This document shows positions 1 through 64,000 of a stretch of 64,000 nt of DNA, piece after piece. The stretch covers positions 319,947 to 383,946 of the forward strand of contig JACQAM010000007.1 of assembly GCA_016194975.1 (NCBI GenBank). Reading direction: 5' to 3'. Under the pieces are notes generated by a model. That model had not been told where the DNA came from and ran no database searches. It worked only from the letters and a program-made list of their open reading frames with translations. The position numbers and the translations under genes are program-made. This stretch comes from Bacteroidota bacterium (GTDB lineage Bacteria; Bacteroidota; Bacteroidia; Palsa-965). The first letter of the stretch is position 1; the number at the start of each line of letters is the position of its first letter.

Positions 1-1
1 T

Positions 2-961
2 GTTGCTGATCATTCCGGCAATGCAGTGCTCTCCGGATTTTTTTTCGGCCCTTCTATTTCCATTGGAACAAATACACTAACGAATGCCGGCAGCTATGAT
101 ATTTTCATTGCTAAATATGATGCTAATGGAAATGTACTTTGGGCGAACGGTGCCGGGGGAACCGGTGATGATGAAGGTTACTCTTTATGTGCAGATGCAA
201 ACTCAAATGTGTTTTTAACCGGATATTTTCAGAGTAATTCGATCGTGTTCGGCACAAACACACTCACTAATCCTGGTGTATCGAATGATGCATTCCTTGT
301 CAAATATGATCCGAATGGAAATGCGGTCTGGTCAAAAAATGCGACAGGAATAAACGATAAGGGCTACTCTGTAAGTGCAGATGCATCGGGCAGCGTTTAT
401 ATGTCCGGTGAATTTGTTTTGTCTGTCACTTTCGGTTCAACAACACTCAGCATGCCATCCAATTTTACTGAACCGATGTTCCTTGCCCGGTTTGATCCGA
501 ATGGAAATCTTCTTTGTGCGGAAGCGCTTTCGAGCGGAGGTGACGACCAGAATGGTATTGCTGCAGATTCCTTCGGGAATGTTTACATCGGCGGAGATTT
601 TTACGTTAGCCCTTTTGTTATTGGTTCCGACACGCTGACATCAGCCGGAGCCGGCGATGAAGATGTTTTCGTTGCAAAATATCATTGCGGTAATGAAACC
701 GGAATAGATCAATCGAATATTTTTTTCACTCCGGTAATTTTTCCTAATCCTTCCAATGGAAATTTTATTCTTCAAAATAATTTTACCGGAAAATATGATT
801 TGTCTATTTTCAATTCACTCGGACAGGAAATTTTGCGTAATGAAAACCTGAATGAAAATAATTTTGAGATTGATCTGAGTGCTGATGAAGATGGAATTTA
901 TTTTATTCGCATAACGAACAGAGAAAATATTTTTTCACAAAAAATAATTATTCAACATTAA
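2..961 (+). CDS. SBBP-repeat beta-propeller protein with T9SS sorting domain, 5'-truncated
   Basis: The reading frame is open from base 2, so the true start lies before the window; the first internal Met codon (26) falls in the middle of a repeat and is not the start. Visible are several SBBP-type repeats of about 55-60 residues with the pattern GTNTLTN...FIAKYDANGNVLW, which fold as propeller blades. The last 75 or so residues are a type A T9SS sorting domain: FPNPSNGNF, then FNSLGQEI, then a basic beta strand ending KIIIQH. The protein is therefore expected to be exported and displayed or released through the type IX system. The ligand is unknown. No terminator is visible before the convergent purL gene 36 bases downstream. 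Confidence 0.85.
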   Translation, partial: VADHSGNAVLSGFFFGPSISIGTNTLTNAGSYDIFIAKYDANGNVLWANGAGGTGDDEGYSLCADANSNVFLTGYFQSNSIVFGTNTLTNPGVSNDAFLVKYDPNGNAVWSKNATGINDKGYSVSADASGSVYMSGEFVLSVTFGSTTLSMPSNFTEPMFLARFDPNGNLLCAEALSSGGDDQNGIAADSFGNVYIGGDFYVSPFVIGSDTLTSAGAGDEDVFVAKYHCGNETGIDQSNIFFTPVIFPNPSNGNFILQNNFTGKYDLSIFNSLGQEILRNENLNENNFEIDLSADEDGIYFIRITNRENIFSQKIIIQH

Positions 962-997
962 TCACTTCCTCGTAACCCATAACTCATAACCCAAAAC

Positions 998-3220
998 TCA
1001 ATTCATCATCTCCCCGATCCTGTTCTCATATTTCATTTTATAATCTGCAACACTTCCGAAATTCTCCCCGTCTATCACACTATCTTTCCCTTTCACTTTT
1101 CCTAATTTTAAAAACGGAACTCCTGCATTTTTCATTTCCATTTCCAATTTATTTTCATTCGCCGCAGAAACACTCACCACTACCCTGCCCTGCGATTCGC
1201 CGAACAGGAATGCATCTTTCCTCACCGACTTCTCAGAAGAAATTTCAAATCCCATATTTTTCGGCATTGCACTTTCGAGCAGCGTGATGAATAAACCTCC
1301 GTCCGAGCAATCGTGCGCACTTGCGATCACGCCTGCGCGTATGGCGGATGTGAGCGCACGCTGCATATTGAATTCTTCATCGAGATCAAAATACGGGGCG
1401 GGCGAATTTTTTATTCCGTGAAATGAATAAAGATATTCTGAAGAAGAAATATCATTTGCAATTTTACCAATGAGATAAATAGAATCGCCTTCGTTTTTGA
1501 AATCGAGTGTGGTGATGAATTTTTTATCTGTAACAATTCCGATCATACCGATCGTTGGTGTAGGAAACACGGGGCCATCTGAAGCAGAATTATTATAGAA
1601 CGAAACATTTCCTCCTGTGACCGGCGTCTTGAATTTCTCACACGCTTTTCCCATTCCTTTTATTGAACCCACAAATTGCCAATACACTTCTGGATTATAT
1701 GGATTTCCGAAATTCAAACAGTTTGTAACAGCCGAAGCTTCTCCTCCCGAACAAACAATATTCCGCGCTGCTTCTGAAACTGCGATCGCGCAACCAACTT
1801 CCGGATCTGCATTCACATATCTCGCATTACAATCCACATTCATCGCGAGCGCTTTTTTCGAACCTTTGATATTCACAATCGCGGAATCGGAAGGAGCATT
1901 CGTACTCATGTTCACTGTTCCCACCATGGAATCATATTGATTGTACACCCACTTTTTCGAAGCGATGTTCGGATGAGAAGCAAGATATTTTGCAACTCCT
2001 TTCAGATCCGCAGGAATTTTCACATCGTCGATTTTAAATTTCTTCGTTTCAGAAAAATATTTTGGTTCTTTCCATTCGCGCTTGTACACGGGCGCACCAC
2101 CGCCAAGAACGAGCGATTCGCCCGGAACATCAGCGACCAATTCTCCACTCATAAAATATTTCAGGCGATCGCCATTCGTCACTTCACCGATCTGCACGCA
2201 ATTGAGATCCCATTTATCAAAAACTTTTTTCACTTTTTCTTCCTGTCCTTTTTTCACCACCACCAGCATCCGCTCCTGAGATTCAGAAAGAAGAATTTCC
2301 CAGTCTTTCATATTCTGTTGACGCGTGGGAACTTTATCGAGCCACACATTCATCCCGCTTTTTCCTTTCGCCGACATTTCAGAAGTGGAACACGTGATTC
2401 CCGCCGCGCCCATATCCTGCATTCCGACGACAGCGCCGGTTTGAATGACTTCGAGTGACGCTTCGAGCAATAATTTTTCCTGGAACGGATCGCCCACCTG
2501 CACAGCGGGAAGATCTTTCGCAGAATCTTCAGTGATATCTTTCGACGCAAATGCAGCGCCGTGAATTCCGTCTTTGCCTGTGGAAGATCCCACAATGAAA
2601 ACAGGATTTCCTTCACCATAAGAAATAGCGGAAACAGTTTCGCCGTTCTTCACAATTCCCACCGACATTGCATTCACTAATGGATTCACATTATAACATT
2701 CATCGAAAAAAACTTCTCCGCCAACCGTAGGAATTCCAAAAGCATTTCCATAATCGCCGATTCCTTTCACCACACCACGCACAAGCCATTTTGTTTTCTC
2801 GAGATTCGGATCGCCGAAACGAAGTGAATTCAATTGCGCGATCGGGCGCGCGCCCATAGTGAAAATATCGCGGTTGATCCCGCCGACTCCAGTTGCTGCG
2901 CCCTGATAAGGTTCGAGCGCACTCGGATGATTATGTGATTCGATTTTGAAAGCGCAGCCGAGTCCATCACCAATGTCAATGAGCCCGGCATTTTCTTCGC
3001 CCGCTTTCGCCAGCATGTGCGGGCCATCTTTCGGAAGCGTCTTCAGCCACACGATGGAATTTTTGTAAGAGCAATGCTCCGACCACATCACGGAATAAAT
3101 ACTCAGCTCCGTAAAATTCGGAATGCGTCCGAGAATGGATTTTATTTTTTCAAATTCTTCGGGAAGTAACCCGAGTTGTTTTGCAGTTTCTACAGTGGTG
3201 AGTGTGGCAGTTGCTGACAT
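998..3220 (-). CDS. purL: Phosphoribosylformylglycinamidine synthase II (PurL)
   Basis: Synthetase subunit of FGAM synthase, fourth step of purine synthesis: it converts FGAR, ATP and ammonia from glutamine to FGAM. At about 740 residues it has the length of the PurL of PurSQL-type enzymes, which lack the fused glutaminase. Family motifs are clear: ESHNHPSALEPYQGAATGVGG near the N-terminus (nucleotide and FGAR binding), PTVGGEVFFDE, and QDMGAAGITCSTSEM. I start it at the ATG at 3220 (MSATATL), because the 21 residues upstream of it in the same frame (from 3283) are not PurL-like. PurS and PurQ are not in the window. The gene is convergent with the preceding T9SS gene and stands alone. Confidence 0.95.
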   Translation of the reverse strand: MSATATLTTVETAKQLGLLPEEFEKIKSILGRIPNFTELSIYSVMWSEHCSYKNSIVWLKTLPKDGPHMLAKAGEENAGLIDIGDGLGCAFKIESHNHPSALEPYQGAATGVGGINRDIFTMGARPIAQLNSLRFGDPNLEKTKWLVRGVVKGIGDYGNAFGIPTVGGEVFFDECYNVNPLVNAMSVGIVKNGETVSAISYGEGNPVFIVGSSTGKDGIHGAAFASKDITEDSAKDLPAVQVGDPFQEKLLLEASLEVIQTGAVVGMQDMGAAGITCSTSEMSAKGKSGMNVWLDKVPTRQQNMKDWEILLSESQERMLVVVKKGQEEKVKKVFDKWDLNCVQIGEVTNGDRLKYFMSGELVADVPGESLVLGGGAPVYKREWKEPKYFSETKKFKIDDVKIPADLKGVAKYLASHPNIASKKWVYNQYDSMVGTVNMSTNAPSDSAIVNIKGSKKALAMNVDCNARYVNADPEVGCAIAVSEAARNIVCSGGEASAVTNCLNFGNPYNPEVYWQFVGSIKGMGKACEKFKTPVTGGNVSFYNNSASDGPVFPTPTIGMIGIVTDKKFITTLDFKNEGDSIYLIGKIANDISSSEYLYSFHGIKNSPAPYFDLDEEFNMQRALTSAIRAGVIASAHDCSDGGLFITLLESAMPKNMGFEISSEKSVRKDAFLFGESQGRVVVSVSAANENKLEMEMKNAGVPFLKLGKVKGKDSVIDGENFGSVADYKMKYENRIGEMMN

Positions 3221-3611
3221 AGGGAAAAATTGAGTTGCAAAACTACGGAGAATGCAGGGCGGAAATTTCTGTTTTATCAACAAATGAGGAATTGTTTTTC
3301 AACGGGAATGGAAGATGGACTGATTTCACTTCGAGGAAATTATTCAGTCGTGGCTCAGTTTGAGAATTCTTAGTGCCTTTGCGCCTTTGCAGTTTAATAA
3401 AAGAATTATTCAGGAACCGCTCTTCAATTCTTCAGGGCAGGCTGCGGCGCTAAGACGCAAAGTTGAATCGCAAAAGAACAAACGCAGGCATTACCAATAA
3501 TTCATCTGTCCCTTATTGCGAAATGTACAACCTCCATCTTCCATTCGCAAAAAACTATTTCATGCCCTTCAAAAAATAAATTCCATTAAGGCAAAGCAAG
3601 TAACTATTTTA
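3221..3611. other. Intergenic region with degenerate inverted words
   Basis: About 390 bases without a convincing gene. Bases 3371-3390 (TAGTGCCTTTGCGCCTTTGC) and 3446-3462 (GGCGCTAAGACGCAAAG) are imperfect inverted copies of one word, roughly 55 bases apart. I see no terminator, RNA gene or conserved reading frame. It separates the divergent purL and XRE/S24 genes and must hold both promoters. Confidence 0.4.
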
Positions 3612-3641
3612 TTTAGTACATTAGTACTAAACTTTTTAGTA
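3612..3641. promoter_or_regulatory. Probable autoregulatory operator of the XRE/S24 gene
   Basis: A perfect 8-bp inverted repeat, TTTAGTAC (3612-3619) and GTACTAAA (3624-3631), is separated by ATTA. A third half-site, TTTAGTA, at 3635-3641 runs into the ATG of the regulator gene. Dyad operators abutting the start of an XRE/S24 repressor gene usually mediate autorepression; binding by this protein is inferred. Confidence 0.6.
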
Positions 3642-4405
3642 TGTCGAAAATCGGAAAAAATCTGCGCTACCTGCGCGGAATAAAAAGATGGTCGCAGGAA
3701 AAGCTGGCCGAAGAACTGAAGATCACGCGTGCGCGCATTGGCTCGTACGAAGAAGGAAGATGCGATCCGCCGGTGGATGTACTCATTCGCGTTTCGAATC
3801 TTTTTCACGTGGCGGTAGATGCACTTGTGAAATGTGATCTGAATTCGGTGGATCCATCCTCGCTGATGAAAGTGGGACAGAACCGGATCCTGTTTCCGAT
3901 TGTCATTGACAAAATGAACAACGACCAGGTGGAAGTGGTAACGGTGAAAGCATCGGCCGGTTATCTCGAAGGATATTCCGATCCCGAATACATTTCGAAA
4001 TTGCCGGCAATGAATCTTCCTTTCAAAGTCACGGGTAAGAACCGCGCATTTCCCATCAAAGGCGATTCCATGCCGCCGCTGAAGCCGGGCGCGTGGGTGA
4101 TCGGGAAATTTGTGGAGCATGTGAATGATATTGTCAATGGAAAAACGTATGTGCTCATTACAAAAGAAGAAGGCGTAGTGTACAAACGCGTTCACCGGAA
4201 AAATAATTCCTCTTCGCTCGAACTGCATTCCGACAATAAAGATTACGAACCGTATTCTGTAAAAATTTCCGATGTGGTGGAATTATGGGAATTCGTGTGC
4301 GCACTCAATTTATCGGACCGCAAAGAAGAAGAGATCAATTTGGAAAGTGTGATGCAGTTACTGCGAAGTATGAAAGTGGAAATGGAACAGATCAGGAAGA
4401 GGTAG
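3641..4405 (+). CDS. XRE-family repressor with LexA-like S24 peptidase domain
   Basis: 254 residues. An HTH_3 DNA-binding domain spans residues 5-63 (LRGIKRWSQEKLAEEL, then the recognition helix region RARIGSYEEGR). The C-terminal half is an S24 domain with a catalytic Ser143 in KGDSMPP and a Lys182 in VVYKRV. An Ala106-Gly107 pair in KASAGYL sits where LexA/UmuD-type proteins cleave themselves, so the whole autoproteolysis apparatus is present. The role is a damage- or stress-responsive repressor, but the regulon is unknown beyond the operator directly upstream. It is monocistronic and divergent from purL. It could also be a domesticated prophage repressor; no phage genes are adjacent. Confidence 0.88.
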   Translation: MSKIGKNLRYLRGIKRWSQEKLAEELKITRARIGSYEEGRCDPPVDVLIRVSNLFHVAVDALVKCDLNSVDPSSLMKVGQNRILFPIVIDKMNNDQVEVVTVKASAGYLEGYSDPEYISKLPAMNLPFKVTGKNRAFPIKGDSMPPLKPGAWVIGKFVEHVNDIVNGKTYVLITKEEGVVYKRVHRKNNSSSLELHSDNKDYEPYSVKISDVVELWEFVCALNLSDRKEEEINLESVMQLLRSMKVEMEQIRKR

Positions 4406-4410
4406 TGATT

Positions 4411-4503
4411 GCTTGGTTGCTTGTGTTGCTTGGTTGGTTGTGTTGGTTCGTGATGAAGAATTCGCACTTTCCGCATTCCGTTCCCAAGCCATAACTCATA
4501 ACC
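4411..4503. repeat. Intergenic word-repeat cluster
   Basis: This holds GCTTGGTTGCTTGTGTTGC-type repeats (4411-4450), CCGCATTCCGTTCCCA (4471-4486) and CCATAACTCATAACC (4489-4503). The second word recurs in the 58.7-58.9 kb tandem array and the third is identical at 978-992. It is non-coding spacer before the metalloprotease gene. Confidence 0.5.
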
Positions 4504-4608
4504 GGTTTTTTGTTGAAAAAAACCGTCTGAATAAAACCAGTCCTCGTCGAAAAACGCAGTAGCATCTGCCCGATAATCCGTAAATTGTTTTCCCTAATTC
4601 ACACACTT

Positions 4609-7600
4609 ATGAAAAAAATCATACCCGCTCTTATTGGCCTTTTCGCTTTCACAGGCATGCATGCGCAATGCGCGCTCACCGAACTCACGCTGCAGTCGCG
4701 TGTGAATGCTTCTGACGTTATTGTAGAAGGACAAGTCATTGCAAAATATTCATTGTGGAATACTGCGCACAACATGATCTACACAGTGAACACGGTGGAT
4801 ATTTACAAAGTTTTCAAAGGCGATGTGAATACTTCCACTATCGAGATCATCACCGAAGGCGGAACAGTTGGTGATTTCATGATCAATGCCGATCCCGCTC
4901 TTCATCTCGGAATTGGCGATGTTGGAATTTTCACTTGCGAAACGGTGAAGCATGTGAAGGGAACTTTGCAAACAAGATCTTCCGTTCCGCAATATGAAGC
5001 TTATGGTTCTGTTCAGGGATTTATCCGTTATGATCTGGTGAACAACACAGCGAGCGATCCATTCCATACTTATCGTGATGTTTCCAATGAAATTTACCCT
5101 GTTCTTCTTCCGCCGGGATCTCCGCGTTACAGAATCATAAAAGATTTTTCCATTGGTAATTCATCCACACAACGCATCGGTCCGAATATTGCTTCAGTTT
5201 CTATTTCAAGTTTTTCCCCGACAACAATAACCGCAGGAACAGCATCGCAACTCACGATCAACGGAAGTGGATTCGGCGCTACAAGAAGTTCCGGAACTGT
5301 TGGATTTAAAAACGCAGATGATGGTGGAGCCACTTACATCAATCCGCTCGCCACACAATATATTTCCTGGAGCGCTACGCAGATCATTGTAGAAGTTCCG
5401 CAGAATGCAGGAACAGGAACAATACAGGTTACGCAGGGAACAACTGCAACCAGTGCGGGAACACTAACAGTTTCGTGGGGAAATCTGAATGCGAATTTTG
5501 ATCCGGGAACAGGAACACAGGCTTATCACACCGATCATGTGAATGATAATGGAAGCGGAGGATATACCTGGCAAATGAATCCGGGGTTTGCAGGAAATGC
5601 TCCTGCGAGTGCTTCGTTCATGCGTGCATTTGATACGTGGAGATGCAATACAGGAATTAACTGGACCATTGGCGCAAATACAGCAGTGAATGATGCCGTG
5701 AGTGATGGAACGAATTGCATTTGTTTCGACAATACTGCTCCACTCTCTGCAGGAATTCTTGGTGTGTGTTACAGTTATTGGAACGGGTGTAATCCGGGTT
5801 CCGGCTTTCAATGGTACGTTGTTGAGCTTGATATTATTTTCGATGACGGAAGTAATATTTCTCCTGATACTTGGAATTATGGCCCGGGATTGCCAACAAT
5901 CAATCAATACGATTTTCAATCTGTTGCTGTGCATGAACTCGGCCACGGTCATCAAAACGCACATGTTATTAATCCGGGCGCTATCATGCACTATGCTATA
6001 TCAAATGGTGCGCAGAATATTACTCCGAGTGCTGATGATCTCGCAGCAGCGAATAATGTGCAGACGAAAAGTCTTGCGGGAAATACCTGCGGGCCATCTG
6101 CAATGACAAGTTACACTTGCGCTACTCCACCTGTTGCAGATTTCAGCGGATCGCCAACAACACTTTGCGCCGGCGGAACAGTAACGTTCACCGATCTCAG
6201 TACAAATTCTCCGACCTCATGGTCGTGGACTTTCCAGGGAGGAACTCCTGCTACATCCACTTCACAGAATCCAACTGTAACTTATAATACTGCCGGAACT
6301 TATTCTGTTTCTCTCACCGCTACAAATTCAAGCGGCAGTGATACAAAAAATCGTTTGGCCTATATCATTGTGAATGCTAATCCAACAGTTACTGTTTCTT
6401 CTCAAACAAATGTCACCTGTAATACTTTGTGCAATGGATCGGCAACGGTAACTGCCTCTGGCGGAACACCGGGTTACGCTTATTCATGGATTCCATCGGG
6501 AGGAACAAGCGCAACTGCGGGCTCATTATGCGCGGGCACATACACGTGCATAGTTACCGATGCGAACGGTTGTACTGGAACACAAACAGCAAGCATCACG
6601 CAACCAACAGCGATCACCCATTCCGGGTCATCCACTCCGAGCAGCTGCAGTGGCAGCACAGGAACCGCAACAGTCAGCGCTTCCGGCGGAACTCCCGGTT
6701 ACACTTATTCGTGGGCGCCGGTTGGCGGAACGGCAGCAACAGCATCCAATCTTGCAGGTGGAACTTACACATGCACGATCTCCGATGCCAATGGTTGTAC
6801 TGCAACACAAACCGTAACAGTCGGCACAACATCGGGACCAACTGCGACATTGTCCTCACAAACTAATGTCACTTGTAACACTTTGTGCAATGGATCGGCA
6901 ACGATAACTGCTTCCGGCGGAACACCTGGTTATACTTACGCATGGACACCATCAGGGGGAACAGGAGCAACTGCAAGCTCATTATGCGCGGGCACCTACA
7001 CGTGCACAGTTACAGATGCAGCAACATGTACCGCAACTGCATCAGTAAATATCACACAACCTTCGGCGCTTACTGTTACTGCAGGGGGAACGGCCACTAT
7101 TTGTTCCGGAAATTCTGCAACCATCACCGCATCATCTTCCGGCGGAACAGGAGCAGTTACTTTCGGCTGGATGCCGGGATCATTGAGCGGCGCTTCTGTT
7201 TCCGTTACACCGGCAGCAACCACAACTTACACAGTGACCGGCACAGATGCGAACGGATGTACAGCAACTTCGAATGTAACGATCACGGTGAATGCATGCG
7301 GCGGATCGCAATTGACAGCAACATGGTGTGGAGCAACACTCGCATCGATCACGCAGAATTTTTACTGGACCGCAACATCGGGCGCAACCAATTATCATAT
7401 TCGCGTGCAGAATGCTTCATTGGGCTACAGCCAGGTGGTGACGAGAACAAATAATCTCACGTATACTAATCTTGGTGTGTTCACCGGAATTTTATACAGC
7501 ACTACTTACAATGTAGATATTTCTGCATACGTTGGCGGAATATGGCAATCTTATGGAAATGTTTGCACACTCACTACTCCTGTTACACCCACTTCGCAAT

Positions 7601-8181
7601 TATCAGGAAGTTCTTGCGGACTCAGCGGCGTTACCAATGCAACAAATCTTTATTACACGTCAGTTCCTACTGCAACCAATTACCGCATCCGCATGTCGAA
7701 CGCAGGACTCGGCTATACTCAGGTAGTAACGAGAGGAAATAATGCAACGTATTACCGCATCAGTTCTTTCACCGGAATTCTCACCAACACTACTTACAAT
7801 GTAGAAATTGCAGCCTACGTTGCGGGTGTGTGGGGCGCATACGGAACAATTTGTACTATCACTACTGCATCTGCGCTGAGATACGCTGCACCCGATGGAA
7901 CGATCAGTGACGACGGAATGAGTGCATCGATCAGTGTATATCCGAATCCATCTCCGGGCGGAAATATTACGATCACGCCGAATGATTTTACTTCAGGCGC
8001 AGGACAGATGACGCTGGAACTTTATGATGTGCTTGGAAATAAAGTCATCACGCAGCAAGTAGATTTCTATAATGGAGCAGCCATTGAATTCCATCCCGAA
8101 ACGGAATTGCAGAGAGGAATTTATATTCTGAGAGCGGCGAATGGAAATGAAAGCAGCAGCGCGAGGATCGTGGTGCAGTAA
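4609..8181 (+). CDS. Secreted multidomain metzincin-like metalloprotease, T9SS-sorted
   Basis: About 1190 residues, started at the ATG at 4609 because it begins a clean signal peptide (MKKIIPALIGLFAF...HAQ). Order of parts: an N-terminal domain; an IPT/TIG domain (about residues 190-290); a zinc protease domain with HELGHGHQNAH (His442, Glu443, His446, His452), matching HExxHxxxxxH, followed by a Met-turn candidate at Met460; a PKD domain (WSWTFQGGTP...VTYNTAGTYSV); three SprB-like repeats (NVTCNTLCNGSATVTASGG); an Ig-like repeat; two near-identical fibronectin-like repeats (TNYRIRMSNAGLGYTQVV); and a T9SS sorting domain ending RIVVQ. It is expected at the cell surface, degrading or binding polymeric protein. 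Substrate unknown. Confidence 0.88.
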   Translation: MKKIIPALIGLFAFTGMHAQCALTELTLQSRVNASDVIVEGQVIAKYSLWNTAHNMIYTVNTVDIYKVFKGDVNTSTIEIITEGGTVGDFMINADPALHLGIGDVGIFTCETVKHVKGTLQTRSSVPQYEAYGSVQGFIRYDLVNNTASDPFHTYRDVSNEIYPVLLPPGSPRYRIIKDFSIGNSSTQRIGPNIASVSISSFSPTTITAGTASQLTINGSGFGATRSSGTVGFKNADDGGATYINPLATQYISWSATQIIVEVPQNAGTGTIQVTQGTTATSAGTLTVSWGNLNANFDPGTGTQAYHTDHVNDNGSGGYTWQMNPGFAGNAPASASFMRAFDTWRCNTGINWTIGANTAVNDAVSDGTNCICFDNTAPLSAGILGVCYSYWNGCNPGSGFQWYVVELDIIFDDGSNISPDTWNYGPGLPTINQYDFQSVAVHELGHGHQNAHVINPGAIMHYAISNGAQNITPSADDLAAANNVQTKSLAGNTCGPSAMTSYTCATPPVADFSGSPTTLCAGGTVTFTDLSTNSPTSWSWTFQGGTPATSTSQNPTVTYNTAGTYSVSLTATNSSGSDTKNRLAYIIVNANPTVTVSSQTNVTCNTLCNGSATVTASGGTPGYAYSWIPSGGTSATAGSLCAGTYTCIVTDANGCTGTQTASITQPTAITHSGSSTPSSCSGSTGTATVSASGGTPGYTYSWAPVGGTAATASNLAGGTYTCTISDANGCTATQTVTVGTTSGPTATLSSQTNVTCNTLCNGSATITASGGTPGYTYAWTPSGGTGATASSLCAGTYTCTVTDAATCTATASVNITQPSALTVTAGGTATICSGNSATITASSSGGTGAVTFGWMPGSLSGASVSVTPAATTTYTVTGTDANGCTATSNVTITVNACGGSQLTATWCGATLASITQNFYWTATSGATNYHIRVQNASLGYSQVVTRTNNLTYTNLGVFTGILYSTTYNVDISAYVGGIWQSYGNVCTLTTPVTPTSQLSGSSCGLSGVTNATNLYYTSVPTATNYRIRMSNAGLGYTQVVTRGNNATYYRISSFTGILTNTTYNVEIAAYVAGVWGAYGTICTITTASALRYAAPDGTISDDGMSASISVYPNPSPGGNITITPNDFTSGAGQMTLELYDVLGNKVITQQVDFYNGAAIEFHPETELQRGIYILRAANGNESSSARIVVQ

Positions 8182-8196
8182 GAAAATAATTTTTCT

Positions 8197-8230
8197 AAAA
8201 AGAGATCTTTGAACGGAGGTCTCTTTTTTT
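8197..8230 (+). terminator. Rho-independent terminator
   Basis: Stem AAAGAGATC / GGTCTCTTT (8199-8207 with 8218-8226, one G-T pair) is followed by a T run. It lies 16 bases after the metalloprotease stop codon. Confidence 0.8.
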
Positions 8231-8288
8231 GTTGGTGATTCTGAATTCTACCGCGATCAGGAATTCAATTGTGATATTTCAATTAAAC

Positions 8289-8320
8289 AAAAAAAGGTAT
8301 TCCCGATTGAGAATACCTTT
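8289..8320 (-). terminator. Terminator of the tRNA-fMet transcript
   Basis: A perfect 10-bp hairpin, AAAGGTATTC / GAATACCTTT (8293-8302 with 8311-8320). On the minus strand it ends in a T run (A run 8289-8295 on the plus strand), 9 bases past the tRNA 3' end. Confidence 0.75.
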
Positions 8321-8328
8321 GCAAAATG

Positions 8329-8400
<72 letters not shown>

Positions 8401-8488
8401 TCGTTTGTTGCTTTTAAAGCGGTGCAAATATAGTCGTTTTCCTTTCACTCTAATAAATCTTATCAACAGCTTAGTGTCTTGTTACCGC

Positions 8489-9808
8489 TCAATAATACTC
8501 TATTCCGTAAGTATAGTTTCGTTCAGTTTTATTCCAGTAATCATAATCCGTTTCGCTGATCACATTTTCTTTATCATCAAATTTCATCTGCGCACGAACA
8601 GTATTGTGGTAAACATCATAATGTGTCTCTTCCGATAATTTTCCATTCTCAGAATATTGCCAGGCAACGCGATAACTCAATCCGTTCTGAAAACCATAAA
8701 CGAGCCATTCCGTCTTTCTCCCCTGCGCATCGTAACTCCAGGTTTCTTTAGTAGGCGTTCCCATCGACCAGTACTCCGGCATTTTTGCAATCATATCAAA
8801 ATCCGGTGAAGCCGCTTGTGCAATGATTTTATTTTCTTCATCATTCCTGTATTCATAAGAAATATTGTATTCATCGTAACGATCCGATTCCGTCTTATGA
8901 TTTCTTCCATCGTATTTAAAAACATAACGCACATCTTTATCTATATCTGAATTGAGTTTTACAATCTCGGTCGCGTTCCCGTTCGCATCATATTTGTACA
9001 TCATCAGGTTCAGCGTGGAATCGGTTGCCACTCCTGCATCGTCGCTCCTTACTTTCACTCCACCAACGTTTTTTTCATGACGGGAATCGGTATACACTTC
9101 CCAACTCACCACCTGCTTGCTTAATTTCCGGATCATTCTCCCGTGCGAATCGTAAGCGTACGTTTCATGAAACCGTAAAATTGAATCCGAATAATTCACT
9201 ATGGATAATTCATTCACCCCGAAAATTATTTTTTCAGTCAGCAGGTTCTTGTCGTTGTACTTATAAGTTACTGCGGAATTGTAAATGGTTTGCACAAGTT
9301 CGCTGTCATTCTCATTCTCATAATTCCTCTCGTAAATATCGATAGTCCCACCTTTCGTTTCGGTGAGATTTCCTTTTTCATCGTATTTATAAATGCTAGT
9401 ATACAATTCAGTCCCATCCTGGTTCATCGCTTTTTTTACCAGTACTTTTCCATTTTTATCATAACTGCAAGAAAAAATTCCGGAACGTTCTGCATTGCTT
9501 ACTGAAAGAGAATACGTGTTATAAATTTTTCCATCGGGCCCATAATAAAGACACTTCGTAATATTTCCATAAGCATCATATTCCTTCACACTTTTCAGAA
9601 TGGTTCCGTTCCCGCTATCGGTAAGAATACGGCCGGCCTTATCGAAATTCATGTACCGAACTAGTTTACCATCACAATACTCCCTCCATGATTTCACTTT
9701 TCCTTTAAGTGAATAATCTTCAGCGGATGGCCACCGGCTGTAATCAATATAACCTGAAAAAATAAACGCGGGACTTATGCAAATAATGAAGAGTAAAACT
9801 TTTCGCAT
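8489..9808 (-). CDS. Secreted YD/RHS-like repeat protein
   Basis: About 439 residues. I start it at the ATG at 9808, which opens a signal peptide (MRKVLLFIICISPAFIF), rather than at the in-frame ATG 44 codons upstream, whose extension looks random. The mature part is built of short YD-like repeats of the form YDxxGNxTE, YKYDEKGNL and YDAQGRKTEW, the beta-hairpin units found in RHS-type shells and many Bacteroidota cell-envelope proteins. No toxin domain, protease or polymorphic C-terminus is visible, so it is probably a structural or envelope protein and not an RHS toxin. The tRNA lies just downstream. Confidence 0.7.
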   Translation of the reverse strand: MRKVLLFIICISPAFIFSGYIDYSRWPSAEDYSLKGKVKSWREYCDGKLVRYMNFDKAGRILTDSGNGTILKSVKEYDAYGNITKCLYYGPDGKIYNTYSLSVSNAERSGIFSCSYDKNGKVLVKKAMNQDGTELYTSIYKYDEKGNLTETKGGTIDIYERNYENENDSELVQTIYNSAVTYKYNDKNLLTEKIIFGVNELSIVNYSDSILRFHETYAYDSHGRMIRKLSKQVVSWEVYTDSRHEKNVGGVKVRSDDAGVATDSTLNLMMYKYDANGNATEIVKLNSDIDKDVRYVFKYDGRNHKTESDRYDEYNISYEYRNDEENKIIAQAASPDFDMIAKMPEYWSMGTPTKETWSYDAQGRKTEWLVYGFQNGLSYRVAWQYSENGKLSEETHYDVYHNTVRAQMKFDDKENVISETDYDYWNKTERNYTYGIEYY

Positions 9809-9884
9809 GAGAATATCACAGCAAAAATTGTACCGGCGCTGTGGAAAGTAATTTTTTTTTGATGAAAGTGTGATCGACTGAAAC

Positions 9885-9915
9885 AAAAAAGCATTCCGTT
9901 TAAAGAATGCTTTTT
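9885..9915 (-). terminator. Rho-independent terminator of the SPFH gene
   Basis: Stem AAAAAGCATTC / GAATGCTTTTT (9886-9896 with 9905-9915) with an 8-base loop, flanked by A and T runs, so it could stop transcription in either direction. It lies 20 bases past the SPFH stop codon. Confidence 0.7.
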
Positions 9916-9936
9916 CTGAAAAATATTTCAAAAATC

Positions 9937-10854
9937 TCAATTCGGACTCACATGCAATGTCGAAGTCCCGTCGGTGATGATCACTTTTGAATTCGGCGAA
10001 GCCATCAGTTCCCTCGACATATTGATGCTTTCTTCTTTGAGTATTTTATCCGTAAGCGAATTACTCTCGATGGAATTAGCATTTGCTTTCGCTTTCGCTT
10101 CGATCTCCATGCGCTCCGCTTCTTTCTTCTGCTGCTCAATAGCAAAATCTTCTTCCTGCCTGCGCTTCTGCATATCGTAAGCCACCTGTATGCTGTCTTT
10201 CTCCAGCGCGTATTCCTGTTCTATCCGCTGCTTCTCAATATTCACTTTCGCATTTTCCAGCTCCTGCTGATCTTTTACTTTTTCCTGTATGGAAGCCATT
10301 ACCTGGTCGGGAAGATCAATGTCTTTCAGGAGCAATGCATCGATCACAATTCCATAGGAAGAAATTGCCGCTTCCAGTTTCTGCCTCATCATCACTTCGA
10401 GATTTTCTCTTTCTGTAATGATGTCCTTCGCATAATAATTCAATGTGGCTTCGCGCGCGATCGCAATAAAATTATTGACCACGAGAATATTCCCGTAATT
10501 CAGTCCGAAAGTTTCATACATACTTTGCGCTGATTCCGGTTTCAGGTGATAAAGCAAAGTAACCTCGGCCTGTATCTCCAATCCTTCTTTCGTAGGCAAA
10601 TGTTCCGTTGCAGAATATTCCACTACGCGTGTACTCATCTTGATGACGCGCCGCCCGAAGAGATCGGTCATGTGCCTGCCGCCGGTAAACGTTTTGGATT
10701 GCATTCTTCCGTACTCTGTAACAATGCCCACTTCGCCGGGGTGTATTGTAACACAACCATTGAAAACAAACATGGAAACAATGAGCGGCGTGGCGAAGAG
10801 GATTTTTTTGCGGAATGAACGCACCTCTCCCTGATGAAAATAGCTGTTTTTCAT
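9937..10854 (-). CDS. SPFH/Band 7 (prohibitin-like) lipoprotein
   Basis: 305 residues. A short N-terminal hydrophobic stretch ends in a lipobox-like FNGC (residues 31-34), then an SPFH domain (PGEVGIVTEYGRMQSKTFTGG...VIKMSTRVVEY) and a long charged coiled coil rich in Glu, Lys and Gln (about residues 190-275), as in prohibitins and HflK/C. Such proteins oligomerise on membranes and scaffold proteases or membrane microdomains; the partner here is unknown because no protease or NfeD gene is adjacent. The lipobox would anchor it by lipid instead of a transmembrane helix. It has its own terminator downstream. Confidence 0.85.
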   Translation of the reverse strand: MKNSYFHQGEVRSFRKKILFATPLIVSMFVFNGCVTIHPGEVGIVTEYGRMQSKTFTGGRHMTDLFGRRVIKMSTRVVEYSATEHLPTKEGLEIQAEVTLLYHLKPESAQSMYETFGLNYGNILVVNNFIAIAREATLNYYAKDIITERENLEVMMRQKLEAAISSYGIVIDALLLKDIDLPDQVMASIQEKVKDQQELENAKVNIEKQRIEQEYALEKDSIQVAYDMQKRRQEEDFAIEQQKKEAERMEIEAKAKANANSIESNSLTDKILKEESINMSRELMASPNSKVIITDGTSTLHVSPN

Positions 10855-11092
10855 TTTTTTATTTTTTTACTGGTTAAGGGGCAGGTGTGTATGGCTACCC
10901 GCGTTCGCACACGGATGCAGATGGAAAAGTCACAACTATCTGTCCACTTCCTGTTTTCCCGCGTTAATCAATGTTAATCTCGTAACTTTTCATTTGCCTT
11001 CACCACGATCATCACACAACAATTAACGGTTAAAATAAGATCAGTTCAGGCAGATTTCATTCACGATATTTGTCCCGCATAAAATTTCAAGA

Positions 11093-14000
11093 ATGAAAAA
11101 AATATTACTCCTCCTCACTTCTCTTGCTTGCTGCACTTTCATTTCTGCACAGCAGATATCCAAACCTTCTGCAACAATTATTTCCACTCTTCCACAATGG
11201 GCGCAGGAAATGTACAGCGATGATCCAAACGTTTTTGTTGTTGATAGTCTCTATAAGGAATATTATTCTTCTCATCCATTCGTGCAAACCAGCCACACCG
11301 CTTATTACCGGATATGGCGGCATGAAAATTTTCAATATGTGAATGAGAATGGTTTCATCCGCAAACCTTCTCCAACCGACCAGCTTAAAAAAAGGAACAG
11401 GTTGTCTTCCAGCACAACCTCCACCGCAAGCGCATGGACACTGGTGGGCCCCGAAAAAGTTTTTGCAACAGATGGAACGCGAACCGGCGAACAGACCAAT
11501 GTGTATAGCTTTTCCCAATGTCTTTCTCATCCCAACTATCTTTATGCAGGAACTGAACCGGGAGAAATTTATCGCTCTGTCGATATGGGAGCGAACTGGC
11601 AATTGTGCACACTCAACGATCCGCTCGGTGGAAGTGTTTCTGCTATTTGCGTTTCTCCAACCGATTCAAGCATAGTGTATGCAGGCAGCGGCGATTTTAT
11701 TTTCAAATCAACTGATGCAGGAACAACATGGAATCCTGTTCTTGCAGTGAGCGGATTGTGGGCGAATGAAATTCTTGTGCATCCTGCCGATCCGAACGTC
11801 GTGCTTGTTGCAGCGAACAAAGGATTTTTTAAAACCACGAATGGCGGCGCCAACTGGACCACCGTTTACACACAGCAATGCTGGGATGTGAAAATGCAAC
11901 CCGGAACAGGGAATGTGGTGTACCTCGTGAAAGACAATGCTTCTCAATTAAAATCAGAATTTTTTCTTTCGGGTGATACCGGTTCTACTTTCACCATTCA
12001 ATCGAATGGCTGGTACAATTCAACTGATCCCGCGCGTGCAGACGGTGGTGCACGCATTGCGGTCTCGCCCGCTGATCCGTTGCGCGTGTATGCGTACCTC
12101 ATTGGGCAGGCGAAAGCAAATGATTATGGTTTCATTGGAGTTTACAGAAGTAACGATGGTGGATTGACTTGGAATTTACCGAACGGGCCCGATGGCGGGC
12201 CGTACACTGCATCGCATTTAAATCTCGCTTACGGAACACCAACGTGGACCTACGACCAGGGATTTTACAATTGCGCGATCATGGCTGATCCCGCGAATGC
12301 AGATCATATTCTCATTGGAGGATTGAATCTCTGGCGATCGGATGATGGCGGAAATAATTTTTCTTCTGTTGCCGGCTACATTGGCGGGCCGTTGGATATT
12401 CATGTCGATCAGCAGGATTTTCGTGTAGGCGTGGGTGGAGTTTGGGTGACGAATGATGGTGGAATTTATTTTTCGAATGATTTCTTCAATGCCGATAATC
12501 AGGTGAGAATGGATGGCGTACACGGTTCTGAATTCTGGGGATTCGGTGAAGGATGGAATGATGATGTGATGGTGGGCGGACTTTATCATAATGGAGTGGT
12601 GGCTTACGATGAAAATTATTCTGCGAATAATTATATAGAACTCGGCGGAGGTGAACCTGCTTCGGGTTATGTGAATCCGGGAATGAATAAAAAAGTTTAC
12701 AGCAGCGAGATCGGCGGGGCAATTCTTCCGAATGCGATTGGCCAACCGGTGCAGTATCTCACTCTTGGAATGTCGCCGAATGAAAGTTACTGGACCGCGA
12801 ATTCAAGTGAAATGAAATTCGATCCGCGTTGTTACAATATTGCCTGGATCGGAAATGCCAATAAACTTTATAAATCAAGTGATGGTGGCGGATCATTCAA
12901 TCTTGCTTACTCATTCGGAACAAACACCGCGGCGAACGTAAGCTATTTTGAAATTTCAATGGCCGATCCCAATGTGATGTATGTAACGCAGCAACCGGCT
13001 TCGGGCAATCTTGGAAAAATATGGAAGTCAACAGATGGCGGTAGTACTTTTACACAACTCCCTATTCCTGCAGGAAACAGTTCGCGAATCATCATCACAC
13101 TTTCTCCTACTGATCCTGATTCATTGTGGATCGGCTATCCTTCGAATGCAAATGGTTTTAAAGTTTTCCGTTCTTCCGATGGTGGAGCAACGTGGAATAA
13201 TTATACAACTTCTGATCTCGACAATCAGGAAGTGCGTTCCATTCAGTGCATAGGCGCAACGAATGGCGGAGTTTACATTGCCACGGATCAAACCGTTTAT
13301 TACCGGAATAATTCCACGAGCGGCTGGATGCCGGATAATTCCGGTTTGCCTGCACAACTGAATTCACTTTATCTCCGTCCTTTTTATCGCGATGGAAAAA
13401 TAAAAGTTTCCAGTTACGGTCACGGTGTATGGGAAAATGCGCTCATCGATCAGCCACAATTTCCCGTGTGCCAACCGCAGGTAGATAAACTTTCTTACGT
13501 GATGAATTGTGTTGTCGATACTTTTTATTTCGAAGATCATTCCATTATCAATCACAACGGCGCTTCGTGGCAATGGTCTTTCCCGGGTGGAAGTCCTTCT
13601 TCTTCTACATTGAGAAATCCGAAAGTGGTTTATTCCACTCCCGGAACTTACACTGCAACATTGATCATCACTGATAATTTAAGTCAAACAGATACAGGAA
13701 CAGTTTCTGTAACGATCACTTCTTACGCTGTGAATAATTATCTCGCTGAAGGGTTCGAAACAACTTTTCCTCCGAACGGTTGGTTCATTTACAATCCTGA
13801 AGGTGATGCGCAATGGTCGCTCGCGAATAATGCAGGAGGTTACGCACAAAGTACGCAGAGTGCAATTTTCGATAATTATGATTTCGACAGCCAGGGACAT
13901 CACGATGATCTTCGCATTCGCACCGACATGACGCAGCAGTCGACGCACTGGTTGAAATTCGATCGCGCGTACGCGCCTTATGGTTCTCCTTATGATGATT

Positions 14001-14518
14001 CACTCGAAGTTCTGGTTTCAACAGATTGTGGAAATACGTTCACTTCACTTTACATGAAAGGCCCTGCACAATTGGCAACAGCTCCTGTAGAACAGAATGT
14101 AACTTTTGTTCCAACTGCAACGCAATGGGCAACGGACAGCATCGATCTTTCTGCCTGGACTTCTTCCACCGATCTCATGATCGCATTCCGCAATCACGGC
14201 TACTACGGGCAGGCGTTGTACATCGACAATATCAATCTTTCTCCAATGACAGGAATTCACGAACATCATCTCTCCAATGGAAATGCAATGCTCGTTCCGA
14301 ATCCTATTGTGCAGGGACAATCGCTCCTGTTGCAAAGTGATGTGATGGAAAAATTTATCGTGGAAATTTTTGATGCAGGCGGAAAATTAATTCTTCGTGA
14401 ACAACATCTGCCGGGAGATTATATTTCTCCACCGGCAAATAGGATGACTCCGGGAATTTATTTTTACAAACTGACGGGAGACACGATGATCAGGAGCGGG
14501 AAATTCATTGTGCGGTAA
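11093..14518 (+). CDS. BNR/sortilin-type beta-propeller protein with PKD domain, T9SS-sorted
   Basis: 1141 residues with a signal peptide (MKKILLLLTSLACCTFISA). Residues of about 110-800 carry repeated sialidase/VPS10-type blades with the signature S-x-D-x-G-x-T/N-W (for example STDAGTTWNP, TTNGGANWTT, SSDGGATWNN). A PKD domain follows (WQWSFPGGSPSSS...YSTPGTYTATLII), then a jelly-roll domain like those of MAM or cleaved-adhesin proteins (GFETTFPPNGWFIYNPEGDAQW), and a T9SS sorting domain ending FIVR. The blades lack obvious sialidase catalytic residues, so a binding or structural role at the cell surface is more likely than glycosidase activity. It ends 3 bases from the convergent radical SAM gene, with no terminator visible. 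Confidence 0.85.
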   Translation: MKKILLLLTSLACCTFISAQQISKPSATIISTLPQWAQEMYSDDPNVFVVDSLYKEYYSSHPFVQTSHTAYYRIWRHENFQYVNENGFIRKPSPTDQLKKRNRLSSSTTSTASAWTLVGPEKVFATDGTRTGEQTNVYSFSQCLSHPNYLYAGTEPGEIYRSVDMGANWQLCTLNDPLGGSVSAICVSPTDSSIVYAGSGDFIFKSTDAGTTWNPVLAVSGLWANEILVHPADPNVVLVAANKGFFKTTNGGANWTTVYTQQCWDVKMQPGTGNVVYLVKDNASQLKSEFFLSGDTGSTFTIQSNGWYNSTDPARADGGARIAVSPADPLRVYAYLIGQAKANDYGFIGVYRSNDGGLTWNLPNGPDGGPYTASHLNLAYGTPTWTYDQGFYNCAIMADPANADHILIGGLNLWRSDDGGNNFSSVAGYIGGPLDIHVDQQDFRVGVGGVWVTNDGGIYFSNDFFNADNQVRMDGVHGSEFWGFGEGWNDDVMVGGLYHNGVVAYDENYSANNYIELGGGEPASGYVNPGMNKKVYSSEIGGAILPNAIGQPVQYLTLGMSPNESYWTANSSEMKFDPRCYNIAWIGNANKLYKSSDGGGSFNLAYSFGTNTAANVSYFEISMADPNVMYVTQQPASGNLGKIWKSTDGGSTFTQLPIPAGNSSRIIITLSPTDPDSLWIGYPSNANGFKVFRSSDGGATWNNYTTSDLDNQEVRSIQCIGATNGGVYIATDQTVYYRNNSTSGWMPDNSGLPAQLNSLYLRPFYRDGKIKVSSYGHGVWENALIDQPQFPVCQPQVDKLSYVMNCVVDTFYFEDHSIINHNGASWQWSFPGGSPSSSTLRNPKVVYSTPGTYTATLIITDNLSQTDTGTVSVTITSYAVNNYLAEGFETTFPPNGWFIYNPEGDAQWSLANNAGGYAQSTQSAIFDNYDFDSQGHHDDLRIRTDMTQQSTHWLKFDRAYAPYGSPYDDSLEVLVSTDCGNTFTSLYMKGPAQLATAPVEQNVTFVPTATQWATDSIDLSAWTSSTDLMIAFRNHGYYGQALYIDNINLSPMTGIHEHHLSNGNAMLVPNPIVQGQSLLLQSDVMEKFIVEIFDAGGKLILREQHLPGDYISPPANRMTPGIYFYKLTGDTMIRSGKFIVR

Positions 14519-14521
14519 TTT

Positions 14522-16024
14522 TCAGAATCCTTCTTTCTCCGGCTGGCGGTACTTCCATATTTTCTGAAGAAATTTCACCCCGAGCGGCGCTGAATAGATT
14601 TTTGATTTGTAACGAAGCGCAGAATATTTTTTCATAACCGATCTTTTCATTGGAGAAAGCCGCACATCCGACACCGTCGGATAATACCCGTTAAGCACGG
14701 TTTCAAAATTCCTGACGCGATTTACCAATGAAGAATTCAACCAGGGCGTTAAAGGATTTTTCCGCAGATCGAATTTTTCCCATGCCGGGCTTATCCATTC
14801 TTCCAGCTTTTCCGGGAAATGAAATCCTTTTGCTTTCACGCTTTCGAATAATTCCGATCCTTCTACCGGAACAGGGCTATACATGTAAATGATAATTTCC
14901 GTTCCCGGATTTATTTCTTTCACGCGGCGAATAAAAACAATATCGTCTTCAATTTGTTTGTGAGATTCTTCCGGAGAATCGGCAGGAGTTCCGAGCACAA
15001 AAGAATATTCCGGGATGATGCCGAATTTTTTCATTCGTTCCGCAAAGCGAAGGATCTGTTCCCCGGTTTGCGTTCCGCCTTTATCCATTTTCTTCAGGCG
15101 GGCATCATCGCCGGTTTCTGCACCGAAGAAGATCATTCTGCAACCGGCTTCACGCATGAGTGCGAGCGAATCATCTTTGAATTTATCAATCGTGTCAATT
15201 CTTCCTTCGCCCCACCAGTTCATTTTTTCATTCAGCATTAGTTCCGAGAATTCAACAACACGCTTTTCAGAAACAAAAAAATTATTGTCGTGAAATTCTA
15301 TTGCATTCCCGCCGAATTTTTCTTTAAGAAATTTTATGTCGTGATAAATTTTCTTTGCCGATCTTCCTTTCCAGCGCGCGTTGTACACGGGCACAACCGC
15401 GCAGAACGAGCACGTGAACGGGCAACCGAAACTGGAATGGTAAGCGATAGTTTTCGTTCCGAGCCACGTTTTGCCGAGATAGTTCTCAAGCGGATAAATT
15501 TCATTGAGCTTTTCATAAGGAAGATCGGGTAATTTATCCTGGTCATAGAGTTCATCTTTCCTTGTAGTAATTATCTTTCCACTTTTTCTGAAAATAATAT
15601 TCGGAATGTTCTCCCAACTCAACTCCCCCCGCTCCCAACTCTCCAGGAGCAACGGAAAACATTTATCGCCGGGGCCATTCACGATCACATCCACATATCC
15701 CGATTCGAGGCAGACCTTAGGTTGATTCGATGGAAAATATCCTCCCCAGATAATTTTTACATCCGGAAAATGTTTGCGCACATCACGACAAATGGGAATG
15801 GCCTGGTGAAGCTGCGGTCCCGGCATTACAGTCACTCCGAGAAAATCAAAATTACCGGAACTCAAATAATGAAATATTTTTGCCGCAGGATGCTCTTCAA
15901 GATTTCCATCGATGATCGTCCATTCCTGTTTTCCCTCAATGGAAGCAGCTACCTGTAAAACCGAATTCGGAATTCTCGGTTTACCTGTTGCTGATCGCGG
16001 ATTGAAGAGCAAAATTTTTTTCAT
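14522..16024 (-). CDS. B12-binding-type radical SAM enzyme (cluster 1)
   Basis: 500 residues. An N-terminal Rossmann-like B12-binding region (about 1-130) is followed by a radical SAM barrel with CxxxCxxC: Cys201, Cys205 and Cys208 in SSFGCPFTCSFC, which bind the 4Fe-4S cluster. Downstream MIFFGAETGDD and EYSFVLGTPADSPEE match the barrel motifs of this class. The DxHxxG cobalamin motif is not evident, so cobalamin use is assumed from the family. The ATG overlaps the stop of the membrane glycosyltransferase by 4 bases, so it is translated with that operon and may modify a glycolipid or polyprenyl product (inference). Reaction unknown. Confidence 0.85.
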   Translation of the reverse strand: MKKILLFNPRSATGKPRIPNSVLQVAASIEGKQEWTIIDGNLEEHPAAKIFHYLSSGNFDFLGVTVMPGPQLHQAIPICRDVRKHFPDVKIIWGGYFPSNQPKVCLESGYVDVIVNGPGDKCFPLLLESWERGELSWENIPNIIFRKSGKIITTRKDELYDQDKLPDLPYEKLNEIYPLENYLGKTWLGTKTIAYHSSFGCPFTCSFCAVVPVYNARWKGRSAKKIYHDIKFLKEKFGGNAIEFHDNNFFVSEKRVVEFSELMLNEKMNWWGEGRIDTIDKFKDDSLALMREAGCRMIFFGAETGDDARLKKMDKGGTQTGEQILRFAERMKKFGIIPEYSFVLGTPADSPEESHKQIEDDIVFIRRVKEINPGTEIIIYMYSPVPVEGSELFESVKAKGFHFPEKLEEWISPAWEKFDLRKNPLTPWLNSSLVNRVRNFETVLNGYYPTVSDVRLSPMKRSVMKKYSALRYKSKIYSAPLGVKFLQKIWKYRQPEKEGF

Positions 16025-17487
16025 CGGTGAAATTCATAAATGAAATACGTTTCGGAACGCGTACCAGATTTTTCAAAGAAAATGAGCGGATGCAAATGAA
16101 GAGCAGGCGCAGAATCAATAGCCGTTTGTCGCAGCATTTTATTCGTGATGAGGAGTCCGCCTTTGCCCAGGTCATTACTCACAGGAATTAATTTTCCAAG
16201 TAACACATCCTGTGGAATGATAAATGGAATTGTATTCCACCTGCAGAAACTCTCGTAATTATTATTCTCAGCATACCATAAATTCCTGTCCAGGTACGCA
16301 GCGATCGGCGGGCCAGTGGAATGATCATGCACAACAATAAACTCCTTGTCCATTTTATTCTTTTTTATCCAATCGGTCACTTTTTTTGAAGCAGAAAAAT
16401 CATTGCGAAAGTCCCAGGCGTACATAAATATACCGGAGATCAGTTGAACAAGGAGAACAGAATAGAAAAGCATCTTCCCTGGCTTTGTCATCAACTTTTT
16501 TTCATCTTCATTGATCCAGATCGCAAAGAGGAGAAAAAGAAAAAGTACACCGCAATGCCGCGATGCAACCATGAGAGGCGAAAAGAAAACAAAACAGGCA
16601 ACAAGCAAAGCAGCGGAATAAAACAGGAGTCGCGTTTTTTTTGTGGTAAGAATAAAATAAGGAAGTATCCACACGGCCGCCGAAGGGAGTACTGCCAAAG
16701 TTTTCGAAAGTGAAATGACCCAATTCGAATTCCACGGATGATCGCAACTCATGTCGGGCAATGGAAAAAATCCTTTCCAGAGAATTGAAAATGCTTTCCC
16801 GATACGTTTAAAAGAAAAATAAGCATCCGTATCATAGCGATAGAGAAAATGATCAGAGGGCGGATGCGCTTCGTAGCCGACGAAAAACAATACTCCAAGA
16901 ACGAGACAGAGCGGAATTATTTTCTTAATGGCTATTTTATTTTCATTGCCATAAATACTTTCGGAAAACTCCATCATTAGGAGCACACCCGCGAGCGCGC
17001 AGGCAAACAGGTGCGTGAGCGCAAGAAACGCGAGTGCAAGCGCGAAGAGCCAGAGTTTGTTTTTTCGTTGCGGATAAAGGATAGCAACAACGGTCATCGC
17101 AAGGAAAATGAGTCCGTAATTCCGCGAGATGACGGTGTATTCGTAAAAAATGAAATAACCGAAAACAATTATTATGCATGCATAAAAGCTGAAAGGAGAG
17201 TAACGCATGAAAAGAAAAACAGCAATAGAAGAAATAAGAATGTGTGCAAACTGCATCCAGAACGGATCGTGAGTGAAACGGGTTATGACGAATAACAACA
17301 GATCCCAAAGCAGCGGATGTCCATCGTAGCGCGCGTTGTAGAATAATTCACCAATAGAATGACTGTCTCTTGCCAACAGCCAGTGATGCGCTTCGTCGAG
17401 CCACAATTCATGATGGAGGATCCCGACAAGCGCCAGCCCAAAAAAAATCACCATGGTGATCAGCGAAAATATTTTTCTCTTCCTCAT
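16021..17487 (-). CDS. Polytopic membrane glycosyltransferase-like protein (GT39/GT83-like)
   Basis: 488 residues with roughly ten hydrophobic segments. The first extracytoplasmic loop has the pattern ELWLDEAHHWLLARDSHSIGELF...DGHPLLWDLLLF, close to the acidic DE-containing loop used by ArnT/PMT-like lipid-linked sugar transferases; that Asp-Glu pair is the likely catalytic site. The C-terminal roughly 130 residues form a soluble tail. It overlaps both neighbours by 4 bases, the middle gene of a three-gene operon with a GT87 protein and a radical SAM enzyme. Donor and acceptor are unknown; GT-C membership is likely, the exact family less so. Confidence 0.72.
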   Translation of the reverse strand: MRKRKIFSLITMVIFFGLALVGILHHELWLDEAHHWLLARDSHSIGELFYNARYDGHPLLWDLLLFVITRFTHDPFWMQFAHILISSIAVFLFMRYSPFSFYACIIIVFGYFIFYEYTVISRNYGLIFLAMTVVAILYPQRKNKLWLFALALAFLALTHLFACALAGVLLMMEFSESIYGNENKIAIKKIIPLCLVLGVLFFVGYEAHPPSDHFLYRYDTDAYFSFKRIGKAFSILWKGFFPLPDMSCDHPWNSNWVISLSKTLAVLPSAAVWILPYFILTTKKTRLLFYSAALLVACFVFFSPLMVASRHCGVLFLFLLFAIWINEDEKKLMTKPGKMLFYSVLLVQLISGIFMYAWDFRNDFSASKKVTDWIKKNKMDKEFIVVHDHSTGPPIAAYLDRNLWYAENNNYESFCRWNTIPFIIPQDVLLGKLIPVSNDLGKGGLLITNKMLRQTAIDSAPALHLHPLIFFEKSGTRSETYFIYEFHR

Positions 17488-19097
17488 CGGTTCCCTGTAT
17501 ATCTATGATGATCGATCTCGATCCTTTTTTCTTTTACATTGAACTTTCTCAGCGCATACATACCCAATCCCCTGTCCTTGTCGGATAAAAATATGATCAG
17601 CGAATCATCCATGAAACAAGGTACCCTGATATTAGCAGTAGTTGAAAAAAGTAATTCTCCATTCTCGCGGATCGAATGTCCATCGCAGGAAAGATCTTCA
17701 CTCCCTTCCGCGTATCCCCCGCAATTCACATCTTTTGTTTCAAAACCGTTGCGATCGTAACAGGAAAGCCGCAGCGTATCTCCGAAGTCAACATAATAAC
17801 CGGTAAGCATGGCCGATTCATGATCCAGCAAATAAACACTTTTGTCGTCTTGTTTTCCATTCAGGAGAAAAGGTAAAAATGCAAGAACGAATGCCGGAAC
17901 AAGATATTTCCATTTGAATTGGGGTTTCATTTCAAAAATAATTAGCGCAAAAAGTAGTAGCAGAAACAATAAACGCGGAAAACGTAAAAACACATTCAGT
18001 TGGAAAAAATAAGAAACCGGGATCCCGCAGGCAAGCAAAGCAACAACGAACATTAACGATAATTTTTCTTTTCCAATATTATTTTCTCCAGCGAAGAGCG
18101 CGAGCATAACGATCGCAAACAAAATCATTCCATAAACAGAACCATAACCAACAATGAGGAGCATGATAAATATCCATATAGCGAATTTTGCTTTTACTGA
18201 ACGTTCTCTCGTGAATGAAAATGAAATCCCAACCCACAAACAGAAAAATATGAAAAGTGAATTCAGCAAACGATAAAGAAATACGGATTGAAAAATATTC
18301 CGTGGGTTCAGCAACTGGTCGTGTACGAATACCTGCCGGAGAAAAACATTCATCGACTGGTAAGTTGTCGCAAACGGATCATTGATCTCGTTATTCATCA
18401 GCCGGGGAACGATTACCGTAAAATAATCTTTCATCACTGAAAACGGAATGAAGATCATAGAAATTCCCTGTATAATAAAAATGAAAATGAATGTTGCCGA
18501 AAAGATCCTGTATTCTTTATTGCACCAAAGCATCACTAACAAAACTGCCGGAAATAATTTGAGGTGAATAGCGAGTGCAAAACAAACAGCGCTTGCCCAT
18601 CTCTTCCTTTTTTCCATCAGCAGAATTCCTCCGGCGATCAATGCAAAAAGAAAAAAATAAAGTTGCCCCGAGTCAATATTGCTTTTCATTGGCAGAAAAA
18701 GCAATAACGGAAAGATCAGCAAGTGAACGGAATTTATTTTCGTGCGCACTATAGATGCGTTGAGAACAAAAAGAAAAAGAAAAAGCCCGGCGAGATTGAA
18801 AAGGAGTTTTGAATTTTTCACATCAATGAAAGAAAGCGGAACACAAAAGATCGCAGTGACCGGCGGAACAGGCGTGAAATTCTCAAAGGAACCTTTTTCT
18901 CCTTCGAGAGAGATCATCCCGTTGAAGCTCCAGGCATCATAAATGTTGATTGAGAATTTTCCTTCGCGAAGAAATTTTCCTCCGTAATAATAATTTCCAA
19001 AATCAGAAACAGGTTTGCGATAAGCGTTCAACGCAAATAAAATCCCTGAAAGCAGGATGATTCCGATTGTAATTTGCCTGTAATTGATGGCTTTCAT
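17484..19097 (-). CDS. GT87-family (DUF2029-like) membrane mannosyltransferase-like protein
   Basis: 537 residues, about 10-12 transmembrane helices, then a soluble C-terminal region of roughly 110 residues. Typical GT87 features are SDFGNYYYGGKFLREGKF in the first loop, PVPPVTAIFCVPLSFID, and the GQLYFFLFALIAGGILLMEKR...HLKLFPAVLL stretch. Family members transfer sugars from polyprenyl-phosphate donors outside the cytoplasmic membrane. It is the first gene of the operon and its stop overlaps the next start (ATGA). The soluble C-terminal region contains several Cys residues and is not part of the usual GT87 core; I cannot assign it. Confidence 0.78.
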   Translation of the reverse strand: MKAINYRQITIGIILLSGILFALNAYRKPVSDFGNYYYGGKFLREGKFSINIYDAWSFNGMISLEGEKGSFENFTPVPPVTAIFCVPLSFIDVKNSKLLFNLAGLFLFLFVLNASIVRTKINSVHLLIFPLLLFLPMKSNIDSGQLYFFLFALIAGGILLMEKRKRWASAVCFALAIHLKLFPAVLLVMLWCNKEYRIFSATFIFIFIIQGISMIFIPFSVMKDYFTVIVPRLMNNEINDPFATTYQSMNVFLRQVFVHDQLLNPRNIFQSVFLYRLLNSLFIFFCLWVGISFSFTRERSVKAKFAIWIFIMLLIVGYGSVYGMILFAIVMLALFAGENNIGKEKLSLMFVVALLACGIPVSYFFQLNVFLRFPRLLFLLLLFALIIFEMKPQFKWKYLVPAFVLAFLPFLLNGKQDDKSVYLLDHESAMLTGYYVDFGDTLRLSCYDRNGFETKDVNCGGYAEGSEDLSCDGHSIRENGELLFSTTANIRVPCFMDDSLIIFLSDKDRGLGMYALRKFNVKEKRIEIDHHRYTGNR

Positions 19098-19267
19098 CTC
19101 CCGTTTTGATGCGTTTCTCTCATGGACTATTCAACGAAAATAGACAAAAGCAAAAGGACATTTTTCATTGACAAAAAGTAAGGAAATATACCCCCATTGT
19201 AAAATTCGGAAATTCGCGTATATTGCATGTTAATTCAATCAATTAATCACAATTACAAGTTCTTTGC

Positions 19268-19462
19268 ATGAAAACAGGAACAATTAAATTCTTTAATGCG
19301 ACCAAGGGTTATGGGTTCATTAAAGATGACGAATCCGGAACGGAGATCTTCGTTCACATTACGGGACTCGTTGATCAACCGGTGAACACAGGTGACAAAG
19401 TTTCATTCGATGTCGCTGAAGGCCGTAAAGGACAGAACGCCATTAATGTCAAAAAGATTTGA
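19268..19462 (+). CDS. Cold-shock domain protein (CspA family)
   Basis: 64 residues forming a single OB-fold cold-shock domain. RNP1 (KGYGFIK) and RNP2 (IFVHI) are both intact, and the N-terminus MKTGTIKFFN is typical. These proteins bind single-stranded RNA and DNA and act as RNA chaperones. It is monocistronic with a strong terminator 19 bases after the stop. The 170-base upstream region, AT-rich near the start, may carry the regulatory 5' leader usual for such genes, but no specific structure was identified. Confidence 0.96.
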   Translation: MKTGTIKFFNATKGYGFIKDDESGTEIFVHITGLVDQPVNTGDKVSFDVAEGRKGQNAINVKKI

Positions 19463-19481
19463 TGGATCTGATCGCAAAAAG

Positions 19482-19510
19482 AAAAGCTGCTCGAGAGAGT
19501 GGCTTTTTTT
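19482..19510 (+). terminator. Rho-independent terminator of the csp gene
   Basis: An 11-bp stem (19482-19492 with 19497-19507, two G-T pairs) with loop GAGA, running into a T stretch. Confidence 0.8.
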
Positions 19511-19524
19511 GTGGGTACGGACTT

Positions 19525-19599
19525 GTACCGTACGAACTACGAAATTCACGAAGTACGAAGGGACGAATAGAAAAATTACTTTCGTAGTTCGTACGGTAC
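19525..19599. repeat. Perfect 20-bp inverted repeat abutting the RND gene start
   Basis: The left arm 19525-19544 and right arm 19580-19599 are exact reverse complements (arm GTACCGTACGAACTACGAAA). The 35-base spacer contains further related words (CACGAAGTACGAAGGGACGAA). The right arm ends one base before the ATG at 19600, so the leader can form a 20-bp stem next to the start codon. Confidence 0.8.
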
Positions 19600-21882
19600 A
19601 TGGAATTTATACGTAAACATTTCCGTCTTGTAAGCTGGATCGCCATGGTGCTGGTGACCGGCATCACCGTGCTTTCCATTTACGAATTAAGAAAAACAAG
19701 ATTCGATTACGAGTTCGAAAGTTTTTTCCCGGTTGATGATCCCGACATCGATGTGTATCATGATTTCAGGAAAACTTTCGGTTACGATAATGAATTCGTT
19801 CTTCTTGCGCTCGAAAATAAAAAGGGAATTTTCAATGAGGATTTTCTCGAGCGTGTACAAACGCTCACCGATTCGCTGCGCAATTGCAAAGACATTACGT
19901 CCGTGCAGTCGCCATCCGACATGGAATATCTTTCGGGTTCCACCGGCAAGGAGCCTTACATTCATCTCGGTGAACCGGAAAAATTCAAAACTGATTCTGA
20001 AAATATTTACAAGTGTGAAGAACTGATCGGTTCTTTTTTCGCAACGAACGGAAAAGCAATAAGTATTTACATCAGCACGACGAACGGTATCTCCAAAGAA
20101 CATTCAGATGTCCTGCTCGCGAAGATGAATAAACTCATTGCTGCAGGGTATTTCGATACGGTGCATTTTGCGAGCAAACTGAACGGGCAGAAAGTTTATC
20201 TCGACCGGCTGAAGCGCGAGTTCGTTGTTTTTTTCTGCGCGTCATTTTTTCTTGTCGTTCTTTTTCTTTTTATTTCCTTCCGTTCCTTCTGGGGAATATG
20301 GGTGCCGATCCTCATCGTGATCATTTCCATCATCTGGACACTCGCGCTCATGACCGCGTGCGGGAAACCGCTCGACATCATGACCGTTCTTTTGCCAACG
20401 ATGATGTTCGTGGTGGGCATGTCGGACGTCGTTCACATCGTTACAAAATACCTGGAAGAACTGCGCGAAGTAAAAGGTATTTCAAGATTCGATGCGCTCA
20501 TCAAAACAATAAAAGATGTTGGCTTCGCAACTTTCATCACACTCATCACCACCGGCCTCGGATTTCTCACACTGCTTAATTCTCACATTGTTCCGATCCG
20601 TGATTTCGGATTGTTCACTTCCATCGGCGTTTTTATTTCTTTCATTCTCGCTTTCACCATTATGCCGGTTGTACTGAATGTTATCCGTCATCCGAACCTT
20701 CGTCTTGAGCAAAAGTCATCTCACTTCTGGAGAAAAAATCTTCATCGGTTACTTGCCTGGATATTCCGGAAAAGAAAAATGATCGTGATCGGAACTGTTC
20801 TATTGACGCTTGCAAGTGTTTTCGGTGTGACGAGGATCGAACTGAATAATTATCTCATTGAAGGATTAACGCGGCACGATGTGTTGCGCCAGGATTTTAT
20901 TTATTTCGAAAATAATTTTTCCGGTGTGCGTCCGTTTGAACTCGTGGTAAATCCTTCTGATCCCAAAGGAAATCTTTTCGGATCGAAGGAACTTCATGCC
21001 ATCGATTCATTGGAGAAATGGCTGAAGAAAAATTATTATGTGGGATTCATTCTTTCTCCGGCGACAATAATTAAAGAAGCAAATAAAAGTTTCAACCAGG
21101 GAAATCCGCTTTATTTTAAACTGCCTGATGATTCTGTACTCGCCGGTTTTGTTGCCGACACGGCGAAATTTCTACGAAGAAAAGAAGTAAAACTTTTTGT
21201 AACGCGCGATCTGAAAAAAGGAAGGATCTCCGGAAAGATGCACGATGTGGGAAGTAAAATAATCCGTGCAAAAGATGCGCAGCTCAATGCATTCATGCAA
21301 ACGCCGGAAATGAATTGCATTCAGATAAAACACACAGGCGCGGCAGTGATGCTCGACAAAAACAATGTTTACCTCGTTACGAATATGCTCCAGGGATTAT
21401 TTTTTTCTGTCTTCGTCGTCGGGCTCATCATCGGCGTCATTCATCGTTCCTGGAAAATGGGGCTCATTGCCATCATCCCGAATTTTCTTCCGATCGTTTT
21501 CATTGGAGGATTGATGGGATTCCTCGGCATCGATCTTAAATCTTCAACCTCAATTATTTTCTCCATCGCTTTCGGAATTGCGACTGACGACACCGTACAT
21601 TTTCTAGGGCGATTAAAATTAGAGCGCTCGAAAGGAAGAACCGTTTTTTATGCGCTGAAGAGAACGTATCTCTCCACTGGAAAAGCAGTGGTCGTTACCT
21701 CACTTATTCTCTCCGCCGGATTCATGACACTTATTTTTTCTGCTTTTGAAAGCACTTTCTTTTTCGGAACACTTGTGAGCATCACTTTACTCATTGCAGT
21801 ATTGACCGATCTGCTTTTATTTCCGCTGCTGGTAGTTTGGTTAGTGAGGGATAAAAAATTCAAAAATTCAAAAAAAAATTAA
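19600..21882 (+). CDS. RND-superfamily exporter (MMPL/HAE3-like)
   Basis: 760 residues with the duplicated RND layout: TM1 (residues 8-28), an extracytoplasmic loop of about 180 residues, a bundle of about five TM helices (about 205-370), a second anchor helix near 395, a second periplasmic loop, and a final bundle from about 600. VVGMSDVVHIVTKYLEE in the first bundle and GIATDDTVHFLGRL in the second carry the acidic residues placed like the proton-relay sites of this family. HAE3-type members move lipids, hopanoids or similar hydrophobic molecules; substrate unknown. It is monocistronic, without adaptor or outer-membrane genes, and is preceded directly by a long inverted repeat. Confidence 0.85.
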   Translation: MEFIRKHFRLVSWIAMVLVTGITVLSIYELRKTRFDYEFESFFPVDDPDIDVYHDFRKTFGYDNEFVLLALENKKGIFNEDFLERVQTLTDSLRNCKDITSVQSPSDMEYLSGSTGKEPYIHLGEPEKFKTDSENIYKCEELIGSFFATNGKAISIYISTTNGISKEHSDVLLAKMNKLIAAGYFDTVHFASKLNGQKVYLDRLKREFVVFFCASFFLVVLFLFISFRSFWGIWVPILIVIISIIWTLALMTACGKPLDIMTVLLPTMMFVVGMSDVVHIVTKYLEELREVKGISRFDALIKTIKDVGFATFITLITTGLGFLTLLNSHIVPIRDFGLFTSIGVFISFILAFTIMPVVLNVIRHPNLRLEQKSSHFWRKNLHRLLAWIFRKRKMIVIGTVLLTLASVFGVTRIELNNYLIEGLTRHDVLRQDFIYFENNFSGVRPFELVVNPSDPKGNLFGSKELHAIDSLEKWLKKNYYVGFILSPATIIKEANKSFNQGNPLYFKLPDDSVLAGFVADTAKFLRRKEVKLFVTRDLKKGRISGKMHDVGSKIIRAKDAQLNAFMQTPEMNCIQIKHTGAAVMLDKNNVYLVTNMLQGLFFSVFVVGLIIGVIHRSWKMGLIAIIPNFLPIVFIGGLMGFLGIDLKSSTSIIFSIAFGIATDDTVHFLGRLKLERSKGRTVFYALKRTYLSTGKAVVVTSLILSAGFMTLIFSAFESTFFFGTLVSITLLIAVLTDLLLFPLLVVWLVRDKKFKNSKKN

Positions 21883-21920
21883 AGCGAATTTCCGTTTTCA
21901 GCAATGGAAGATGAAATTTT

Positions 21921-22322
21921 TTATTCCGTCACTGCAATATCCTGATCGATCTCTTTTTTTCGGTCGCCATATTTTATTTTGATTGCCATTCCGCCAACAA
22001 CACGGTAAGGTCCGCTGCTGTCCATTCCGGTAACATAGAAATAATATTTGCCGGTGTGTAAATTAATACAGTGAGTATGATCTTCGCCCACTTCGCCCAC
22101 ATACAACGCGTCATAATTATGAGTCGGATCGCTGGGAAGATCTGTTGCATTGAACTTAATGAAAACAGAATCAGGATAAGTTACATGATTCTTGATTGTG
22201 TTGCCATGGTGTTTTGCAAAAACAACAACCGTTGTAGCTCCATCCGTTCCGGCTTTCTTGCAGGAGGAAAATGCAGAAAGAAAAAGAATGAATGCGGAAA
22301 ATACTCTGAAGATTTTTTTCAT
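21921..22322 (-). CDS. Small putative lipoprotein, function unknown
   Basis: 133 residues. Signal sequence with a lipobox-like SSCKK (Cys at about residue 21). The remaining 110 residues contain VGEVGEDHTHCINLHTGKYYFYVTGMD, a His/Cys-rich stretch, and look like a small all-beta carboxypeptidase-regulatory or transthyretin-like domain. I do not recognise a named family. It is convergent with the RND exporter and divergent from the M20 peptidase gene. Probably exposed in the periplasm or on the outer membrane. Confidence 0.65.
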   Translation of the reverse strand: MKKIFRVFSAFILFLSAFSSCKKAGTDGATTVVVFAKHHGNTIKNHVTYPDSVFIKFNATDLPSDPTHNYDALYVGEVGEDHTHCINLHTGKYYFYVTGMDSSGPYRVVGGMAIKIKYGDRKKEIDQDIAVTE

Positions 22323-22437
22323 GTGAATGGAATGAGAGCAAATTTAGTCAAATTTGAACCGGCGATGTTAATGCGAAAAGTTAAAATTTTCATTCCCGCA
22401 TTTTATTACCTTTAATTCATCCAATTATTTTCAATTC

Positions 22438-23892
22438 TTGAAAAGATTTTTCAAATACACCGGCCTTGTCATTCTCGTTTTAGCTGCGGTTGTTCTCACA
22501 CGCACATTTCTTTTCACTTCGAAACAACTTCCACCGGAAAAATCTCCCGCACAGGTTTTCATTCCCGATTACGTACTCACTCATCTTTCAGACGCCGTTC
22601 AGCTTTCTACCATTTCGCATGCGGGCGCGCTAACGAGTGCAGACACGGAGAACCTTTCCCGCTTCGAAGAATTTCTTTTTGAAACTTTTCCGCTCTGCGA
22701 TTCCTTGCTGCACAAAGACATGATCAACACGTTTGGAATTCTGTACACGTGGCAGGGAAGTGATGCTTCCCTACAACCGTTATTGCTCACCGCTCATCTT
22801 GATGTTGTTCCGATCGGTGATGAAAAAAAATGGACGTGTCCTCCGTTCAGCGGAACGATCAAAGACGGATTTCTCTACGGGCGCGGTTCACTCGATGACA
22901 AAGGAAGTGCATTGGGAATTCTAGAATCGGTGGAAATGCTTTTGAAAGAAAATTTTCACCCGAAGAGAACGATCCTGATCGCTTTCGGTTTCGATGAAGA
23001 AGTAGGTGGCAACAAAGGCGCCGTTCAGATCGCGGATTTTCTGCAGAAGAAAAATATTAAAGCAGAAATGCTCGTGGACGAAGGAATGGTGCTCACGAAA
23101 AATATTGTTCCAAATATTGATAAACCTGTTGCGCTGATCGGCGTTGGGGAAAAAGGATATTTGTCGCTTGAACTTTCTGTGAATTTCAATGGCGGGCATT
23201 CTTCGATGCCGGGAAAAGAAACTTCCATCGGAATTCTTTCTTCAGCAATTTCTAAATTACAGGATCATCCTTTTCCCGCGCATTTCTGCGAACCGGTGAA
23301 TCTTTTTCTTGATGACGTAGGACCAGAAATGCCTTTCTTCACAAAAATGGCATTTGCCAACCGATGGCTTTTCAAAAGCATGATCATTTCCAAATATGAA
23401 AAATCAAATTCCGGGAATGCCACCGTGCGCACCACAACGGCTCCCACTATTTTCAATGCCGGTGTGAAGGATAATGTGCTTCCTGATTCGGCAAGCGCTG
23501 TAATTAATTTCAGGATCCTTCCAGGCGAAACGGTGGAGAGTGTGAAAAAATATGTGGTGGAAATAATAAACGACCCGAGAATTAAAATTGAACAACGGGG
23601 ATTTTCGGAAGACCCTTCACCGGTTTCTCCTTCCGACAATAATTCATTCGTCACTCTCGAAAAAACCATTCTGCAGATCTTTCCCGGATCACTCACCACT
23701 CCCGCACTCATGGTAGGCGCCAGTGATGCGCGTCATTACTACCGCATCTGCAAAAATGTGTACCGGTTTCTTCCCGTACAGTTCACCACTGAAGATCTCG
23801 ACCGTATTCACGGAAATAACGAACGCATCAGCACCGAAGCTTACAAAAACTCGATCCGTTTCTACAGGCGGCTCATCCTGAATTTCGATTGA
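22438..23892 (+). CDS. M20-family metallopeptidase (carboxypeptidase S-like), membrane-anchored
   Basis: 484 residues. The start is a TTG at 22438, giving MKRFFKYTGLVILVLAAVVL, a hydrophobic anchor or signal; the next ATG lies about 94 codons downstream, past the anchor and close to the metal-binding motifs, so TTG is the best start. Metal-binding and catalytic motifs of M20 are present: TAHLDVVP (His120, Asp122), GRGSLDDKG (Asp153/154) and FGFDEEVGG (Glu pair). A dimerisation domain lies at about residues 230-370 (GHSSMPGKE). Likely role: hydrolysis of small peptides or N-acyl amino acids in the periplasm. A Bacteroidota-like -7 box TACCTTTA sits at 22407-22414. Confidence 0.88.
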   Translation: MKRFFKYTGLVILVLAAVVLTRTFLFTSKQLPPEKSPAQVFIPDYVLTHLSDAVQLSTISHAGALTSADTENLSRFEEFLFETFPLCDSLLHKDMINTFGILYTWQGSDASLQPLLLTAHLDVVPIGDEKKWTCPPFSGTIKDGFLYGRGSLDDKGSALGILESVEMLLKENFHPKRTILIAFGFDEEVGGNKGAVQIADFLQKKNIKAEMLVDEGMVLTKNIVPNIDKPVALIGVGEKGYLSLELSVNFNGGHSSMPGKETSIGILSSAISKLQDHPFPAHFCEPVNLFLDDVGPEMPFFTKMAFANRWLFKSMIISKYEKSNSGNATVRTTTAPTIFNAGVKDNVLPDSASAVINFRILPGETVESVKKYVVEIINDPRIKIEQRGFSEDPSPVSPSDNNSFVTLEKTILQIFPGSLTTPALMVGASDARHYYRICKNVYRFLPVQFTTEDLDRIHGNNERISTEAYKNSIRFYRRLILNFD

Positions 23893-23945
23893 AATACCTG
23901 CTGAAAATCATTCCTTCGACCCGTTTGCCCGTTCCGGAAAATTTA

Positions 23946-23964
23946 TAACTTTATGCATGCATAA
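23946..23964 (+). promoter_or_regulatory. Promoter -7 box overlapped by palindromic operator before the MarR gene
   Basis: TAACTTTA (23946-23953) fits the Bacteroidota -7 consensus TAnnTTTG at 7 of 8 positions. The perfect 14-bp palindrome TTATGCATGCATAA (23951-23964) overlaps it. MarR proteins bind such dyads and usually repress their own operon; binding here is inferred. Confidence 0.5.
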
Positions 23965-23990
23965 TAAATCAAAGTAATACCCCTGTCGCC

Positions 23991-24422
23991 ATGCCGCCAA
24001 AAAAAGAAACGTACTGCTCCCGGGTAAAACAATCCTGGCATTCCATTTCCAGGATGTACAATACGATCGGTACTCAACACGACCTTACTACTACCATTGG
24101 GTTCATCCTGCTTCACATCGACAACGAGGAAGGAATTCCTTCTACCAGTATCGGCCCCGCTCTTGGAATGGAAGCCACGAGTCTTGTGCGCACGTTACAC
24201 CAGATGGAACAACGCGGACTTATTGCCCGGAAAAAAAATAAATCAGATGCAAGAAAAGTAATGATCCAGCTCACGAATAAAGGAAAACAGAAACGTGAGA
24301 TTTCTAAAAAAGTTGTGAAAGCATTTAATGAAGAGGTTGAAAAAAAAATAGGGACATCAAAACTGAAAATATTCAACGAAGTGATCGAAAAAATAAATTC
24401 AATAGCGGAAAAACGTAAATAA
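23991..24422 (+). CDS. MarR-family transcriptional regulator
   Basis: 143 residues of winged helix-turn-helix. The DNA-binding segment STSIGPALGMEATSLVRTLHQMEQRGLIARKKNKSDARKVMIQLTNKG contains the recognition helix and the beta-wing with the conserved DxR. N- and C-terminal helices form the dimer. It is 143 bases upstream of fadN on the same strand, so a role in controlling beta-oxidation in response to fatty acids or acyl-CoA is a reasonable inference. A palindrome in its own promoter suggests autoregulation. Confidence 0.88.
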   Translation: MPPKKETYCSRVKQSWHSISRMYNTIGTQHDLTTTIGFILLHIDNEEGIPSTSIGPALGMEATSLVRTLHQMEQRGLIARKKNKSDARKVMIQLTNKGKQKREISKKVVKAFNEEVEKKIGTSKLKIFNEVIEKINSIAEKRK

Positions 24423-24560
24423 TGGGAACGAAATGCAAAACCCGCCGCTGGCGGTGCGGAAATGCAGAGTTCGAAATTCGAAATCAGCAATTCGGCATTC
24501 GCAAGTTCGCACTCCGCATTTTCGCACTAGTTCGTATTTCGTACCCGCATATTAATTTTA
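24423..24560. repeat. Intergenic word-repeat cluster
   Basis: Low-complexity spacer made of TTCGAAATTCGAAAT, TTCGGCATTCGCAAGTTCGCA and ACTAGTTCGTATTTCGTAC words, preceded by GGGAACGAAATGC and CGGTGCGGAAATGC, which resemble the unit of the 58.7 kb tandem array. No reading frame is supported. A -7-like TAATTTTA lies just before fadN. Confidence 0.5.
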
Positions 24561-24564
24561 GTCT

Positions 24565-26967
24565 ATGAACAGAAAAATAAATAAAGTAGCAGTCCTCGGT
24601 TCCGGCGTAATGGGATCGCGCATCGCCTGTCATTTTGCGAATATCGGCCTCGATGTTCTGCTGCTCGATATTGTTCCGAAAGAACTCACGGCGGCAGAGA
24701 CAGCGAAAAAGAAGTCGCTCAATGACAAAGATGTGCGCAACAGAATTGTAAATGATGCGCTGCAATCTGTTTTAAAAAGTAATCCCTCCCCTATTTACCG
24801 GAAATCTTTTGTTTCGAGAATCACTACCGGAAATTTCGACGACGATCTGAAAAATATTTCGAATTGCGATTGGGTGATTGAAGCAGTTGTAGAACGACTC
24901 GACATCAAACAACAGGTTTTTGAAAAAGTGGAAAAATTCCGCAAGCCGGGAACTTTAATTACAACGAACACCTCAGGAATTCCCGTTCATCTTCTTACAC
25001 AAGGGCGTTCCGAAGATTTCAGAAAAAATTTCTGCGGTACGCATTTTTTCAATCCGCCGAGATATTTGCGCCTGCTGGAAATAATTCCCGGCCCCGATAC
25101 CAATTCAGATGTGATCAGTTTCCTGATGAACTACGGAGAATTGTATCTCGGAAAAACTACGGTGCTTTGCAAAGACACACCAGCTTTCATTGCGAATCGC
25201 ATTGGTGTTTTCGGGATTATGGCGCTGTTTCACCTCGTGGAGAAAATGAATTTGACCGTTGAGGAAGTGGACAAACTTACCGGGCCTGTTCTTGGCCGTC
25301 CGAAATCTGCAACGTTCAGGACGTGTGATGTAGTTGGGCTGGATACACTCATTCACGTAGCGAATGGACTCGATCAGAATTTACCGGATGACGAAGCAAA
25401 AGAACTTTTCAAACTTCCCGCTTACGTTGCGAAACTCGGAGAGAACAAATGGTACGGCGATAAAACCGGGCAGGGATTTTACAAGAAGACAAAAAAAGAC
25501 GGCAAGACAGAAATTCTTGCGCTCGATCTGAAAACGATGGAATATCGTGCGCAGGTGAAAACGAAATTTGCAACACTCGAAGCAACAAAACCTATTGAGA
25601 ATCTTCGTGAACGGATGAAAATTCTCATTGCCGGAAAAGATAAAGCCGGAGAATTTTATCGCGCCTCATTTTTTGGTTTGTTCCAATATGTTTCCAATCG
25701 TATTCCGGAAATCACCAATGAACTTTACAAAATTGACCAGGGCATGAATGCGGGATTCGGCTGGGAACTCGGGCCGTTCGAGGCGTGGGACGCGCTTGGT
25801 GTTGCTGAAAGTGTGAAAGCGATGGAAGCTGCAAATCTGAAACCCTCGAAATGGATCTATGAAATGCTGGCAGCCGGCGCAAATTCGTTTTACAAAACTG
25901 AGAATGGAAAAAAATTATTCTACGACATTCCTTCGAAGTCCTATACAATAATTCCCGGAACCGAAGCATTCATTCTCCTCGATAATATCCGCGATAACAA
26001 AACGGTCTGGAAAAATTCCGGAACAACACTGACCGATATCGGTGACGGAATTCTGAATCTTGAATTTCACACCAAGATGAATACGCTCGGCGGAGAAGTG
26101 TTGCAGGGAATAAATACAGCTATAGAAAAAGCGGAAAAAGATTTCCGCGGACTCGTCATCTCCAATGAAGGTGCGAATTTTTCTGCGGGCGCAAATCTCG
26201 GAATGGTTTTTATGTTCGCGATCGAACAGGAATGGGATGAACTGGATTTTGCAGTGCGCGCTTTCCAGGCAGCAACATCACGCGTGCGTTACTCTTCTGT
26301 TCCGGTTGTCGCTGCTCCGCACAATCTTTGCCTCGGCGGCGGAACGGAAATTTGTCTTCACGCAGACGCAGTGGTTGCTCATGCAGAAACTTATATGGGA
26401 TTGGTTGAATTCGGTGTCGGTGTGATTCCCGGTGGCGGAGGAACAAAAGAATTCGCAGCACGGCTTTCCGATGAATTGCACGATGGCGATGTGGAATTGA
26501 ATGCATTCCGGAATCGGTTTCTCACAATTGGACAGGCGAAAGTTTCTACTTCCGCTTATGAAGCGTTCGATCTCGGTTACCTCCGCTATGGAAAAGACAG
26601 GGTTGTATTATCACACAACCGTCTTCTTGCCGAAGCAAAAATGGAGGCGTTGCGTCTCGCTGATGAAGGTTACACCAAACCTGTTCCGCGTCACGATATA
26701 CGTGTGCTTGGCAAATCCGCACTCGGGCTTGCATACGTGGGTGCGAATTCCATGGAAAGCGGCAACTATATTTCTGCTCACGATACACTCATCTCGAAAA
26801 AACTCGCTTATGTTTTATGCGGGGGAGATCTTTCTCAACCTACACAAGTGAGTGAACAGTATTTATTGGATCTCGAACGTGAAGCTTTTTTATCATTGTG
26901 TTCGGAGAAAAAAACATTAGAGAGAATGCAATCCATTCTTAACGGGGGAAAAATTCTCAGAAATTGA
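24565..26967 (+). CDS. fadN: 3-hydroxyacyl-CoA dehydrogenase / enoyl-CoA hydratase (FadN-like)
   Basis: 800 residues, close to the roughly 790 of Bacillus FadN and with the same domain order. The NAD-binding domain is first (VLGSGVMGSRIACHF, residues 10-24), followed by the dehydrogenase C-terminal domains (CKDTPAFIANRIG). An enoyl-CoA hydratase domain ends the protein (about 490-690), with oxyanion-hole regions GANFSAGANLGM and APHNLCLGGGTEICLHAD. It catalyses hydration of enoyl-CoA and NAD-dependent oxidation of 3-hydroxyacyl-CoA in the cytoplasm. With fadA and fadE it repeats the Bacillus fadNAE order, but a foreign nuclease gene follows it here. Confidence 0.9.
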   Translation: MNRKINKVAVLGSGVMGSRIACHFANIGLDVLLLDIVPKELTAAETAKKKSLNDKDVRNRIVNDALQSVLKSNPSPIYRKSFVSRITTGNFDDDLKNISNCDWVIEAVVERLDIKQQVFEKVEKFRKPGTLITTNTSGIPVHLLTQGRSEDFRKNFCGTHFFNPPRYLRLLEIIPGPDTNSDVISFLMNYGELYLGKTTVLCKDTPAFIANRIGVFGIMALFHLVEKMNLTVEEVDKLTGPVLGRPKSATFRTCDVVGLDTLIHVANGLDQNLPDDEAKELFKLPAYVAKLGENKWYGDKTGQGFYKKTKKDGKTEILALDLKTMEYRAQVKTKFATLEATKPIENLRERMKILIAGKDKAGEFYRASFFGLFQYVSNRIPEITNELYKIDQGMNAGFGWELGPFEAWDALGVAESVKAMEAANLKPSKWIYEMLAAGANSFYKTENGKKLFYDIPSKSYTIIPGTEAFILLDNIRDNKTVWKNSGTTLTDIGDGILNLEFHTKMNTLGGEVLQGINTAIEKAEKDFRGLVISNEGANFSAGANLGMVFMFAIEQEWDELDFAVRAFQAATSRVRYSSVPVVAAPHNLCLGGGTEICLHADAVVAHAETYMGLVEFGVGVIPGGGGTKEFAARLSDELHDGDVELNAFRNRFLTIGQAKVSTSAYEAFDLGYLRYGKDRVVLSHNRLLAEAKMEALRLADEGYTKPVPRHDIRVLGKSALGLAYVGANSMESGNYISAHDTLISKKLAYVLCGGDLSQPTQVSEQYLLDLEREAFLSLCSEKKTLERMQSILNGGKILRN

Positions 26968-26973
26968 TTTAGT

Positions 26974-28110
26974 ATGGCAATCAGTAAATTCACAAAACAA
27001 TTCAACGAGATACTAGAACTTGCGCAACAGGCGAGGCAGAGCGCCTATAAAAATGTGAACGCCGAACTTATTAATCTGTTCTGGCAGGTAGGAGAATACA
27101 TCAGCAGAAAAGTAGAAAATGAAGAGTGGGGAATGAATATAGTGGACAACCTTGCTGAATTTCTGGGGAAGAAAAGTCCGGATCTGAAAGGTTTTGACCG
27201 CCGGGGGCTCTACAGAATGAAACAATTTTACGAGGCATATAGTTCTGGTTGGGCCGATCCATCAGATAACAGTACAACCATTCCTGTAATTGTGTCCGCA
27301 GTGCGGTCACAATTGCGTGGCAAGGGAAAAGTGTCCGCAGTGCGGTCACAAATCGATATCTCTTCGCTTTCCAATATAAAAGATTCCATTCTCGCTCAGA
27401 TCAACTGGACCAATCATCGTCTCATTTTATCAAAAACAACATCGCGCGAAGAACAGGTCTTTTATCTTTTCCTTACAGTTAAAGAGGGCTATAGTTCACG
27501 CGAACTCGAAAGACAGATAGACAGCGGATACTATGAACGCGTAATGCTTTCAAAGAAAAAACTAACTCCGGTTATCAAGAAACTCAAGCGGGATGTCTCG
27601 CAGGTATTTAAAGACACGTACGTATTTGAGTTTCTGAATTTACCCGCTACACATTCCGAGCTTGATCTGAAAAACGGATTGGTTCAGAACATCAAAAAAC
27701 TTCTTCTTGAACTGGGAAAGGATTTTTCATTTGTCGGAGAAGAGTACAAATTAAAAGTAGGTGGCAAAGATTTTTTCATCGACCTTCTTTTTTATCACCG
27801 CGAATTATGCTGCCTTGTGGCATTCGAATTGAAAATTGATGAGTTCAAACCGGAATACCTGGGAAAAATGAATTTCTATCTCGAAGCGCTTGACCGCGAG
27901 GCGAAGAAAAAACATGAAAATCCGAGTGTAGGCGTGCTGCTCTGCAAACAAAAAGATAATGAGGTTGTAGAATACGCTTTGAGCAGGAGCCTGTCACCAA
28001 CGTTGATCTCCAAATACAAGACCAAACTGATCGATAAGAAATTATTGAAAAAGAAACTGCACGAGCTTTTCCAATTGGAAGAAAGCCGTCACAAAAATAA
28101 ATTTTTATGA
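26974..28110 (+). CDS. DUF1016 (YhcG-like) PD-(D/E)XK nuclease-fold protein
   Basis: 378 residues. The N-terminal DUF1016 helical domain (about 5-180) has the usual LFWQVGEYISRKV and FDRRGLYRMKQFYEAY segments. The C-terminal nuclease-fold domain carries FFIDLLFYHRELCCLVAFELK, that is the acidic residue and ExK of PD-(D/E)XK enzymes. Function of the family is not settled; members travel with defence and mobile regions. It begins 6 bases after fadN and its stop overlaps the fadA start (ATGA), so it sits inside the beta-oxidation operon and is presumably co-transcribed, with no metabolic reason. The coding sequence contains a duplicated palindrome (27292-27351), giving the repeated peptide VSAVRSQ. 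Confidence 0.85.
   Translation: MAISKFTKQFNEILELAQQARQSAYKNVNAELINLFWQVGEYISRKVENEEWGMNIVDNLAEFLGKKSPDLKGFDRRGLYRMKQFYEAYSSGWADPSDNSTTIPVIVSAVRSQLRGKGKVSAVRSQIDISSLSNIKDSILAQINWTNHRLILSKTTSREEQVFYLFLTVKEGYSSRELERQIDSGYYERVMLSKKKLTPVIKKLKRDVSQVFKDTYVFEFLNLPATHSELDLKNGLVQNIKKLLLELGKDFSFVGEEYKLKVGGKDFFIDLLFYHRELCCLVAFELKIDEFKPEYLGKMNFYLEALDREAKKKHENPSVGVLLCKQKDNEVVEYALSRSLSPTLISKYKTKLIDKKLLKKKLHELFQLEESRHKNKFL
27292..27351. repeat. Duplicated 21-bp palindromic unit inside the DUF1016 gene
   Basis: GTGTCCGCAGTGCGGTCACAA occurs at 27292-27312 and again, identically, at 27331-27351. The first 19 bases form an imperfect palindrome (GTGTCCGCA / TGCGGTCAC). The 39-base period keeps the reading frame and repeats VSAVRSQ. 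It lies in the linker between the two protein domains. Confidence 0.75.
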
Positions 28111-29285
28111 ATGCTTACATAATCGCCGGACTCCGGTCAGCAGTAGGAAAAGCAAATCGCGGCGCTTTCCGTTTTCTTCGTCCCGATGATCTCGCCGCGC
28201 AAGTCATCAGGCAAGTCGTTGCGCAGGTTCCTAATCTTGACAAAGAAAAAATTGACGATGTCATTGTAGGAAATGCGATGCCGGAAGCAGAACAGGGATT
28301 GAACGTGGGAAGATTGATCTCTCTTCTTGCACTTGACACTGATAAAGTTCCGGGAGTTACTATCAATCGTTATTGCGCCTCAGGATTGGAAACCATTGCA
28401 ACAGCATCTGCAAAAATTCACGCGGGACTTGCCGATGTGATCATTGCAGGCGGTGTGGAATCGATGAGTTTGATCCCGATGGGCGGATGGCGGGTTATTC
28501 CCAATGCAGATATTGCGGCGAATCATCCCGATTGGTATTGGGGAATGGGACTCACTGCGGAAGCGGTTGCAAATGAATACAAAGTTTCGCGCGAAGACCA
28601 GGATAAATTTTCCTACAACTCTCACCAGAAAGCGATCGCTGCAATTCAGAATGGAAAATTCAAAAATGGAATTGCTCCTGTGAAAGTGACGGAAGTTTTT
28701 CTTGATGAAAACAATAAAAGACAGACGAAAGAAATCATTGTCGACACCGATGAAGGCCCGCGCGCAGACACGAGCATGAATGCGCTCGCTAAACTGAAAC
28801 CGGTTTTTGCCGATGGAGGAAGTGTTACTGCAGGAAATTCTTCGCAGACTTCCGATGGCGCTGCGTTTGTAATTGTGGTCAGCGAAAAAATGCTGAAAGA
28901 ATTAAATGTAAAACCCATCGCTCGCCTCGTGAGTTACGCGCCTGCTGGTGTGCCCCCGCGCATTATGGGAATTGGCCCCATCGCTGCAATTCCGAAAGCA
29001 TTGGCAAAAGCGAATATGAAGCTGGATCAAATCGATCTCATCGAACTCAACGAAGCATTCGCATCGCAATCAATCGCTGTTCAACGAGAATTGAAAATAA
29101 ATCCTGAAATTCTGAATGTGAATGGCGGAGCAATTGCGTTAGGTCATCCGCTCGGCTGCTCTGGAGCAAAACTTTCGGTCCAGATATTCGACGAATTGAG
29201 AGCGAGAAAAAAGAAATTCGGAATGGTAACCATGTGCGTAGGAACAGGACAAGGTGCGGCGGGGATATTTGAATTAATAAATTAA
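28107..29285 (+). CDS. fadA: Acetyl-CoA C-acyltransferase (3-ketoacyl-CoA thiolase)
   Basis: 392 residues, the usual thiolase length. Acyl-accepting Cys90 lies in NRYCASGLETIATA, the His motif in GGAIALGHPLGCSGA and the second Cys in VTMCVGTGQGAAG, so all catalytic residues are present. It releases acetyl-CoA in the last step of each beta-oxidation cycle. The start ATG overlaps the DUF1016 stop by 4 bases. It lies in an operon with fadN and fadE and would be expected to follow fadN directly, as in Bacillus. Confidence 0.94.
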   Translation: MNAYIIAGLRSAVGKANRGAFRFLRPDDLAAQVIRQVVAQVPNLDKEKIDDVIVGNAMPEAEQGLNVGRLISLLALDTDKVPGVTINRYCASGLETIATASAKIHAGLADVIIAGGVESMSLIPMGGWRVIPNADIAANHPDWYWGMGLTAEAVANEYKVSREDQDKFSYNSHQKAIAAIQNGKFKNGIAPVKVTEVFLDENNKRQTKEIIVDTDEGPRADTSMNALAKLKPVFADGGSVTAGNSSQTSDGAAFVIVVSEKMLKELNVKPIARLVSYAPAGVPPRIMGIGPIAAIPKALAKANMKLDQIDLIELNEAFASQSIAVQRELKINPEILNVNGGAIALGHPLGCSGAKLSVQIFDELRARKKKFGMVTMCVGTGQGAAGIFELIN

Positions 29286-29286
29286 C

Positions 29287-29313
29287 GTCAGCCTTCGACA
29301 GGCTCAGTCTGAC
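29287..29313. repeat. Short cruciform-like repeat between fadA and fadE
   Basis: GTCAG (29287-29291) and CTGAC (29309-29313) enclose CCTTCGACAGG, a nested hairpin. From memory, words of the kind TTCGACAGGCTCAG are widespread intergenic repeats in Bacteroidota; genome copy number cannot be checked here. Confidence 0.45.
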
Positions 29314-29352
29314 AACAAATAAAACATTAGCAACCAAGTAACATAAGCAACT

Positions 29353-31131
29353 ATGAGCACCGCACTAAAAGGAGGAGAATTCCTGATCAAAGAAACAGCC
29401 GCCGCAGACATTTTCATTCCCGAAGAATGGGACGAAGAAAATTTAATGATGGCGCAATCGTGTAAAGATTTTCTCGCACAGGAAATTTTTCCCAATCTCG
29501 ATCGCATCGATGCGCAGGAACCGGGTTTGATGCAATCGCTTCTCGACAAAGCGGCGCAACTCGGTTTACTCGGAATTTCTGTTCCGGAAGAATACGGCGG
29601 ATTCGGAAAAGATTTTAAAACGTCCATGCTCACAACAGAAGTGGTGGGTGCCGGACATTCTTTCGCCGTTGCAATTTCCGCGCACACCGGTATCGGAACA
29701 TTGCCCATTCTTTATTATGGAAATGCAGAACAGAAGAAAAAATACCTGCCGAAACTCGTGAGCGGAGAATGGAAAGCGTGTTATTGCCTTACCGAACCGG
29801 GTTCAGGTTCCGATGCAAATTCAGGAAAGACGCATGCTATACTTTCTGCCGATGGAAAAAATTATGTGATCAACGGGCAGAAAATGTGGATTACGAATTC
29901 CGGTTTCGCCGATATTTTCATTGTATTCGCAAAGATCGATAACGATGAAAATCTCAGCGCATTCATCATAGAGAAAAATTTTGGCGGAATTGAATTACAA
30001 CCGGAAGAACATAAAATGGGGATCAAAGGAAGTTCTACGCGCCAGGTTTTTTTCAACGATTGTAAAGTTCCGGTGGAAAATCTTTTGTCGGAGCGGCAGA
30101 ATGGTTTCAAGATCGCCGTGAATATCCTCAACGTGGGAAGAATAAAATTAGCCGCGGCTGCATTGGGCGGATCGAAAGGAACCATTACTTCCGCTGCAAA
30201 ATATTCCAATGAACGTCAGCAATTCGGAAGGCCTATTGCAAAATACGGCGCCATCAAACACAAACTCGGTGAAATGGCGATACAGGTTTTCTCAATGGAA
30301 TCTGCTTTGTATCGCGCAACACAGAATATTGACGATGCGATTAAAACGTTGCACGCCGGCGGAATGGAATATGAAAAAGCAAAATTGAAAGGCGTAGAAC
30401 AATTTGCAGCAGAAGCAGCCATTTTAAAAGTTCATGGTTCCGAAGTTTTGGATTTTGTGGTGGACGAAGGTGTGCAGATCTATGGAGGAATGGGATATTC
30501 TGCGGAAGCTCCAATGGATCGTGCCTATCGTGATGCGCGCATCAACAGAATTTTCGAAGGAACAAATGAAATTAATCGAATGCTCATTGTCGATATGCTT
30601 TTAAAACGCGCGATGAAAGGAGAACTTGATCTGATGGGGCCGGCAACAAAAGTTGCAGGAGAATTAATGTCGATTCCCGATTTCGGAACGACTGACGATT
30701 CTTTGTTCGCCGCAGAAAAACGCGCCATTGCCGGATTCAAAAAAGGAATTCTGCTTGTTGCAGGAGCGGCTGTGCAGAAATTAATGATGCAGCTCGCGAA
30801 AGAACAGGAAGTGCTCATGGACATTGCCGATATGCTCATTGATCTTTACGCGTGCGAGTCTGTGCAGTTGCGCGTGGAGAAGCTCGTGGGTATGCGCGGT
30901 GCAGATGCGTGCGCGATCCAGACCGACATGATGCGTTGCGCGATCTACGATGCAGCAGACCGAATTGCAAAATCAGGAAAAGATGCGATCAATAGTTTTG
31001 CAGAAGGAGATGAACAAAGAATGATGCTGATGGGATTGAGAAGATTTACAAAAGTAGATCCGTTCAACACGAAAGAAGCACGGAGAAGAATTGCGGGAAA
31101 GATTTTAGAAGAGAATAAATATTGCTGGTGA
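29353..31131 (+). CDS. fadE: Acyl-CoA dehydrogenase (FadE-like, long form)
   Basis: 592 residues, matching the roughly 594-residue FadE of Bacillus and longer than the 380-residue core family because of a C-terminal helical extension. Motifs: CYCLTEPGSGSDANS and the following beta domain (FAD and substrate binding), GIKGSSTRQVFFNDCKVP, and QIYGGMGYSAEAPMDRAYRDARINRIFEGTNEINR near residue 375-410. It introduces the first double bond in acyl-CoA and passes electrons to ETF. Last gene of the operon. Its final 23 codons are duplicated 618 bases downstream, on the other side of a toxin-antitoxin pair. Confidence 0.93.
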   Translation: MSTALKGGEFLIKETAAADIFIPEEWDEENLMMAQSCKDFLAQEIFPNLDRIDAQEPGLMQSLLDKAAQLGLLGISVPEEYGGFGKDFKTSMLTTEVVGAGHSFAVAISAHTGIGTLPILYYGNAEQKKKYLPKLVSGEWKACYCLTEPGSGSDANSGKTHAILSADGKNYVINGQKMWITNSGFADIFIVFAKIDNDENLSAFIIEKNFGGIELQPEEHKMGIKGSSTRQVFFNDCKVPVENLLSERQNGFKIAVNILNVGRIKLAAAALGGSKGTITSAAKYSNERQQFGRPIAKYGAIKHKLGEMAIQVFSMESALYRATQNIDDAIKTLHAGGMEYEKAKLKGVEQFAAEAAILKVHGSEVLDFVVDEGVQIYGGMGYSAEAPMDRAYRDARINRIFEGTNEINRMLIVDMLLKRAMKGELDLMGPATKVAGELMSIPDFGTTDDSLFAAEKRAIAGFKKGILLVAGAAVQKLMMQLAKEQEVLMDIADMLIDLYACESVQLRVEKLVGMRGADACAIQTDMMRCAIYDAADRIAKSGKDAINSFAEGDEQRMMLMGLRRFTKVDPFNTKEARRRIAGKILEENKYCW

Positions 31132-31162
31132 TTTCTTATCTTTATTTTATAAACACAAAAAG

Positions 31163-31390
31163 ATGTCGATTAATAATCTGAAAAAAGTTTTATTCAGCAA
31201 AATAGCTGAAACGAAAGACGAGGAAATTCTGAGAGTGGTGTACAGAATTCTTGATAATTGCAATGAAGTGTATCAGATGTCTGCCGAAGAGATCAATGCC
31301 GTTAACGAGGCACAGGCAGAATATGAAAAGGGCGAATGTATTTCCGATGAGGATTTTCAAAAAGAGTTTGAGAAATGGCTGAAAAAATAG
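31163..31390 (+). CDS. Antitoxin-like protein of a ParE/RelE-type module
   Basis: 75 residues, acidic and helical, with a predicted C-terminal acidic tail ISDEDFQKEFEKWLKK typical of the toxin-wrapping segment of small antitoxins in this phylum. No ribbon-helix-helix or XRE motif is obvious, so DNA binding is uncertain. It overlaps the downstream toxin start by 16 bases, the tight coupling normal for type II modules. The call rests mainly on the partner gene. The pair was inserted after fadE, next to a duplicated fadE tail. Confidence 0.72.
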   Translation: MSINNLKKVLFSKIAETKDEEILRVVYRILDNCNEVYQMSAEEINAVNEAQAEYEKGECISDEDFQKEFEKWLKK

Positions 31391-31671
31391 TCTGGTCGAA
31401 CAAATTCAGAAAGGAGCTGCGGAAAATACTTGAATACTTGGATCAGCACAATCAAAGCAATGTTTACAGTACCAAATTGATCGGTGAAATTGTTGAGGCG
31501 TTCAACCTTATCCGTGAAAACAATCGATTAGGTAAAGAAGCTTCAATGACGGATGTAAGAATTGTCATCGTCGATAAATTCCTTTTGTTTTACAAAATAA
31601 CAAGTAAAGAACTCATCGTGCTGGCGATTTTTGACGGCAGAAGAAATCCTTCATCGCAAAAGATGCGTTAG
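31375..31671 (+). CDS. RelE/ParE-family toxin
   Basis: 98 residues with the RelE/ParE fold pattern: an N-terminal strand (IVWSNKFRKELRKILEYLDQ), helical hairpin, then strands MTDVRIVIVDKFLLFYKIT and ELIVLAIFDGRRNPSS. The end pattern FDGRRNP matches Bacteroidota ParE-like toxins. Such toxins cleave ribosome-bound mRNA or poison gyrase; which applies cannot be told. It is translationally coupled to the antitoxin. The module stands between fadE and a divergent remnant of the fadE 3' end. Confidence 0.82.
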   Translation: MAEKIVWSNKFRKELRKILEYLDQHNQSNVYSTKLIGEIVEAFNLIRENNRLGKEASMTDVRIVIVDKFLLFYKITSKELIVLAIFDGRRNPSSQKMR

Positions 31672-31680
31672 AATTCGCAG

Positions 31681-31749
31681 TTCAACGTGAAAGAAGCGCG
31701 GAGAAGAATTGCGAATAAGATGCTGGAGGAAAATAAATATTGCTGGTAG
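31681..31749 (+). pseudogene. Remnant of a second fadE 3' end (23 codons plus stop... duplicated tail)
   Basis: These 69 bases encode FNVKEARRRIANKMLEENKY-CW-stop, compared with FNTKEARRRIAGKILEENKY-CW-stop at the true end of fadE (31063-31131). That is 22 sense codons and the stop, with 20 residues... 19 of 22 identical; by eye 56 of 69 bases match, with several synonymous differences. It is out of any longer gene. It therefore comes from a divergent fadE allele or paralogue, not from a recent copy of the neighbour. The toxin-antitoxin pair lies between the two tails. Confidence 0.85.
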
Positions 31750-31827
31750 AATTACAAATTACAGGATGACAAATTACGATGGCAGAGGAAATCCTTTACC
31801 AAAAAAAATAAAATAGAATCGACCCTT

Positions 31828-34386
31828 TCATTCTTCCCAATATTTCGTTCCGTGAATATCCATATTCCCTAAATATTCTGCTTCTTTTTTGACTTCATCA
31901 TATTTTCCATAAACCCGGAATAAACCCGGCACAAAATAATCTTCCGAGATACCATCAAGATCCTTCACAATAATATTTCCTTTCGCATTCATGATCCCCC
32001 ATTTCTTGTCGATGGAAAAAATAAAATATCTGTTTTTGTTGGGTTGGTAAAGATGATCGTAAATGGCCGGAACGATCACATGTCCATCTTCAGAAGAAAC
32101 CAATCCATATTTTTTTCCTTTCTGCATGATAAACACTCCGGGCGTATGCGTTCCGTAAACACTGACAGAATCCGAAAATGTGTGGAGTTCTTTCCCCGTA
32201 AAATCAAAATAGCGGGAATGCCCAAGCGTATCTGTTGCTCCTATGTAACCCGGCTCGGGAGCGCCGATTACAAAATTGCGATACACTTGTGGAATAATAA
32301 TTTTTCCAGTGCTGTCCATAATTCCATCCCACGAATTTACGCCTGACATTTTTTTATTGCTGTTTATTTCATAAAAAGAAGTTGTACCTGAAAAAATATA
32401 GAGCAGTTTTTTATCGTCAATACTTTGGAGATGACTGGCTTTTCCCGATAAACCTTCACGCTTCGTTCCCGATTCAGTGTATACATCCAGCAAACCATCT
32501 TTCGTTTGCTGCATATAATATTCATAGTAGTCGTATTCCAGGATGTAGTGTCTGGATTCGTACTTTACTCTTCCGCCATGTCGCTTCTCGTGATAAATGA
32601 CTGCCCCGGAATAATATTCCGCGGGAATGATCCATTTGAATTGCTCATTTGCATAACCAAGTTTTCCGTTTTTTATCAATGAAACTACCTTATCCGGATT
32701 CACCGCATCGAAAATTATCTCGTCATAAAAATCCGATAAACGATTCCCGGTAGAATCATACACCGCATACGGACTGATTTCATGTGTTCCATTTATGTCG
32801 CTGTAAACAGTTTTATTCCGGAGATAAACTTTGTAAAGCTTTTTTTCATAAGGTACGATGGCGCTGAATGTATCCGGGATAATGATTTTTCCTGACGGGG
32901 AAAGTAGTCCTTCCCCGGAATGACTCATGCAATAAATGACGGGCTTGTAACTCCAGTTTTCCGGGTGAAAGTAATTTCCATGCAAATTGACTTCGTAATA
33001 TTCATAATAAGTCAATAATGAATCATACTTATTTGCCGGTAAAATTAAATTCCCGGTTTTATCAATAAGATTATCATTATGCGGAGTTGTTTTGGTCTGA
33101 ACAAATGCATTACCATTCTGAAATTGACTAATGGAATAATATTTCGCATCGGTTATTTTTTTTCCTGTAACATCCATGAGTCCCCACTTATTCCACTCGC
33201 GATACATGAAAATATTTTCACTTCCGTCATAATGAATATCCTCGTAGTCAAATGGAATAATCATTTTTCCTTTGTAATCCATTACTCCCACCCTTACTTT
33301 ATCTTTATTTCTCACAATGAAAAAGTGGTCATACAATTCATAGGAATAAATTCCGGAATCGAGAGTAAGAATTGTTTTTCCCAGTGAGTCAATGATCCAA
33401 TTTTTTTTACCGGATGTATCTGAAACAAAAAACACAGTTCCCCATTTCAGGAAATAAAAACTGATGCCGCCATACGCCGGTTTTACTATTTCCTTCTTGT
33501 GAATGTTGATCACACCCTGCAATCCTGATTGATCAGCGATCAGAAAGTATTTACTCCCCCAATAACTCATGTCGACATAGTTGCCTTTATAATTTTCTTT
33601 CAGCAAAATTTTGCCGGAAACAGATACAAGCTCGTACCCTTCTTTTACTTCCACTAATGCCAATGAATCTGTGTAATCTTCCAACTGGCCAGTCTTAAGT
33701 TTTTTTACAATTAGTTTTCCTGACGTATCGTAAACAGCGCAAGGAAAAATTTCCTTTTGCCTGGAGGCGTAGATCACCGGGTAATCATCAAAATTAAAAT
33801 ACTGATACGCTGCGGGAATGATCACCCTTCCTGCCCTCGTTCTCAGGCCATGCTTATTTTTCCTGATGAATTCATAATATCCAAACATTTCATCCGGCTC
33901 CTGCCTTGTTGCACAGGGAATGATTTCTTTTCCGGTCGATACTTTAAGAAGCCCCCACAAATAATTTCTTCTCACGTTAACCGAGTCCAGCGAAGGATCC
34001 CAATCGATCTGATCGTAAATAGTGGGAACAATTATTTTTCCTTTAAGATCAAGAAAACCATATTTCCCATTCTTGCGAACGAATAAATATTTCCATCCTT
34101 TATCACATTCAATTTCATCGTAAATGAGCGGAACGGTCAATTTCCCTTTGAAATTGTACGCGCCTTGCTTTTTGTTTTTCTGCACGATGACCAACGCTGC
34201 AGAATCATCACACACATAAACGGATTCATACTTTACCGGAACAATTATTTTTTTCGTGCTATCCACACCTCCCCACAAATTTCCAATCCTGTACGGAATC
34301 ACATCCGGTAATCGCTGGGAAAAACCATCTATAATAAAAAAAGAAAAGAAAAAGAAAGTGACGGATCTCATCGGGCAAAACTTCAT
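31828..34386 (-). CDS. WG-repeat secreted protein
   Basis: 852 residues with an N-terminal hydrophobic signal (SVTFFFFSFFIIDGFSQ). Nearly the whole mature protein is WG repeats of about 40-55 residues: K-x-G-(Y/L/V)-x-(D/N)-x-x-G-K-x-I-(I/V)-P-x-x-Y-D, for example NGKYGFLDLKGKIIVPTIYDQI and KWGIMNAKGNIIV. Such repeats form beta-rich shells and occur in periplasmic or surface proteins; biochemical role unknown. An ATG 6 codons in (MRSVTFF) is an equally plausible start. Divergent from the T9SS gene at 34489. Confidence 0.8.
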   Translation of the reverse strand: MKFCPMRSVTFFFFSFFIIDGFSQRLPDVIPYRIGNLWGGVDSTKKIIVPVKYESVYVCDDSAALVIVQKNKKQGAYNFKGKLTVPLIYDEIECDKGWKYLFVRKNGKYGFLDLKGKIIVPTIYDQIDWDPSLDSVNVRRNYLWGLLKVSTGKEIIPCATRQEPDEMFGYYEFIRKNKHGLRTRAGRVIIPAAYQYFNFDDYPVIYASRQKEIFPCAVYDTSGKLIVKKLKTGQLEDYTDSLALVEVKEGYELVSVSGKILLKENYKGNYVDMSYWGSKYFLIADQSGLQGVINIHKKEIVKPAYGGISFYFLKWGTVFFVSDTSGKKNWIIDSLGKTILTLDSGIYSYELYDHFFIVRNKDKVRVGVMDYKGKMIIPFDYEDIHYDGSENIFMYREWNKWGLMDVTGKKITDAKYYSISQFQNGNAFVQTKTTPHNDNLIDKTGNLILPANKYDSLLTYYEYYEVNLHGNYFHPENWSYKPVIYCMSHSGEGLLSPSGKIIIPDTFSAIVPYEKKLYKVYLRNKTVYSDINGTHEISPYAVYDSTGNRLSDFYDEIIFDAVNPDKVVSLIKNGKLGYANEQFKWIIPAEYYSGAVIYHEKRHGGRVKYESRHYILEYDYYEYYMQQTKDGLLDVYTESGTKREGLSGKASHLQSIDDKKLLYIFSGTTSFYEINSNKKMSGVNSWDGIMDSTGKIIIPQVYRNFVIGAPEPGYIGATDTLGHSRYFDFTGKELHTFSDSVSVYGTHTPGVFIMQKGKKYGLVSSEDGHVIVPAIYDHLYQPNKNRYFIFSIDKKWGIMNAKGNIIVKDLDGISEDYFVPGLFRVYGKYDEVKKEAEYLGNMDIHGTKYWEE

Positions 34387-34403
34387 TACTCTAAGTTACT
34401 GAA

Positions 34404-34432
34404 TTGCTATTTCCATGAAAAGGTTAATTTTG
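34404..34432 (+). promoter_or_regulatory. Bacteroidota-type promoter
   Basis: The -7 box TAATTTTG (34425-34432) matches TAnnTTTG fully; a TTG at 34404-34406 lies 18 bases upstream in the place of the -33 element. The ATG of the T9SS gene is 57 bases downstream. Confidence 0.45.
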
Positions 34433-34488
34433 CTTTCCCATCGGAAATAGATTTATTTCCGGTAACCCAACCCAAAAAAACAAACCTC

Positions 34489-35919
34489 ATGAAAAAAATT
34501 TACACGCTTTCAGTTTTTATTTTCTGCCTTTCATTTGCAAAGGCACAGAACTCCATTCCCAATGGAAATTTTGAAAACTGGACTACCGGAACTTACGAGT
34601 ATCCTTCCTTTGCAACCCAGACTTCAAATCCTGAAGCATTTTTGCGCTGCCAGGTTCCATTCAACTGTTTAAAAACATCTGACTACTACCACGGCGCTTA
34701 TGCGGTTCAACTCGTCACTCACATTGGCGCGGATACCTGTTTCGGATATTTCATCAATGGAAATCCGAACGGACCTCCAACAAATTACTGGCCCGGTGGA
34801 ATTCCATACAACCAGCAGGCGACAGGAGTCCGCGGTTATTATAAAAACAATACTCTGGGAAATGATACGGCACGCATCCTCCTTTCATTTAAACTGAACG
34901 GCGCGAACATTGGCGTTTATGTTTTACCTTTTTACGGAGTGCATAATTCTTACACCCCTTTCAACATTACATTTTCTCCCGCACTTCCCTTTGCACCCGA
35001 CACGGTGATCATTGCTGCAGCTTCAAGCGATTTTCTCAACAACAACCTGGTGATGAATAACAGCATGTTCCAGCTCGACAGTCTTACGTTCACCGGTGTT
35101 GCAAGTCAGCCCGCGCAATTCGACGGGGATTTTGAAACATGGAACAGTCAAACAATTTATAGTCCGACGAACTGGTATTCGAATACCAATGACGCCGGAA
35201 CAAGCGTTACACAAACTACAGATCGTGTTGCGGGAAATTTCGCCTGTGAACTGATGACGTATCTCGGTCAGCGTGGACCTAATTCAACTCCGGCAGCAAA
35301 TTCTTCCAGTGTTTCTACAGGTATGTGGAGTAATTCCTGCAATTGCCAATTGGGAGGCAATGCATTCACCAACCAAATTGACACGCTTGAATTTTATTAT
35401 AAGTATTTGCCATCAGGAAATGATTCTGCTGAAGTGGATATGAATTATATTCTGAATGGAAATTCCATTAATTGGTTTGGACGACGCCTGGGAGCTTCAG
35501 CTTCTTATCAACTCGTTGATATTCCATTTAACCTCGCGCAGGCGCCCGATTCCGTGATCATCAATATTAATTCTTCACTGTGGCAGGATTCAGCACTGAC
35601 TTATGTGGGCTCCGATCTGAAAGTAGATGAGATGCATTTCAAAACACAACCACTCACCACTTCGATCCCTGTTGCTTTCTCCGGATTGAAAAATATTCCA
35701 TTCGTTTATCCGAATCCTTCCAATGGAATTTTTATTATCCAGTCTCCGTCAACTATCGATCGCGTGGAAGTGATGAATGATCTGGGTGAAATGATCTATT
35801 CTTCCGAATCGAATTCGCAAAGTGTAAATGTGAACCTCTCTTCACAGGCGGCAGGAATTTATTTTGTGAAAATTCTTTCCGGAGAAAAAATATTCACGGA
35901 AAAAATTATTGTAAAATAA
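34489..35919 (+). CDS. Secreted T9SS protein with two tandem carbohydrate-binding-like domains
   Basis: 476 residues. Signal peptide MKKIYTLSVFIFCLSFAKA, then two repeats of about 180 residues, each opening with an F-x-x-W motif (IPNGNFENWTTGTYEYPSF and FDGDFETWNSQTIYSPTNW) and containing FYYKYLPSGNDSA- and ADTCFGYF-like strands. The layout resembles the PCMD/jelly-roll carbohydrate-binding-like domains found in this phylum; no catalytic residues are seen. The end is a T9SS sorting domain (VYPNPSNGIFII...EKIIVK). Probably a surface adhesin or glycan-binding protein. A clean terminator follows. Confidence 0.8.
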   Translation: MKKIYTLSVFIFCLSFAKAQNSIPNGNFENWTTGTYEYPSFATQTSNPEAFLRCQVPFNCLKTSDYYHGAYAVQLVTHIGADTCFGYFINGNPNGPPTNYWPGGIPYNQQATGVRGYYKNNTLGNDTARILLSFKLNGANIGVYVLPFYGVHNSYTPFNITFSPALPFAPDTVIIAAASSDFLNNNLVMNNSMFQLDSLTFTGVASQPAQFDGDFETWNSQTIYSPTNWYSNTNDAGTSVTQTTDRVAGNFACELMTYLGQRGPNSTPAANSSSVSTGMWSNSCNCQLGGNAFTNQIDTLEFYYKYLPSGNDSAEVDMNYILNGNSINWFGRRLGASASYQLVDIPFNLAQAPDSVIININSSLWQDSALTYVGSDLKVDEMHFKTQPLTTSIPVAFSGLKNIPFVYPNPSNGIFIIQSPSTIDRVEVMNDLGEMIYSSESNSQSVNVNLSSQAAGIYFVKILSGEKIFTEKIIVK

Positions 35920-35939
35920 TCTGAAAAATAATTCTATGG

Positions 35940-35971
35940 CAGCCGGGTGGAAATATCCGGCTGTTTTTTTT
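35940..35971 (+). terminator. Rho-independent terminator
   Basis: GC-rich stem CAGCCGG / CCGGCTG (35940-35946 with 35957-35963) followed by eight T, 20 bases after the T9SS gene. Confidence 0.85.
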
Positions 35972-35977
35972 ATCGAG

Positions 35978-36096
35978 GATTACTGATAGTACAGATATAC
36001 AGATCGTGCACGGGTCATAGCGATACCGATTTTAATCGGGAGAAGCAATCCTGAGCGATAGCTTTTGTAATCTGCATATCTGTACTATCTGTAATC
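35978..36096. repeat. 119-bp element with 27-bp near-perfect inverted ends
   Basis: Left arm 35978-36004 and right arm 36070-36096 are reverse complements at 25 of 27 positions (arm GATTACTGATAGTACAGATA...). The 65-base interior holds a hairpin CCGAT/ATCGG (36026-36039) and two AGCGATA words. No reading frame. It lies between convergent genes, so it could be a MITE-like relic, a long structured RNA segment or a bidirectional stop. Confidence 0.75.
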
Positions 36097-36100
36097 AACC

Positions 36101-36733
36101 CTACGCATCGCACGGCACTCTCAGATCGATAAATGTAAGGTACCAGGTGCTTCCCGAAAGTGTGAAATAGAATTTACCGACAGCAGTATTCACCACGGTT
36201 CTCGTGATCTTCGATGCCAGTTGCTTCACCTTGCCCTGGTCGGTTTCCGAAAGCGACGAATACGTCCACGCCTTTTCATCTGCAAAAATATTGAGTTGTG
36301 TTGTAAAACAACCCTCTTTGGAATAGCCGCTGCTTTTATTGCAATCAGCAACCGGCAGTTCTCCTTCTACCGGAACCGCCATCATGTTATTGCGATCTAA
36401 CGGTAGAAGTTTTTTTCCATTCCAGTCAAAATCGTCAAAATGTTTTACGTTCTCGAACTCCGGCATTGCACCCGGCGCATAAATGATCCACAATCCATCA
36501 TTCGGGGAAATGAATTTATCGGCGAGCGAATCTTTACCTGAAGTAGCGGCATCCGCAAATGCACTGTAGATCCAGTTGAACTGGTGAATTTCATCAGCCG
36601 GCTGAAGATCCTGCCTCATCGCTTTCTTCAAAGAATCTTTTGAAGAAAGTGAATCGGTTTTTGATGGGTCCTTCTTTTGATCACCACTACAGGAGAAAAA
36701 AAGAAACGCAAGGAGAATAACAGAATACTTCAT
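36101..36733 (-). CDS. Putative lipoprotein, function unknown
   Basis: 210 residues. Lipoprotein signal MKYSVILLAFLFFSCSGD with the lipid-receiving Cys near residue 15, followed by a low-complexity Lys/Ser/Asp linker and a globular domain of about 170 residues with three Cys in the region ADCNKSSGYSKEGC and near the end (VPCDA). I do not recognise the family. The start lies one base after the stop of the MFS gene, so the two are translated as one operon; it may assist or sense something related to that transporter's substrate (inference). Confidence 0.7.
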   Translation of the reverse strand: MKYSVILLAFLFFSCSGDQKKDPSKTDSLSSKDSLKKAMRQDLQPADEIHQFNWIYSAFADAATSGKDSLADKFISPNDGLWIIYAPGAMPEFENVKHFDDFDWNGKKLLPLDRNNMMAVPVEGELPVADCNKSSGYSKEGCFTTQLNIFADEKAWTYSSLSETDQGKVKQLASKITRTVVNTAVGKFYFTLSGSTWYLTFIDLRVPCDA

Positions 36734-36734
36734 G

Positions 36735-37967
36735 TTATTTTTTTTTAAATTCAGGTTCTTTCGTCAGAAAGATAAGCCAGAAAATTGTGATGACCGCAAC
36801 AAGAGAGGGAAGAATGAATACCGGTAATGGCCCTGCAAATTTCCATAACAATCCTGCTGTAACACTTGCAAAGAGTGTGGCAATACTGGCGAATGCAGAA
36901 AAAAGTCCCAATGCTTTTCCTTTGTCTTCTTGCCCGCAGATCATGCTCACCCATGCGCGTGAAATTCCATCCGTGAATGCAGAATACAATCCGTAAATAA
37001 AAAATAACAGCACAACGATCCGCAGGTTTCCGCTGTGGCCCGGCACAAGCAATGCCATCCCTGAATACATCATCACGAAAAAAACAAATCCCATAATGAG
37101 CATTTTTTTCGGGCCCGATCTGTCCGACAATGATCCTGCCGGAAAAGAAATGATCGCGTAAATGAAATTCGAAAAAATATAACAGGCGATCACCAGCATG
37201 GCGGGAGAAATATTCCATCCCGAAATTATTGCACCATTGGGAAAAAGATCTTTTACCCGCAGAAGAAGGAACATGTCGGAACTGTTGAATAAAGCAAAGA
37301 GCGTGAGTATTCCCACCAACCGCCTGAAAGCACGCGACGATCTTTTCCAGTATGAAAATGAAAAAAGTTTTTTGCGATGAACACTGCTCTTCACTTTCCC
37401 GGCTTTTTCTTTCAGCAGGAACAAAACAGAAACACCGAATAATCCCGGCAACAGTGCGAAATAAAAAAGAGGACGGTAATTTCCGTCGCGGTGAAAACCG
37501 ATCCACACCAAAGCAATGACCGGACCTATGAATGCACCGGCAGTATCCATTGCGCGGTGAAAACCAAAAACTTTTCCGCGCACATTTTGTCCTGTCTCTT
37601 CCGCAAGCATCGCATCACGCGCTCCCGTGCGTACACCTTTTCCCAGGCGATCACTCGCACGCGTGAACAATGCCCAGAAAGGAGACGCAATAAATATTAA
37701 TGAAGGTTTTGCAATGGCACTGAGAAAATATCCGAAGCGAACAAAAGGCAAACGTTTTCCAAGATGATCACTCCATTCGCCGAACCAGCTTTTTGTAGAA
37801 CCCGCCACTGCTTCCGCCACACCTTCAAGAATCCCGATCCATACTACACCATAACCGATCGATGTGAGATAAAGTGGCAACACCGGGTAAAGTAATTCAC
37901 CGGCCATGTCGTTGAGTAAACTCACGACGGAAAGAAGAAAGACAGTTCGCGTTAACCACTTAAACAT
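36735..37967 (-). CDS. Major facilitator superfamily transporter
   Basis: 410 residues with about 12 transmembrane helices. Loop 2-3 carries the MFS signature variant GEWSDHLGKRLPFVRFGY and the later half FPAGSLSDRSGPKKMLIMGF, so both halves keep the motif A D-x-x-G-(K/R) pattern. RLGKGVRTGARDAMLAE in the first half is characteristic of a group of bacterial MFS proteins annotated as drug or small-molecule transporters. Substrate unknown. First gene of a two-gene operon with the lipoprotein downstream. Confidence 0.88.
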   Translation of the reverse strand: MFKWLTRTVFLLSVVSLLNDMAGELLYPVLPLYLTSIGYGVVWIGILEGVAEAVAGSTKSWFGEWSDHLGKRLPFVRFGYFLSAIAKPSLIFIASPFWALFTRASDRLGKGVRTGARDAMLAEETGQNVRGKVFGFHRAMDTAGAFIGPVIALVWIGFHRDGNYRPLFYFALLPGLFGVSVLFLLKEKAGKVKSSVHRKKLFSFSYWKRSSRAFRRLVGILTLFALFNSSDMFLLLRVKDLFPNGAIISGWNISPAMLVIACYIFSNFIYAIISFPAGSLSDRSGPKKMLIMGFVFFVMMYSGMALLVPGHSGNLRIVVLLFFIYGLYSAFTDGISRAWVSMICGQEDKGKALGLFSAFASIATLFASVTAGLLWKFAGPLPVFILPSLVAVITIFWLIFLTKEPEFKKK

Positions 37968-38068
37968 TAATTGTGGTATTTTAACGGCTTAAAGTTACCG
38001 CAAAGAAACACTCCCTGCCCTTTGGCATTATCCTTGCTTTATTCTTCTCAACTAAATAACAACAACCA

Positions 38069-38347
38069 ATGAAAAAGCTCAGTTTAGTCATCGCGTTTGC
38101 TGCTTTCTCCGCACTGGCACTTTCCGCACAGGATGGTACCAAACCAAAAAGCAAGAGCAAATCTTCCTCCACTACCACCGCAGCTCCTGCACCGGCCGAT
38201 AATCGCGCCTCCACCGGAACTGCTACTGCGAGTACTGCCCCTAAGAACACCGTTCCTGCCAAAAAAGGCGGATCGAAACTGGTTAGAGTGAAATCAACTC
38301 CGGCGAAACCGATCGAACCAACGAACGCGCCGAAGAATCTCCGCTGA
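38069..38347 (+). CDS. Small basic secreted protein, low complexity
   Basis: 92 residues. Signal peptide MKKLSLVIAFAAFSALALSA, then a disordered Lys/Ser/Thr/Ala/Pro-rich chain (KPKSKSKSSSTTTAAPAPA...VPAKKGGSKLVRVKST). There is no domain. The composition suggests a periplasmic or envelope-associated polycationic peptide; function unknown. It is monocistronic and ends at a strong terminator, which supports it as a real expressed gene. Confidence 0.7.
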   Translation: MKKLSLVIAFAAFSALALSAQDGTKPKSKSKSSSTTTAAPAPADNRASTGTATASTAPKNTVPAKKGGSKLVRVKSTPAKPIEPTNAPKNLR

Positions 38348-38368
38348 CCAGCGATATCTTACATCCTC

Positions 38369-38404
38369 ATCCTGTTGTGCTAAAACGCAACAGGATTTTT
38401 TTTG
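38369..38404 (+). terminator. Rho-independent terminator
   Basis: Stem ATCCTGTTG / CAACAGGAT (38369-38377 with 38388-38396) with an 10-base loop and a T run, 22 bases after the small secreted protein gene. Confidence 0.85.
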
Positions 38405-38480
38405 TTTTATCCCAATGTGTCGTGGCTTTTTCATTGCTTTAAAAGAAGTATTTTAAGTACCTTTATAAAAACTTTATTTT

Positions 38481-38913
38481 GTGTTTAAGACAATTGCCAC
38501 CCTTTTATTGTTCCTTTCATTTTCAACAATAACTTTTTCCAAAAATGATAGTATAACTACATTGTACCAGGATAATAAAGCACTTAGTGAAAGAGTAACA
38601 GAACTCGAAAAACAAAATGTTGCATTAACAAAGGAGAATGAAAAAACAAGCACTAGATTTAGTGATTATCAGTGGTCGTTTCAGGTTTTTCTGAGCATAC
38701 TTTTCGCCCTTCTTGTAGTGAATTGGTTAAGTGCAAACCGCGCTGCCAGAAAACAAGCAAAGGAAGAGTTGAAGGAAATGAAAGATGAAATAACAACTAA
38801 AATCTCAGCAATTTGTGTCCTCATTAACTGAAATGTCAAAGATGCGGATGGAAGCAAAGGAGATTTTGGATGAGATGAAAAGAATTTTAGAAGAAATGAA
38901 AACAAAAAAATAA
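38481..38913 (+). pseudogene. Membrane coiled-coil protein gene, apparently frameshifted
   Basis: The uninterrupted frame (38481-38831, 116 codons) starts with GTG and gives a signal-like segment, a coiled coil (ALSERVTELEKQNVALTKENEK), one transmembrane helix (VFLSILFALLVVNWL) and a second coiled coil that stops abruptly in CVLIN. Shifting to the +1 frame at about 38808 continues the coiled coil naturally as QFVSSLTEMSKMRMEAKEIL and ends at a TAA at 38911-38913. That TAA overlaps the next gene's ATG (TAATG), as expected for a coupled pair. So the intact gene probably ran to 38913. A sequencing error, a real mutation or programmed frameshifting are all possible; no classic slippery heptamer was seen. 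Confidence 0.6.
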
Positions 38914-39218
38914 TGGCTTTAACATTGGACATACAGAATAAGATTAGGGAGCTATCGAATAAAATACGAGATAACCAAGCGACTGCACAGGAGTATGCAG
39001 AGTATGAGCATTTGTTGGTCACCAGCGGAGCAAGCCTTGACCAAATTGAAGCGACATTAAAACAATCTGGTTTTAAATCGTGGGGTGATTATGCCAAAGC
39101 TCGTAAGGATGCAACTTCTTTAGAAGAAAAAAGAAAAATTCAAGAATCATTAGTGATAGGCGGATTAATTGGCTTAGGTCTCGGAGTATTAGTTGGACTC
39201 ATCTCCAAGGAAAAATAA
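38913..39218 (+). CDS. Small helical protein with C-terminal glycine-rich membrane segment
   Basis: 101 residues. An N-terminal helical region (IQNKIRELSNKIRDNQATAQEYAEYEHLL) contains heptad-like leucines, and the end SLVIGGLIGLGLGVLVGLISKEK is a glycine-zipper transmembrane helix. No known family recognised. The ATG overlaps the stop of the upstream frame (TAATG), so the two genes form a coupled pair of membrane coiled-coil proteins. The pair appears more AT-rich than neighbouring genes and may be an acquired cassette. Unknown function. Confidence 0.65.
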   Translation: MALTLDIQNKIRELSNKIRDNQATAQEYAEYEHLLVTSGASLDQIEATLKQSGFKSWGDYAKARKDATSLEEKRKIQESLVIGGLIGLGLGVLVGLISKEK

Positions 39219-39227
39219 TACTTATTT

Positions 39228-40598
39228 TCATCGGCTCATTCTCATCCTGGCCCTGGAAATCAGCGATTTTAATTTCAACTTCACATCATTTTTCCCCGAT
39301 TTCCTTTTTTTCCTGAAAGCCACTTCATTATTCACCCAGCGTAAAGCATGCTCATAATATTTTCTCGGGTGCGTTCTCTTGAAATCAATATCACGGTCGG
39401 TAGAAACTGACCATTCTCTTTTCCCAATGAATTTTTTTTCTGTTTCTTCATAAAGCGGCGTTCCTTTTATCGGGTAAGCGATCGTGAGCGTGAAATGGTC
39501 GGGATCAGAATCAGAAAGATGATCAATCGTGGCGCGAATATCTTCTTCTGTTTCTCCCGGGTAACCGAGCATGATAAATGTTCCGGCTTCCATTCCGTGT
39601 TTTTTCACAAGTTGTATTATAGCACAAACCTCTTTCACTTCCACTCTCCGGTCCATCGCGTCAATGATCTTCTGTGATCCGCTCTCGGCTCCTATCCACA
39701 CACGGAAACAACCGGAATTCCTCAGCAGCCGTATTACTTCTTCATTCAGCCGGTCGGCACGTGTAATGATCTCGTAACTGATCTTTATTTTCCTGGAAAT
39801 AATTTCATCGTGAAATGCTTTCATCCATTTATGACTGATCGTGAACACATCATCCACAAACCAGATCTTATCGAAGGAATAATTTTTTTTCAGTTGTTCG
39901 ATCTCCTCTGCAACGAGTACTGCGCTTCTTCTCCGGTACGTGCCTCCATATACAGCGCGGCTGCACCACTTGCAGGTATATGGGCATCCGCGCATCGTGC
40001 TCATGGAGATCATGGAATAGCCGTGCGCATTTTTCCATGCGGTAAAATATTTTTGAAGTTCCACTTTATTCCGCGCCGGGAATGGCAGCTCGTCTATATT
40101 CTTCAGAAGTGTTCTTTCCGGATTGAAAATGATCTCCTCATTTTTTTTCCAGGCAATTCCATTTACAGCAGCAAGCTCTTTGTTGTTTTCAAAAACACAA
40201 CATAATTCATGCATCGTTTCTTCTCCTTCACCGATTACCACCACATCTGCTCCTGCCTGCAGGAATTCTTTTGCGTGATGACGGACTTCCGGCCCGCCGA
40301 GAATGATCTTTGTTCTCCTGAATTTATTTTCTTTCCTGAGAAATGTGATCAGCCGGAGCACATTCAGTTTGGTCATCAGGTTGGTATAAATTCCGATCAC
40401 ATCCGGAATTTCTTTCAACAGGAATTCTTTCTGCTCCTGAAACGAAGAAAAGGTGCTGTCGAAAATATTAACAGCTTTCCCTTTTTTCTCAAGGAAAGCA
40501 CCGATATATAAAATTCCGAGCGGGACATACGGTTTCATGATGAGTTTTTCTTTCTCATCTTCTTCCAGGAAATATCCGTGTGTCAATACGATTTTCAA
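39228..40598 (-). CDS. B12-binding-type radical SAM enzyme B (five-gene operon)
   Basis: 456 residues. N-terminal B12-binding fold with PLGILYIGAFLEKKG, IILGGPEVRHHAKEFL and GADVVVIGEGEETM; then a radical SAM barrel with Cys205, Cys209 and Cys212 in MRGCPYTCKWC. Later motifs IWFVDDVF, FRVWIGAESGSQKI and FIMLGYPGETEEDI are those of the class that includes methylases, ring-forming and cyclase-like enzymes. The reaction is not predictable. It is last in the operon, 6 bases after the class I methyltransferase, and is clearly paralogous to enzyme A two genes upstream. Confidence 0.88.
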   Translation of the reverse strand: MKIVLTHGYFLEEDEKEKLIMKPYVPLGILYIGAFLEKKGKAVNIFDSTFSSFQEQKEFLLKEIPDVIGIYTNLMTKLNVLRLITFLRKENKFRRTKIILGGPEVRHHAKEFLQAGADVVVIGEGEETMHELCCVFENNKELAAVNGIAWKKNEEIIFNPERTLLKNIDELPFPARNKVELQKYFTAWKNAHGYSMISMSTMRGCPYTCKWCSRAVYGGTYRRRSAVLVAEEIEQLKKNYSFDKIWFVDDVFTISHKWMKAFHDEIISRKIKISYEIITRADRLNEEVIRLLRNSGCFRVWIGAESGSQKIIDAMDRRVEVKEVCAIIQLVKKHGMEAGTFIMLGYPGETEEDIRATIDHLSDSDPDHFTLTIAYPIKGTPLYEETEKKFIGKREWSVSTDRDIDFKRTHPRKYYEHALRWVNNEVAFRKKRKSGKNDVKLKLKSLISRARMRMSR

Positions 40599-40604
40599 GT
40601 GAAT

Positions 40605-41399
40605 TTATTTTCGCACAAGATCAATGAGGTAATGATCGGCTTTATCAGACAAACGGGAAAATTTTCCGAGAATTGATTCAGCGGCATTCAACATTTCCAG
40701 ATAAAAGGAATGTTGCTGAAAATAGTTCCGGGTATAAGAAGGTGGAATGGCTATACCAATCGGTTTGCAATTCCGGACTGTGAAATATTTTCCGAAATAC
40801 TTTTTTATTTCTTCCGGGCTATAGTACCATGTTGCCACTTTGCTCCCGGCAATATCTGCTTCAACTGCGTTTGCATTTCTCCGTCGATACGCATTTTTCA
40901 TATCCTTCTTTCTTTTGAAATAAAATTGCTCCCATTTGCAGTTCCTTCCCATGATCACCATTACGAGACGCCCGCTCCCGTTGAGCAAGTCATTCATTTT
41001 TTCAGCAGCGTCCTGTATCGAATCCGGATCAAGGCAATTCATTCCACCGAAATCAGAAAAGATTATATCGAATTTTTTTCCGGAAAATTTTTTCGGCACA
41101 TTACGAATATCACATTGAATGATTTTTATGTTCTCACTTTTCAGTTTCTGTTCAGCCGCACGGATCATTCCGGAAGAACTATCAGTAGCCGTTACAAGGA
41201 ATCCTTTCCGGCAAAGCCATTCCGCATCTGTCCCCGTTCCGCAATTCAATTCGAGCAATTCAGGATGTGTCGTCGAAGAAATATTTTTTTCAAGATAACG
41301 CCAAACTCTTTTGCGCTGCAGTTTCCCGATGCACGTTTCCGTGAAGGATGCGTCATAGTTTGCGGCATATTTATCGAAAGCGATCTCAGCTGCGTTCAT
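40605..41399 (-). CDS. Class I SAM-dependent methyltransferase (UbiE-like fold)
   Basis: 264 residues. Motif I is LELNCGTGTDAEWL (about residues 48-61), followed by VTATDSSSGMI and IIQCDIRNVP, the SAM-binding acidic positions; FDIIFSDFGGMNCL fills motif IV. It transfers a methyl group from S-adenosylmethionine to an unknown small molecule. Its start overlaps the end of radical SAM enzyme A by 14 bases, and enzyme B follows at 6 bases, so it is part of one translation-coupled pathway. Confidence 0.87.
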   Translation of the reverse strand: MNAAEIAFDKYAANYDASFTETCIGKLQRKRVWRYLEKNISSTTHPELLELNCGTGTDAEWLCRKGFLVTATDSSSGMIRAAEQKLKSENIKIIQCDIRNVPKKFSGKKFDIIFSDFGGMNCLDPDSIQDAAEKMNDLLNGSGRLVMVIMGRNCKWEQFYFKRKKDMKNAYRRRNANAVEADIAGSKVATWYYSPEEIKKYFGKYFTVRNCKPIGIAIPPSYTRNYFQQHSFYLEMLNAAESILGKFSRLSDKADHYLIDLVRK

Positions 41400-42852
41400 C
41401 GGGAAATGCTGCTAATTTTTTTCTTCCTGAAAATTCAAGCTGCGCATAAAATGGAATTGCTGCAACGCGGCGCAGATCGTTTCGCCCGGAGCCGGATGGT
41501 GAAAGAATTATTTTTTTCAGGAGACGCACTCCCTGTTTCCGGCGGAATCTCCGGTGTACATAGCGATGAAGTATCCTGTAAAATTCTTTGGGGTAAAAAT
41601 TACTGAACATCAGTTCGAGATCATCGGAATCGGACCAGTTTTGTTTCTGAACGAGTTCTGTTTTCACAGTTTCATAGAATTTTGTCCCGGGCAATGGATA
41701 GGAAACAGAAATTCCAATATCATCCGGCTGAAGTTCATCGACCAGTGCAATTGTTTTCTCAATATCTTCTTTCATCTCGCCGGGATAACCGAACTGGAGA
41801 AAAAGCGCAGGATGAATGTTGTTTTTTTTCAGCAAGCGCGTGGCTTCCCTGATCTGTCCGATAGTCGTCCCTTTTTCCATTGCATCCAGAATTTTCTGCG
41901 ATCCGCTTTCCGCGCCCATCCACACGCTCTCACATCCTGCACGTGCGAGATCATTCACATAATTTTCCTGCACGAGCAGATCGGCCCTTGATTGTATTTT
42001 GAATTTTATTTTCAGTCCTTTCACCTCGAGAATATTCGCAAATTTTTTCACCCAGCCCGGTTTCAATCCGAAAATATCGTCAGCAAACCAGAAATGGTCA
42101 GGACTAAATTTTTTCTGAAGCATCGAAAGTTCTTCCACTACTTTTTCCGGTGAGCGTGAATTGTATCGATTGCCGTAGATCGGTTTTGCGCACCAGTTGC
42201 ATTTGTACGGACATCCTCTCGTGGTAGCAACGTTGAGAGAAAAAGAATCATGTGCTGCCATCCACGCTGAGCGGTATTTTTCAATGTCCAGAAGATCCCA
42301 CGCAGGAACAGGAAAAAGATCGAGGTCTTTCATCACTTCACTGTTCCTGTTGCAGATCGTCTTTCCATTTTTCCTGGAAACCAATCCCGGAATATTTTCG
42401 GGAATATTTTTTTTCCTGAGTTCATTCACCAGCATCAGCAACGATTGTTCAGCTTCGCCGCGAATAACAAAATCGGCGCCGTTGTCGAGGTATTTTTCAT
42501 AATGATCACTTGCATCGCTGCTGCACACGACGACCGTGGAGGAAAATTTTTTTGCAACGCGCTGCATTTCAAACGCAGCTTCCCGCATATTGGTCAGGCA
42601 CATTTTTGTGAGGTAATTGAAACCATCATCAAAGATTACGAACACATGCGGACTGAATTTCTCCATGAACGGGATCAATTCACCGGCACGGTTCGAGAAT
42701 TGCGGATCGAACAATTGAACACGGTGTCCATTTTCACGGAGGAATGCAGCAGCGAGAATTGTACCGTATGGCGGATAAGGTTGCGCAGCCCGATCTTGTT
42801 TCTGATCGAAATGCATGAACCAGGAATGAGAAAAAAGAACGCGCATGTTCAT
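41386..42852 (-). CDS. B12-binding-type radical SAM enzyme A (five-gene operon)
   Basis: About 488 residues. I start it at the ATG at 42852 (MNMRVLFSHS), which overlaps the upstream stop as ATGA; the longer frame from 42873 adds seven residues without support. N-terminal B12-binding-type Rossmann domain (PYGTILAAAFLRENGH, GADFVIRGEAEQSL), then the radical SAM motif Cys214, Cys218, Cys221 in TRGCPYKCNWC and WFADDIFGL, VWMGAESGSQKI, LFLQFGYPGEM. Paralogue of enzyme B. Together they could perform two successive radical methylations or C-C bond formations on one metabolite (inference). Confidence 0.87.
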   Translation of the reverse strand: MNMRVLFSHSWFMHFDQKQDRAAQPYPPYGTILAAAFLRENGHRVQLFDPQFSNRAGELIPFMEKFSPHVFVIFDDGFNYLTKMCLTNMREAAFEMQRVAKKFSSTVVVCSSDASDHYEKYLDNGADFVIRGEAEQSLLMLVNELRKKNIPENIPGLVSRKNGKTICNRNSEVMKDLDLFPVPAWDLLDIEKYRSAWMAAHDSFSLNVATTRGCPYKCNWCAKPIYGNRYNSRSPEKVVEELSMLQKKFSPDHFWFADDIFGLKPGWVKKFANILEVKGLKIKFKIQSRADLLVQENYVNDLARAGCESVWMGAESGSQKILDAMEKGTTIGQIREATRLLKKNNIHPALFLQFGYPGEMKEDIEKTIALVDELQPDDIGISVSYPLPGTKFYETVKTELVQKQNWSDSDDLELMFSNFYPKEFYRILHRYVHRRFRRKQGVRLLKKIILSPSGSGRNDLRRVAAIPFYAQLEFSGRKKLAAFPDERS

Positions 42853-43835
42853 TCTGGTTTTGCAATTTTCCATTCCCAGTTGGCGGCAGGAATTGAGATC
42901 CTGTGTTTACTCTCCAGAAAATATCTCCTGTTGCTCAATTCACTGATCACCTTCTGCTGAAATCCATTCGGGTGATGTTTGGATGTATTTTTTTTTGAGC
43001 GGAATTTATTTTCGAAAACCTCCGGATCTTTTTCCGGGAATTTTCTTTTCCATCTCCTCAATGTCATTTTCCAGAAACGATTGTCGAGACGATCGCCTGA
43101 TTTTCCTGAGAATATTTTTTCCATCATTCGTTTTAGTAAAGTCGACCGTACGCCCGGTGATTCCTCCATTACTTTTTTCTCCGTATTCGGATAAAACAGT
43201 TCCGCCCATTTATTTTCCTGGAGGAATTTTTCACACAACATTCCCCCGCGCATAGCTTTCAGAAAAATGATCTCCGTTGCCACAAAAAGATTCCGGTCGG
43301 GAATGGACATATCATGGGAATCGACAAAATAATTAACGCAGAAATATTTTTTCGAATTCAACAGGAATACTTTTTTGAACAGGACAAGAAAAGTCCGCGC
43401 CACCCACAACCTGCCCGGGCGTGTGATGATGAAATAATCAATGTCACTGTTCCTGTCCATCGTCCCTTTTGAAAGTGATCCGCTGATGAAAACCGCCTCC
43501 ACGAATGGAAATGAAGAAATGAAAGAAGAAAATCTTTTCGCTTTTTTCTGGAAACGCAACGCACGCGCCATACGCTCGCCCCTGAGATCAACATATTCTT
43601 CTTTCCCGCTGAGGAACCAGAAACCGTTTTTTTCTTCGAGTATTCCTTTCGCAGAAAATTCTTCGATCGCAAATGCAACTTCAGAAAGGGAAGGATTATT
43701 CCACTGGCAGTAACGATGGATCTCGTCGGTCGTCAGCGGATGACGGAAAATATCGAAATAAATTATGGTATTGATGACGGCCACGGCTGTAGCAGAAAGT
43801 GATGTGCTGAGATTTTCTTTGAGAGTGGAATACAT
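42849..43835 (-). CDS. Winged-helix plus minimal nucleotidyltransferase-fold protein
   Basis: 328 residues. Residues about 15-80 look like a winged helix (IIYFDIFRHPLTTDEIHRY...ILEEKNGFWFLSGKEE). Next comes the polymerase-beta-type nucleotidyltransferase signature GS at 119-120 followed by SDIDYFII (Asp131, Asp133), the metal-binding pair. The rest is helical. Stand-alone enzymes of this fold transfer nucleotides to small molecules, tRNA or proteins. It lies directly between methyltransferase 1 (adjacent, no gap) and radical SAM enzyme A (4-base overlap). Activation of a biosynthetic substrate is a possible role; a nucleic-acid role is equally open. Confidence 0.8.
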   Translation of the reverse strand: MYSTLKENLSTSLSATAVAVINTIIYFDIFRHPLTTDEIHRYCQWNNPSLSEVAFAIEEFSAKGILEEKNGFWFLSGKEEYVDLRGERMARALRFQKKAKRFSSFISSFPFVEAVFISGSLSKGTMDRNSDIDYFIITRPGRLWVARTFLVLFKKVFLLNSKKYFCVNYFVDSHDMSIPDRNLFVATEIIFLKAMRGGMLCEKFLQENKWAELFYPNTEKKVMEESPGVRSTLLKRMMEKIFSGKSGDRLDNRFWKMTLRRWKRKFPEKDPEVFENKFRSKKNTSKHHPNGFQQKVISELSNRRYFLESKHRISIPAANWEWKIAKPE

Positions 43836-44519
43836 TCAACGCAATTTACCTAAATAATCCTGAAGTTGTAATTCATAAATAAAAACGCTTTCTCCCCAAT
43901 GGTATTCAGTCTTCAGCAATTCTTCTTTCCATCCCGATTCCGAAGCGATATGAAATATTTTATCACGATCACAATCATCAGAAAGCACCATAATAATTTT
44001 CCCAGTCCTTGAAATAAAATCCCCCGCGTCGCGAAAAAATCTGCGGAAGAATTCGAGATCTTTTCCGGCATACCAGGCACGATCTTCTGTTGTTGCCGGA
44101 TCGGCGGAATAAAAAGGAGGATTCACCAGGATCAGATCGAATTTTTCTGCTGGAATTTTTTCAAAAAGATCGGAGCAGAAAAGTCGGACTTCAACATTGT
44201 TCAGTAAAAAATTATTTTCCGCACATTTCATTGCTTTTTCCGAAAGATCGAATGCAAACTGTTGCGCGCCCGCATGTGCACACGCGATACTGAGAATTCC
44301 GCATCCGCATCCCGCTTCTATTATTTTTTTTCGATTGAGATCCTGTGCCGCAATAAAATTCAACAACGCTTTTGTAGAATAAAAAAATCCCGGGTGAAAA
44401 ACACCGGGATCAATGAGTACGCTGATCGTTCCGTATTTATATTTTCTTTGCTTACGAAGATAATGGCGAACAATGGGCTTCCAGGTCCGGTTGAGCAACT
44501 TCTTTACGATACGATTCAA
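43836..44519 (-). CDS. NPPF-type SAM-dependent methyltransferase
   Basis: 227 residues. Motif I IIEAGCGCGILSIACA (about 66-81) and motif IV LILVNPPFYSAD (about 130-141). The NPPF signature marks the group that methylates planar nitrogens (adenine or guanine in nucleic acids, glutamine in release factors), so a base, amide or heteroaromatic nitrogen is the likely target. First gene of the five-gene operon; its stop directly abuts the ATG of the nucleotidyltransferase. A small metal-binding lipoprotein gene ends 18 bases upstream on the same strand and may be co-transcribed. Confidence 0.82.
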   Translation of the reverse strand: MNRIVKKLLNRTWKPIVRHYLRKQRKYKYGTISVLIDPGVFHPGFFYSTKALLNFIAAQDLNRKKIIEAGCGCGILSIACAHAGAQQFAFDLSEKAMKCAENNFLLNNVEVRLFCSDLFEKIPAEKFDLILVNPPFYSADPATTEDRAWYAGKDLEFFRRFFRDAGDFISRTGKIIMVLSDDCDRDKIFHIASESGWKEELLKTEYHWGESVFIYELQLQDYLGKLR

Positions 44520-44537
44520 AACCGGAAAATGAAAAAA

Positions 44538-44756
44538 TTATTTCACTTCTTTCATGGGCATACCACAAACAGGGCAGTTCCCCGGTTTATCGTACGTTGT
44601 ATCACGCTGGCATTTCATCGGGCACTGGTATTTCACTTGCGTAGTTTTAGCAGCCGGGGCCCCCATGCTGTCGGTGTTCGAAGTCGTTCCTCCTTTATTT
44701 CCGCATGATGCGAGGAATGAAGAGGCGATAACGGCGATGACGAGAAATTTTTTCAT
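44538..44756 (-). CDS. Heavy-metal-binding-domain lipoprotein (first copy)
   Basis: 72 residues. Lipoprotein signal with FLASCGNKGG (Cys at about 18), a short linker, then a heavy-metal-binding domain: YQCPMKCQRDTTYDKPGNCPVCGMPM, with the CPM and CPxCGM Cys/Met ligands. The same module is the N-terminal domain of many CusB adaptors, where it is thought to hand Cu(I)/Ag(I) to the pump. It is anchored in the outer or inner membrane facing the periplasm. It lies just outside the MITE-bounded island, reading away from it; the MITE sits 34 bases upstream of its start. Confidence 0.88.
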   Translation of the reverse strand: MKKFLVIAVIASSFLASCGNKGGTTSNTDSMGAPAAKTTQVKYQCPMKCQRDTTYDKPGNCPVCGMPMKEVK

Positions 44757-44770
44757 AGAATTATTTTTTA

Positions 44771-44778
44771 CAAAAATA
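44771..44778 (-). promoter_or_regulatory. -7 box for the metal-binding lipoprotein
   Basis: On the minus strand TATTTTTG matches TAnnTTTG fully, 14 bases before the ATG at 44756. The -33 position would fall at about 44797-44801, inside the left end of MITE copy 1, so the insertion may have altered this promoter. Confidence 0.45.
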
Positions 44779-44790
44779 CAACTTAATTAA

Positions 44791-44913
44791 GGGCATCTCT
44801 AAAAACACAGAAATGCAAGGCGGGCAAGCCCGAAAAACCGGAATTTACTATTCGTAAATGAGGATTTTGAGGACGTAGCCCAACGCAGCAGTTCGAAGTT
44901 ATTAGAGATGCCC
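44791..44913. mobile_element. 123-bp MITE, copy 1
   Basis: Terminal inverted repeats GGGCATCTCTAA / TTAGAGATGCCC are perfect over 12 bp, flanked by a 4-bp target duplication TTAA (44787-44790 and 44914-44917). The interior is non-coding and partly self-complementary (TTTAC/GTAAA at the centre, GGGC/GCCC further out), so the whole element can fold as one long hairpin. It differs from copy 2 at 55938 at only three positions and has the same orientation. No transposase is encoded; it needs one in trans. Confidence 0.93.
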
Positions 44914-44933
44914 TTAAATGAAGGGGGTGAGAT

Positions 44934-45749
44934 TCATAATGAAGATGAATTCAATTTATAAGCTTCGAATGCAATGATCGAAATTCCAAGTACAAGGATC
45001 ACCCATCCGAAAATATTTTTCAGAATTGCCCCGGAAATATATTTTGACAGCCACAACCCGAAAAGAATTCCTGTCACCGCGACACCGGAAAAAGCGAGCA
45101 AAAGATTCCAGTCCGGTTGATTGCATTTAATAATGTCGCCGCCAAAACCAATGGTACAATTGATGAAGATGAGTCCGAGTGAAGTTCCGACTGCTTTTTT
45201 CATTGGCAAATTGGCAAGGATAACAAGCGCAGGAATAATAATGAAGCCACCGCCTGCCCCGAGAAAACCCACGATCGTTCCGATGAGCCCGCCGGAAATA
45301 AAAATGAGCACATACCTGAATCTGCGTGCTTCTGAGTAATCATCTTTCCGGATCACTTTCGGCGGCCGTATCATAAATACAGAAGCGAGGATCATGAGCG
45401 CGGCAAAAAGAAAAAGAATGAAAACATCTTTTGAAAAAATAATTCCGAGAATAGATATGCTTTCCGGAAATGCCGGCATCACTTTCACGCGCATGAAATA
45501 AGTGGCGGCTAAAGAAGGTAATCCGAAAAAGAAAAGCGCTTTCCACGAAATGAGTTGTTTCCTGATGTAACCCAACGCGCCTATGAATGCAGAAACACCA
45601 ACCACAAAAAGAGAATACGTAGTGGCTTTCGAAGAAGAAAGATGAAGCATGTAAACAAGAATGGGCAACGTTAAAATGGATCCGCCTCCGCCGAATAAAC
45701 CAAGCAGGATTCCCATGATGAACACCGTGATGTAAGCGAGAATTATCAT
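44934..45749 (-). CDS. TauE/SafE-family membrane permease
   Basis: About 271 residues, started at the ATG at 45749 (MIILAYITVFIMG) because the 18 codons before it read poorly. Eight or so transmembrane helices, with the family's glycine-rich motifs in each half: GLFGGGGSILTLPILV and GTIVGFLGAGGGFIIIPALVI. Family members export sulfite, sulfoacetate or other sulfur anions, and some bring in anions. Within a metal-handling island a role in sulfur supply or metal-thiol anion export is possible but unproven. Divergent from the Cys-rich protein gene at 45901; the intergenic region is about 150 bases. Confidence 0.85.
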   Translation of the reverse strand: MIILAYITVFIMGILLGLFGGGGSILTLPILVYMLHLSSSKATTYSLFVVGVSAFIGALGYIRKQLISWKALFFFGLPSLAATYFMRVKVMPAFPESISILGIIFSKDVFILFLFAALMILASVFMIRPPKVIRKDDYSEARRFRYVLIFISGGLIGTIVGFLGAGGGFIIIPALVILANLPMKKAVGTSLGLIFINCTIGFGGDIIKCNQPDWNLLLAFSGVAVTGILFGLWLSKYISGAILKNIFGWVILVLGISIIAFEAYKLNSSSL

Positions 45750-45878
45750 TTTAAATTGCCCGTGAAAGTAAAATATTCTCCCGAATTGTCTCGCCGTATT
45801 CATTCACTGCATTTGCATTTTCTGCAACGTGTTAAAATGTGCAAACAGATGGCCTCAAAACATCAAAAGTAAATTTCT

Positions 45879-45890
45879 TATATTTGTATA
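45879..45890 (+). promoter_or_regulatory. -7 box overlapped by a short dyad before the metal operon
   Basis: TATATTTG (45879-45886) matches TAnnTTTG exactly, 14 bases before the ATG at 45901. CTTATA (45877-45882) and TATAAG (45887-45892) form an inverted repeat around TTTG, a possible operator for a metal sensor; no such regulator gene is in the island. Confidence 0.5.
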
Positions 45891-45900
45891 AGCGCAACAA

Positions 45901-46281
45901 ATGAAAAAGACATTCATACTTTTCTTTGCATTTGTTTTCCTCGTAGAAACACTGGGAATTACAATGAGTATTGCTTACTGCCCGATGCAGAAGAATTACT
46001 CATTTGCTTTGAGCGGTAATGCTTCCTGTTGCTGCAAAAAGAAAGACCATAGCAAATGCTGCACCTCAAAAAAAATAGTTTTCCAGAAGATCAGCAGCAG
46101 TTACGTTTCTACCGGAAGCCAGCTTGCGCCGGTATCTTTCGATTTCATTAATTATTCTCCGTCTTCTGCGGCACACTTCTCTTTATTGGTCAGCCGCCAG
46201 AATTCAAACCTGAACCGTGATCATTCTCCTCCAGGCCGTTCAGTCGCGCTGAACATCCTTCACGGATCTCTTCTCATTTAA
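45901..46281 (+). CDS. Small Cys-rich HYC_CC_PP-like protein
   Basis: 126 residues. Signal peptide MKKTFILFFAFVFLVETLGI; then AYCPMQ, a Cys cluster CCCKKKDHSKCC (residues about 43-54), and a C-terminal DHSPPGR. This order matches the short Bacteroidota family named for its HYC, CC and PP motifs, with AYC replacing HYC here. The Cys/His/Met-rich mature part suggests binding of soft metal ions in the periplasm. First gene of the plus-strand metal operon, just before an HMA-domain protein and the split pump. Confidence 0.72.
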   Translation: MKKTFILFFAFVFLVETLGITMSIAYCPMQKNYSFALSGNASCCCKKKDHSKCCTSKKIVFQKISSSYVSTGSQLAPVSFDFINYSPSSAAHFSLLVSRQNSNLNRDHSPPGRSVALNILHGSLLI

Positions 46282-46300
46282 GTTTTCCCCTTTTAGTTTT

Positions 46301-46323
46301 CTTCGTTTCATCGCGGAACGAAG
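46301..46323 (+). other. Possible weak hairpin between metal genes
   Basis: CTTCGTT / AACGAAG (46301-46307 with 46317-46323) with a 9-base loop, followed by CCATTCCTTTTATTT. The T tract is interrupted, so this may be an attenuator or an mRNA-stabilising stem instead of a true terminator. Confidence 0.3.
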
Positions 46324-46352
46324 CCATTCCTTTTATTTAAAAATTCATGATC

Positions 46353-46700
46353 ATGAAAAACAAAATCATTGTGCTGCTTTGCTGCGTTCTTGTATTCAGC
46401 ATTGCCGGCGCTGCACAAAGTGCAACCAAAACAGATACCATTAAAGTATATGGTAATTGCGAAACATGTAAATCCAAAATTGAAGGATCGCTGAAGAAAA
46501 AAGACGGCGTCATTTCAAAAGACTGGAACACGGAAACCAAAATGCTGATCGTGACTTACGATCCTTCGAAGATCACGATCAAACAGATCGGTGAAAAAAT
46601 TGCTGCCGTAGGTTATGACAATCAATATGCCACTGCACCGGATGCTACTTATAATGGTTTGCCGAAATGCTGCCAGTATGAGCGGCCGAAAAAAAATTAG
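46353..46700 (+). CDS. Secreted heavy-metal-associated (HMA) domain protein
   Basis: About 115 residues from the ATG at 46353 (a second in-frame ATG lies 6 bases earlier). Signal peptide MKNKIIVLLCCVLVFSIAGA, then an HMA ferredoxin-like fold with the metal-binding loop GNCETCKSKIE, whose CxxC binds Cu(I), Zn(II) or similar, and the strand pattern KMLIVTYDPSKITIKQIGEKIAAVGYD. Export places it in the periplasm, where it can deliver metal to the pump encoded 16 bases downstream. The tail has a second Cys pair (LPKCCQYE). Confidence 0.87.
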   Translation: MKNKIIVLLCCVLVFSIAGAAQSATKTDTIKVYGNCETCKSKIEGSLKKKDGVISKDWNTETKMLIVTYDPSKITIKQIGEKIAAVGYDNQYATAPDATYNGLPKCCQYERPKKN

Positions 46701-46716
46701 TATCACGTAATTGAAA

Positions 46717-47991
46717 ATGGTACAGAAACTCATTTCACTTTCTTTCCGTAACCGCTGGCTGGTTTTACTTTTCAGCGGGGGATTACTCGCATGGGGAATT
46801 TATTCCATGAAGCAGAATCCTGTTGACGCCATTCCTGATCTCTCGGAAAACCAGGTGATCGTTTTTACGGAATGGATGGGAAGAAGTCCGCAAGTGATCG
46901 AAGACCAGATCACGTATCCGCTTGCATCCAACCTTCAGGGAATTCCGAAAGTAAAAAACATCCGTGCGACTTCCATGTTCGGGATGAGTTTTGTTTACAT
47001 CGTTTTCAATGACGACGTGGATATTTATTGGGCGAGAACACGTGTGATGGAACGATTGAATTATGCGCAGCGACTTTTGCCGGAAGGAGTAACGCCTACG
47101 CTCGGCCCCGATGGCACAGGCGTGGGCCATGTGTTTTGGTACACGCTCGATGCGCCCGGGTATGATCTCGGGGAATTGCGCGCGTTGCAGGATTGGTATG
47201 TAAAGTATGGTTTGCAAACGGTGAATGGAGTAAGTGAAGTGGCATCGTTCGGCGGATTTCAGAAACAATACCAGGTGAATATCGATCCGAACAAATTGAA
47301 CTATTACAATATTTCGCTGATGGATGTTCTGAAAAACATCAAGGCGAATAATAATGATGTGGGCGGAAGAAAATTCGAGATGAGTGATATGAGTTATATC
47401 GTGAGGGGAATGGGCTACATCAAAAATATTTCTGAAGTAGAAAATATTCCTGTTGGGAAAGACGGCACCACACCGATCCTTGTAAAAGACATCGGCACGG
47501 TGCAGATGGGCGGCGATCTGCGGCTCGGAATTTTTGATGAGAACGGCGATGGTGAAGTGATAGGCGGAATTGTGGTGATGCGATACGGCGAAAATGCCGA
47601 TAAGGTGATCACCGATGTAAAAAAGAAAATGGCGGAAGTGGAAAAAGGTTTGCCTTCGGGAGTGAAATTCAAAATTGCCTATGACCGCAGTGAATTGATA
47701 GAAGCTTCCATTTCGTCGGTCAAGAAAACTATAATAGAGGAAATGATCGTTGTTTCGCTCATCGTGCTTTTATTTCTTTTTCACTGGAAAAGCGCGCTCA
47801 TCATCATCCTACAGATCCCGGTTTCAATTGCTGCAAGTTTTATTTTACTACAGGCATTCGGCATTTCATCAAACATCATGTCCATAACAGGAATAGCGCT
47901 TGCGATCGGGGTGGTGGTCGATGACGGAATTGTAATGGTTGAAAATTCATACCGGCATCTTGCCGAATCGGAACAAGATTCCAAAAAATAA
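46717..47991 (+). CDS. CusA/CzcA-type RND pump, N-terminal half (TM1-TM4)
   Basis: About 424 residues from the ATG at 46717. It corresponds to the first 40% of a roughly 1040-residue CusA: TM1 (13-32), the porter PN1/PN2 and docking regions (NPVDAIPDLSENQVIVFTEW, RVMERLNYAQRLLPEGVTPTLGPDGTGVGHVFWY), TM2, TM3 and TM4, the last with the proton-relay pair Asp402-Asp403 in IGVVVDDGIVMVEN. The frame then ends in a short polar tail RHLAESEQDSKK at the loop joining TM4 and TM5. No inactivating stop or frameshift occurs before that. The C-terminal half is encoded as a separate gene at 48261, with a lipoprotein gene between them. Confidence 0.9.
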   Translation: MVQKLISLSFRNRWLVLLFSGGLLAWGIYSMKQNPVDAIPDLSENQVIVFTEWMGRSPQVIEDQITYPLASNLQGIPKVKNIRATSMFGMSFVYIVFNDDVDIYWARTRVMERLNYAQRLLPEGVTPTLGPDGTGVGHVFWYTLDAPGYDLGELRALQDWYVKYGLQTVNGVSEVASFGGFQKQYQVNIDPNKLNYYNISLMDVLKNIKANNNDVGGRKFEMSDMSYIVRGMGYIKNISEVENIPVGKDGTTPILVKDIGTVQMGGDLRLGIFDENGDGEVIGGIVVMRYGENADKVITDVKKKMAEVEKGLPSGVKFKIAYDRSELIEASISSVKKTIIEEMIVVSLIVLLFLFHWKSALIIILQIPVSIAASFILLQAFGISSNIMSITGIALAIGVVVDDGIVMVENSYRHLAESEQDSKK

Positions 47992-48019
47992 AATCAAAAC
48001 AAATAAAACCAAAAACAAA

Positions 48020-48256
48020 ATGAAAAAAACAATTCTTATTTCCATCTGCGCACTCACACTCGCATTCGGCGCATGCAACAGTTCCTCTTCCGGAAAAACA
48101 GGAGGCGATTCTGCAAAGATCAGTGCGTTCGACACTGCTAAACTTACGAAAGGGTCAACTTTCTACCAATGCACAATGGATCCGTCTGTTGTTTCTGATC
48201 AGCCCGGCAAATGCCCGAAGTGCGGAATGGATATGACAAAAGTTGAAAAAAAATAA
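48020..48256 (+). CDS. Heavy-metal-binding-domain lipoprotein lodged between the pump halves
   Basis: 78 residues, started at the ATG at 48020, which opens a lipoprotein signal (MKKTILISICALTLAFGACNSS, Cys at about 20). A linker precedes the metal module FYQCTMDPSVVSDQPGKCPKCGMDM, in which CPM is replaced by CTM but the CPxCGM part is intact. It is preceded by an A-rich 28-base spacer after the first pump half; its stop is 4 bases before the GTG of the second half (or overlaps a possible TTG start at 48243). Its place inside an otherwise single pump gene suggests joint dosage with the pump. Confidence 0.88.
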   Translation: MKKTILISICALTLAFGACNSSSSGKTGGDSAKISAFDTAKLTKGSTFYQCTMDPSVVSDQPGKCPKCGMDMTKVEKK

Positions 48257-48260
48257 TACG

Positions 48261-50177
48261 GTGAACGAAGAAAATAAACATAAAGAAGAAAAGCGCCTTG
48301 CCATTATAGAACGTGCCAGTCACCAGATCGGCAAAGGCGCTTTTTATTCCACCATCATCATAGTGGCTTCCTTCCTTCCTGTTTTCCTGCTCACGGGACA
48401 GGAAGGAAAATTATTTTCTCCGCTTGCGTGGACCAAAACTTTCATTCTCATTATCGATGCTTTCATTGCAGTGACACTTGTGCCGGTGCTCGCCTCTTTT
48501 TTCCTGAAAGGAAAATTCAAACCCGAATCCAAAAATCCGGTGAATAGTTTTCTGCAGAAATTATATTCTCCCGTTGTTAAATTCTGTTTGCGATGGAGAT
48601 GGCTCACCATCGGAATAAATTTCACTGCACTTTGCATTTCCATCCCGATGATGCTGAGTCTCGGTTCCGAATTCATGCCGCCGCTCGATGAAGGAAGTAT
48701 TTTATTCATGCCCGTGACCATGCCCGACGCATCGAATGCGGAAATAAAAAGGATTTTACAGTTGCAGGACCGCATCATCAAAGATGTTCCCGAAGTAAAA
48801 AATGTATTGGGAAAAGCAGGCCGCGCTTCTACCGCGACCGATAATTCACCGATCAGCATGATCGAGACGATCATTCTTCTCAAACCGAAAAATGAATGGC
48901 GGCCGGGAATAACAAAAGAAGATATCATCAATGAATTGAATGCAAAACTCCAGATACCGGGAACTGTAAATGGATTTACGCAACCGATCATCAACCGCAT
49001 CAATATGCTTTCGACAGGGATCAGGACTGATGTGGGTGTGAAAATTATGGGCGATAATCTCGATACAATAAATGTCATTGAACAAAAAATAAAAGAAGCA
49101 TTGACAGGAATTGACGGAGTGAAAGACTTGTACGCAGATCCGATCACCGGGGGAAAATATCTTGACATCAAAATCAACAAAGAAGAGATCGGCCGTTATG
49201 GATTGAGTGTTGACGATGTGAATATGGTGATCGAATCACTCATCGGAGGAATGAAACTCACCACGACGATAGAAGGAAGAAAAAGATTCAGTGTGAATGC
49301 GCGCCTGCCGCAGGATTACAGGAATTCTATTGAAGACATTAAGCGGACAATTATTCAGACGCAGGACTTCGGCCCTATTCCACTTTCTGCTGTTGCAGAT
49401 GTTTCTTTTTCTGAAGGCCCGCCCATGATACAGTCTGAAAATTCTTTACTGAGAGGAACGGTGCTCTTCAATGTGCGCGAACGCGATCTTGGAAGTACAG
49501 TGGAAGATGCAAGAAAAAAAATTGAACAGGCGATCAAAAAACTTCCGAAAGGATATTTCATTGAATGGAGCGGACAGTGGGAAAATGAGATCCGTGCTAC
49601 GAATACTCTTAAAATTATTGTTCCGATCGTGATCTTCATCATTTTCCTCGTGCTCTACATGGTTTACAAATCACTGCGCGAAGCATTTTTCAGTTTGATC
49701 ACCGTGCCGTTCGCACTCATCGGTGGCGTGTACATGATCTATTTCTATCACGTGAATCTTTCTGTTGCCGTAGCTGTAGGATTCATTGCACTTTTCGGAA
49801 TTGCCGTGCAAACCGGAATTTTTATGGTGATCTATTTGCACGAATCGATGCACGATCTGGTGAAACTACGCGGCAATTCGCGCGAAACGATCAGTGATGC
49901 TGACTTACGCGAATATGTTTACCGCGGTGCAGCGCAACGACTCCGCCCGAAGATCATGACCGTATGTGTTGCACTTTTCGGGTTGATCCCTGTCTTATGG
50001 TCGCACGGTGTGGGAAGTGATGTGATGATCCCGATCGTGTTGCCGATGATCGGCGGAGTATTCACTTCGTCGATACATGTGTTGCTCACTACTCCTGTTG
50101 TTTTTGAAATGACAAAAAGATACGAGTTGAATAAATTCGGAAAAATGGATATGGTAGAATCGTCGATCAAACACTGA
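48261..50177 (+). CDS. CusA/CzcA-type RND pump, C-terminal half (TM5-TM12)
   Basis: About 638 residues from a GTG at 48261, 4 bases after the lipoprotein stop; a TTG at 48243 is an alternative. It starts in the TM4-TM5 loop (VNEENKHKEEKRLAIIERASHQ) and carries TM5-TM6 (IIIVASFLPVFLLTGQEGKLFSPLAWTKT), TM7, the second porter region and TM8-TM12 without a break. Nothing from the normal pump seems lost at the junction. NRINMLSTGI matches the region of CusA Met573, but the positions I align with Met623 and Met672 read Leu and non-Met, so the copper-type Met triad looks incomplete. Two polypeptides would have to assemble each protomer. Confidence 0.9.
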   Translation: MNEENKHKEEKRLAIIERASHQIGKGAFYSTIIIVASFLPVFLLTGQEGKLFSPLAWTKTFILIIDAFIAVTLVPVLASFFLKGKFKPESKNPVNSFLQKLYSPVVKFCLRWRWLTIGINFTALCISIPMMLSLGSEFMPPLDEGSILFMPVTMPDASNAEIKRILQLQDRIIKDVPEVKNVLGKAGRASTATDNSPISMIETIILLKPKNEWRPGITKEDIINELNAKLQIPGTVNGFTQPIINRINMLSTGIRTDVGVKIMGDNLDTINVIEQKIKEALTGIDGVKDLYADPITGGKYLDIKINKEEIGRYGLSVDDVNMVIESLIGGMKLTTTIEGRKRFSVNARLPQDYRNSIEDIKRTIIQTQDFGPIPLSAVADVSFSEGPPMIQSENSLLRGTVLFNVRERDLGSTVEDARKKIEQAIKKLPKGYFIEWSGQWENEIRATNTLKIIVPIVIFIIFLVLYMVYKSLREAFFSLITVPFALIGGVYMIYFYHVNLSVAVAVGFIALFGIAVQTGIFMVIYLHESMHDLVKLRGNSRETISDADLREYVYRGAAQRLRPKIMTVCVALFGLIPVLWSHGVGSDVMIPIVLPMIGGVFTSSIHVLLTTPVVFEMTKRYELNKFGKMDMVESSIKH

Positions 50178-50180
50178 GCC

Positions 50181-51410
50181 ATGAAAAAAAATCTGGTCAT
50201 TTATTTTCTTTCCTGCGTGTGCATGCACGCAAGTGCGCAAACGCTCTCATTGCGCGCGGTACTGGATTCCATTCAAAAAAATAATCCGCTCCTGTTGTCT
50301 TATGCAAACAGGATCAACGCCGACAGCGCTATGATCCCTGCAGCATCTGCATGGATGCCGCCGACTGCGGGAATTGAATTTGACAAGAATCCTTATTCGT
50401 TCAATAATTTTTACAATGGGGTTGTGCGCATTTCTATCATGCAGAATTTTCCGAACAGGAAAGTGATCGATGCCACCAGTGCTTATTACGGATCGTTTTC
50501 CTCCATTGACCTGAATGAATATTGTTATCAGCGCAATAAACTTTTTTCGCAGGCGAAGGAAACGTATTTCAATATTTACATCACGCAAAAAAATATTTCG
50601 ATCCTCAACCAGAATATTGCAACACTGGAATCGATGATTGATCTCGCAGAAAAACAAATGGCCACCGGTAAAGGAGATCTTTCTTCCATTTATTTATTGC
50701 AGGCAAAAAAAGAAGAAGCGCAGGCAAAACTCATTCACGAACAGAACATGATCCTCGCCGACATGGCTAATATCGATTACCTGATGAATGCAGATGTGCG
50801 CAAAACATTTTCGATCGACACGAACAACGTAGTCCGCGATTACAGGAATCTTTTATTTGAACCGGAAAAAGATTCATTGGAAACAAGGCGCAGCGATATT
50901 ATGCAAATGAACAGCATCATCTACTCGATGAAACTGAAACAAAATATGACAGCACTTTCTTCGCGTCCCATTTTCGGATTGAAAGTAGAACACTTCGCTA
51001 TCATGGGTATGCCGGATATGTTTTCCGTGATGGGAACCATGACCATCAATATTGCTCCGTGGTCGGCAAGAAAATATAAAAGCCAGGTTCGCTCTATGGG
51101 ATTTCAGATCCTTGACATGCAGCAGCAAAAACAAAACATGGTGAACATGACCTTCAGTATGATCCAAATGCTGACGATAGAAATGAATTCGGAATATCGC
51201 GAAGTGGATACTTATTCGAATAAAGTAATTCCTGCTTACCAGAAAAGTCTGGATGCCAATTTACTTGCATACGGACAAAATTCAACGAGCATGACCATGG
51301 TGCTCATGTCGTATGACGATCTTCAAATGGCGCAAATGGAATACCTGAAACATCTCGGAACATTATTGAATGTACAAGCTTCCTATGAAAGAGAAATGCA
51401 GATACAATAA
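50181..51410 (+). CDS. TolC-family outer-membrane channel (CusC-like)
   Basis: 409 residues. Signal peptide MKKNLVIYFLSCVCMHASA, then the long helical hairpins of TolC proteins (LSLRAVLDSIQKNNPLLLSYANRI..., FSQAKETYFNIYITQKNISILNQNI). Many Met residues lie in the second half (MGMPDMFSVMGTMTI, MLTIEMNSEYREV), as is often seen in metal-exporting members. It provides the outer-membrane exit of the tripartite pump. The start lies 3 bases after the pump stop; the adaptor follows at 13 bases. Confidence 0.86.
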   Translation: MKKNLVIYFLSCVCMHASAQTLSLRAVLDSIQKNNPLLLSYANRINADSAMIPAASAWMPPTAGIEFDKNPYSFNNFYNGVVRISIMQNFPNRKVIDATSAYYGSFSSIDLNEYCYQRNKLFSQAKETYFNIYITQKNISILNQNIATLESMIDLAEKQMATGKGDLSSIYLLQAKKEEAQAKLIHEQNMILADMANIDYLMNADVRKTFSIDTNNVVRDYRNLLFEPEKDSLETRRSDIMQMNSIIYSMKLKQNMTALSSRPIFGLKVEHFAIMGMPDMFSVMGTMTINIAPWSARKYKSQVRSMGFQILDMQQQKQNMVNMTFSMIQMLTIEMNSEYREVDTYSNKVIPAYQKSLDANLLAYGQNSTSMTMVLMSYDDLQMAQMEYLKHLGTLLNVQASYEREMQIQ

Positions 51411-51423
51411 CAGAGAACGATCA

Positions 51424-52557
51424 ATGTTGCGATCGCTTTCCTGCTTTTGCGGGTTGCTGCTTGTTTTTTTCTTTTCATGCAATACTGCTGAAGAAAAAAA
51501 ACAAACCGGTGATTCTACAAACATTTTGAAAAGACGTGTCGTCGATTTTTCTTCTGTACTCAAACCTGTCTCTTCCTCTGTGCTCTCCAATGTCAAAGTC
51601 ATTTCCCCCATGCAGGAAACTCTTCCGCTGATCGTTGATGCCACCGGTTACATTGATTACGACAATTATTCTAAATGGGATATTTCATCGCGCTACTCGG
51701 GGCGAATTGAAAAACTTTACATCCGTTACAATTACCAGCACGTGAATAAAGGAGAAATGCTTTTTGAAATTTACAGCCCGGACCTGGTGACGGCGCAGGA
51801 AAATTTTGTTTATGCGCTGCAGAATTCGGCGGGCGATACAGCGTTGATCAATTCGGCGCGTGAAAAATTAATTCTTCTCCAGTTTACCAGCGACCAGATT
51901 CGTGAGATCGAATCTTCACGGGTGGTAAAGAATTCATTACCCGTTTACAGCAAATTTGATGGATACGTTCGTGAAATACCAATGGAAACAAACTCAATGG
52001 CCAGTTACCAGCAGAGTCCGTTGCTCTCTGTGCGTGAAGGAATGTATGCTGACCGCGGGCAAATTCTTTTCAATGTTGTGAATCAACAGAAATTCGTTGC
52101 AATGCTGAAAATCAAATCAGATGACCTCGGGAAAATAAAACTGAAACAGGAAGTGACTTTTTACATTGATAATGATTCCAGCATGCAGATGAACGGAACA
52201 GTTGACTTTATTGATCCCGTTTTTAATTCGGACTCAAAGACGCTGAACATTCGCGTGAATGTGAATAACAATAAGAATATGCACAAGATCGGAAGCCTGG
52301 TAAATGCAAAAATAAATTCCGGAAATGCTGACGGGCTTTGGTTGCCGAAGAGTGCAGTGATCGATCTCGGATCAGAAAAAATTGTGTGGATACTGAAAGA
52401 CGGATCTTTCAGATCGGCAAAAGTTGAAACGGGACAATACTCCGGCGGAATGGTAGAAATAAGAAGCGGGCTCACTGGAGCAGACCAGGTAGCAGCCGAA
52501 GCACATTTTCTTTCCGACAGTGAAGATTTCATAAAAACTCCAGGCGATGAAAAATAA
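51424..52557 (+). CDS. Periplasmic adaptor (CusB-like) lipoprotein 1
   Basis: About 377 residues from the ATG at 51424, chosen because it gives a lipoprotein signal (LLLVFFFSCNTAEEK) and leaves the TolC gene free. Membrane-fusion protein architecture: barrel-sandwich halves (YSGRIEKLYIRYNYQHVNKGEMLFEIYSPDL and LPVYSKFDGYVREIPM), a helical hairpin between them, then beta-barrel and membrane-proximal domains (SAVIDLGSEKIVWILKDGSFRSAKVETG). Unlike the second adaptor it has no metal-binding module. It overlaps the next gene by 11 bases. Confidence 0.86.
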   Translation: MLRSLSCFCGLLLVFFFSCNTAEEKKQTGDSTNILKRRVVDFSSVLKPVSSSVLSNVKVISPMQETLPLIVDATGYIDYDNYSKWDISSRYSGRIEKLYIRYNYQHVNKGEMLFEIYSPDLVTAQENFVYALQNSAGDTALINSAREKLILLQFTSDQIREIESSRVVKNSLPVYSKFDGYVREIPMETNSMASYQQSPLLSVREGMYADRGQILFNVVNQQKFVAMLKIKSDDLGKIKLKQEVTFYIDNDSSMQMNGTVDFIDPVFNSDSKTLNIRVNVNNNKNMHKIGSLVNAKINSGNADGLWLPKSAVIDLGSEKIVWILKDGSFRSAKVETGQYSGGMVEIRSGLTGADQVAAEAHFLSDSEDFIKTPGDEK

Positions 52558-53764
52558 AATATTTTTTCCGGCGCTTATTCTTCTCCTTTTTTCCTGCCGT
52601 GGAAAACCGAAGGAAAAGATCGGGGCGAATGAATATTATGTGTGCTCGATGGATCCGCAGGTAATGGAAAAACAACCGGGGCCCTGCCCGCTCTGTAAAA
52701 TGCCCTTGTCAAAAGTTACGATCGACACCACGGAAAATGTTGTTCGCCTGAGCAAGGAACAGATCCGGCTCGGAAATATTCAAACCAATATTGTGAAGTA
52801 CGACAGCATTGGCGAAGAAAAAACACTCACCGGAGTTTTTGCCATCAACCAGAATTCACAGCAACAGGTTTCTTCGCGATTCAACGGCCGGATCGAAAAA
52901 CTGTACCGGAAAATTCCGGGTCAATCAATCAGTGAGGGAGATCTTATTTATGATGTTTACAGCAGGGATCTTATGCAGGCAGAGCAGGAATATATTTTTG
53001 CACTCGATCGCATCAATTCACTTTCGGGATCAACGAATAACAAAGAACTTTCTGAATCGGCGAAGAATAAATTAGTGTTGTGGGGTTTGACAGAAAAACA
53101 AATTGACTCTCTCGTAATTTCTAAAAATGCAACGATCGTCAATCACATTTACAGTAAAGTTTCGGGAACGATCACAGAAATTCCGTTCAGGGAAGGCGAT
53201 TATATTGATGAAGGAAGTACCATCTTTAAATTGGCCGATCTCTCTTCCTTGTGGGTGGAAGCGCAAATTTATTCCGGCGAACTCGGAACATTTGAATTCG
53301 GAGATCAAGCAGAGATCACGCCGGAAGCATTTCCAGACGAAACGATCGAAGGTGAAATTGATTTTGCAAATCCTTCACTGCAACCGGAAACAAAAATAAA
53401 CCTGCTCCGCATCAGGGTGTCGAATGCAAAGAAAGAATTCATTCCGGGAATGATGGCATTCGTGGTTCTTCGTTCAAAAACAAAAAAGGCCATAACACTT
53501 CCAACAGATGCAGTAATACAGAACGGAAAATTTTCGCACATCTGGATCAGGATCAAAGACGGCACATACCAGGCGAGAAAAGTTGAAACGGGAATTCAGA
53601 CCAAAACAAAAATTGAAATAATTTCCGGTTTGAGCGAAGGAGAAGAAGTGGTGACTTCGGGCGCTTACCTTGTCTATAGCGATTATGTTTTCGCGCGTGG
53701 AAAATATCCGTTTGCCGGAAGTGCCGGCAATGCGATGGGCAATATGAAAATGGATCATCATTGA
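52547..53764 (+). CDS. Periplasmic adaptor (CusB-like) lipoprotein 2 with metal-binding domain
   Basis: 405 residues. Lipoprotein signal (ALILLLFSCRGK), then a heavy-metal-binding domain at about residues 28-58 (YYVCSMDPQV...PGPCPLCKMPL), in which CGM is altered to CKM. Next the MFP core: SSRFNGRIEKLYRKIPGQSISEGDLIYDVYSRDL, a hairpin, VNHIYSKVSGTITEIPFREGDYIDEG and the barrel and membrane-proximal domains, ending in a His/Met-rich tail (NMKMDHH) that could also bind metal. Two different adaptors in tandem recall TriA/TriB-type pumps, where both are needed. Confidence 0.87.
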   Translation: MKNKIFFPALILLLFSCRGKPKEKIGANEYYVCSMDPQVMEKQPGPCPLCKMPLSKVTIDTTENVVRLSKEQIRLGNIQTNIVKYDSIGEEKTLTGVFAINQNSQQQVSSRFNGRIEKLYRKIPGQSISEGDLIYDVYSRDLMQAEQEYIFALDRINSLSGSTNNKELSESAKNKLVLWGLTEKQIDSLVISKNATIVNHIYSKVSGTITEIPFREGDYIDEGSTIFKLADLSSLWVEAQIYSGELGTFEFGDQAEITPEAFPDETIEGEIDFANPSLQPETKINLLRIRVSNAKKEFIPGMMAFVVLRSKTKKAITLPTDAVIQNGKFSHIWIRIKDGTYQARKVETGIQTKTKIEIISGLSEGEEVVTSGAYLVYSDYVFARGKYPFAGSAGNAMGNMKMDHH

Positions 53765-53951
53765 TGCCCATGAATGCCCTGTTAAAATAGATCAAGCGAA
53801 AGTTAAATCAGATCAAGTCGTTTGAAAATTCATTGGAGAATTTGAAATAAACGTGCAGGTTTAAGAAGAAAAAAGCCGGAATTCACCCTAAAATGGTTTA
53901 ACTTTAGTACTCAATTAAAAACAAAAAAGCCCAACGCTCAATCCTAACCAC

Positions 53952-54725
53952 ATGAAAAAAACCTTACTCCTTCTCAGCACCGCATTTCTCGGAGCGTTTT
54001 CAATGAACGCACAGACGGCTGTAAATTTCAACTGCAATGATTGTGCAGGAAATAATCATGATCTTTTTACCGAGCTCGCTGCCGGAAAAATTATTGTGAT
54101 CACCTGGGTAATGCCTTGCGGTGCGTGCATCAGTGTGGCTTCAACAGCTTCAAATACTGTTGCGGGTTACGCATCTTCAAATCCTGGTGTAGTTAAATTT
54201 TACCTGACCGATGATTATGCAAATACTTCCTGTGCCACACTCACAAGTTGGGCAAGTACGAACAGCATTACCACCGATGCCACTTTTTCCAATGCCTCTA
54301 TTAGTATGACGGATTATGGAACAGCTGGAATGCAGAAGACTGTTATTCTCGCAGGAGCAAACGGAACAGTTTATTATAATGTGAACGGAACGGTGAATGC
54401 TTCTGCTATGCAGACGGCGATCAACAATGCACTCGCTACCGGGATCAACACAAACAATTCTTCTTTCGCGCAGCTCAATGTTTATCCAAATCCATCTGTT
54501 GGAAACAGTACAACAGTAAGTTTCGATCTTGCAAAAACTTCTGATGTGACTTTAGATATTTTCAATGTGGTGGGTGAAAAAGTAGAAACGGTTTCACTTG
54601 CAAAAGAAACAGCAGGAAAACATGAGGTTGCTGTTGATCTCACAACATTCAACAACGGAGTTTACTTCGTTCGTTTGAATGATGGAAAAAATTCAGCAAC
54701 TACGAGGATGGTTATTGCCAACTAA
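53952..54725 (+). CDS. Secreted thioredoxin-like protein with T9SS sorting domain
   Basis: 257 residues. Signal peptide MKKTLLLLSTAFLGAFSMNA; a thioredoxin-like domain (about 25-165) with the active-site CxxC as MPCGAC (about residues 57-62) after the strand KIIVITWV; and a T9SS sorting domain (LNVYPNPSVGNSTTVSFDL...TRMVIAN). An extra Cys pair, NCNDC, lies before it. It would be a cell-surface or released thiol-disulfide protein, perhaps protecting or reducing metal-binding Cys proteins of this island (inference). A -7-like box TAACTTTA is at 53899-53906. Own terminator downstream. Confidence 0.8.
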   Translation: MKKTLLLLSTAFLGAFSMNAQTAVNFNCNDCAGNNHDLFTELAAGKIIVITWVMPCGACISVASTASNTVAGYASSNPGVVKFYLTDDYANTSCATLTSWASTNSITTDATFSNASISMTDYGTAGMQKTVILAGANGTVYYNVNGTVNASAMQTAINNALATGINTNNSSFAQLNVYPNPSVGNSTTVSFDLAKTSDVTLDIFNVVGEKVETVSLAKETAGKHEVAVDLTTFNNGVYFVRLNDGKNSATTRMVIAN

Positions 54726-54743
54726 TTTTTCAAAAATTTCGAG

Positions 54744-54780
54744 CCTGCATTTTTTATAAAAATTAATGCAGGTTTTTTTC
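54744..54780 (+). terminator. Rho-independent terminator
   Basis: Stem CCTGCATT / AATGCAGG (54744-54751 with 54765-54772) followed by seven T, 19 bases after the thioredoxin-like gene. Confidence 0.85.
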
Positions 54781-54807
54781 TGTCGAACATTTTAAAATCT
54801 TCCGATC

Positions 54808-55926
54808 ATGCGTTCAGTTCTCTTCCTTCTTTTGATGTTGGTGTTGCCGGGTAAAATATTTTCGCAGGGATGTTGCTCAGGTGGAAGCGGAAGTCCGATT
54901 GCGGGTGGAGCTTCACAAGGAGTTTTGCTAGACCGGCAAATGGAAATTGCCACAAATTACCAATACATCAGCACCAATACCTTCAAAGCCGGAGACAGGG
55001 ATACTTTGCCGCTGTTTGATAATTTCAGAAGCGACTACTTGTATTTAAAAGCCGCTTATGGTATCAGCAAAAATTTTACGATGTCCGTTGAATCCGGATA
55101 TTACCTGAACAAAACACAAAGTGGTTTAAAAGACATTGATACGATCAAGTGGCATTCGTCAGGCATCGGCGACCTGATATTTTTTCCGCGGTATGACCTT
55201 TTCAATCATACGGAAGAAAAAAAGCGAACAGAAATTACGGTGGGGTTGGGATATAAAATTCCATTAGGGAGATTTAATGATTCTACACTGGTTTACATCA
55301 ATCCGTACAACGGGCATAATACGTACACCACTTCTCCCCCATCGATTCAGGCTACGAGCGGTTCAAACGATTTTATTTTTTATGGATTCTTTTTCCGTGG
55401 ATTTCCACTGAAGAATTTCAGGTTGTTTGCAAATGTCCTTTACATCAAAAAAGGATGGAATCCGCTTGGGGAAAAAATGGGCGATTATTCCAGTGTAGGA
55501 CTTTTCTTCGGTACCACCTTATTTAAAAAACTTGGAGTTACGCTACAGGTAAAAGGTGAGCATGTGAGTAAAATGCAGGCTGCAAAAAATGTGGATCTTG
55601 TTGCCATGTACAATGTTGATATCAATTCGACCGGCAGCAGGAAAATTCTTTTCGTTCCTCAGGTGAGTTATTCCTACAAGAGTTTTACAATTTTCGGGCT
55701 GAGTGAAATTCCTTTGTATCAATATGTGAATCGTGTGCAGGTCGGTTCACATTTCCAGCTAACAGTTGGTTTGTCCTACCGTTTTTTCACTTACAAAAGT
55801 GGCGTAGTAAAACCGGAAAACAGTTCAGCTGCTGTTTATTATTGCCCCATGCATCCGGAAGTTACTTCTACTGTTCCTGCAAAATGTCCGAAATGCGGAA
55901 TGGATCTTGAGAAAAAATCCCAATGA
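54808..55926 (+). CDS. Outer-membrane beta-barrel protein fused to a heavy-metal-binding domain
   Basis: 372 residues. Signal peptide MRSVLFLLLMLVLPGKIFS, a short mature N-terminus with a Cys pair (QGCCSGGSGSPIAGG), then about 300 residues of alternating amphipathic strands ending in aromatic residues (YLYLKAAYGISKNFTMSVESGYYL, FFLRG-like turns, FQLTVGLSYRFFTY), as in outer-membrane transporter-like barrels. The last 35 residues are a complete heavy-metal-binding module: YYCPMHPEV...PAKCPKCGMDL. A barrel with this domain at its C-terminus, inside the periplasm, suggests metal-linked transport. It ends 12 bases before MITE copy 2. Confidence 0.83.
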   Translation: MRSVLFLLLMLVLPGKIFSQGCCSGGSGSPIAGGASQGVLLDRQMEIATNYQYISTNTFKAGDRDTLPLFDNFRSDYLYLKAAYGISKNFTMSVESGYYLNKTQSGLKDIDTIKWHSSGIGDLIFFPRYDLFNHTEEKKRTEITVGLGYKIPLGRFNDSTLVYINPYNGHNTYTTSPPSIQATSGSNDFIFYGFFFRGFPLKNFRLFANVLYIKKGWNPLGEKMGDYSSVGLFFGTTLFKKLGVTLQVKGEHVSKMQAAKNVDLVAMYNVDINSTGSRKILFVPQVSYSYKSFTIFGLSEIPLYQYVNRVQVGSHFQLTVGLSYRFFTYKSGVVKPENSSAAVYYCPMHPEVTSTVPAKCPKCGMDLEKKSQ

Positions 55927-55937
55927 AAATTACAAAA

Positions 55938-56060
55938 GGGCATCTCTAAAAACACAGAAATGCAAGGCGGGCAAGTCCGAAAAACCGGAGTTTACTTTTC
56001 GTAAATGAGGATTTTGAGGACGTAGCCCAACGCAGCAGTTCGAAGTTATTAGAGATGCCC
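55938..56060. mobile_element. 123-bp MITE, copy 2
   Basis: Same element and orientation as at 44791, with the same perfect 12-bp terminal inverted repeats and a different 4-bp target duplication, AAAA (55934-55937 and 56061-56064). Only three substitutions separate the copies. Together they bracket about 11.0 kb of metal genes. Confidence 0.93.
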
Positions 56061-56136
56061 AAAAAACAAATTCCAAAACTTTCATGAGTTCGTTTGGAGT
56101 TTGGGATTTAGCGTTTGTATAATTTTTATTTTTTCT

Positions 56137-57090
56137 CTACAGCCCTGCTTCTTTCCACGCTAATGCAGCAGCGCCAAGCACAGCCGCATTATCCGGCAAT
56201 CCCGACATTTCTATTTTCACTTTTCCTTTGTAGTTGCGCAGAATATATTCGTCAAAATATTTTCTTGTTGGTTCGAGAATATGTTTTCCTGCTTTGGCAA
56301 GTCCGCCATAAAGAAAAATATGCGACGGACTTGTTACCGTTACCATATTCGCGAGTGCAAATGCCAGTTTTTCTGCGGTGAAATCCATCAGTCGAAGGGC
56401 AAGATGATCTCCGTGTTCGGCCGCGGATGCAATGTGTTTACTTTCGAGTTGATCGAGCGGAATACTTTTCAATTCACTTTTTTCTTTATCGGATCCGATC
56501 ATTTCTCTCGCCGTATTTACAATTCCGGTTGCAGATACATAAGTTTCGAGACAACCTTTTCTTCCACAACCGCAGAGCCGCCCGTTTTTTTCCACGATCA
56601 CGTGTCCTAATTCTCCTGCAAAACCATCGTGCCCGTAAAGCACATCGCCATCCACAACAAATCCGCTTCCGAGCCCGGTTCCGAGTGTGATCACTACAAA
56701 ATCTTTCAGCCATTTTGCATCGCCGAAAAGTTGCTCGCCCAGCGAAGCAGCATTCGCATCGTTGGTAAGTTTACAGCGACGAAAAGTTTCTTTCTCCATC
56801 ATTGCGGTCAATGGAATAATTCCGGGCCACGGCATGTTGGGCGCAAATTCAATACTTCCTGTAAAATAATTCGCGCTCGGTGCGCCGATCCCTGTACAAA
56901 CGAGTTCAGTTCCCGTACTTCTCAACCCGTTTTTCATGTGTGTAACGGCTGCCTCCACCCATAATTCCGGAGTTGCATAAGAACGCGTATCCATCTTCGC
57001 GCTGAAATGAATTTTTCCTTCGCGATCCACCAGAGCGATCTCTGTATTCGTTCCGCCGATGTCTATTCCTGCTACTACTTGTTGTTTCAT
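56137..57090 (-). CDS. ROK-family sugar kinase
   Basis: 317 residues. ATP-binding DIGGTN (residues 10-15), the substrate/catalytic stretch LTNDANAASLGE, VVITLGTGLGSGFV, and the zinc-binding ROK motif CGCGRKGCLE with the preceding GHVIVE His. No DNA-binding domain, so it is a kinase and not a repressor. Substrate probably glucose, GlcNAc, ManNAc or mannose; the neighbours (glycosylasparaginase and GH92 alpha-mannosidase, same strand) point to a sugar released from N-glycans. Confidence 0.9.
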   Translation of the reverse strand: MKQQVVAGIDIGGTNTEIALVDREGKIHFSAKMDTRSYATPELWVEAAVTHMKNGLRSTGTELVCTGIGAPSANYFTGSIEFAPNMPWPGIIPLTAMMEKETFRRCKLTNDANAASLGEQLFGDAKWLKDFVVITLGTGLGSGFVVDGDVLYGHDGFAGELGHVIVEKNGRLCGCGRKGCLETYVSATGIVNTAREMIGSDKEKSELKSIPLDQLESKHIASAAEHGDHLALRLMDFTAEKLAFALANMVTVTSPSHIFLYGGLAKAGKHILEPTRKYFDEYILRNYKGKVKIEMSGLPDNAAVLGAAALAWKEAGL

Positions 57091-57177
57091 GTTATGAGAG
57101 ATGAAAACTGAGAGTTTAGAACTGAGAGATGAGAATTATTTTTTCAACTCGATAGTCTAAGTTCCCAGCTCTAAGTT

Positions 57178-58179
57178 CTATTTCACAAAATAATCAGAAT
57201 CGAGTAAAGTATTTTTATCATGCTGGTAAAGTGCATAGTTGAATCCTTTCTGTAATCCGTAAGCGCCGTGTTCCCCTTTTTTATTTATGGTGAGAATTCC
57301 AACCTGGAAATCTTTATAGTTAGTATTTTTTTTCACGATGCGGTTAATTGCCTCTTCGCAGGCTTCCTGTGGAGTAGCGCCGTGACGCATCATTTCCACA
57401 GCAGTGTGTGATGCAAGTGTGCGCAAAACAGTTTCACCGAGGCCCGTGCATGTTGAAGCGCCGACTTCATTATCGAGAAATAATCCTGCGCCAATGACGG
57501 GAGAATCGCCGATGCGCCCGTGCATTTTCCACGCGAGCCCGCTCGTTGTGCACACGCCTGCAAATTTTCCATTCTTATCGAGCACGAGCAATCCAATCGT
57601 ATCGTGATTCTCAATATTGATCACCGGTTTGTAATTTTTTTCTTTGCACCAATCGTCCCACGCTTTTTTCTGAACGCCATTCAATTTGTTCGGAAGAATT
57701 TCAATTCCTTCTGATTTTGCAAAAAGTTCTGCGCCACTTCCAACAATCATTACATGGGGAGTTTTCTCCATCACTTTTCTTGCAAGTGAAATCGGATGCG
57801 CAACGCCCTGTACAAATGAAACTGATCCTGCCATTCCATCATCGCTCATGATACTTGCATCGAGCGTAACAATTCCTTCCCGATCGGGATATCCGCCGAG
57901 GCCAACGGAAGTATTGGTGGGATCTGCTTCGACAACCATCACACCGCTTTCAGCTGCATCGGTAGCAGAACCGCCGTCATTTAATTTTTTCCACGCTGCA
58001 TCATTCGCAGGCATTCCGTGTTTCCAGGTGGAGATCACAATAGGAAATCCTTCCGTTGAATTTGGATTTTTCTTTTTGCCTAATTTTTGTTTTTTATCAC
58101 TCATAGCAAATGAAGACACGCCTGTTGCAGCGAGTGCCGTGGTGAGAATTCCTGTTCTTAAAAATGACTTTCTGTTCAT
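57178..58179 (-). CDS. N4-(beta-N-acetylglucosaminyl)-L-asparaginase (glycosylasparaginase)
   Basis: 333 residues. Exported: Tat-like signal MNRKSFLRTGILTTALAATG. It is an N-terminal nucleophile hydrolase made as a precursor that cuts itself before the Thr of HDTIG (NIENHDTIGLLVLD, Thr about 197). Other family stretches: GGSATDAAESGVMVVEADPTNTSVGLGGYPDREG and HGRIGDSPVIGAGLFLDNEVGASTCTGLGE. It cleaves the GlcNAc-Asn link of N-glycans after trimming. Lies between the ROK kinase and the GH92 gene, consistent with an N-glycan use pathway. Confidence 0.92.
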   Translation of the reverse strand: MNRKSFLRTGILTTALAATGVSSFAMSDKKQKLGKKKNPNSTEGFPIVISTWKHGMPANDAAWKKLNDGGSATDAAESGVMVVEADPTNTSVGLGGYPDREGIVTLDASIMSDDGMAGSVSFVQGVAHPISLARKVMEKTPHVMIVGSGAELFAKSEGIEILPNKLNGVQKKAWDDWCKEKNYKPVINIENHDTIGLLVLDKNGKFAGVCTTSGLAWKMHGRIGDSPVIGAGLFLDNEVGASTCTGLGETVLRTLASHTAVEMMRHGATPQEACEEAINRIVKKNTNYKDFQVGILTINKKGEHGAYGLQKGFNYALYQHDKNTLLDSDYFVK

Positions 58180-58216
58180 GGAGACGGGGTGATAATTTGA
58201 CTAAAGGTACTAAGAG

Positions 58217-58249
58217 GGGACGGAATGCGGACGGTGCGGACGTGCGGAA
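58217..58249. repeat. Inverted single copy of the 38-bp array unit
   Basis: GGGACGGAATGCGGACGGTG followed by CGGACGTGCGGAA is the reverse complement, with few changes, of the unit repeated at 58735-58896. The GxxExxY gene lies between the two, so the gene is enclosed by inverted repeat material. Confidence 0.7.
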
Positions 58250-58255
58250 TACAAA

Positions 58256-58669
58256 TCAACCAGGTTTCTTCCCAACCAAGTTAGTATTTATTACCCGCTT
58301 GATCAATGCTCTGTCATTCGAGAATCGGATCATGAGTCCTAAGAGTTTATTCATTGACAACAGGTATTGATTCAATTGAGCATAATCACCAGAACTAAAA
58401 TATATTCCACGCTTTAGTTCAAGAATGATTTTGTCTTCGATCAGGAAATCAACTCGCCCGTTGCCGATCTTTTCTCCATCATAAATTACGTTACAAGTAA
58501 CTTGTTCTTGCACAATCAAACCTTTTTTCTTCAATGCATTTGATAATGCTTTCTGATAAATTTTCTCCAAATGTCCAGGACCGATTGATTTGTAAACATC
58601 ATAAACGCATCCGTTAATGACATAAGTCAAATCAGCATAAAGCAATTTTTCATTTAATATTTTTTCCAT
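58256..58669 (-). CDS. GxxExxY protein (PD-(D/E)XK nuclease fold)
   Basis: 137 residues, started at the ATG at 58669 (MEKILNEKLLYADLTYVING); the longer frame upstream only translates the tandem repeat. Family hallmark GHLEKIY (GxxExxY) follows VYDVYKSIGPG. The nuclease-fold core VDFLIEDKIILELKRG supplies the acidic residue and ExK. Biochemical role is not established; genes of this family are scattered in environmental Bacteroidota. Here it lies in the N-glycan gene group, separating GH92 from glycosylasparaginase, and is bracketed by inverted copies of a short repeat, which suggests insertion as a unit. Confidence 0.85.
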   Translation of the reverse strand: MEKILNEKLLYADLTYVINGCVYDVYKSIGPGHLEKIYQKALSNALKKKGLIVQEQVTCNVIYDGEKIGNGRVDFLIEDKIILELKRGIYFSSGDYAQLNQYLLSMNKLLGLMIRFSNDRALIKRVINTNLVGKKPG

Positions 58670-58734
58670 AAGTAATGATTTTGTGGCAAAAGTATTTTCG
58701 ACAAAACAAAATGTCAAGTCATGTTGATAAGTAC

Positions 58735-58896
58735 TTCCGCATGTCCGCACCGTCCGCATTCCGTTCCCAGATTTCCGCATGTCCGCACCGTCCGCATTCC
58801 GTTCCCAGATTTCCGCATGTCCGCACCGTCCGCATTCCGTTCCCAGATTTCCGTTCCCAGATTTCCGCATGTCCGCACTGTCCGCATTCCGTTCCC
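58735..58896. repeat. 38-bp tandem array, about four copies
   Basis: The unit starting ATGTCCGCACCGTCCGCATT and ending CCAGATTTCCGC begins at 58741, 58779, 58817 and 58869. The first two copies are identical; the third carries an extra 14-base partial duplication of GTTCCCAGATTTCC (58853-58866); the last has one C-to-T change and is cut short at GTTCCC. It lies upstream of the GxxExxY gene and 5 bases from the GH92 stop. Confidence 0.9.
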
Positions 58897-58901
58897 TCCG
58901 G

Positions 58902-61900
58902 TTATTCTATCTCAATTTCGTCTGCAAATATCCACGCCGGACTTCCTTTTCCCGGGTGCCATTGCGGGCAAGTTCCGATATTTTTTGCAACGACTTTTAT
59001 GTAGCGCGCTTTTGTTTTTTTCACCGAAAGAAATTGATTGCGTATGGTTCCATCTCTTTTCGGATCGATATTATTTGCAACGGAATCGATGATCGTGAAA
59101 TTTTTTCCATCGGAAGAAGCGTAGAATTTTATTTCGGAAGGCATGAATATCCATGCGCCCTGATCCTGCAAACATCCGAGTGAAATTCTCGAAACATCTT
59201 TTACTGAACCAAGATCGATCACTGCATCCAGATCTTTTCCTTCATAACCCTGCCATTCACCCGTGCGGAAATTATCGGAACCCATTATTCCATCGATCAG
59301 CGCGTCATCTCCTCCGCCGGTGTATTGATTTTCATATTGCGTATTTAATTTTATAGAACGGCCTCCTGGAATTTTTGTGTATTTGAAATCGACGGTGTCG
59401 CTGTGCTGACCGATTTCGTTTACGGTAAATGCTTTGATCGCGGAAGTTTCTTTGATGTCGAATTTCCATGTCGTTTCTGCAAACGCGTTTCCGTTAATGC
59501 TCTGGAATATTTTCACTCCTGGAACCTCGTAGTAGAACAGATGCATCACATCGGTAAATGTTCTTTTAATATTCGGACCAAAGAAAAGATTATTCGTTTC
59601 ATAGAAATCTGTCATCTCAATTCGTGGAGGAAGCGGAATGGCGGCCTGGTCTGAGCAAACATTCACTTCCTGCCAATTCGTTCCGATCCTGATCAAAGCA
59701 AACTTTCCTCCTTTTGCAATTTCATTGAATGCAATTTCATTTTTGTGAATTTTCTTTCCATTCAAGTCAGCAAAAAGATATCCCGCTTTGAATCCTTCAG
59801 GAAGTTTGAGTTGATCTGTATCCTTTGTCAAGTCATTGATCTCAAAATCCTTTCCTGATTCAAGATGTAAAACAACATGATCAAATCCTGGTTCTGTTAT
59901 GGAATAATCACTTGTTCCTGGACTCACATCATACATCCCCATCATACTCATCACGTACCACGCACTCATTTGCCCGCAATCTTCATTACCGCAAAGTCCG
60001 TCGGGCTTATCTGTGTATTGCTCATTACAAATTTTAGAAACGATCTTCTGCGTTTTCCATGGCTCCGAAGTGTAATCATACAAATACGCCATGTGATGAC
60101 TTGGTTCATTTCCCTGCGCGTATTGCCCGATCATTCCTGAAATATCTGCCTGGTCTCTTCCGGAAGTTGCGGATGAAGTGGAAAATAATTTATCCAAAAA
60201 CTCAATGAACTTTTTATCACCTCCATGTGCCGCGATCAATCCGGGAATGTCCTGTTGCACTGCCAATGAATATTGCCATGCATTCGCTTCGGTGTAATGG
60301 AAATTAACTTCATTCGGATCGAACGGAGAAGAAAAAGAATTGTTCAGGCGTGCGCGCATGAAACCGGTTTGCGGATCAAATAAATTTCTCCATGACATAG
60401 AACGGTGAGAAAAATATTTATAGTCTGCATCATTCTTCATTCTCTTTGCTGCAAGTGCAATGCACCAATCGTCATACGCATACTCCAAAGTTTTCGAAAC
60501 CGATTCACTTTCTCCTTCGGCAGGAATAAATCCATATTTTTTATATGCTTTCAATCCATTATCATCACTCATCGCAGAAACTTTCATCGCTTCATAAGCG
60601 AGAGCCGTATCGAAATCCGTCAATCCTTTCATCCACGCATCCACGATCACGGGAACAGAATGATAACCGATCATACAATTTGTTTCATTCGCAGAAAGTT
60701 CCCACACCGGTAATTTTCCTCCGTCCTGGAATTGTTTGAGAAAAGTGCGGATGAAATCCTGGTCGCGTTCCGGTTGAATGATTGTGAACAAGGGATGCAA
60801 TGCGCGATACGTATCCCACAATGAAAAAACAGTGTATTGCGGATGAAGTGAATCGCGGTGAACTTTTTTATCCATTCCCCAATAATCGCCATTCACATCG
60901 GAATACAAATTCGGAGAAATAAAACAATGATAGAGTGCAGTATAGAAAATTCTCTTTTTTGTATTCGAAGAATCCTTCACTTCTATTTTTCCCAATTCGG
61001 AATTCCATTGCTGCTGCACCTTTTTTCTTACCGCATCAAAATCAAAATCCGGAACTTCTGTTTCCATATTGAGTTTCGCATTTTCGCAACTCACGGGAGA
61101 CAGTGCAACTTTAACAATCACTTCTCCATGATGAACATCTTTCGTATTACAATCAAATTGAAAAACAGCCTTCAGATCTTTTGCCGAAGAAGAATCTGCT
61201 TCGAAAATTTTACCATTGCTCCATAAAGAAGATTTTTTAAACGGCACGGAAAATTTCGCGTAAAAATAAACACGCTGGTCATTTGCCCAGTTTCTCGAAA
61301 AACGATAACCACGAATGATCGAATCATTTACTATTTCGAGATGCGATCCGATAACCTCATCCCGATGCTGAAGATCCAGCAACACCCAGGAAGAATCATT
61401 TTTATAAAATTGATAACGCTGAACTCCAACCCGGGGTGAAGCAGTCAATTCAACATTTATTTTATACTGGGGAAGACTTATAAAATAATAACCAGCTTCT
61501 GCTCTTTCGTTGATATGAAAAAATTTTGTCCGATAACCTGGTTTCCCATCTGCACCATTTGTATAATTTATTTTTCCTGACCCCGGCATAAATAATATAT
61601 CTCCATAATCACTGCAACCCGTTCCACTTAAATGCGTGTGAGAAAAACCATAGATCACCGAATCATCATAATGATAACCCGAACAACCATCCCAGCTTCC
61701 ATCCACGCGCGTATCCGGGCTCAACTGCACCATCCCAAATGGCGCGCACGCACCCGGGAATGTGTGCCCATGCCCGGCAGTACCGATCATCGGATCGACA
61801 TACTTTGCAAAATCAGTTTTTACAGTATCCACTTTCCAGGGAAAACAAACGTAGCCCGGAGTTTCATTTTCACTGCAGGTGAAAAGAAAAAAAGACAGCG

Positions 61901-61925
61901 GAAGTAATAGAAGTAGTTTTTTCAT
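58902..61925 (-). CDS. GH92-family alpha-mannosidase lipoprotein with C-terminal F5/8-type domain
   Basis: 1007 residues. Lipoprotein signal (LLPLSFFLFTCSEN). GH92 core begins with YVDPMIGTAGHGHTFPGACAPFGMVQLSPDTR and continues with GCSGYHYDDSVIYGFSHTHLSGTGCSDYGDI, GRDQADISGMIGQYAQGNEPSHHMAYLY and PDGLCGNEDCGQMSAWYVMSMMGMY, all signature stretches of this calcium-dependent exo-alpha-mannosidase family. The last roughly 140 residues are an F5/8 type C (CBM32-like) sugar-binding domain (DNFRTGEWQGYEGKDLDAVIDLG). It trims mannose from high-mannose N-glycans outside the cell. Upstream partner of the glycosylasparaginase and ROK kinase. Confidence 0.95.
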   Translation of the reverse strand: MKKLLLLLPLSFFLFTCSENETPGYVCFPWKVDTVKTDFAKYVDPMIGTAGHGHTFPGACAPFGMVQLSPDTRVDGSWDGCSGYHYDDSVIYGFSHTHLSGTGCSDYGDILFMPGSGKINYTNGADGKPGYRTKFFHINERAEAGYYFISLPQYKINVELTASPRVGVQRYQFYKNDSSWVLLDLQHRDEVIGSHLEIVNDSIIRGYRFSRNWANDQRVYFYAKFSVPFKKSSLWSNGKIFEADSSSAKDLKAVFQFDCNTKDVHHGEVIVKVALSPVSCENAKLNMETEVPDFDFDAVRKKVQQQWNSELGKIEVKDSSNTKKRIFYTALYHCFISPNLYSDVNGDYWGMDKKVHRDSLHPQYTVFSLWDTYRALHPLFTIIQPERDQDFIRTFLKQFQDGGKLPVWELSANETNCMIGYHSVPVIVDAWMKGLTDFDTALAYEAMKVSAMSDDNGLKAYKKYGFIPAEGESESVSKTLEYAYDDWCIALAAKRMKNDADYKYFSHRSMSWRNLFDPQTGFMRARLNNSFSSPFDPNEVNFHYTEANAWQYSLAVQQDIPGLIAAHGGDKKFIEFLDKLFSTSSATSGRDQADISGMIGQYAQGNEPSHHMAYLYDYTSEPWKTQKIVSKICNEQYTDKPDGLCGNEDCGQMSAWYVMSMMGMYDVSPGTSDYSITEPGFDHVVLHLESGKDFEINDLTKDTDQLKLPEGFKAGYLFADLNGKKIHKNEIAFNEIAKGGKFALIRIGTNWQEVNVCSDQAAIPLPPRIEMTDFYETNNLFFGPNIKRTFTDVMHLFYYEVPGVKIFQSINGNAFAETTWKFDIKETSAIKAFTVNEIGQHSDTVDFKYTKIPGGRSIKLNTQYENQYTGGGDDALIDGIMGSDNFRTGEWQGYEGKDLDAVIDLGSVKDVSRISLGCLQDQGAWIFMPSEIKFYASSDGKNFTIIDSVANNIDPKRDGTIRNQFLSVKKTKARYIKVVAKNIGTCPQWHPGKGSPAWIFADEIEIE

Positions 61926-62061
61926 TGGTAAAATTGTTATTCGAAGATAAGTATTAGGTTGGAGAATAGAGGGAAGATCTCCACGAAGAATAAATGTAAA
62001 TTATTGGTAATACCTCCCAACTCCTCACTCCCTGCTCCGAACTAAAATCTATCTTTACCCA

Positions 62062-63450
62062 ATGAAATTCTTTCTTCCAGCATTTATTCTTGCAACACTT
62101 TTTTCCTGTGGCGGGAATGGAAATAAATCGAAAACAGATTCGGCCGGGCCGAAGATCGTAAAAGTTCCTGCGCTGAAAAAAGGCGACTTCAATTCGCTTT
62201 ACGTTTTTACCGATCCAACAAATACTTACGAAGTTTACCTGCCATCGTCTTACGACACTGCCAAGAGATTTCCGGCGGTGATCTTCTTCGACGCGCATGG
62301 CGACGGGCATTTGCCATTGGAGAAATACAAAACGCTCGCAGAAAAATGGAATTATATTTTCATCGGTTGCAATTCCACGAAGAACGGAATGACAAGCGAT
62401 ATGACGATGAAGATCGGGAGTGAGTTGATCAATGAAGTGAAAACACGTTTCCCGGTCGATGAAAGTGAAATGGTACTGTGCGGATTTTCCGGTGGTGCGC
62501 GCGTTGCAGCCGGCCTCGGGGAAAATGAGAGTGATCTGAAAGGAGTGATCTGCAATTCTGCTGCGCCACAGTCTCCGCAAGCGGGAAAAGTTTTCATTGG
62601 ACTCGCCGGTCTGGGCGACATGAATTACCTTGAGATGAAAAAATTCGTTGATGGAGAGAAACAGAATGGAAATAAATTCCCGAATGAACTCCTGGTTTTC
62701 GATGGTAAACACGAATGGGCGCCGGTGGATGTGATGGAAGATGCGATCCTGATGGTGAATGCTTACGATCTCCGGAATAATGTGAATGAAACAGACTGCC
62801 AGATGGCGGTGCAACTCGATAAAAACATCAGCGCGCAAAGTGATTCTATAAAAAATTCAAGCTGCCTCGTTGCTAAAGAACTGCTTGAGTCATTCGACGA
62901 TCTTCATTTGCGGCTTTCGATGACTGAAAAAAATAATTCGGAGAGCAGTAAAAAACTTTCCTCGTTGAATTCATCCTGCGTGAAGAGTGATGAAGCCGAT
63001 TGGAAAAATGCAGAAGATCTCGAGGGAAATCTTCAGAAAGAATTGCAGGACGCCATGCTCAACAATGATACGAGCTGGTGGAGAACAAATGCATCTTCCT
63101 ATTTTGAAACGGATAAAGCCGGTGCGGAAAAATTCATGCGCCAGCGTTTGCGCGGGTATGCGAGTCTCATGGCGTACTCTTATTCCAACCAGGCGATACA
63201 AGTCCAGAATCCACATGCTGCTGATAAATTCATCACTATTTACAGCATTGTGGATCCCTCGAATTCTGAATGGGCTTACCTGCGCGCAACTTTTTACATG
63301 CACACCGGAATGCAGGATTATGCTTTTCCCATGCTCGAGAAAGCAGTGGATCTCGGATTCAGTGACCGCGCACGACTTTCATCAGATCCCGCTTTTGCGT
63401 CAGCACAGAATGATCCGAGAATGAGTGAGATTTTTTCCAGGATAAAATAA
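62062..63450 (+). CDS. Alpha/beta-hydrolase lipoprotein with helical C-terminal region
   Basis: 462 residues. Lipoprotein signal (AFILATLFSCGGNG). An alpha/beta-hydrolase domain follows (about 40-240): FPAVIFFDAHGDGHLPLEKY, nucleophile elbow GFSGGAR with Ser143, and FDGKHEWAP supplying the likely catalytic His. The rest is helical with a TPR-like end (PHAADKFITIYSIVDPSNSEWAYLRATFYMHTGMQDYAFPML). Esterase or peptidase of the periplasm or cell surface; substrate unknown. Divergent from GH92 by about 135 bases; whether it belongs to the same pathway is unclear. Confidence 0.75.
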   Translation: MKFFLPAFILATLFSCGGNGNKSKTDSAGPKIVKVPALKKGDFNSLYVFTDPTNTYEVYLPSSYDTAKRFPAVIFFDAHGDGHLPLEKYKTLAEKWNYIFIGCNSTKNGMTSDMTMKIGSELINEVKTRFPVDESEMVLCGFSGGARVAAGLGENESDLKGVICNSAAPQSPQAGKVFIGLAGLGDMNYLEMKKFVDGEKQNGNKFPNELLVFDGKHEWAPVDVMEDAILMVNAYDLRNNVNETDCQMAVQLDKNISAQSDSIKNSSCLVAKELLESFDDLHLRLSMTEKNNSESSKKLSSLNSSCVKSDEADWKNAEDLEGNLQKELQDAMLNNDTSWWRTNASSYFETDKAGAEKFMRQRLRGYASLMAYSYSNQAIQVQNPHAADKFITIYSIVDPSNSEWAYLRATFYMHTGMQDYAFPMLEKAVDLGFSDRARLSSDPAFASAQNDPRMSEIFSRIK

Positions 63451-63454
63451 TGGT

Positions 63455-63520
63455 TACGAGTAATGAGTACGTTCTCAATAATCCAAAATTCAAAATTCAA
63501 AACCCAAAATTCAAAACCCA
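63455..63520. repeat. Intergenic word-repeat cluster
   Basis: CCAAAATTCAAAATTC-type words repeat four to five times between 63482 and 63521, preceded by GAGTAATGAGTACG. It is AT-rich spacer without a gene. Confidence 0.5.
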
Positions 63521-63642
63521 ATAACCATTGGCCAACGACATAGAACCATTTGTAAAGAAGAAACAACATTCAGCCGCAACAAAAAAATTAATTGAAATAC
63601 AGGCACAACTATTGATGCAAATGAGAAAATAATCCTCACTAA

Positions 63643-64000
63643 ATGAAATTTAAAAAGCTACTTCTCCTCTCCTATTGCATTCCCGCATTTCTTATTGCCC
63701 AGAAAAATTATGTGCCGAATCCTTCATTCGAATCAGATGTGAATGCTCCTCCCATTCAACAATTCAACTGGAATAAATATGTGGACTGGAGAAAAGATTC
63801 GCTTTACAATCATTCCGGAAATGAATTGTATCTCTGCTCGGGATGGTGGCAACCCACTTCAGGAACGCCGGACTACCTGAATTCCGATCGTTCTTATTTG
63901 CTTGGATTCAAAACCAAAACTGCACGCACGGGCGAAGGGCGCATGGGAATCATTGGAGGAATTGCAGAGAGCAGTTTAGTGACCTGGCTTTTTTACAAAG
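63643..64000 (+). CDS. Secreted protein of the PNPSFE type, 3'-truncated by the window
   Basis: The frame is open to the window end (119 complete codons). Signal peptide MKFKKLLLLSYCIPAFLIA, then KNYVPNPSFES, CSGWWQPTSGTPDYLNSD and GRMGIIGGIAES. This N-terminal jelly-roll-like domain (PNPSFE ... GTPDYLN ... Y-x-G-I) occurs in Bacteroidota in front of OmpA-type or T9SS C-terminal domains; which one follows cannot be seen. Likely outer-membrane or secreted. Confidence 0.7.
   Translation, partial: MKFKKLLLLSYCIPAFLIAQKNYVPNPSFESDVNAPPIQQFNWNKYVDWRKDSLYNHSGNELYLCSGWWQPTSGTPDYLNSDRSYLLGFKTKTARTGEGRMGIIGGIAESSLVTWLFYK

Follow-up and report, generated by a model that had tools for sequence, protein, structure and literature searches.

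A conserved radical SAM, methyltransferase and nucleotidyltransferase cassette of Bacteroidota that looks like an undescribed pathway

On the minus strand of the window, by which we mean the whole stretch of 64,000 nucleotides that was analysed, positions 39228 to 44519 hold a compact run of genes for two radical SAM enzymes, two methyltransferases and a nucleotidyltransferase. This raises the question of whether the genes work together and, if so, what they make. The cassette appears to encode a pathway, so far undescribed, in which a molecule is built and methylated; a sugar or lipid of the cell surface is one possibility.

Gene layout and conservation across Bacteroidota

The operon noted earlier was confirmed, with all five open reading frames intact and the junctions exactly as the initial annotation had given them: 0 bases for M1/NT, -4 for NT/A, -14 for A/M2 and +6 for M2/B. 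The NT/A junction is an ATGA overlap, with the start of A taken at the ATG at 42852. The features considered here are as follows.

43836-44519, minus strand: M1, class I SAM methyltransferase, HemK2/RsmC-like, NPPF motif, TTG start (Pfam MTS, 5e-20)
42849-43835, minus strand: NT, winged helix plus Pol-beta-type nucleotidyltransferase, GS...DxD (Pfam NTP_transf_2, 1e-5)
41386-42852, minus strand: radical SAM A, B12 type; the longest open reading frame reaches 42873 (Radical_SAM, 5e-20)
40605-41399, minus strand: M2, class I SAM methyltransferase (Methyltransf_25, 1e-14)
39228-40598, minus strand: radical SAM B, B12 type, paralogue of A (B12-binding, 1e-14; Radical_SAM, 2e-25)
14522-16024, minus strand: radical SAM C, third B12-type enzyme (Pfam B12-binding and Radical_SAM, both above cut-off)
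16021-17487, minus strand: putative GT-C-like membrane protein with an invariant W-x-D-E loop, overlapping C by 4 bases
17484-19097, minus strand: GT87 glycosyltransferase (Pfam GT87, 1.5e-22), overlapping the GT-C-like gene by 4 bases
19600-21882, plus strand: MMPL/RND exporter (MMPL, 2e-26), divergent from the C operon

In the window, C sits 23 kb from the five-gene operon and shares its own operon with the GT87 glycosyltransferase and a second putative membrane glycosyltransferase, with the MMPL/RND exporter adjoining. It is 66% identical to the C protein of a related locus (L021). An MFS gene lies 3' of the cassette in the window and at loci L016 and L017, and genes for an acyl-CoA dehydrogenase and a thiolase neighbour the operon in the window as well as at L016, L020 and L072; the latter adjacency looks like a conserved genome position and not a functional link.

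The order M1-NT-A-M2-B recurs in relatives, seven of which carry a six-gene cassette, C-M1-NT-A-M2-B, where C is the first gene. Among 395 genomes of the class, NT was found in 62, and these include all 34 genomes with B and 38 of the 39 with C; A is likewise almost confined to NT carriers. NT stands immediately 5' of A at 47 of 59 loci, usually with a 4-base overlap. The co-occurrence of the genes gave a Fisher p of about 1e-32 or smaller, a value uncorrected for relatedness, and the order, spacing and overlaps recur class-wide (59 loci) above chance. Scattered genes that do not co-occur in relatives had been named as what would speak against the set, and the opposite was found. We regard it as near-certain that the cassette and C form one functional unit. 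The proposal of a single operon holds, whereas five genes are not the full set, since at least six core genes are recognised, including C at 14522-16024.

Carriers were found in 40 of 197 sampled genera, plus some outside the class, and presence is patchy even inside one genus. A scan of named genomes with one NT sequence returned a single relative, in Mariniphaga, and a plasmid search found no NT on plasmids.

Predicted chemistry of the core enzymes

Cobalamin-dependent radical SAM enzymes (MgmA, TsrM, OxsB, CysS and TokK, and the BchE, HpnJ and PhpK models) have in common with the cassette enzymes a B12-binding Rossmann domain, a radical SAM barrel and the CxxxCxxC motif, whose cysteines are invariant in all aligned relatives of A, B and C. 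In Pfam searches, both domains of B were above cut-off, while in A the Radical_SAM domain was clear and the B12-binding domain scored 29.5 bits against a cut-off of 32.1. For A, the structure prediction aligns from end to end with cobalamin-dependent radical SAM structures; MgmA is the best fold match, and TsrM, OxsB and AprD4 are among the others. Judging by this fold, A may bind cobalamin. As AprD4 illustrates, cobalamin binding can be lost from this fold. In the alignment a GG loop is present in B and C but absent from A. That the two operon enzymes are paralogues, as initially proposed, is borne out by 32% identity over 462 amino acids and by a tree in which A and B are sister clades (support 100/99).

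AprD4, the radical SAM diol dehydratase of aminoglycosides, was the best PDB profile match for C and the second best for both A and B, mostly over the radical SAM half of the proteins. It is a radical SAM enzyme that acts on a sugar-like substrate and is not a methylase. Against the curated B12 radical SAM equivalogs (BchE, HpnJ, PhpK, ladderane type, MgmA and AprD4, the last being NF033070), all scores were far under cut-off. In NCBIfam, HpnJ and the ladderane-type enzyme are among the top-scoring models for A and B, and the first-ranked match of B is the PhpK-family model with 178 bits against a cut-off of 600.

The predicted model of NT (pLDDT 91) has a Pol-beta core fold and a winged-helix N-terminus. 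Residues S118, G119, D131 and D133 are invariant in an alignment of 32 relatives, in which D172, the presumed third catalytic acid, is present in most sequences but not all; activity is therefore not assured. A profile search of NT against PDB sequences gave nothing significant, and a Foldseek search of the model returned weak matches only, AadA and LinB among them. NT shares the Pol-beta core and GS...DxD motif with MntA, AadA and LinB, but differs from them in its winged-helix N-terminus, its occurrence in biosynthetic operons, the absence of a HEPN partner and the lack of a PDB sequence match. A defence role of the HEPN-MNT toxin-antitoxin type was considered and rejected, given that no HEPN gene was seen among the neighbours and that NT had no PADLOC match.

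The NPP motif of M1 is invariant in 18 relatives, as NPP[YF], and its PDB profile matches were MJ0882, N6AMT1 and HemK. It resembles HemK2/N6AMT1, RsmC and METTL5; it keeps the motif of HemK2/N6AMT1 and RsmC and matches their profiles, but scores below the curated cut-offs and, unlike them, is encoded in a biosynthetic cassette. At one locus (L099), A and M2 are joined as one protein in a natural fusion. None of the core enzymes scored above the cut-off of a curated family, which agrees with the initial inability to match the set to a known pathway. A search of open-licence PMC text found no relevant paper on the gene set, which is weak evidence of absence.

Genomic surroundings and competing readings

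Frequent companions of the core set are genes for a SPASM radical SAM enzyme, an amidohydrolase, a further methyltransferase, glycosyltransferases and flippases. Methyltransferases are enriched among the neighbours (9 of 80 versus at most 1 of 80 in controls), a sample of 80 against 80 being too small to decide the link to glycans. GT4, GT87, GT9, GT-C-like or flippase genes lie near many loci (GT87 near 9 of 42), with no single family at most loci; some glycosyltransferases also occurred in random control regions, and several full cassettes, such as L084 and L104, have no recognised glycosyltransferase nearby. NT genes found without A are located in exopolysaccharide clusters. Such exopolysaccharide and glycolipid clusters of Bacteroidota contain, besides related NTs, epimerase and M2-like genes, but no polymerase or chain-length gene is conserved with the radical SAM cassette. 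Taken together, the surroundings lean weakly towards a glycan or glycolipid product, a link that is no more than suggestive.

Regarding the genes around C, the GT87 protein is probably an accessory to the pathway. The GT-C-like protein has no Pfam match, its motif is conserved in four homologues, and a homologue is encoded between A and B in genome G010; because only 4 of the 12 genomes from the order have it, one of which lacks NT, it is an accessory at most. In L017 a 61% identical orthologue of the exporter is encoded 10 bp upstream of M1, and in L018 one is convergent to B, an adjacency seen only within the order and at none of 36 loci of the class. The exporter, which has similarity to HpnN and sterol-sensing domains, is a possible transporter of the pathway product. 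As initially stated, no polyketide synthase, NRPS or precursor-peptide genes were noticed among the operon neighbours, short peptides lying outside the search.

The reading that we tentatively favour, at somewhat less than an even chance, is a glycan- or glycolipid-tailoring pathway of Bacteroidota with the core C-M1-NT-A-M2-B. Radical methylation or rearrangement of unactivated positions would fall to the three radical SAM enzymes of cobalamin type, with at least two classical SAM methyltransferases presumably capping other positions, and A and M2 would probably work one after the other on the same intermediate. NT, as a close partner of A, may place a nucleotide monophosphate on the intermediate, which would either serve for activation and then leave or stay as a permanent decoration. 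The likeliest product would be a glycan or glycolipid of the envelope; GT87 and other membrane glycosyltransferases would complete it, and a flippase or an RND exporter would move it.

A somewhat unlikely alternative is that the genes make a natural product for secretion, with a nucleoside or aminosugar as its scaffold. Here NT would form or use a nucleotidyl intermediate, the action of the radical SAM enzymes would be OxsB-like (nucleotide) or AprD4-like (aminoglycoside), a deaminase-type amidohydrolase and the SPASM enzyme would add steps, and MFS or RND proteins would export the product. The fold of A, like that of OxsB and AprD4, is consistent with it, as are AadA and LinB among the weak NT matches, the MFS gene mentioned above, and an amidohydrolase-methyltransferase pair found near C at several loci, whose amidohydrolase is distantly like aminofutalosine and guanine deaminases. 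However, for a single secondary metabolite the distribution would be broad, with carriers in 40 of the 197 genera sampled and some outside the class. Resistance genes do not recur, and the neighbours are often glycosyltransferases and flippases.

Modification of a macromolecule, with M1 and the radical SAM enzymes methylating RNA, the ribosome or a protein and NT nucleotidylating the target, would explain the likeness of M1 to HemK2/N6AMT1, RsmC and METTL5, the winged helix of NT and the fact that the top fold match of A, MgmA, is a protein glutamine methylase. We hold it improbable, as three radical SAM enzymes, at least five accessory enzymes and glycosyltransferases fit poorly with one modification, presence is patchy even inside a genus, and no nucleic-acid-binding partner was found. 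Quite improbable is a hopanoid- or ladderane-type lipid pathway using the MMPL/RND pump as lipid carrier: the HpnJ and ladderane-type models and the HpnN-like neighbour point in this direction, but those models are far under cut-off, the exporter adjacency is confined to the order, neither isoprenoid cyclase nor fatty-acid synthase genes recur in the vicinity, and NT has no obvious place in it. Despite the PhpK-family match of B, PhpK-like P-methylation in a phosphonate or phosphinate pathway is very improbable, since no match to TIGR02320 (PEP mutase) was found in the 99.8% complete genome, and no phosphonate gene was seen near the cassette in relatives.

Returning to the glycan or glycolipid reading, its boldest form, which we consider unlikely, would be an undescribed, phylum-wide class of envelope glycolipid or glycan in Bacteroidota. 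Its building block would be given C-linked methyls by the three cobalamin radical SAM enzymes, and the winged-helix Pol-beta transferase would attach a nucleotide monophosphate to it, in a relay of radical SAM enzyme and methyltransferase that in some cases is one fused protein. Six genes, among them three divergent B12 radical SAM enzymes, whose order is kept and which are inherited together, suggest chemistry that nobody has sought, and the phylum concerned is dominant in many environments. In the tight pairing of NT with A and the natural A-M2 fusion there are specific enzyme partnerships that can be put to experiment, and the recurrence of the operon provides a way towards the product.

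The five-gene operon and a sixth gene

The initial annotation described five tightly packed genes, and the ORF coordinates bear this out: five intact minus-strand ORFs are found in the window with the claimed spacing (M1/NT 0, NT/A -4, A/M2 -14 and M2/B +6), the stop of NT and the start of A sharing the ATGA that forms the -4 overlap.

43836-44519 (-): M1, NPPF methyltransferase, intact ORF; Pfam MTS
42849-43835 (-): NT, winged-helix nucleotidyltransferase, intact ORF; Pfam NTP_transf_2
41386-42852, longest ORF to 42873 (-): A, B12-type radical SAM enzyme, intact ORF; Pfam Radical_SAM, B12-binding just below cut-off
40605-41399 (-): M2, class I SAM methyltransferase, intact ORF; Pfam Methyltransf_25
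39228-40598 (-): B, B12-type radical SAM enzyme, intact ORF; Pfam Radical_SAM and B12-binding, both above cut-off

The operon of five thus stands, and the interpretation in the initial annotation is supported in part; as a set the five are incomplete, since a sixth gene, C, lies 23 kb away in the same window.

14522-16024 (-): C, B12-type radical SAM enzyme, orthologue of C in the related locus L021 (66% identity)
16021-17487: membrane protein with an invariant W-x-D-E loop, overlapping C by 4 bases
17484-19097: GT87 glycosyltransferase (Pfam GT87), overlapping the membrane protein
19600-21882: MMPL/RND exporter, divergent from the C operon

None of the five operon proteins scored at the cut-off of any NCBIfam model; the top models for A and B (BchE, HpnJ and PhpK-type radical SAM) were each at a fraction of threshold, and NT had no NCBIfam match. 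No variation is seen in the radical SAM cysteines of A, B or C. The GG loop of the B12 domain is kept in B and C and A is without it. The claimed paralogy of A and B was confirmed by the tree, where they form sister clades (support 100/99) with C separate, the deeper placement being unsure owing to long outgroup branches. Over its length, the predicted model of A (pLDDT 82) aligns with MgmA, TsrM, OxsB, AprD4, CysS and TokK, at E values from 6e-20 to about 1e-12. For NT, the model is confident (pLDDT 91) and places a winged helix ahead of the nucleotidyltransferase core, with weak matches to PDB structures (best E 2e-3, to MNT proteins; AadA and LinB lower); the GS motif and the first two acids are conserved, and what is presumed to be the third acid occurs in most relatives but not all. 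M1 resembles HemK2/N6AMT1, RsmC and METTL5, with NPP present in 18/18 aligned rows.

Several neighbors were also recorded. A lipoprotein of 72 residues (44538-44756, -), 18 bp upstream of M1, carries a heavy-metal-binding motif, CPMKC...CPVCGM, and resembles the adjoining metal-efflux genes; it could be co-transcribed with the operon and is probably outside the pathway. Further on, a CusA-like heavy-metal RND transporter (46711-50177, +) is apparently in two pieces, ORFs 46711-47991 and 48243-50177, and the ORF of a small heavy-metal-binding lipoprotein (47939-48256) lies between them. Downstream of B, an MFS transporter, possibly an exporter, and a 210-residue lipoprotein (36101-37967, -) keep their position in two related loci (L016, L017). 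The genome encodes a fourth B12-type radical SAM protein (L023:5444-6898, -, 484 aa) ~5 kb past the right end of the window; it has just 26-27% identity to A, B and C.

Gene order and co-inheritance in relatives

Within the order, NT turned up in 8 of the 12 genomes searched, and the neighborhood proved conserved, the order M1-NT-A-M2-B recurring in loci L016, L017, L018 and L021, and in L022 as far as the contig end; in L021 and L022, C precedes M1. In L017 the exporter orthologue lies 10 bp upstream of M1; in L018 it is convergent to B. Genome G010 places a homologue of the W-x-D-E membrane protein between A and B; the same run of genes includes C and NT as well as a GT4, a methyltransferase, an amidohydrolase and a flippase-like protein.

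Across the class, an NT profile search identified carriers in 62 of 395 genomes (40 of 197 genera), almost always in single copy. Gene order, read at 36 additional loci, gave complete C-M1-NT-A-M2-B cassettes in six (L075, L079, L082, L084, L103, L107), and in L085, L089 and L098 the cassette is broken into modules C-M1, NT(-A), A-M2 and B inside one locus. NT is directly followed by A in 47 of 59 loci, most commonly with a 4-base overlap, exact gaps being approximate since gene starts were called mechanically; the other adjacencies were A-M2 (40), M2-B (21), M1-NT (18) and C-M1 (17). The NT-A pairing also occurs beyond the class, in other Bacteroidota, and L099:7186-9471 (-) encodes a natural A-M2 fusion of 761 residues (A, 5-482; M2, about 500-761).

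Nor are the genes scattered without co-occurrence: all 34 of the 395 class genomes with B, and 38 of the 39 with C, carry NT (Fisher p 2e-32 and 2e-35, values that overstate independence because relatedness is ignored). For A, the genomes searched numbered 345, assumed from their handles to be the first 345 of the 395-genome draw; 51 have A, 50 of these carry NT, and the exception is 57% complete. NT, B and C are jointly missing in sister species (G001/G006, one genus; G007/G008, one family), a set that includes some incomplete genomes, G006 and G008 not among them. Given the spread over many genera and this joint absence, the genes very likely have a common function.

Neighboring genes and the proposed pathway

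Near 42 loci we counted GT4 (9), GT87 (9), flippase-like (8), SPASM radical SAM (6) and amidohydrolase (4) genes, counts that are descriptive since the query genes were picked from those loci; GT9 genes were likewise found. A Pfam comparison of 80 genes lying no more than two positions from the core with 80 random genes drawn from some of the same genomes supports methyltransferase enrichment near the core: among the 25 commonest families of each set, from which control families with a single match are absent, methyltransferases numbered 9/80 versus at most 1/80 (p between 0.003 and 0.018). These families further included group 1 glycosyltransferases (4), SPASM (4), sugar transferases (3), amidohydrolases (3), Wzy (2) and Wzz (2) near the core, and GT2 (3) and epimerase (2) in the control. 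NT homologues without A (L094, L101, L102 and L026 from Mariniphaga) are located in clusters of exopolysaccharide type, alongside epimerase and M2-like genes, which may be the context in which NT originated; we therefore lean to a glycan, a link that is only suggestive.

Two further arrangements were observed. A pair of a methyltransferase and a deaminase-like amidohydrolase, usually near C, recurs with the cassette (L105, L091, L093, L139, L142, L153, L154), and L107:2928-4790 (+), near a six-gene cassette, encodes a fusion of a flippase-like membrane protein with an FkbM-type methyltransferase domain.

The pathway probably runs from NT through the radical SAM enzymes and M1/M2 to glycosyltransferases and exporter. 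NT would attach a nucleotide to the substrate, which the radical SAM enzymes would next methylate or rearrange at unactivated carbons; M1 and M2 would cap it, with A and M2 acting in succession, and membrane glycosyltransferases and an exporter would perform the final steps. Rival readings take the product to be a secreted nucleoside- or aminosugar-like molecule, or a lipid, or have the enzymes modify a macromolecule; a phosphonate route is unlikely, as no PEP mutase was found in the genome. The cassette is conserved, multi-enzyme and so far unnamed; as its enzymes all fall into known superfamilies, it is not categorically new.

Follow-up and report, generated by a model that had tools for sequence, protein, structure and literature searches.

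The GxxExxY unit of the window

In the window (the whole stretch of 64,000 nucleotides that was analysed), a gene for a GxxExxY protein lies between the genes for a GH92 protein and a glycosylasparaginase. An earlier note on this DNA had described a four-copy array upstream of this gene and one inverted copy of the repeat downstream, all within the GH92-glycosylasparaginase interval, and this arrangement is confirmed by the coordinates:

57178-58179, minus strand: glycosylasparaginase gene, neighbour of the unit
58214-58898, no strand assigned: whole GxxExxY unit, between the GH92 and glycosylasparaginase genes
58214-58249, minus strand: 3' arm, one inverted 38-bp unit, 92-94% complementary to the 5' copies
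58226-58249: words TGCGGAC/TGCGGAC/TGCGGAA of the 3' arm, read on the plus strand
58256-58669, minus strand: GxxExxY gene (coding 58259-58669, stop 58256-58258, ATG 58667-58669; 137 amino acids)
58256-58870, minus strand: mechanical open reading frame of 204 amino acids, in frame into the 5' arm
58735-58768, plus strand: 5' arm unit 1, closest to the gene, three words
58773-58806, plus strand: 5' arm unit 2, three words
58811-58844, plus strand: 5' arm unit 3, three words
58849-58896, plus strand: 5' arm unit 4, outermost, a 14-nt partial repeat followed by a copy at 58863-58896
58902-61925, minus strand: GH92 gene, neighbour of the unit

The 38-bp unit is made up of three 7-bp words (TGCGGAC-TGCGGAC-TGCGGAA) spaced 9 and 8 nt, and the word of the window can be written TGCGGAN. 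There are 12 words (four units) upstream of the gene and three (one unit), inverted, downstream. These repeats are not due to chance, since the 16-mer repeat core has 32 matches (≤ 2 mismatches) in the 4.10-Mb genome and a reversed control has none. Related words had also been noted at two other places in the window. The one at 4470-4485 is genuine but solitary, while that at 24424-24468 is merely word-like, differing from the core at three positions; both lack an inverted partner. Three places in the window (44789, 44902 and 55936) carry the 14-mer AAGGGCATCTCTAA or its complement.

The 5' word array is open in the frame of the gene (58670-58870) and would give a repetitive N-terminus if translated. 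The true start of the GxxExxY gene is probably not in the repeat, the extra N-terminus of the 204-residue frame being translated repeat, and an automatic gene call is likely to place the start inside the repeat.

A predicted nuclease with a Cas4-like fold

The window protein matches PF13366 (PDDEXK_3; E 1.4e-28, 100.1 bits, curated cut-off 22) and TIGR04256 (E 1.6e-28, 99.4 bits, curated cut-off 35), PDDEXK_3 being the only family returned by a Pfam scan. It carries D74, E84 and K86 of the PD-(D/E)XK site; in an alignment of 50 proteins D74 and K86 are invariant and E84 is present in at least 90%. The predicted structure (pLDDT 94) has as its nearest solved fold, among those compared, 4ic1 (SSO0001), which we take to be a Cas4 (Foldseek E 7e-5; VIA Z 9.8, rmsd 3.6, 101 aligned). 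The next fold matches are to restriction enzymes, Hjc and others, with Z < 8 that may reflect the common core only. By residues and modelled fold the window protein qualifies as a member of the PD-(D/E)XK nuclease superfamily, and a nuclease role is predicted for it.

There is no PDB sequence match to the window protein. A defence system was rejected as an explanation, the window protein having no PADLOC match, as was a phage origin, there being one relative in the scan of viral contigs and no PHROG for the window protein. One giant algal virus is described as carrying a GxxExxY gene (PMC12085832). No function for GxxExxY proteins and no link between them and repeats was found described in the literature searched, from which most subscription journals and all preprints lay outside.

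Inverted arms enclose most GxxExxY genes

Arms were detected by aligning the 500 nt upstream of each gene to the reverse-complemented 500 nt downstream and accepting scores ≥ 15. Genes matching PF13366 are present in 40 of 59 genomes of the window's class. Among the best 95 of 123 matches there, the lowest-ranked being left out, arms were found for 71 genes, compared with 0 of 30 acetyltransferase (GNAT) controls taken from that set of genomes; of 950 mispaired flanks, 3.8% scored ≥ 15. A cross-phylum set was assembled from 80 named genomes and one viral contig, giving 76 loci with enough flank (five were dropped); arms were found at 48 of these (mispaired flanks 8.0% of 760). Its loci come from Bacteroidota, Ignavibacteria, Planctomycetes, Anaerolineae, Alpha- and Betaproteobacteria, Acidobacteria, Nitrospinota and one Methanosarcinales contig, among others. 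In a Flavobacterium set, the third used below, arms were found for 56 of 70 genes (mispaired flanks 8.5% of 410).

These counts support enclosure by its own repeats, each gene with its own word, as a general property of GxxExxY genes. The earlier note had asked whether GxxExxY genes carry the window's repeats on both sides: in all three sets most have repeats of their own on both sides, and no repeat is common to them. A single 38-bp repeat shared by all GxxExxY genes was rejected, as the five PF13366 matches in the window's genome are each enclosed by a different inverted repeat (judged by eye). Of the two findings that the earlier note named as speaking against its reading, one proved false, since GxxExxY genes do not mostly lack repeats; the other was made, as repeats do occur where there is no such gene, in many cases as inverted pairs. 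At the score used, at least a quarter of GxxExxY genes are armless, and copies per genome are few (1 to 19, mostly < 8); both points weigh against reading the unit as a mobile element.

The word is conserved between arms and inherited with the protein

Across 176 genes, the usual word has the form CRCNRAN (or YRCNRAN), about 7 bp, with a spacing peak at 8-11 nt, and TTnAC often stands before the outermost word. Words in the expected orientation, forward upstream of the gene and reverse downstream of it, have a density of 11.1 per kb, versus 3.9 for the opposite orientation; the values for acetyltransferase controls are 2.2 and 1.1. The signal fades more than about 200 nt from the gene.

The two arms of an element were compared for the 102 of the 176 elements with at least two words in both. 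Agreement between arms at word positions 2, 5 and 7 is 0.85, 0.83 and 0.88, versus 0.49, 0.52 and 0.59 between different elements (positions 3 and 6 are set by the search pattern and are uninformative). For spacers of equal length the corresponding values are 0.50 and 0.33. Since words agree more than spacers, it is the word that is conserved, together with some kinship of whole arms. A conserved hairpin was ruled out as the main constraint, because spacers agree less than words. A described RNA family in the arms was likewise rejected, with no match to Rfam 15 at the gathering score in six loci (18,880 bases).

On a tree of the 176 domains, word labels need fewer changes than in any of 100 shuffles. 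Position 2 changes 18 times (shuffled mean 30.4), position 5 changes 23 times (29.9) and position 7 only four times (19.2). Word and protein are therefore inherited as a unit.

A residue of the first helix covaries with base 5 of the word

Single residues were tested for covariation with single word bases, with traits simulated on the tree to correct for phylogeny. Base 5 (G or A) is linked to alignment column 3 with z 14.7 in 122 elements (null maximum 7.5) and z 13.5 in 159 elements (null maximum 7.2 in 1000 simulations); for columns 4, 99 and 7 the values in the 159 elements are 9.6, 7.7 and 6.0, against the same null maximum of 7.2. Columns 3, 4 and 7 correspond to T15, Y16 and N19 of the window protein, on helix 1 (model residues 2-29), and T15, Y16, N19 and L110 are candidate word-reading residues. 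With all sets pooled, elements with Thr at column 3 have 56 G and 4 A, and those without Thr have 24 G and 71 A. Neither the bases flanking the word (P = 0.08 to 0.76) nor word positions 2, 4 and 7 (P = 0.31, 0.11 and 0.06) show a significant link to a residue. Covariation of base 5 with a residue beyond what phylogeny gives implies recognition of the unit's ends by its own protein.

The base-5 rule was derived from the first 102 elements and applied to held-out genes. The first held-out set comprised 60 genes, four of them duplicates; 28 of the other 56 have words in both arms and 26 have a clear base 5. Here Thr goes with 11 G and 0 A, and its absence with 0 G and 15 A. A predictor using columns 3 and 4 was correct for 25 of 26, compared with 20 of 26 for the nearest protein with those columns masked. 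Close relatives switch residue and word jointly, one (L356) having DETYKIIG with CACAGAT and another (L354) DESYKIIG with CACGAAT.

The association is weaker in the third set, the 70 Flavobacterium genes, of which 41 have words in both arms and 37 an unambiguous base 5 (6 G and 2 A with Thr, 9 G and 20 A without; P = 0.04). Seven of nine exceptions in this set form a single clade with Arg at column 7, and elements with Arg at column 7 and no Thr have G in 10 of 10 cases. Under a Thr-or-Arg rule, which is partly post hoc, the third set divides into 13 G and 2 A versus 2 G and 20 A. In sterical terms, Thr may fill the place of the thymine methyl group and Arg may contact G.

In another observation on Flavobacterium, one clade (L452, L453, L457, L464, L470 and L478) has GAG and AAG words mixed according to their place in the arm, which blurs the base-5 rule there; perhaps the sites of these arrays bind differently.

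The 3' arm alone follows the rule (Thr 41 G, 3 A; not Thr 16 G, 50 A), so the association is not due to an overlap of arm and gene start. A control with words in reversed orientation was also associated and is not a clean negative (22 elements per arm, some flanks having words both ways). Only four independent pairs lie on well-supported branches; this, the weakness of the simple Thr rule in the third set and the lack of a significant residue link at word positions 2, 4 and 7 weigh against the mobile-element reading. In held-out elements, rules linking residues to word positions 2 and 7 either failed or were no improvement on the nearest protein (10 of 25 correct, and 26 of 27 against 27 of 27 for the nearest protein).

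Empty sites and gene-free units

The GH92-glycosylasparaginase pair was found in seven relatives, six of the genus and one of the family. The GxxExxY gene is absent from the interval in all seven, and the gap is 11-144 nt, compared with 725 nt in the window. The interval of 144 nt (L438) holds a gene-free inverted word unit, as judged by eye. By comparison of these sequences, the window unit is an insertion between otherwise adjacent genes.

A second interval, in Flavobacterium, has as its upstream neighbour what is presumably a hemW-like gene. Its 63 cases were classed by eye (L398 was excluded): 19 gene-bearing units with words of CGCAAAG type, 28 whole gene-free word units of several kinds, six clean junctions, two half units, seven with other contents and one unreadable (N). 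The gene-free units include one derived by deletion from the gene-bearing kind (L430), and some carry T-ending words of another class. Empty sites in relatives, which the earlier note had proposed looking for, were thus found for both intervals, among the seven relatives that lack the gene between GH92 and glycosylasparaginase and in the six clean hemW cases. The clean hemW intervals have no words, which leaves target recognition unaccounted for if the unit is mobile. They have only about 15-25 nt between genes and are too diverged for a target-site duplication to be called. Among the intervals compared, no target-site duplication or fixed target was established for the units and no exact excision or recent jump was seen. 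The last word base changes rarely on the protein tree (about four to five times), which makes two or more arrivals at the hemW interval likely.

A GxxExxY gene elsewhere was sought in 35 of the hemW-interval genomes. Four of the six genomes with clean junctions have no such gene anywhere, versus 0 of 29 with gene-free or half units. This link between gene-free units and resident GxxExxY genes may reflect shared ancestry, at least in part.

The hemW interval also contains a palindromic GCTGAACTAGTTTCAGC-like repeat, apparently REP-like, in two Flavobacterium genomes (L403 and L411). In a further case (L372), with an interval of 1220 nt, the GxxExxY unit comes after a short stretch left over from the end of hemW, together with an additional gene (by eye), as if unit and old neighbour had arrived together by recombination.

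The window's genome has 21 outside sites with the core of the window word, seven of which have an inverted partner (score ≥ 15, within 220 nt), compared with 1 of 120 control positions. Gene-free pairs at C4:65.2k, C18:43.4k and C28:10.2k span 88-136 nt; a similar pair at C25:85.9k scores 13.5, below the threshold. One of the seven, at C8:90.2k (L024), spans 171 nt and has long inverted arms (score 25); it resembles an ordinary MITE, apparently unrelated to the words. Long TACGAATTACGAATGC/GTGCGAAAATGCGAAG word mosaics from which the gene is absent were seen at G000:C3:18.5k and C22:173k (L001 and L010).

Proposed element and alternatives

We consider it probable that the GxxExxY unit is a compact mobile element with a single gene, which encodes a Cas4-like nuclease that recognizes the terminal word arrays and mobilizes itself. 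The ends of such an element would be inverted arrays of a short word (some 7 bp, in most cases CRCNRAN), with at least three words per arm roughly one helical turn apart, and its sole protein would be a small PD-(D/E)XK nuclease with a Cas4-like fold. The first helix of the nuclease would read the words in the arms of its unit, with G at base 5 accompanying Thr (or, in one clade, an Arg four residues further along) and A mostly accompanying Ser, Ala or Gly. Binding of both arms would bring the ends together (synapsis), and the conserved nuclease site would cut them, releasing or copying the unit. Gene-free word units with the same word may be mobilized in trans. Binding, synapsis, cutting and self-mobilization are inferred for the GxxExxY protein: word binding from the residue-base covariation, movement of the unit from the comparison of species and cutting from the conserved residues. 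The same fold is found in many nucleases that do not move DNA, which weighs against the mobile-element reading.

The suggestion that the unit might be a minimal mobile or homing-like one holds in its first part, as it looks like a minimal mobile element. Homing is one option only, because the words that are apparently read sit in the element and not in the clean empty site.

If the mobile-element reading is true, the common GxxExxY proteins would be enzymes of a widespread mobile element, and such elements would be a source of many short intergenic word repeats. The residue-base covariation provides a natural series of DNA-reading variants. If the protein does not move the unit, the unit would be a variant of a self-recognizing repeat system.

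One alternative, which we think unlikely, is that the protein binds the word arrays to control its own expression or for some other job (an operator array, a terminator, or an RNA or DNA hairpin handled by the nuclease), while homologous recombination or unrelated enzymes carry the unit along passively. The closeness of the arms to the gene (within about 200 nt) is consistent with this, as is the remnant of an old neighbour beside the L372 unit, seen by eye, as after ordinary recombination. Orthologous units stay at the same place in many Flavobacterium species, indicating that the units are not very mobile, and this too would suit passive movement. However, a promoter operator needs neither an inverted array past the stop codon nor gene-free pairs elsewhere, the nuclease site is conserved and the spacers do not pair like a conserved hairpin.

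It is quite improbable, in our judgement, that the nuclease acts by homing, cutting gene-free word units or alleles into which the gene is then copied by repair with the arms as homology. Such a process could account for gene-free and gene-bearing word units at one interval in different species, and a GxxExxY gene is present somewhere in each of the 29 genomes searched that have a gene-free or half unit. However, clean empty sites are without words, the word class of gene-free units in the hemW interval often differs from that of the gene-bearing units (by eye), and homing enzymes normally keep no intact target in their own ends.

That the arms are ordinary intergenic repeats (REP or MITE remnants) with GxxExxY genes nearby by accident is scarcely credible and is refuted in the main, for although the word repeats are also scattered without the gene (the 32 core matches) and 14 of the 21 outside sites have no inverted partner at score 15, every gene is flanked on both sides by an inverted repeat of its own, control genes have none (0 of 30) and words covary with residues beyond phylogeny.

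Relation to known systems

By analogy, RAYT/REP systems and REPINs are the closest working model for GxxExxY units. In RAYT/REP systems the transposase gene is described as always lying between two inverted REPs, with REP doublets dispersed (Nunvar 2010, PMC2817692; Bertels and Rainey 2011, PMC3116915). In both kinds a single DNA-processing gene lies between two copies of its own repeat, inverted to each other, inverted doublets without the gene occur elsewhere and gene copies are few; the window gene, too, has an inverted repeat of a dispersed family on either side. The differences lie in enzyme and repeat: RAYT is an IS200/IS605-type tyrosine (HuH) transposase whereas the GxxExxY protein is a predicted PD-(D/E)XK nuclease, and a REP is a palindrome headed by GT(A/G)G whereas GxxExxY arms are arrays of 7-bp words with element-specific bases. 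The IS200/IS605-type Y1 domain (Transposase_17, PF01797), a criterion given in PMC2817692, is absent from the window protein in the Pfam scan, and for want of a Y1 transposase domain the window unit is not a member of the RAYT/REP family.

Insertion sequences and MITEs share with GxxExxY units terminal inverted repeats, short gene-free derivatives and empty sites. They differ in that the window protein has no DDE domain (Pfam) and in that degenerate word arrays take the place of one transposase site. As regards Cas4 and casposons, the likeness lies in the nearest solved fold, 4ic1, and in one relative (L036) that matches Cas4 models weakly. Cas4 proteins have conserved cysteines and an Fe-S cluster, whereas there is no Cys among the invariant or near-invariant columns of the family (50 proteins); the GxxExxY protein is also only 137 amino acids long and stands alone in its unit, with no Cas1.

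To our knowledge, GxxExxY units fit no recombinase chemistry so far described (DDE, Y1/HuH, tyrosine, serine, Cas1 or reverse transcriptase), if the proposed reading is true. Their enzyme, ends and code differ from those of the element classes known to us. There is about an even chance that they form a new class of DNA mobile element, present in many bacterial phyla and perhaps in archaea, whose sole enzyme is a Cas4-like PD-(D/E)XK nuclease that reads inverted arrays of a 7-bp word by a residue-to-base code and mobilizes both itself and gene-free units, and whose end architecture is used by the PF05635 four-helix-bundle family with words of its own. Searches of the literature, with subscription journals mostly and preprints wholly outside them, found no description of nuclease-bearing elements like these, of four-helix-bundle genes with repeats or of matching heptamer repeats; six word strings searched for literally gave only an unrelated match.

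TAACTGA heptamer repeats are reported from Beggiatoaceae, Cyanobacteria and Bacteroidetes (MacGregor 2015, PMC4679880). As presented there, they resemble GxxExxY arms in being intergenic arrays of a short word upstream of genes, and differ in being direct repeats of a single word, with no nuclease gene described as linked to them; neither 'four helix' nor 'nuclease' occurs as a term in the main text of that paper (PMC4679880).

The four-helix-bundle genes of 23S rRNA intervening sequences (PF05635) pose a concrete sister problem. In the same genomes these are also enclosed by inverted word arrays, arms being found for 20 of 35 at score ≥ 15 (L066-L071 and L102-L130). The protein is unrelated to GxxExxY, and the words have a period of about 8 nt (for example, GTATTGA and GTTTCAG), with no excess of CRCNRAN.
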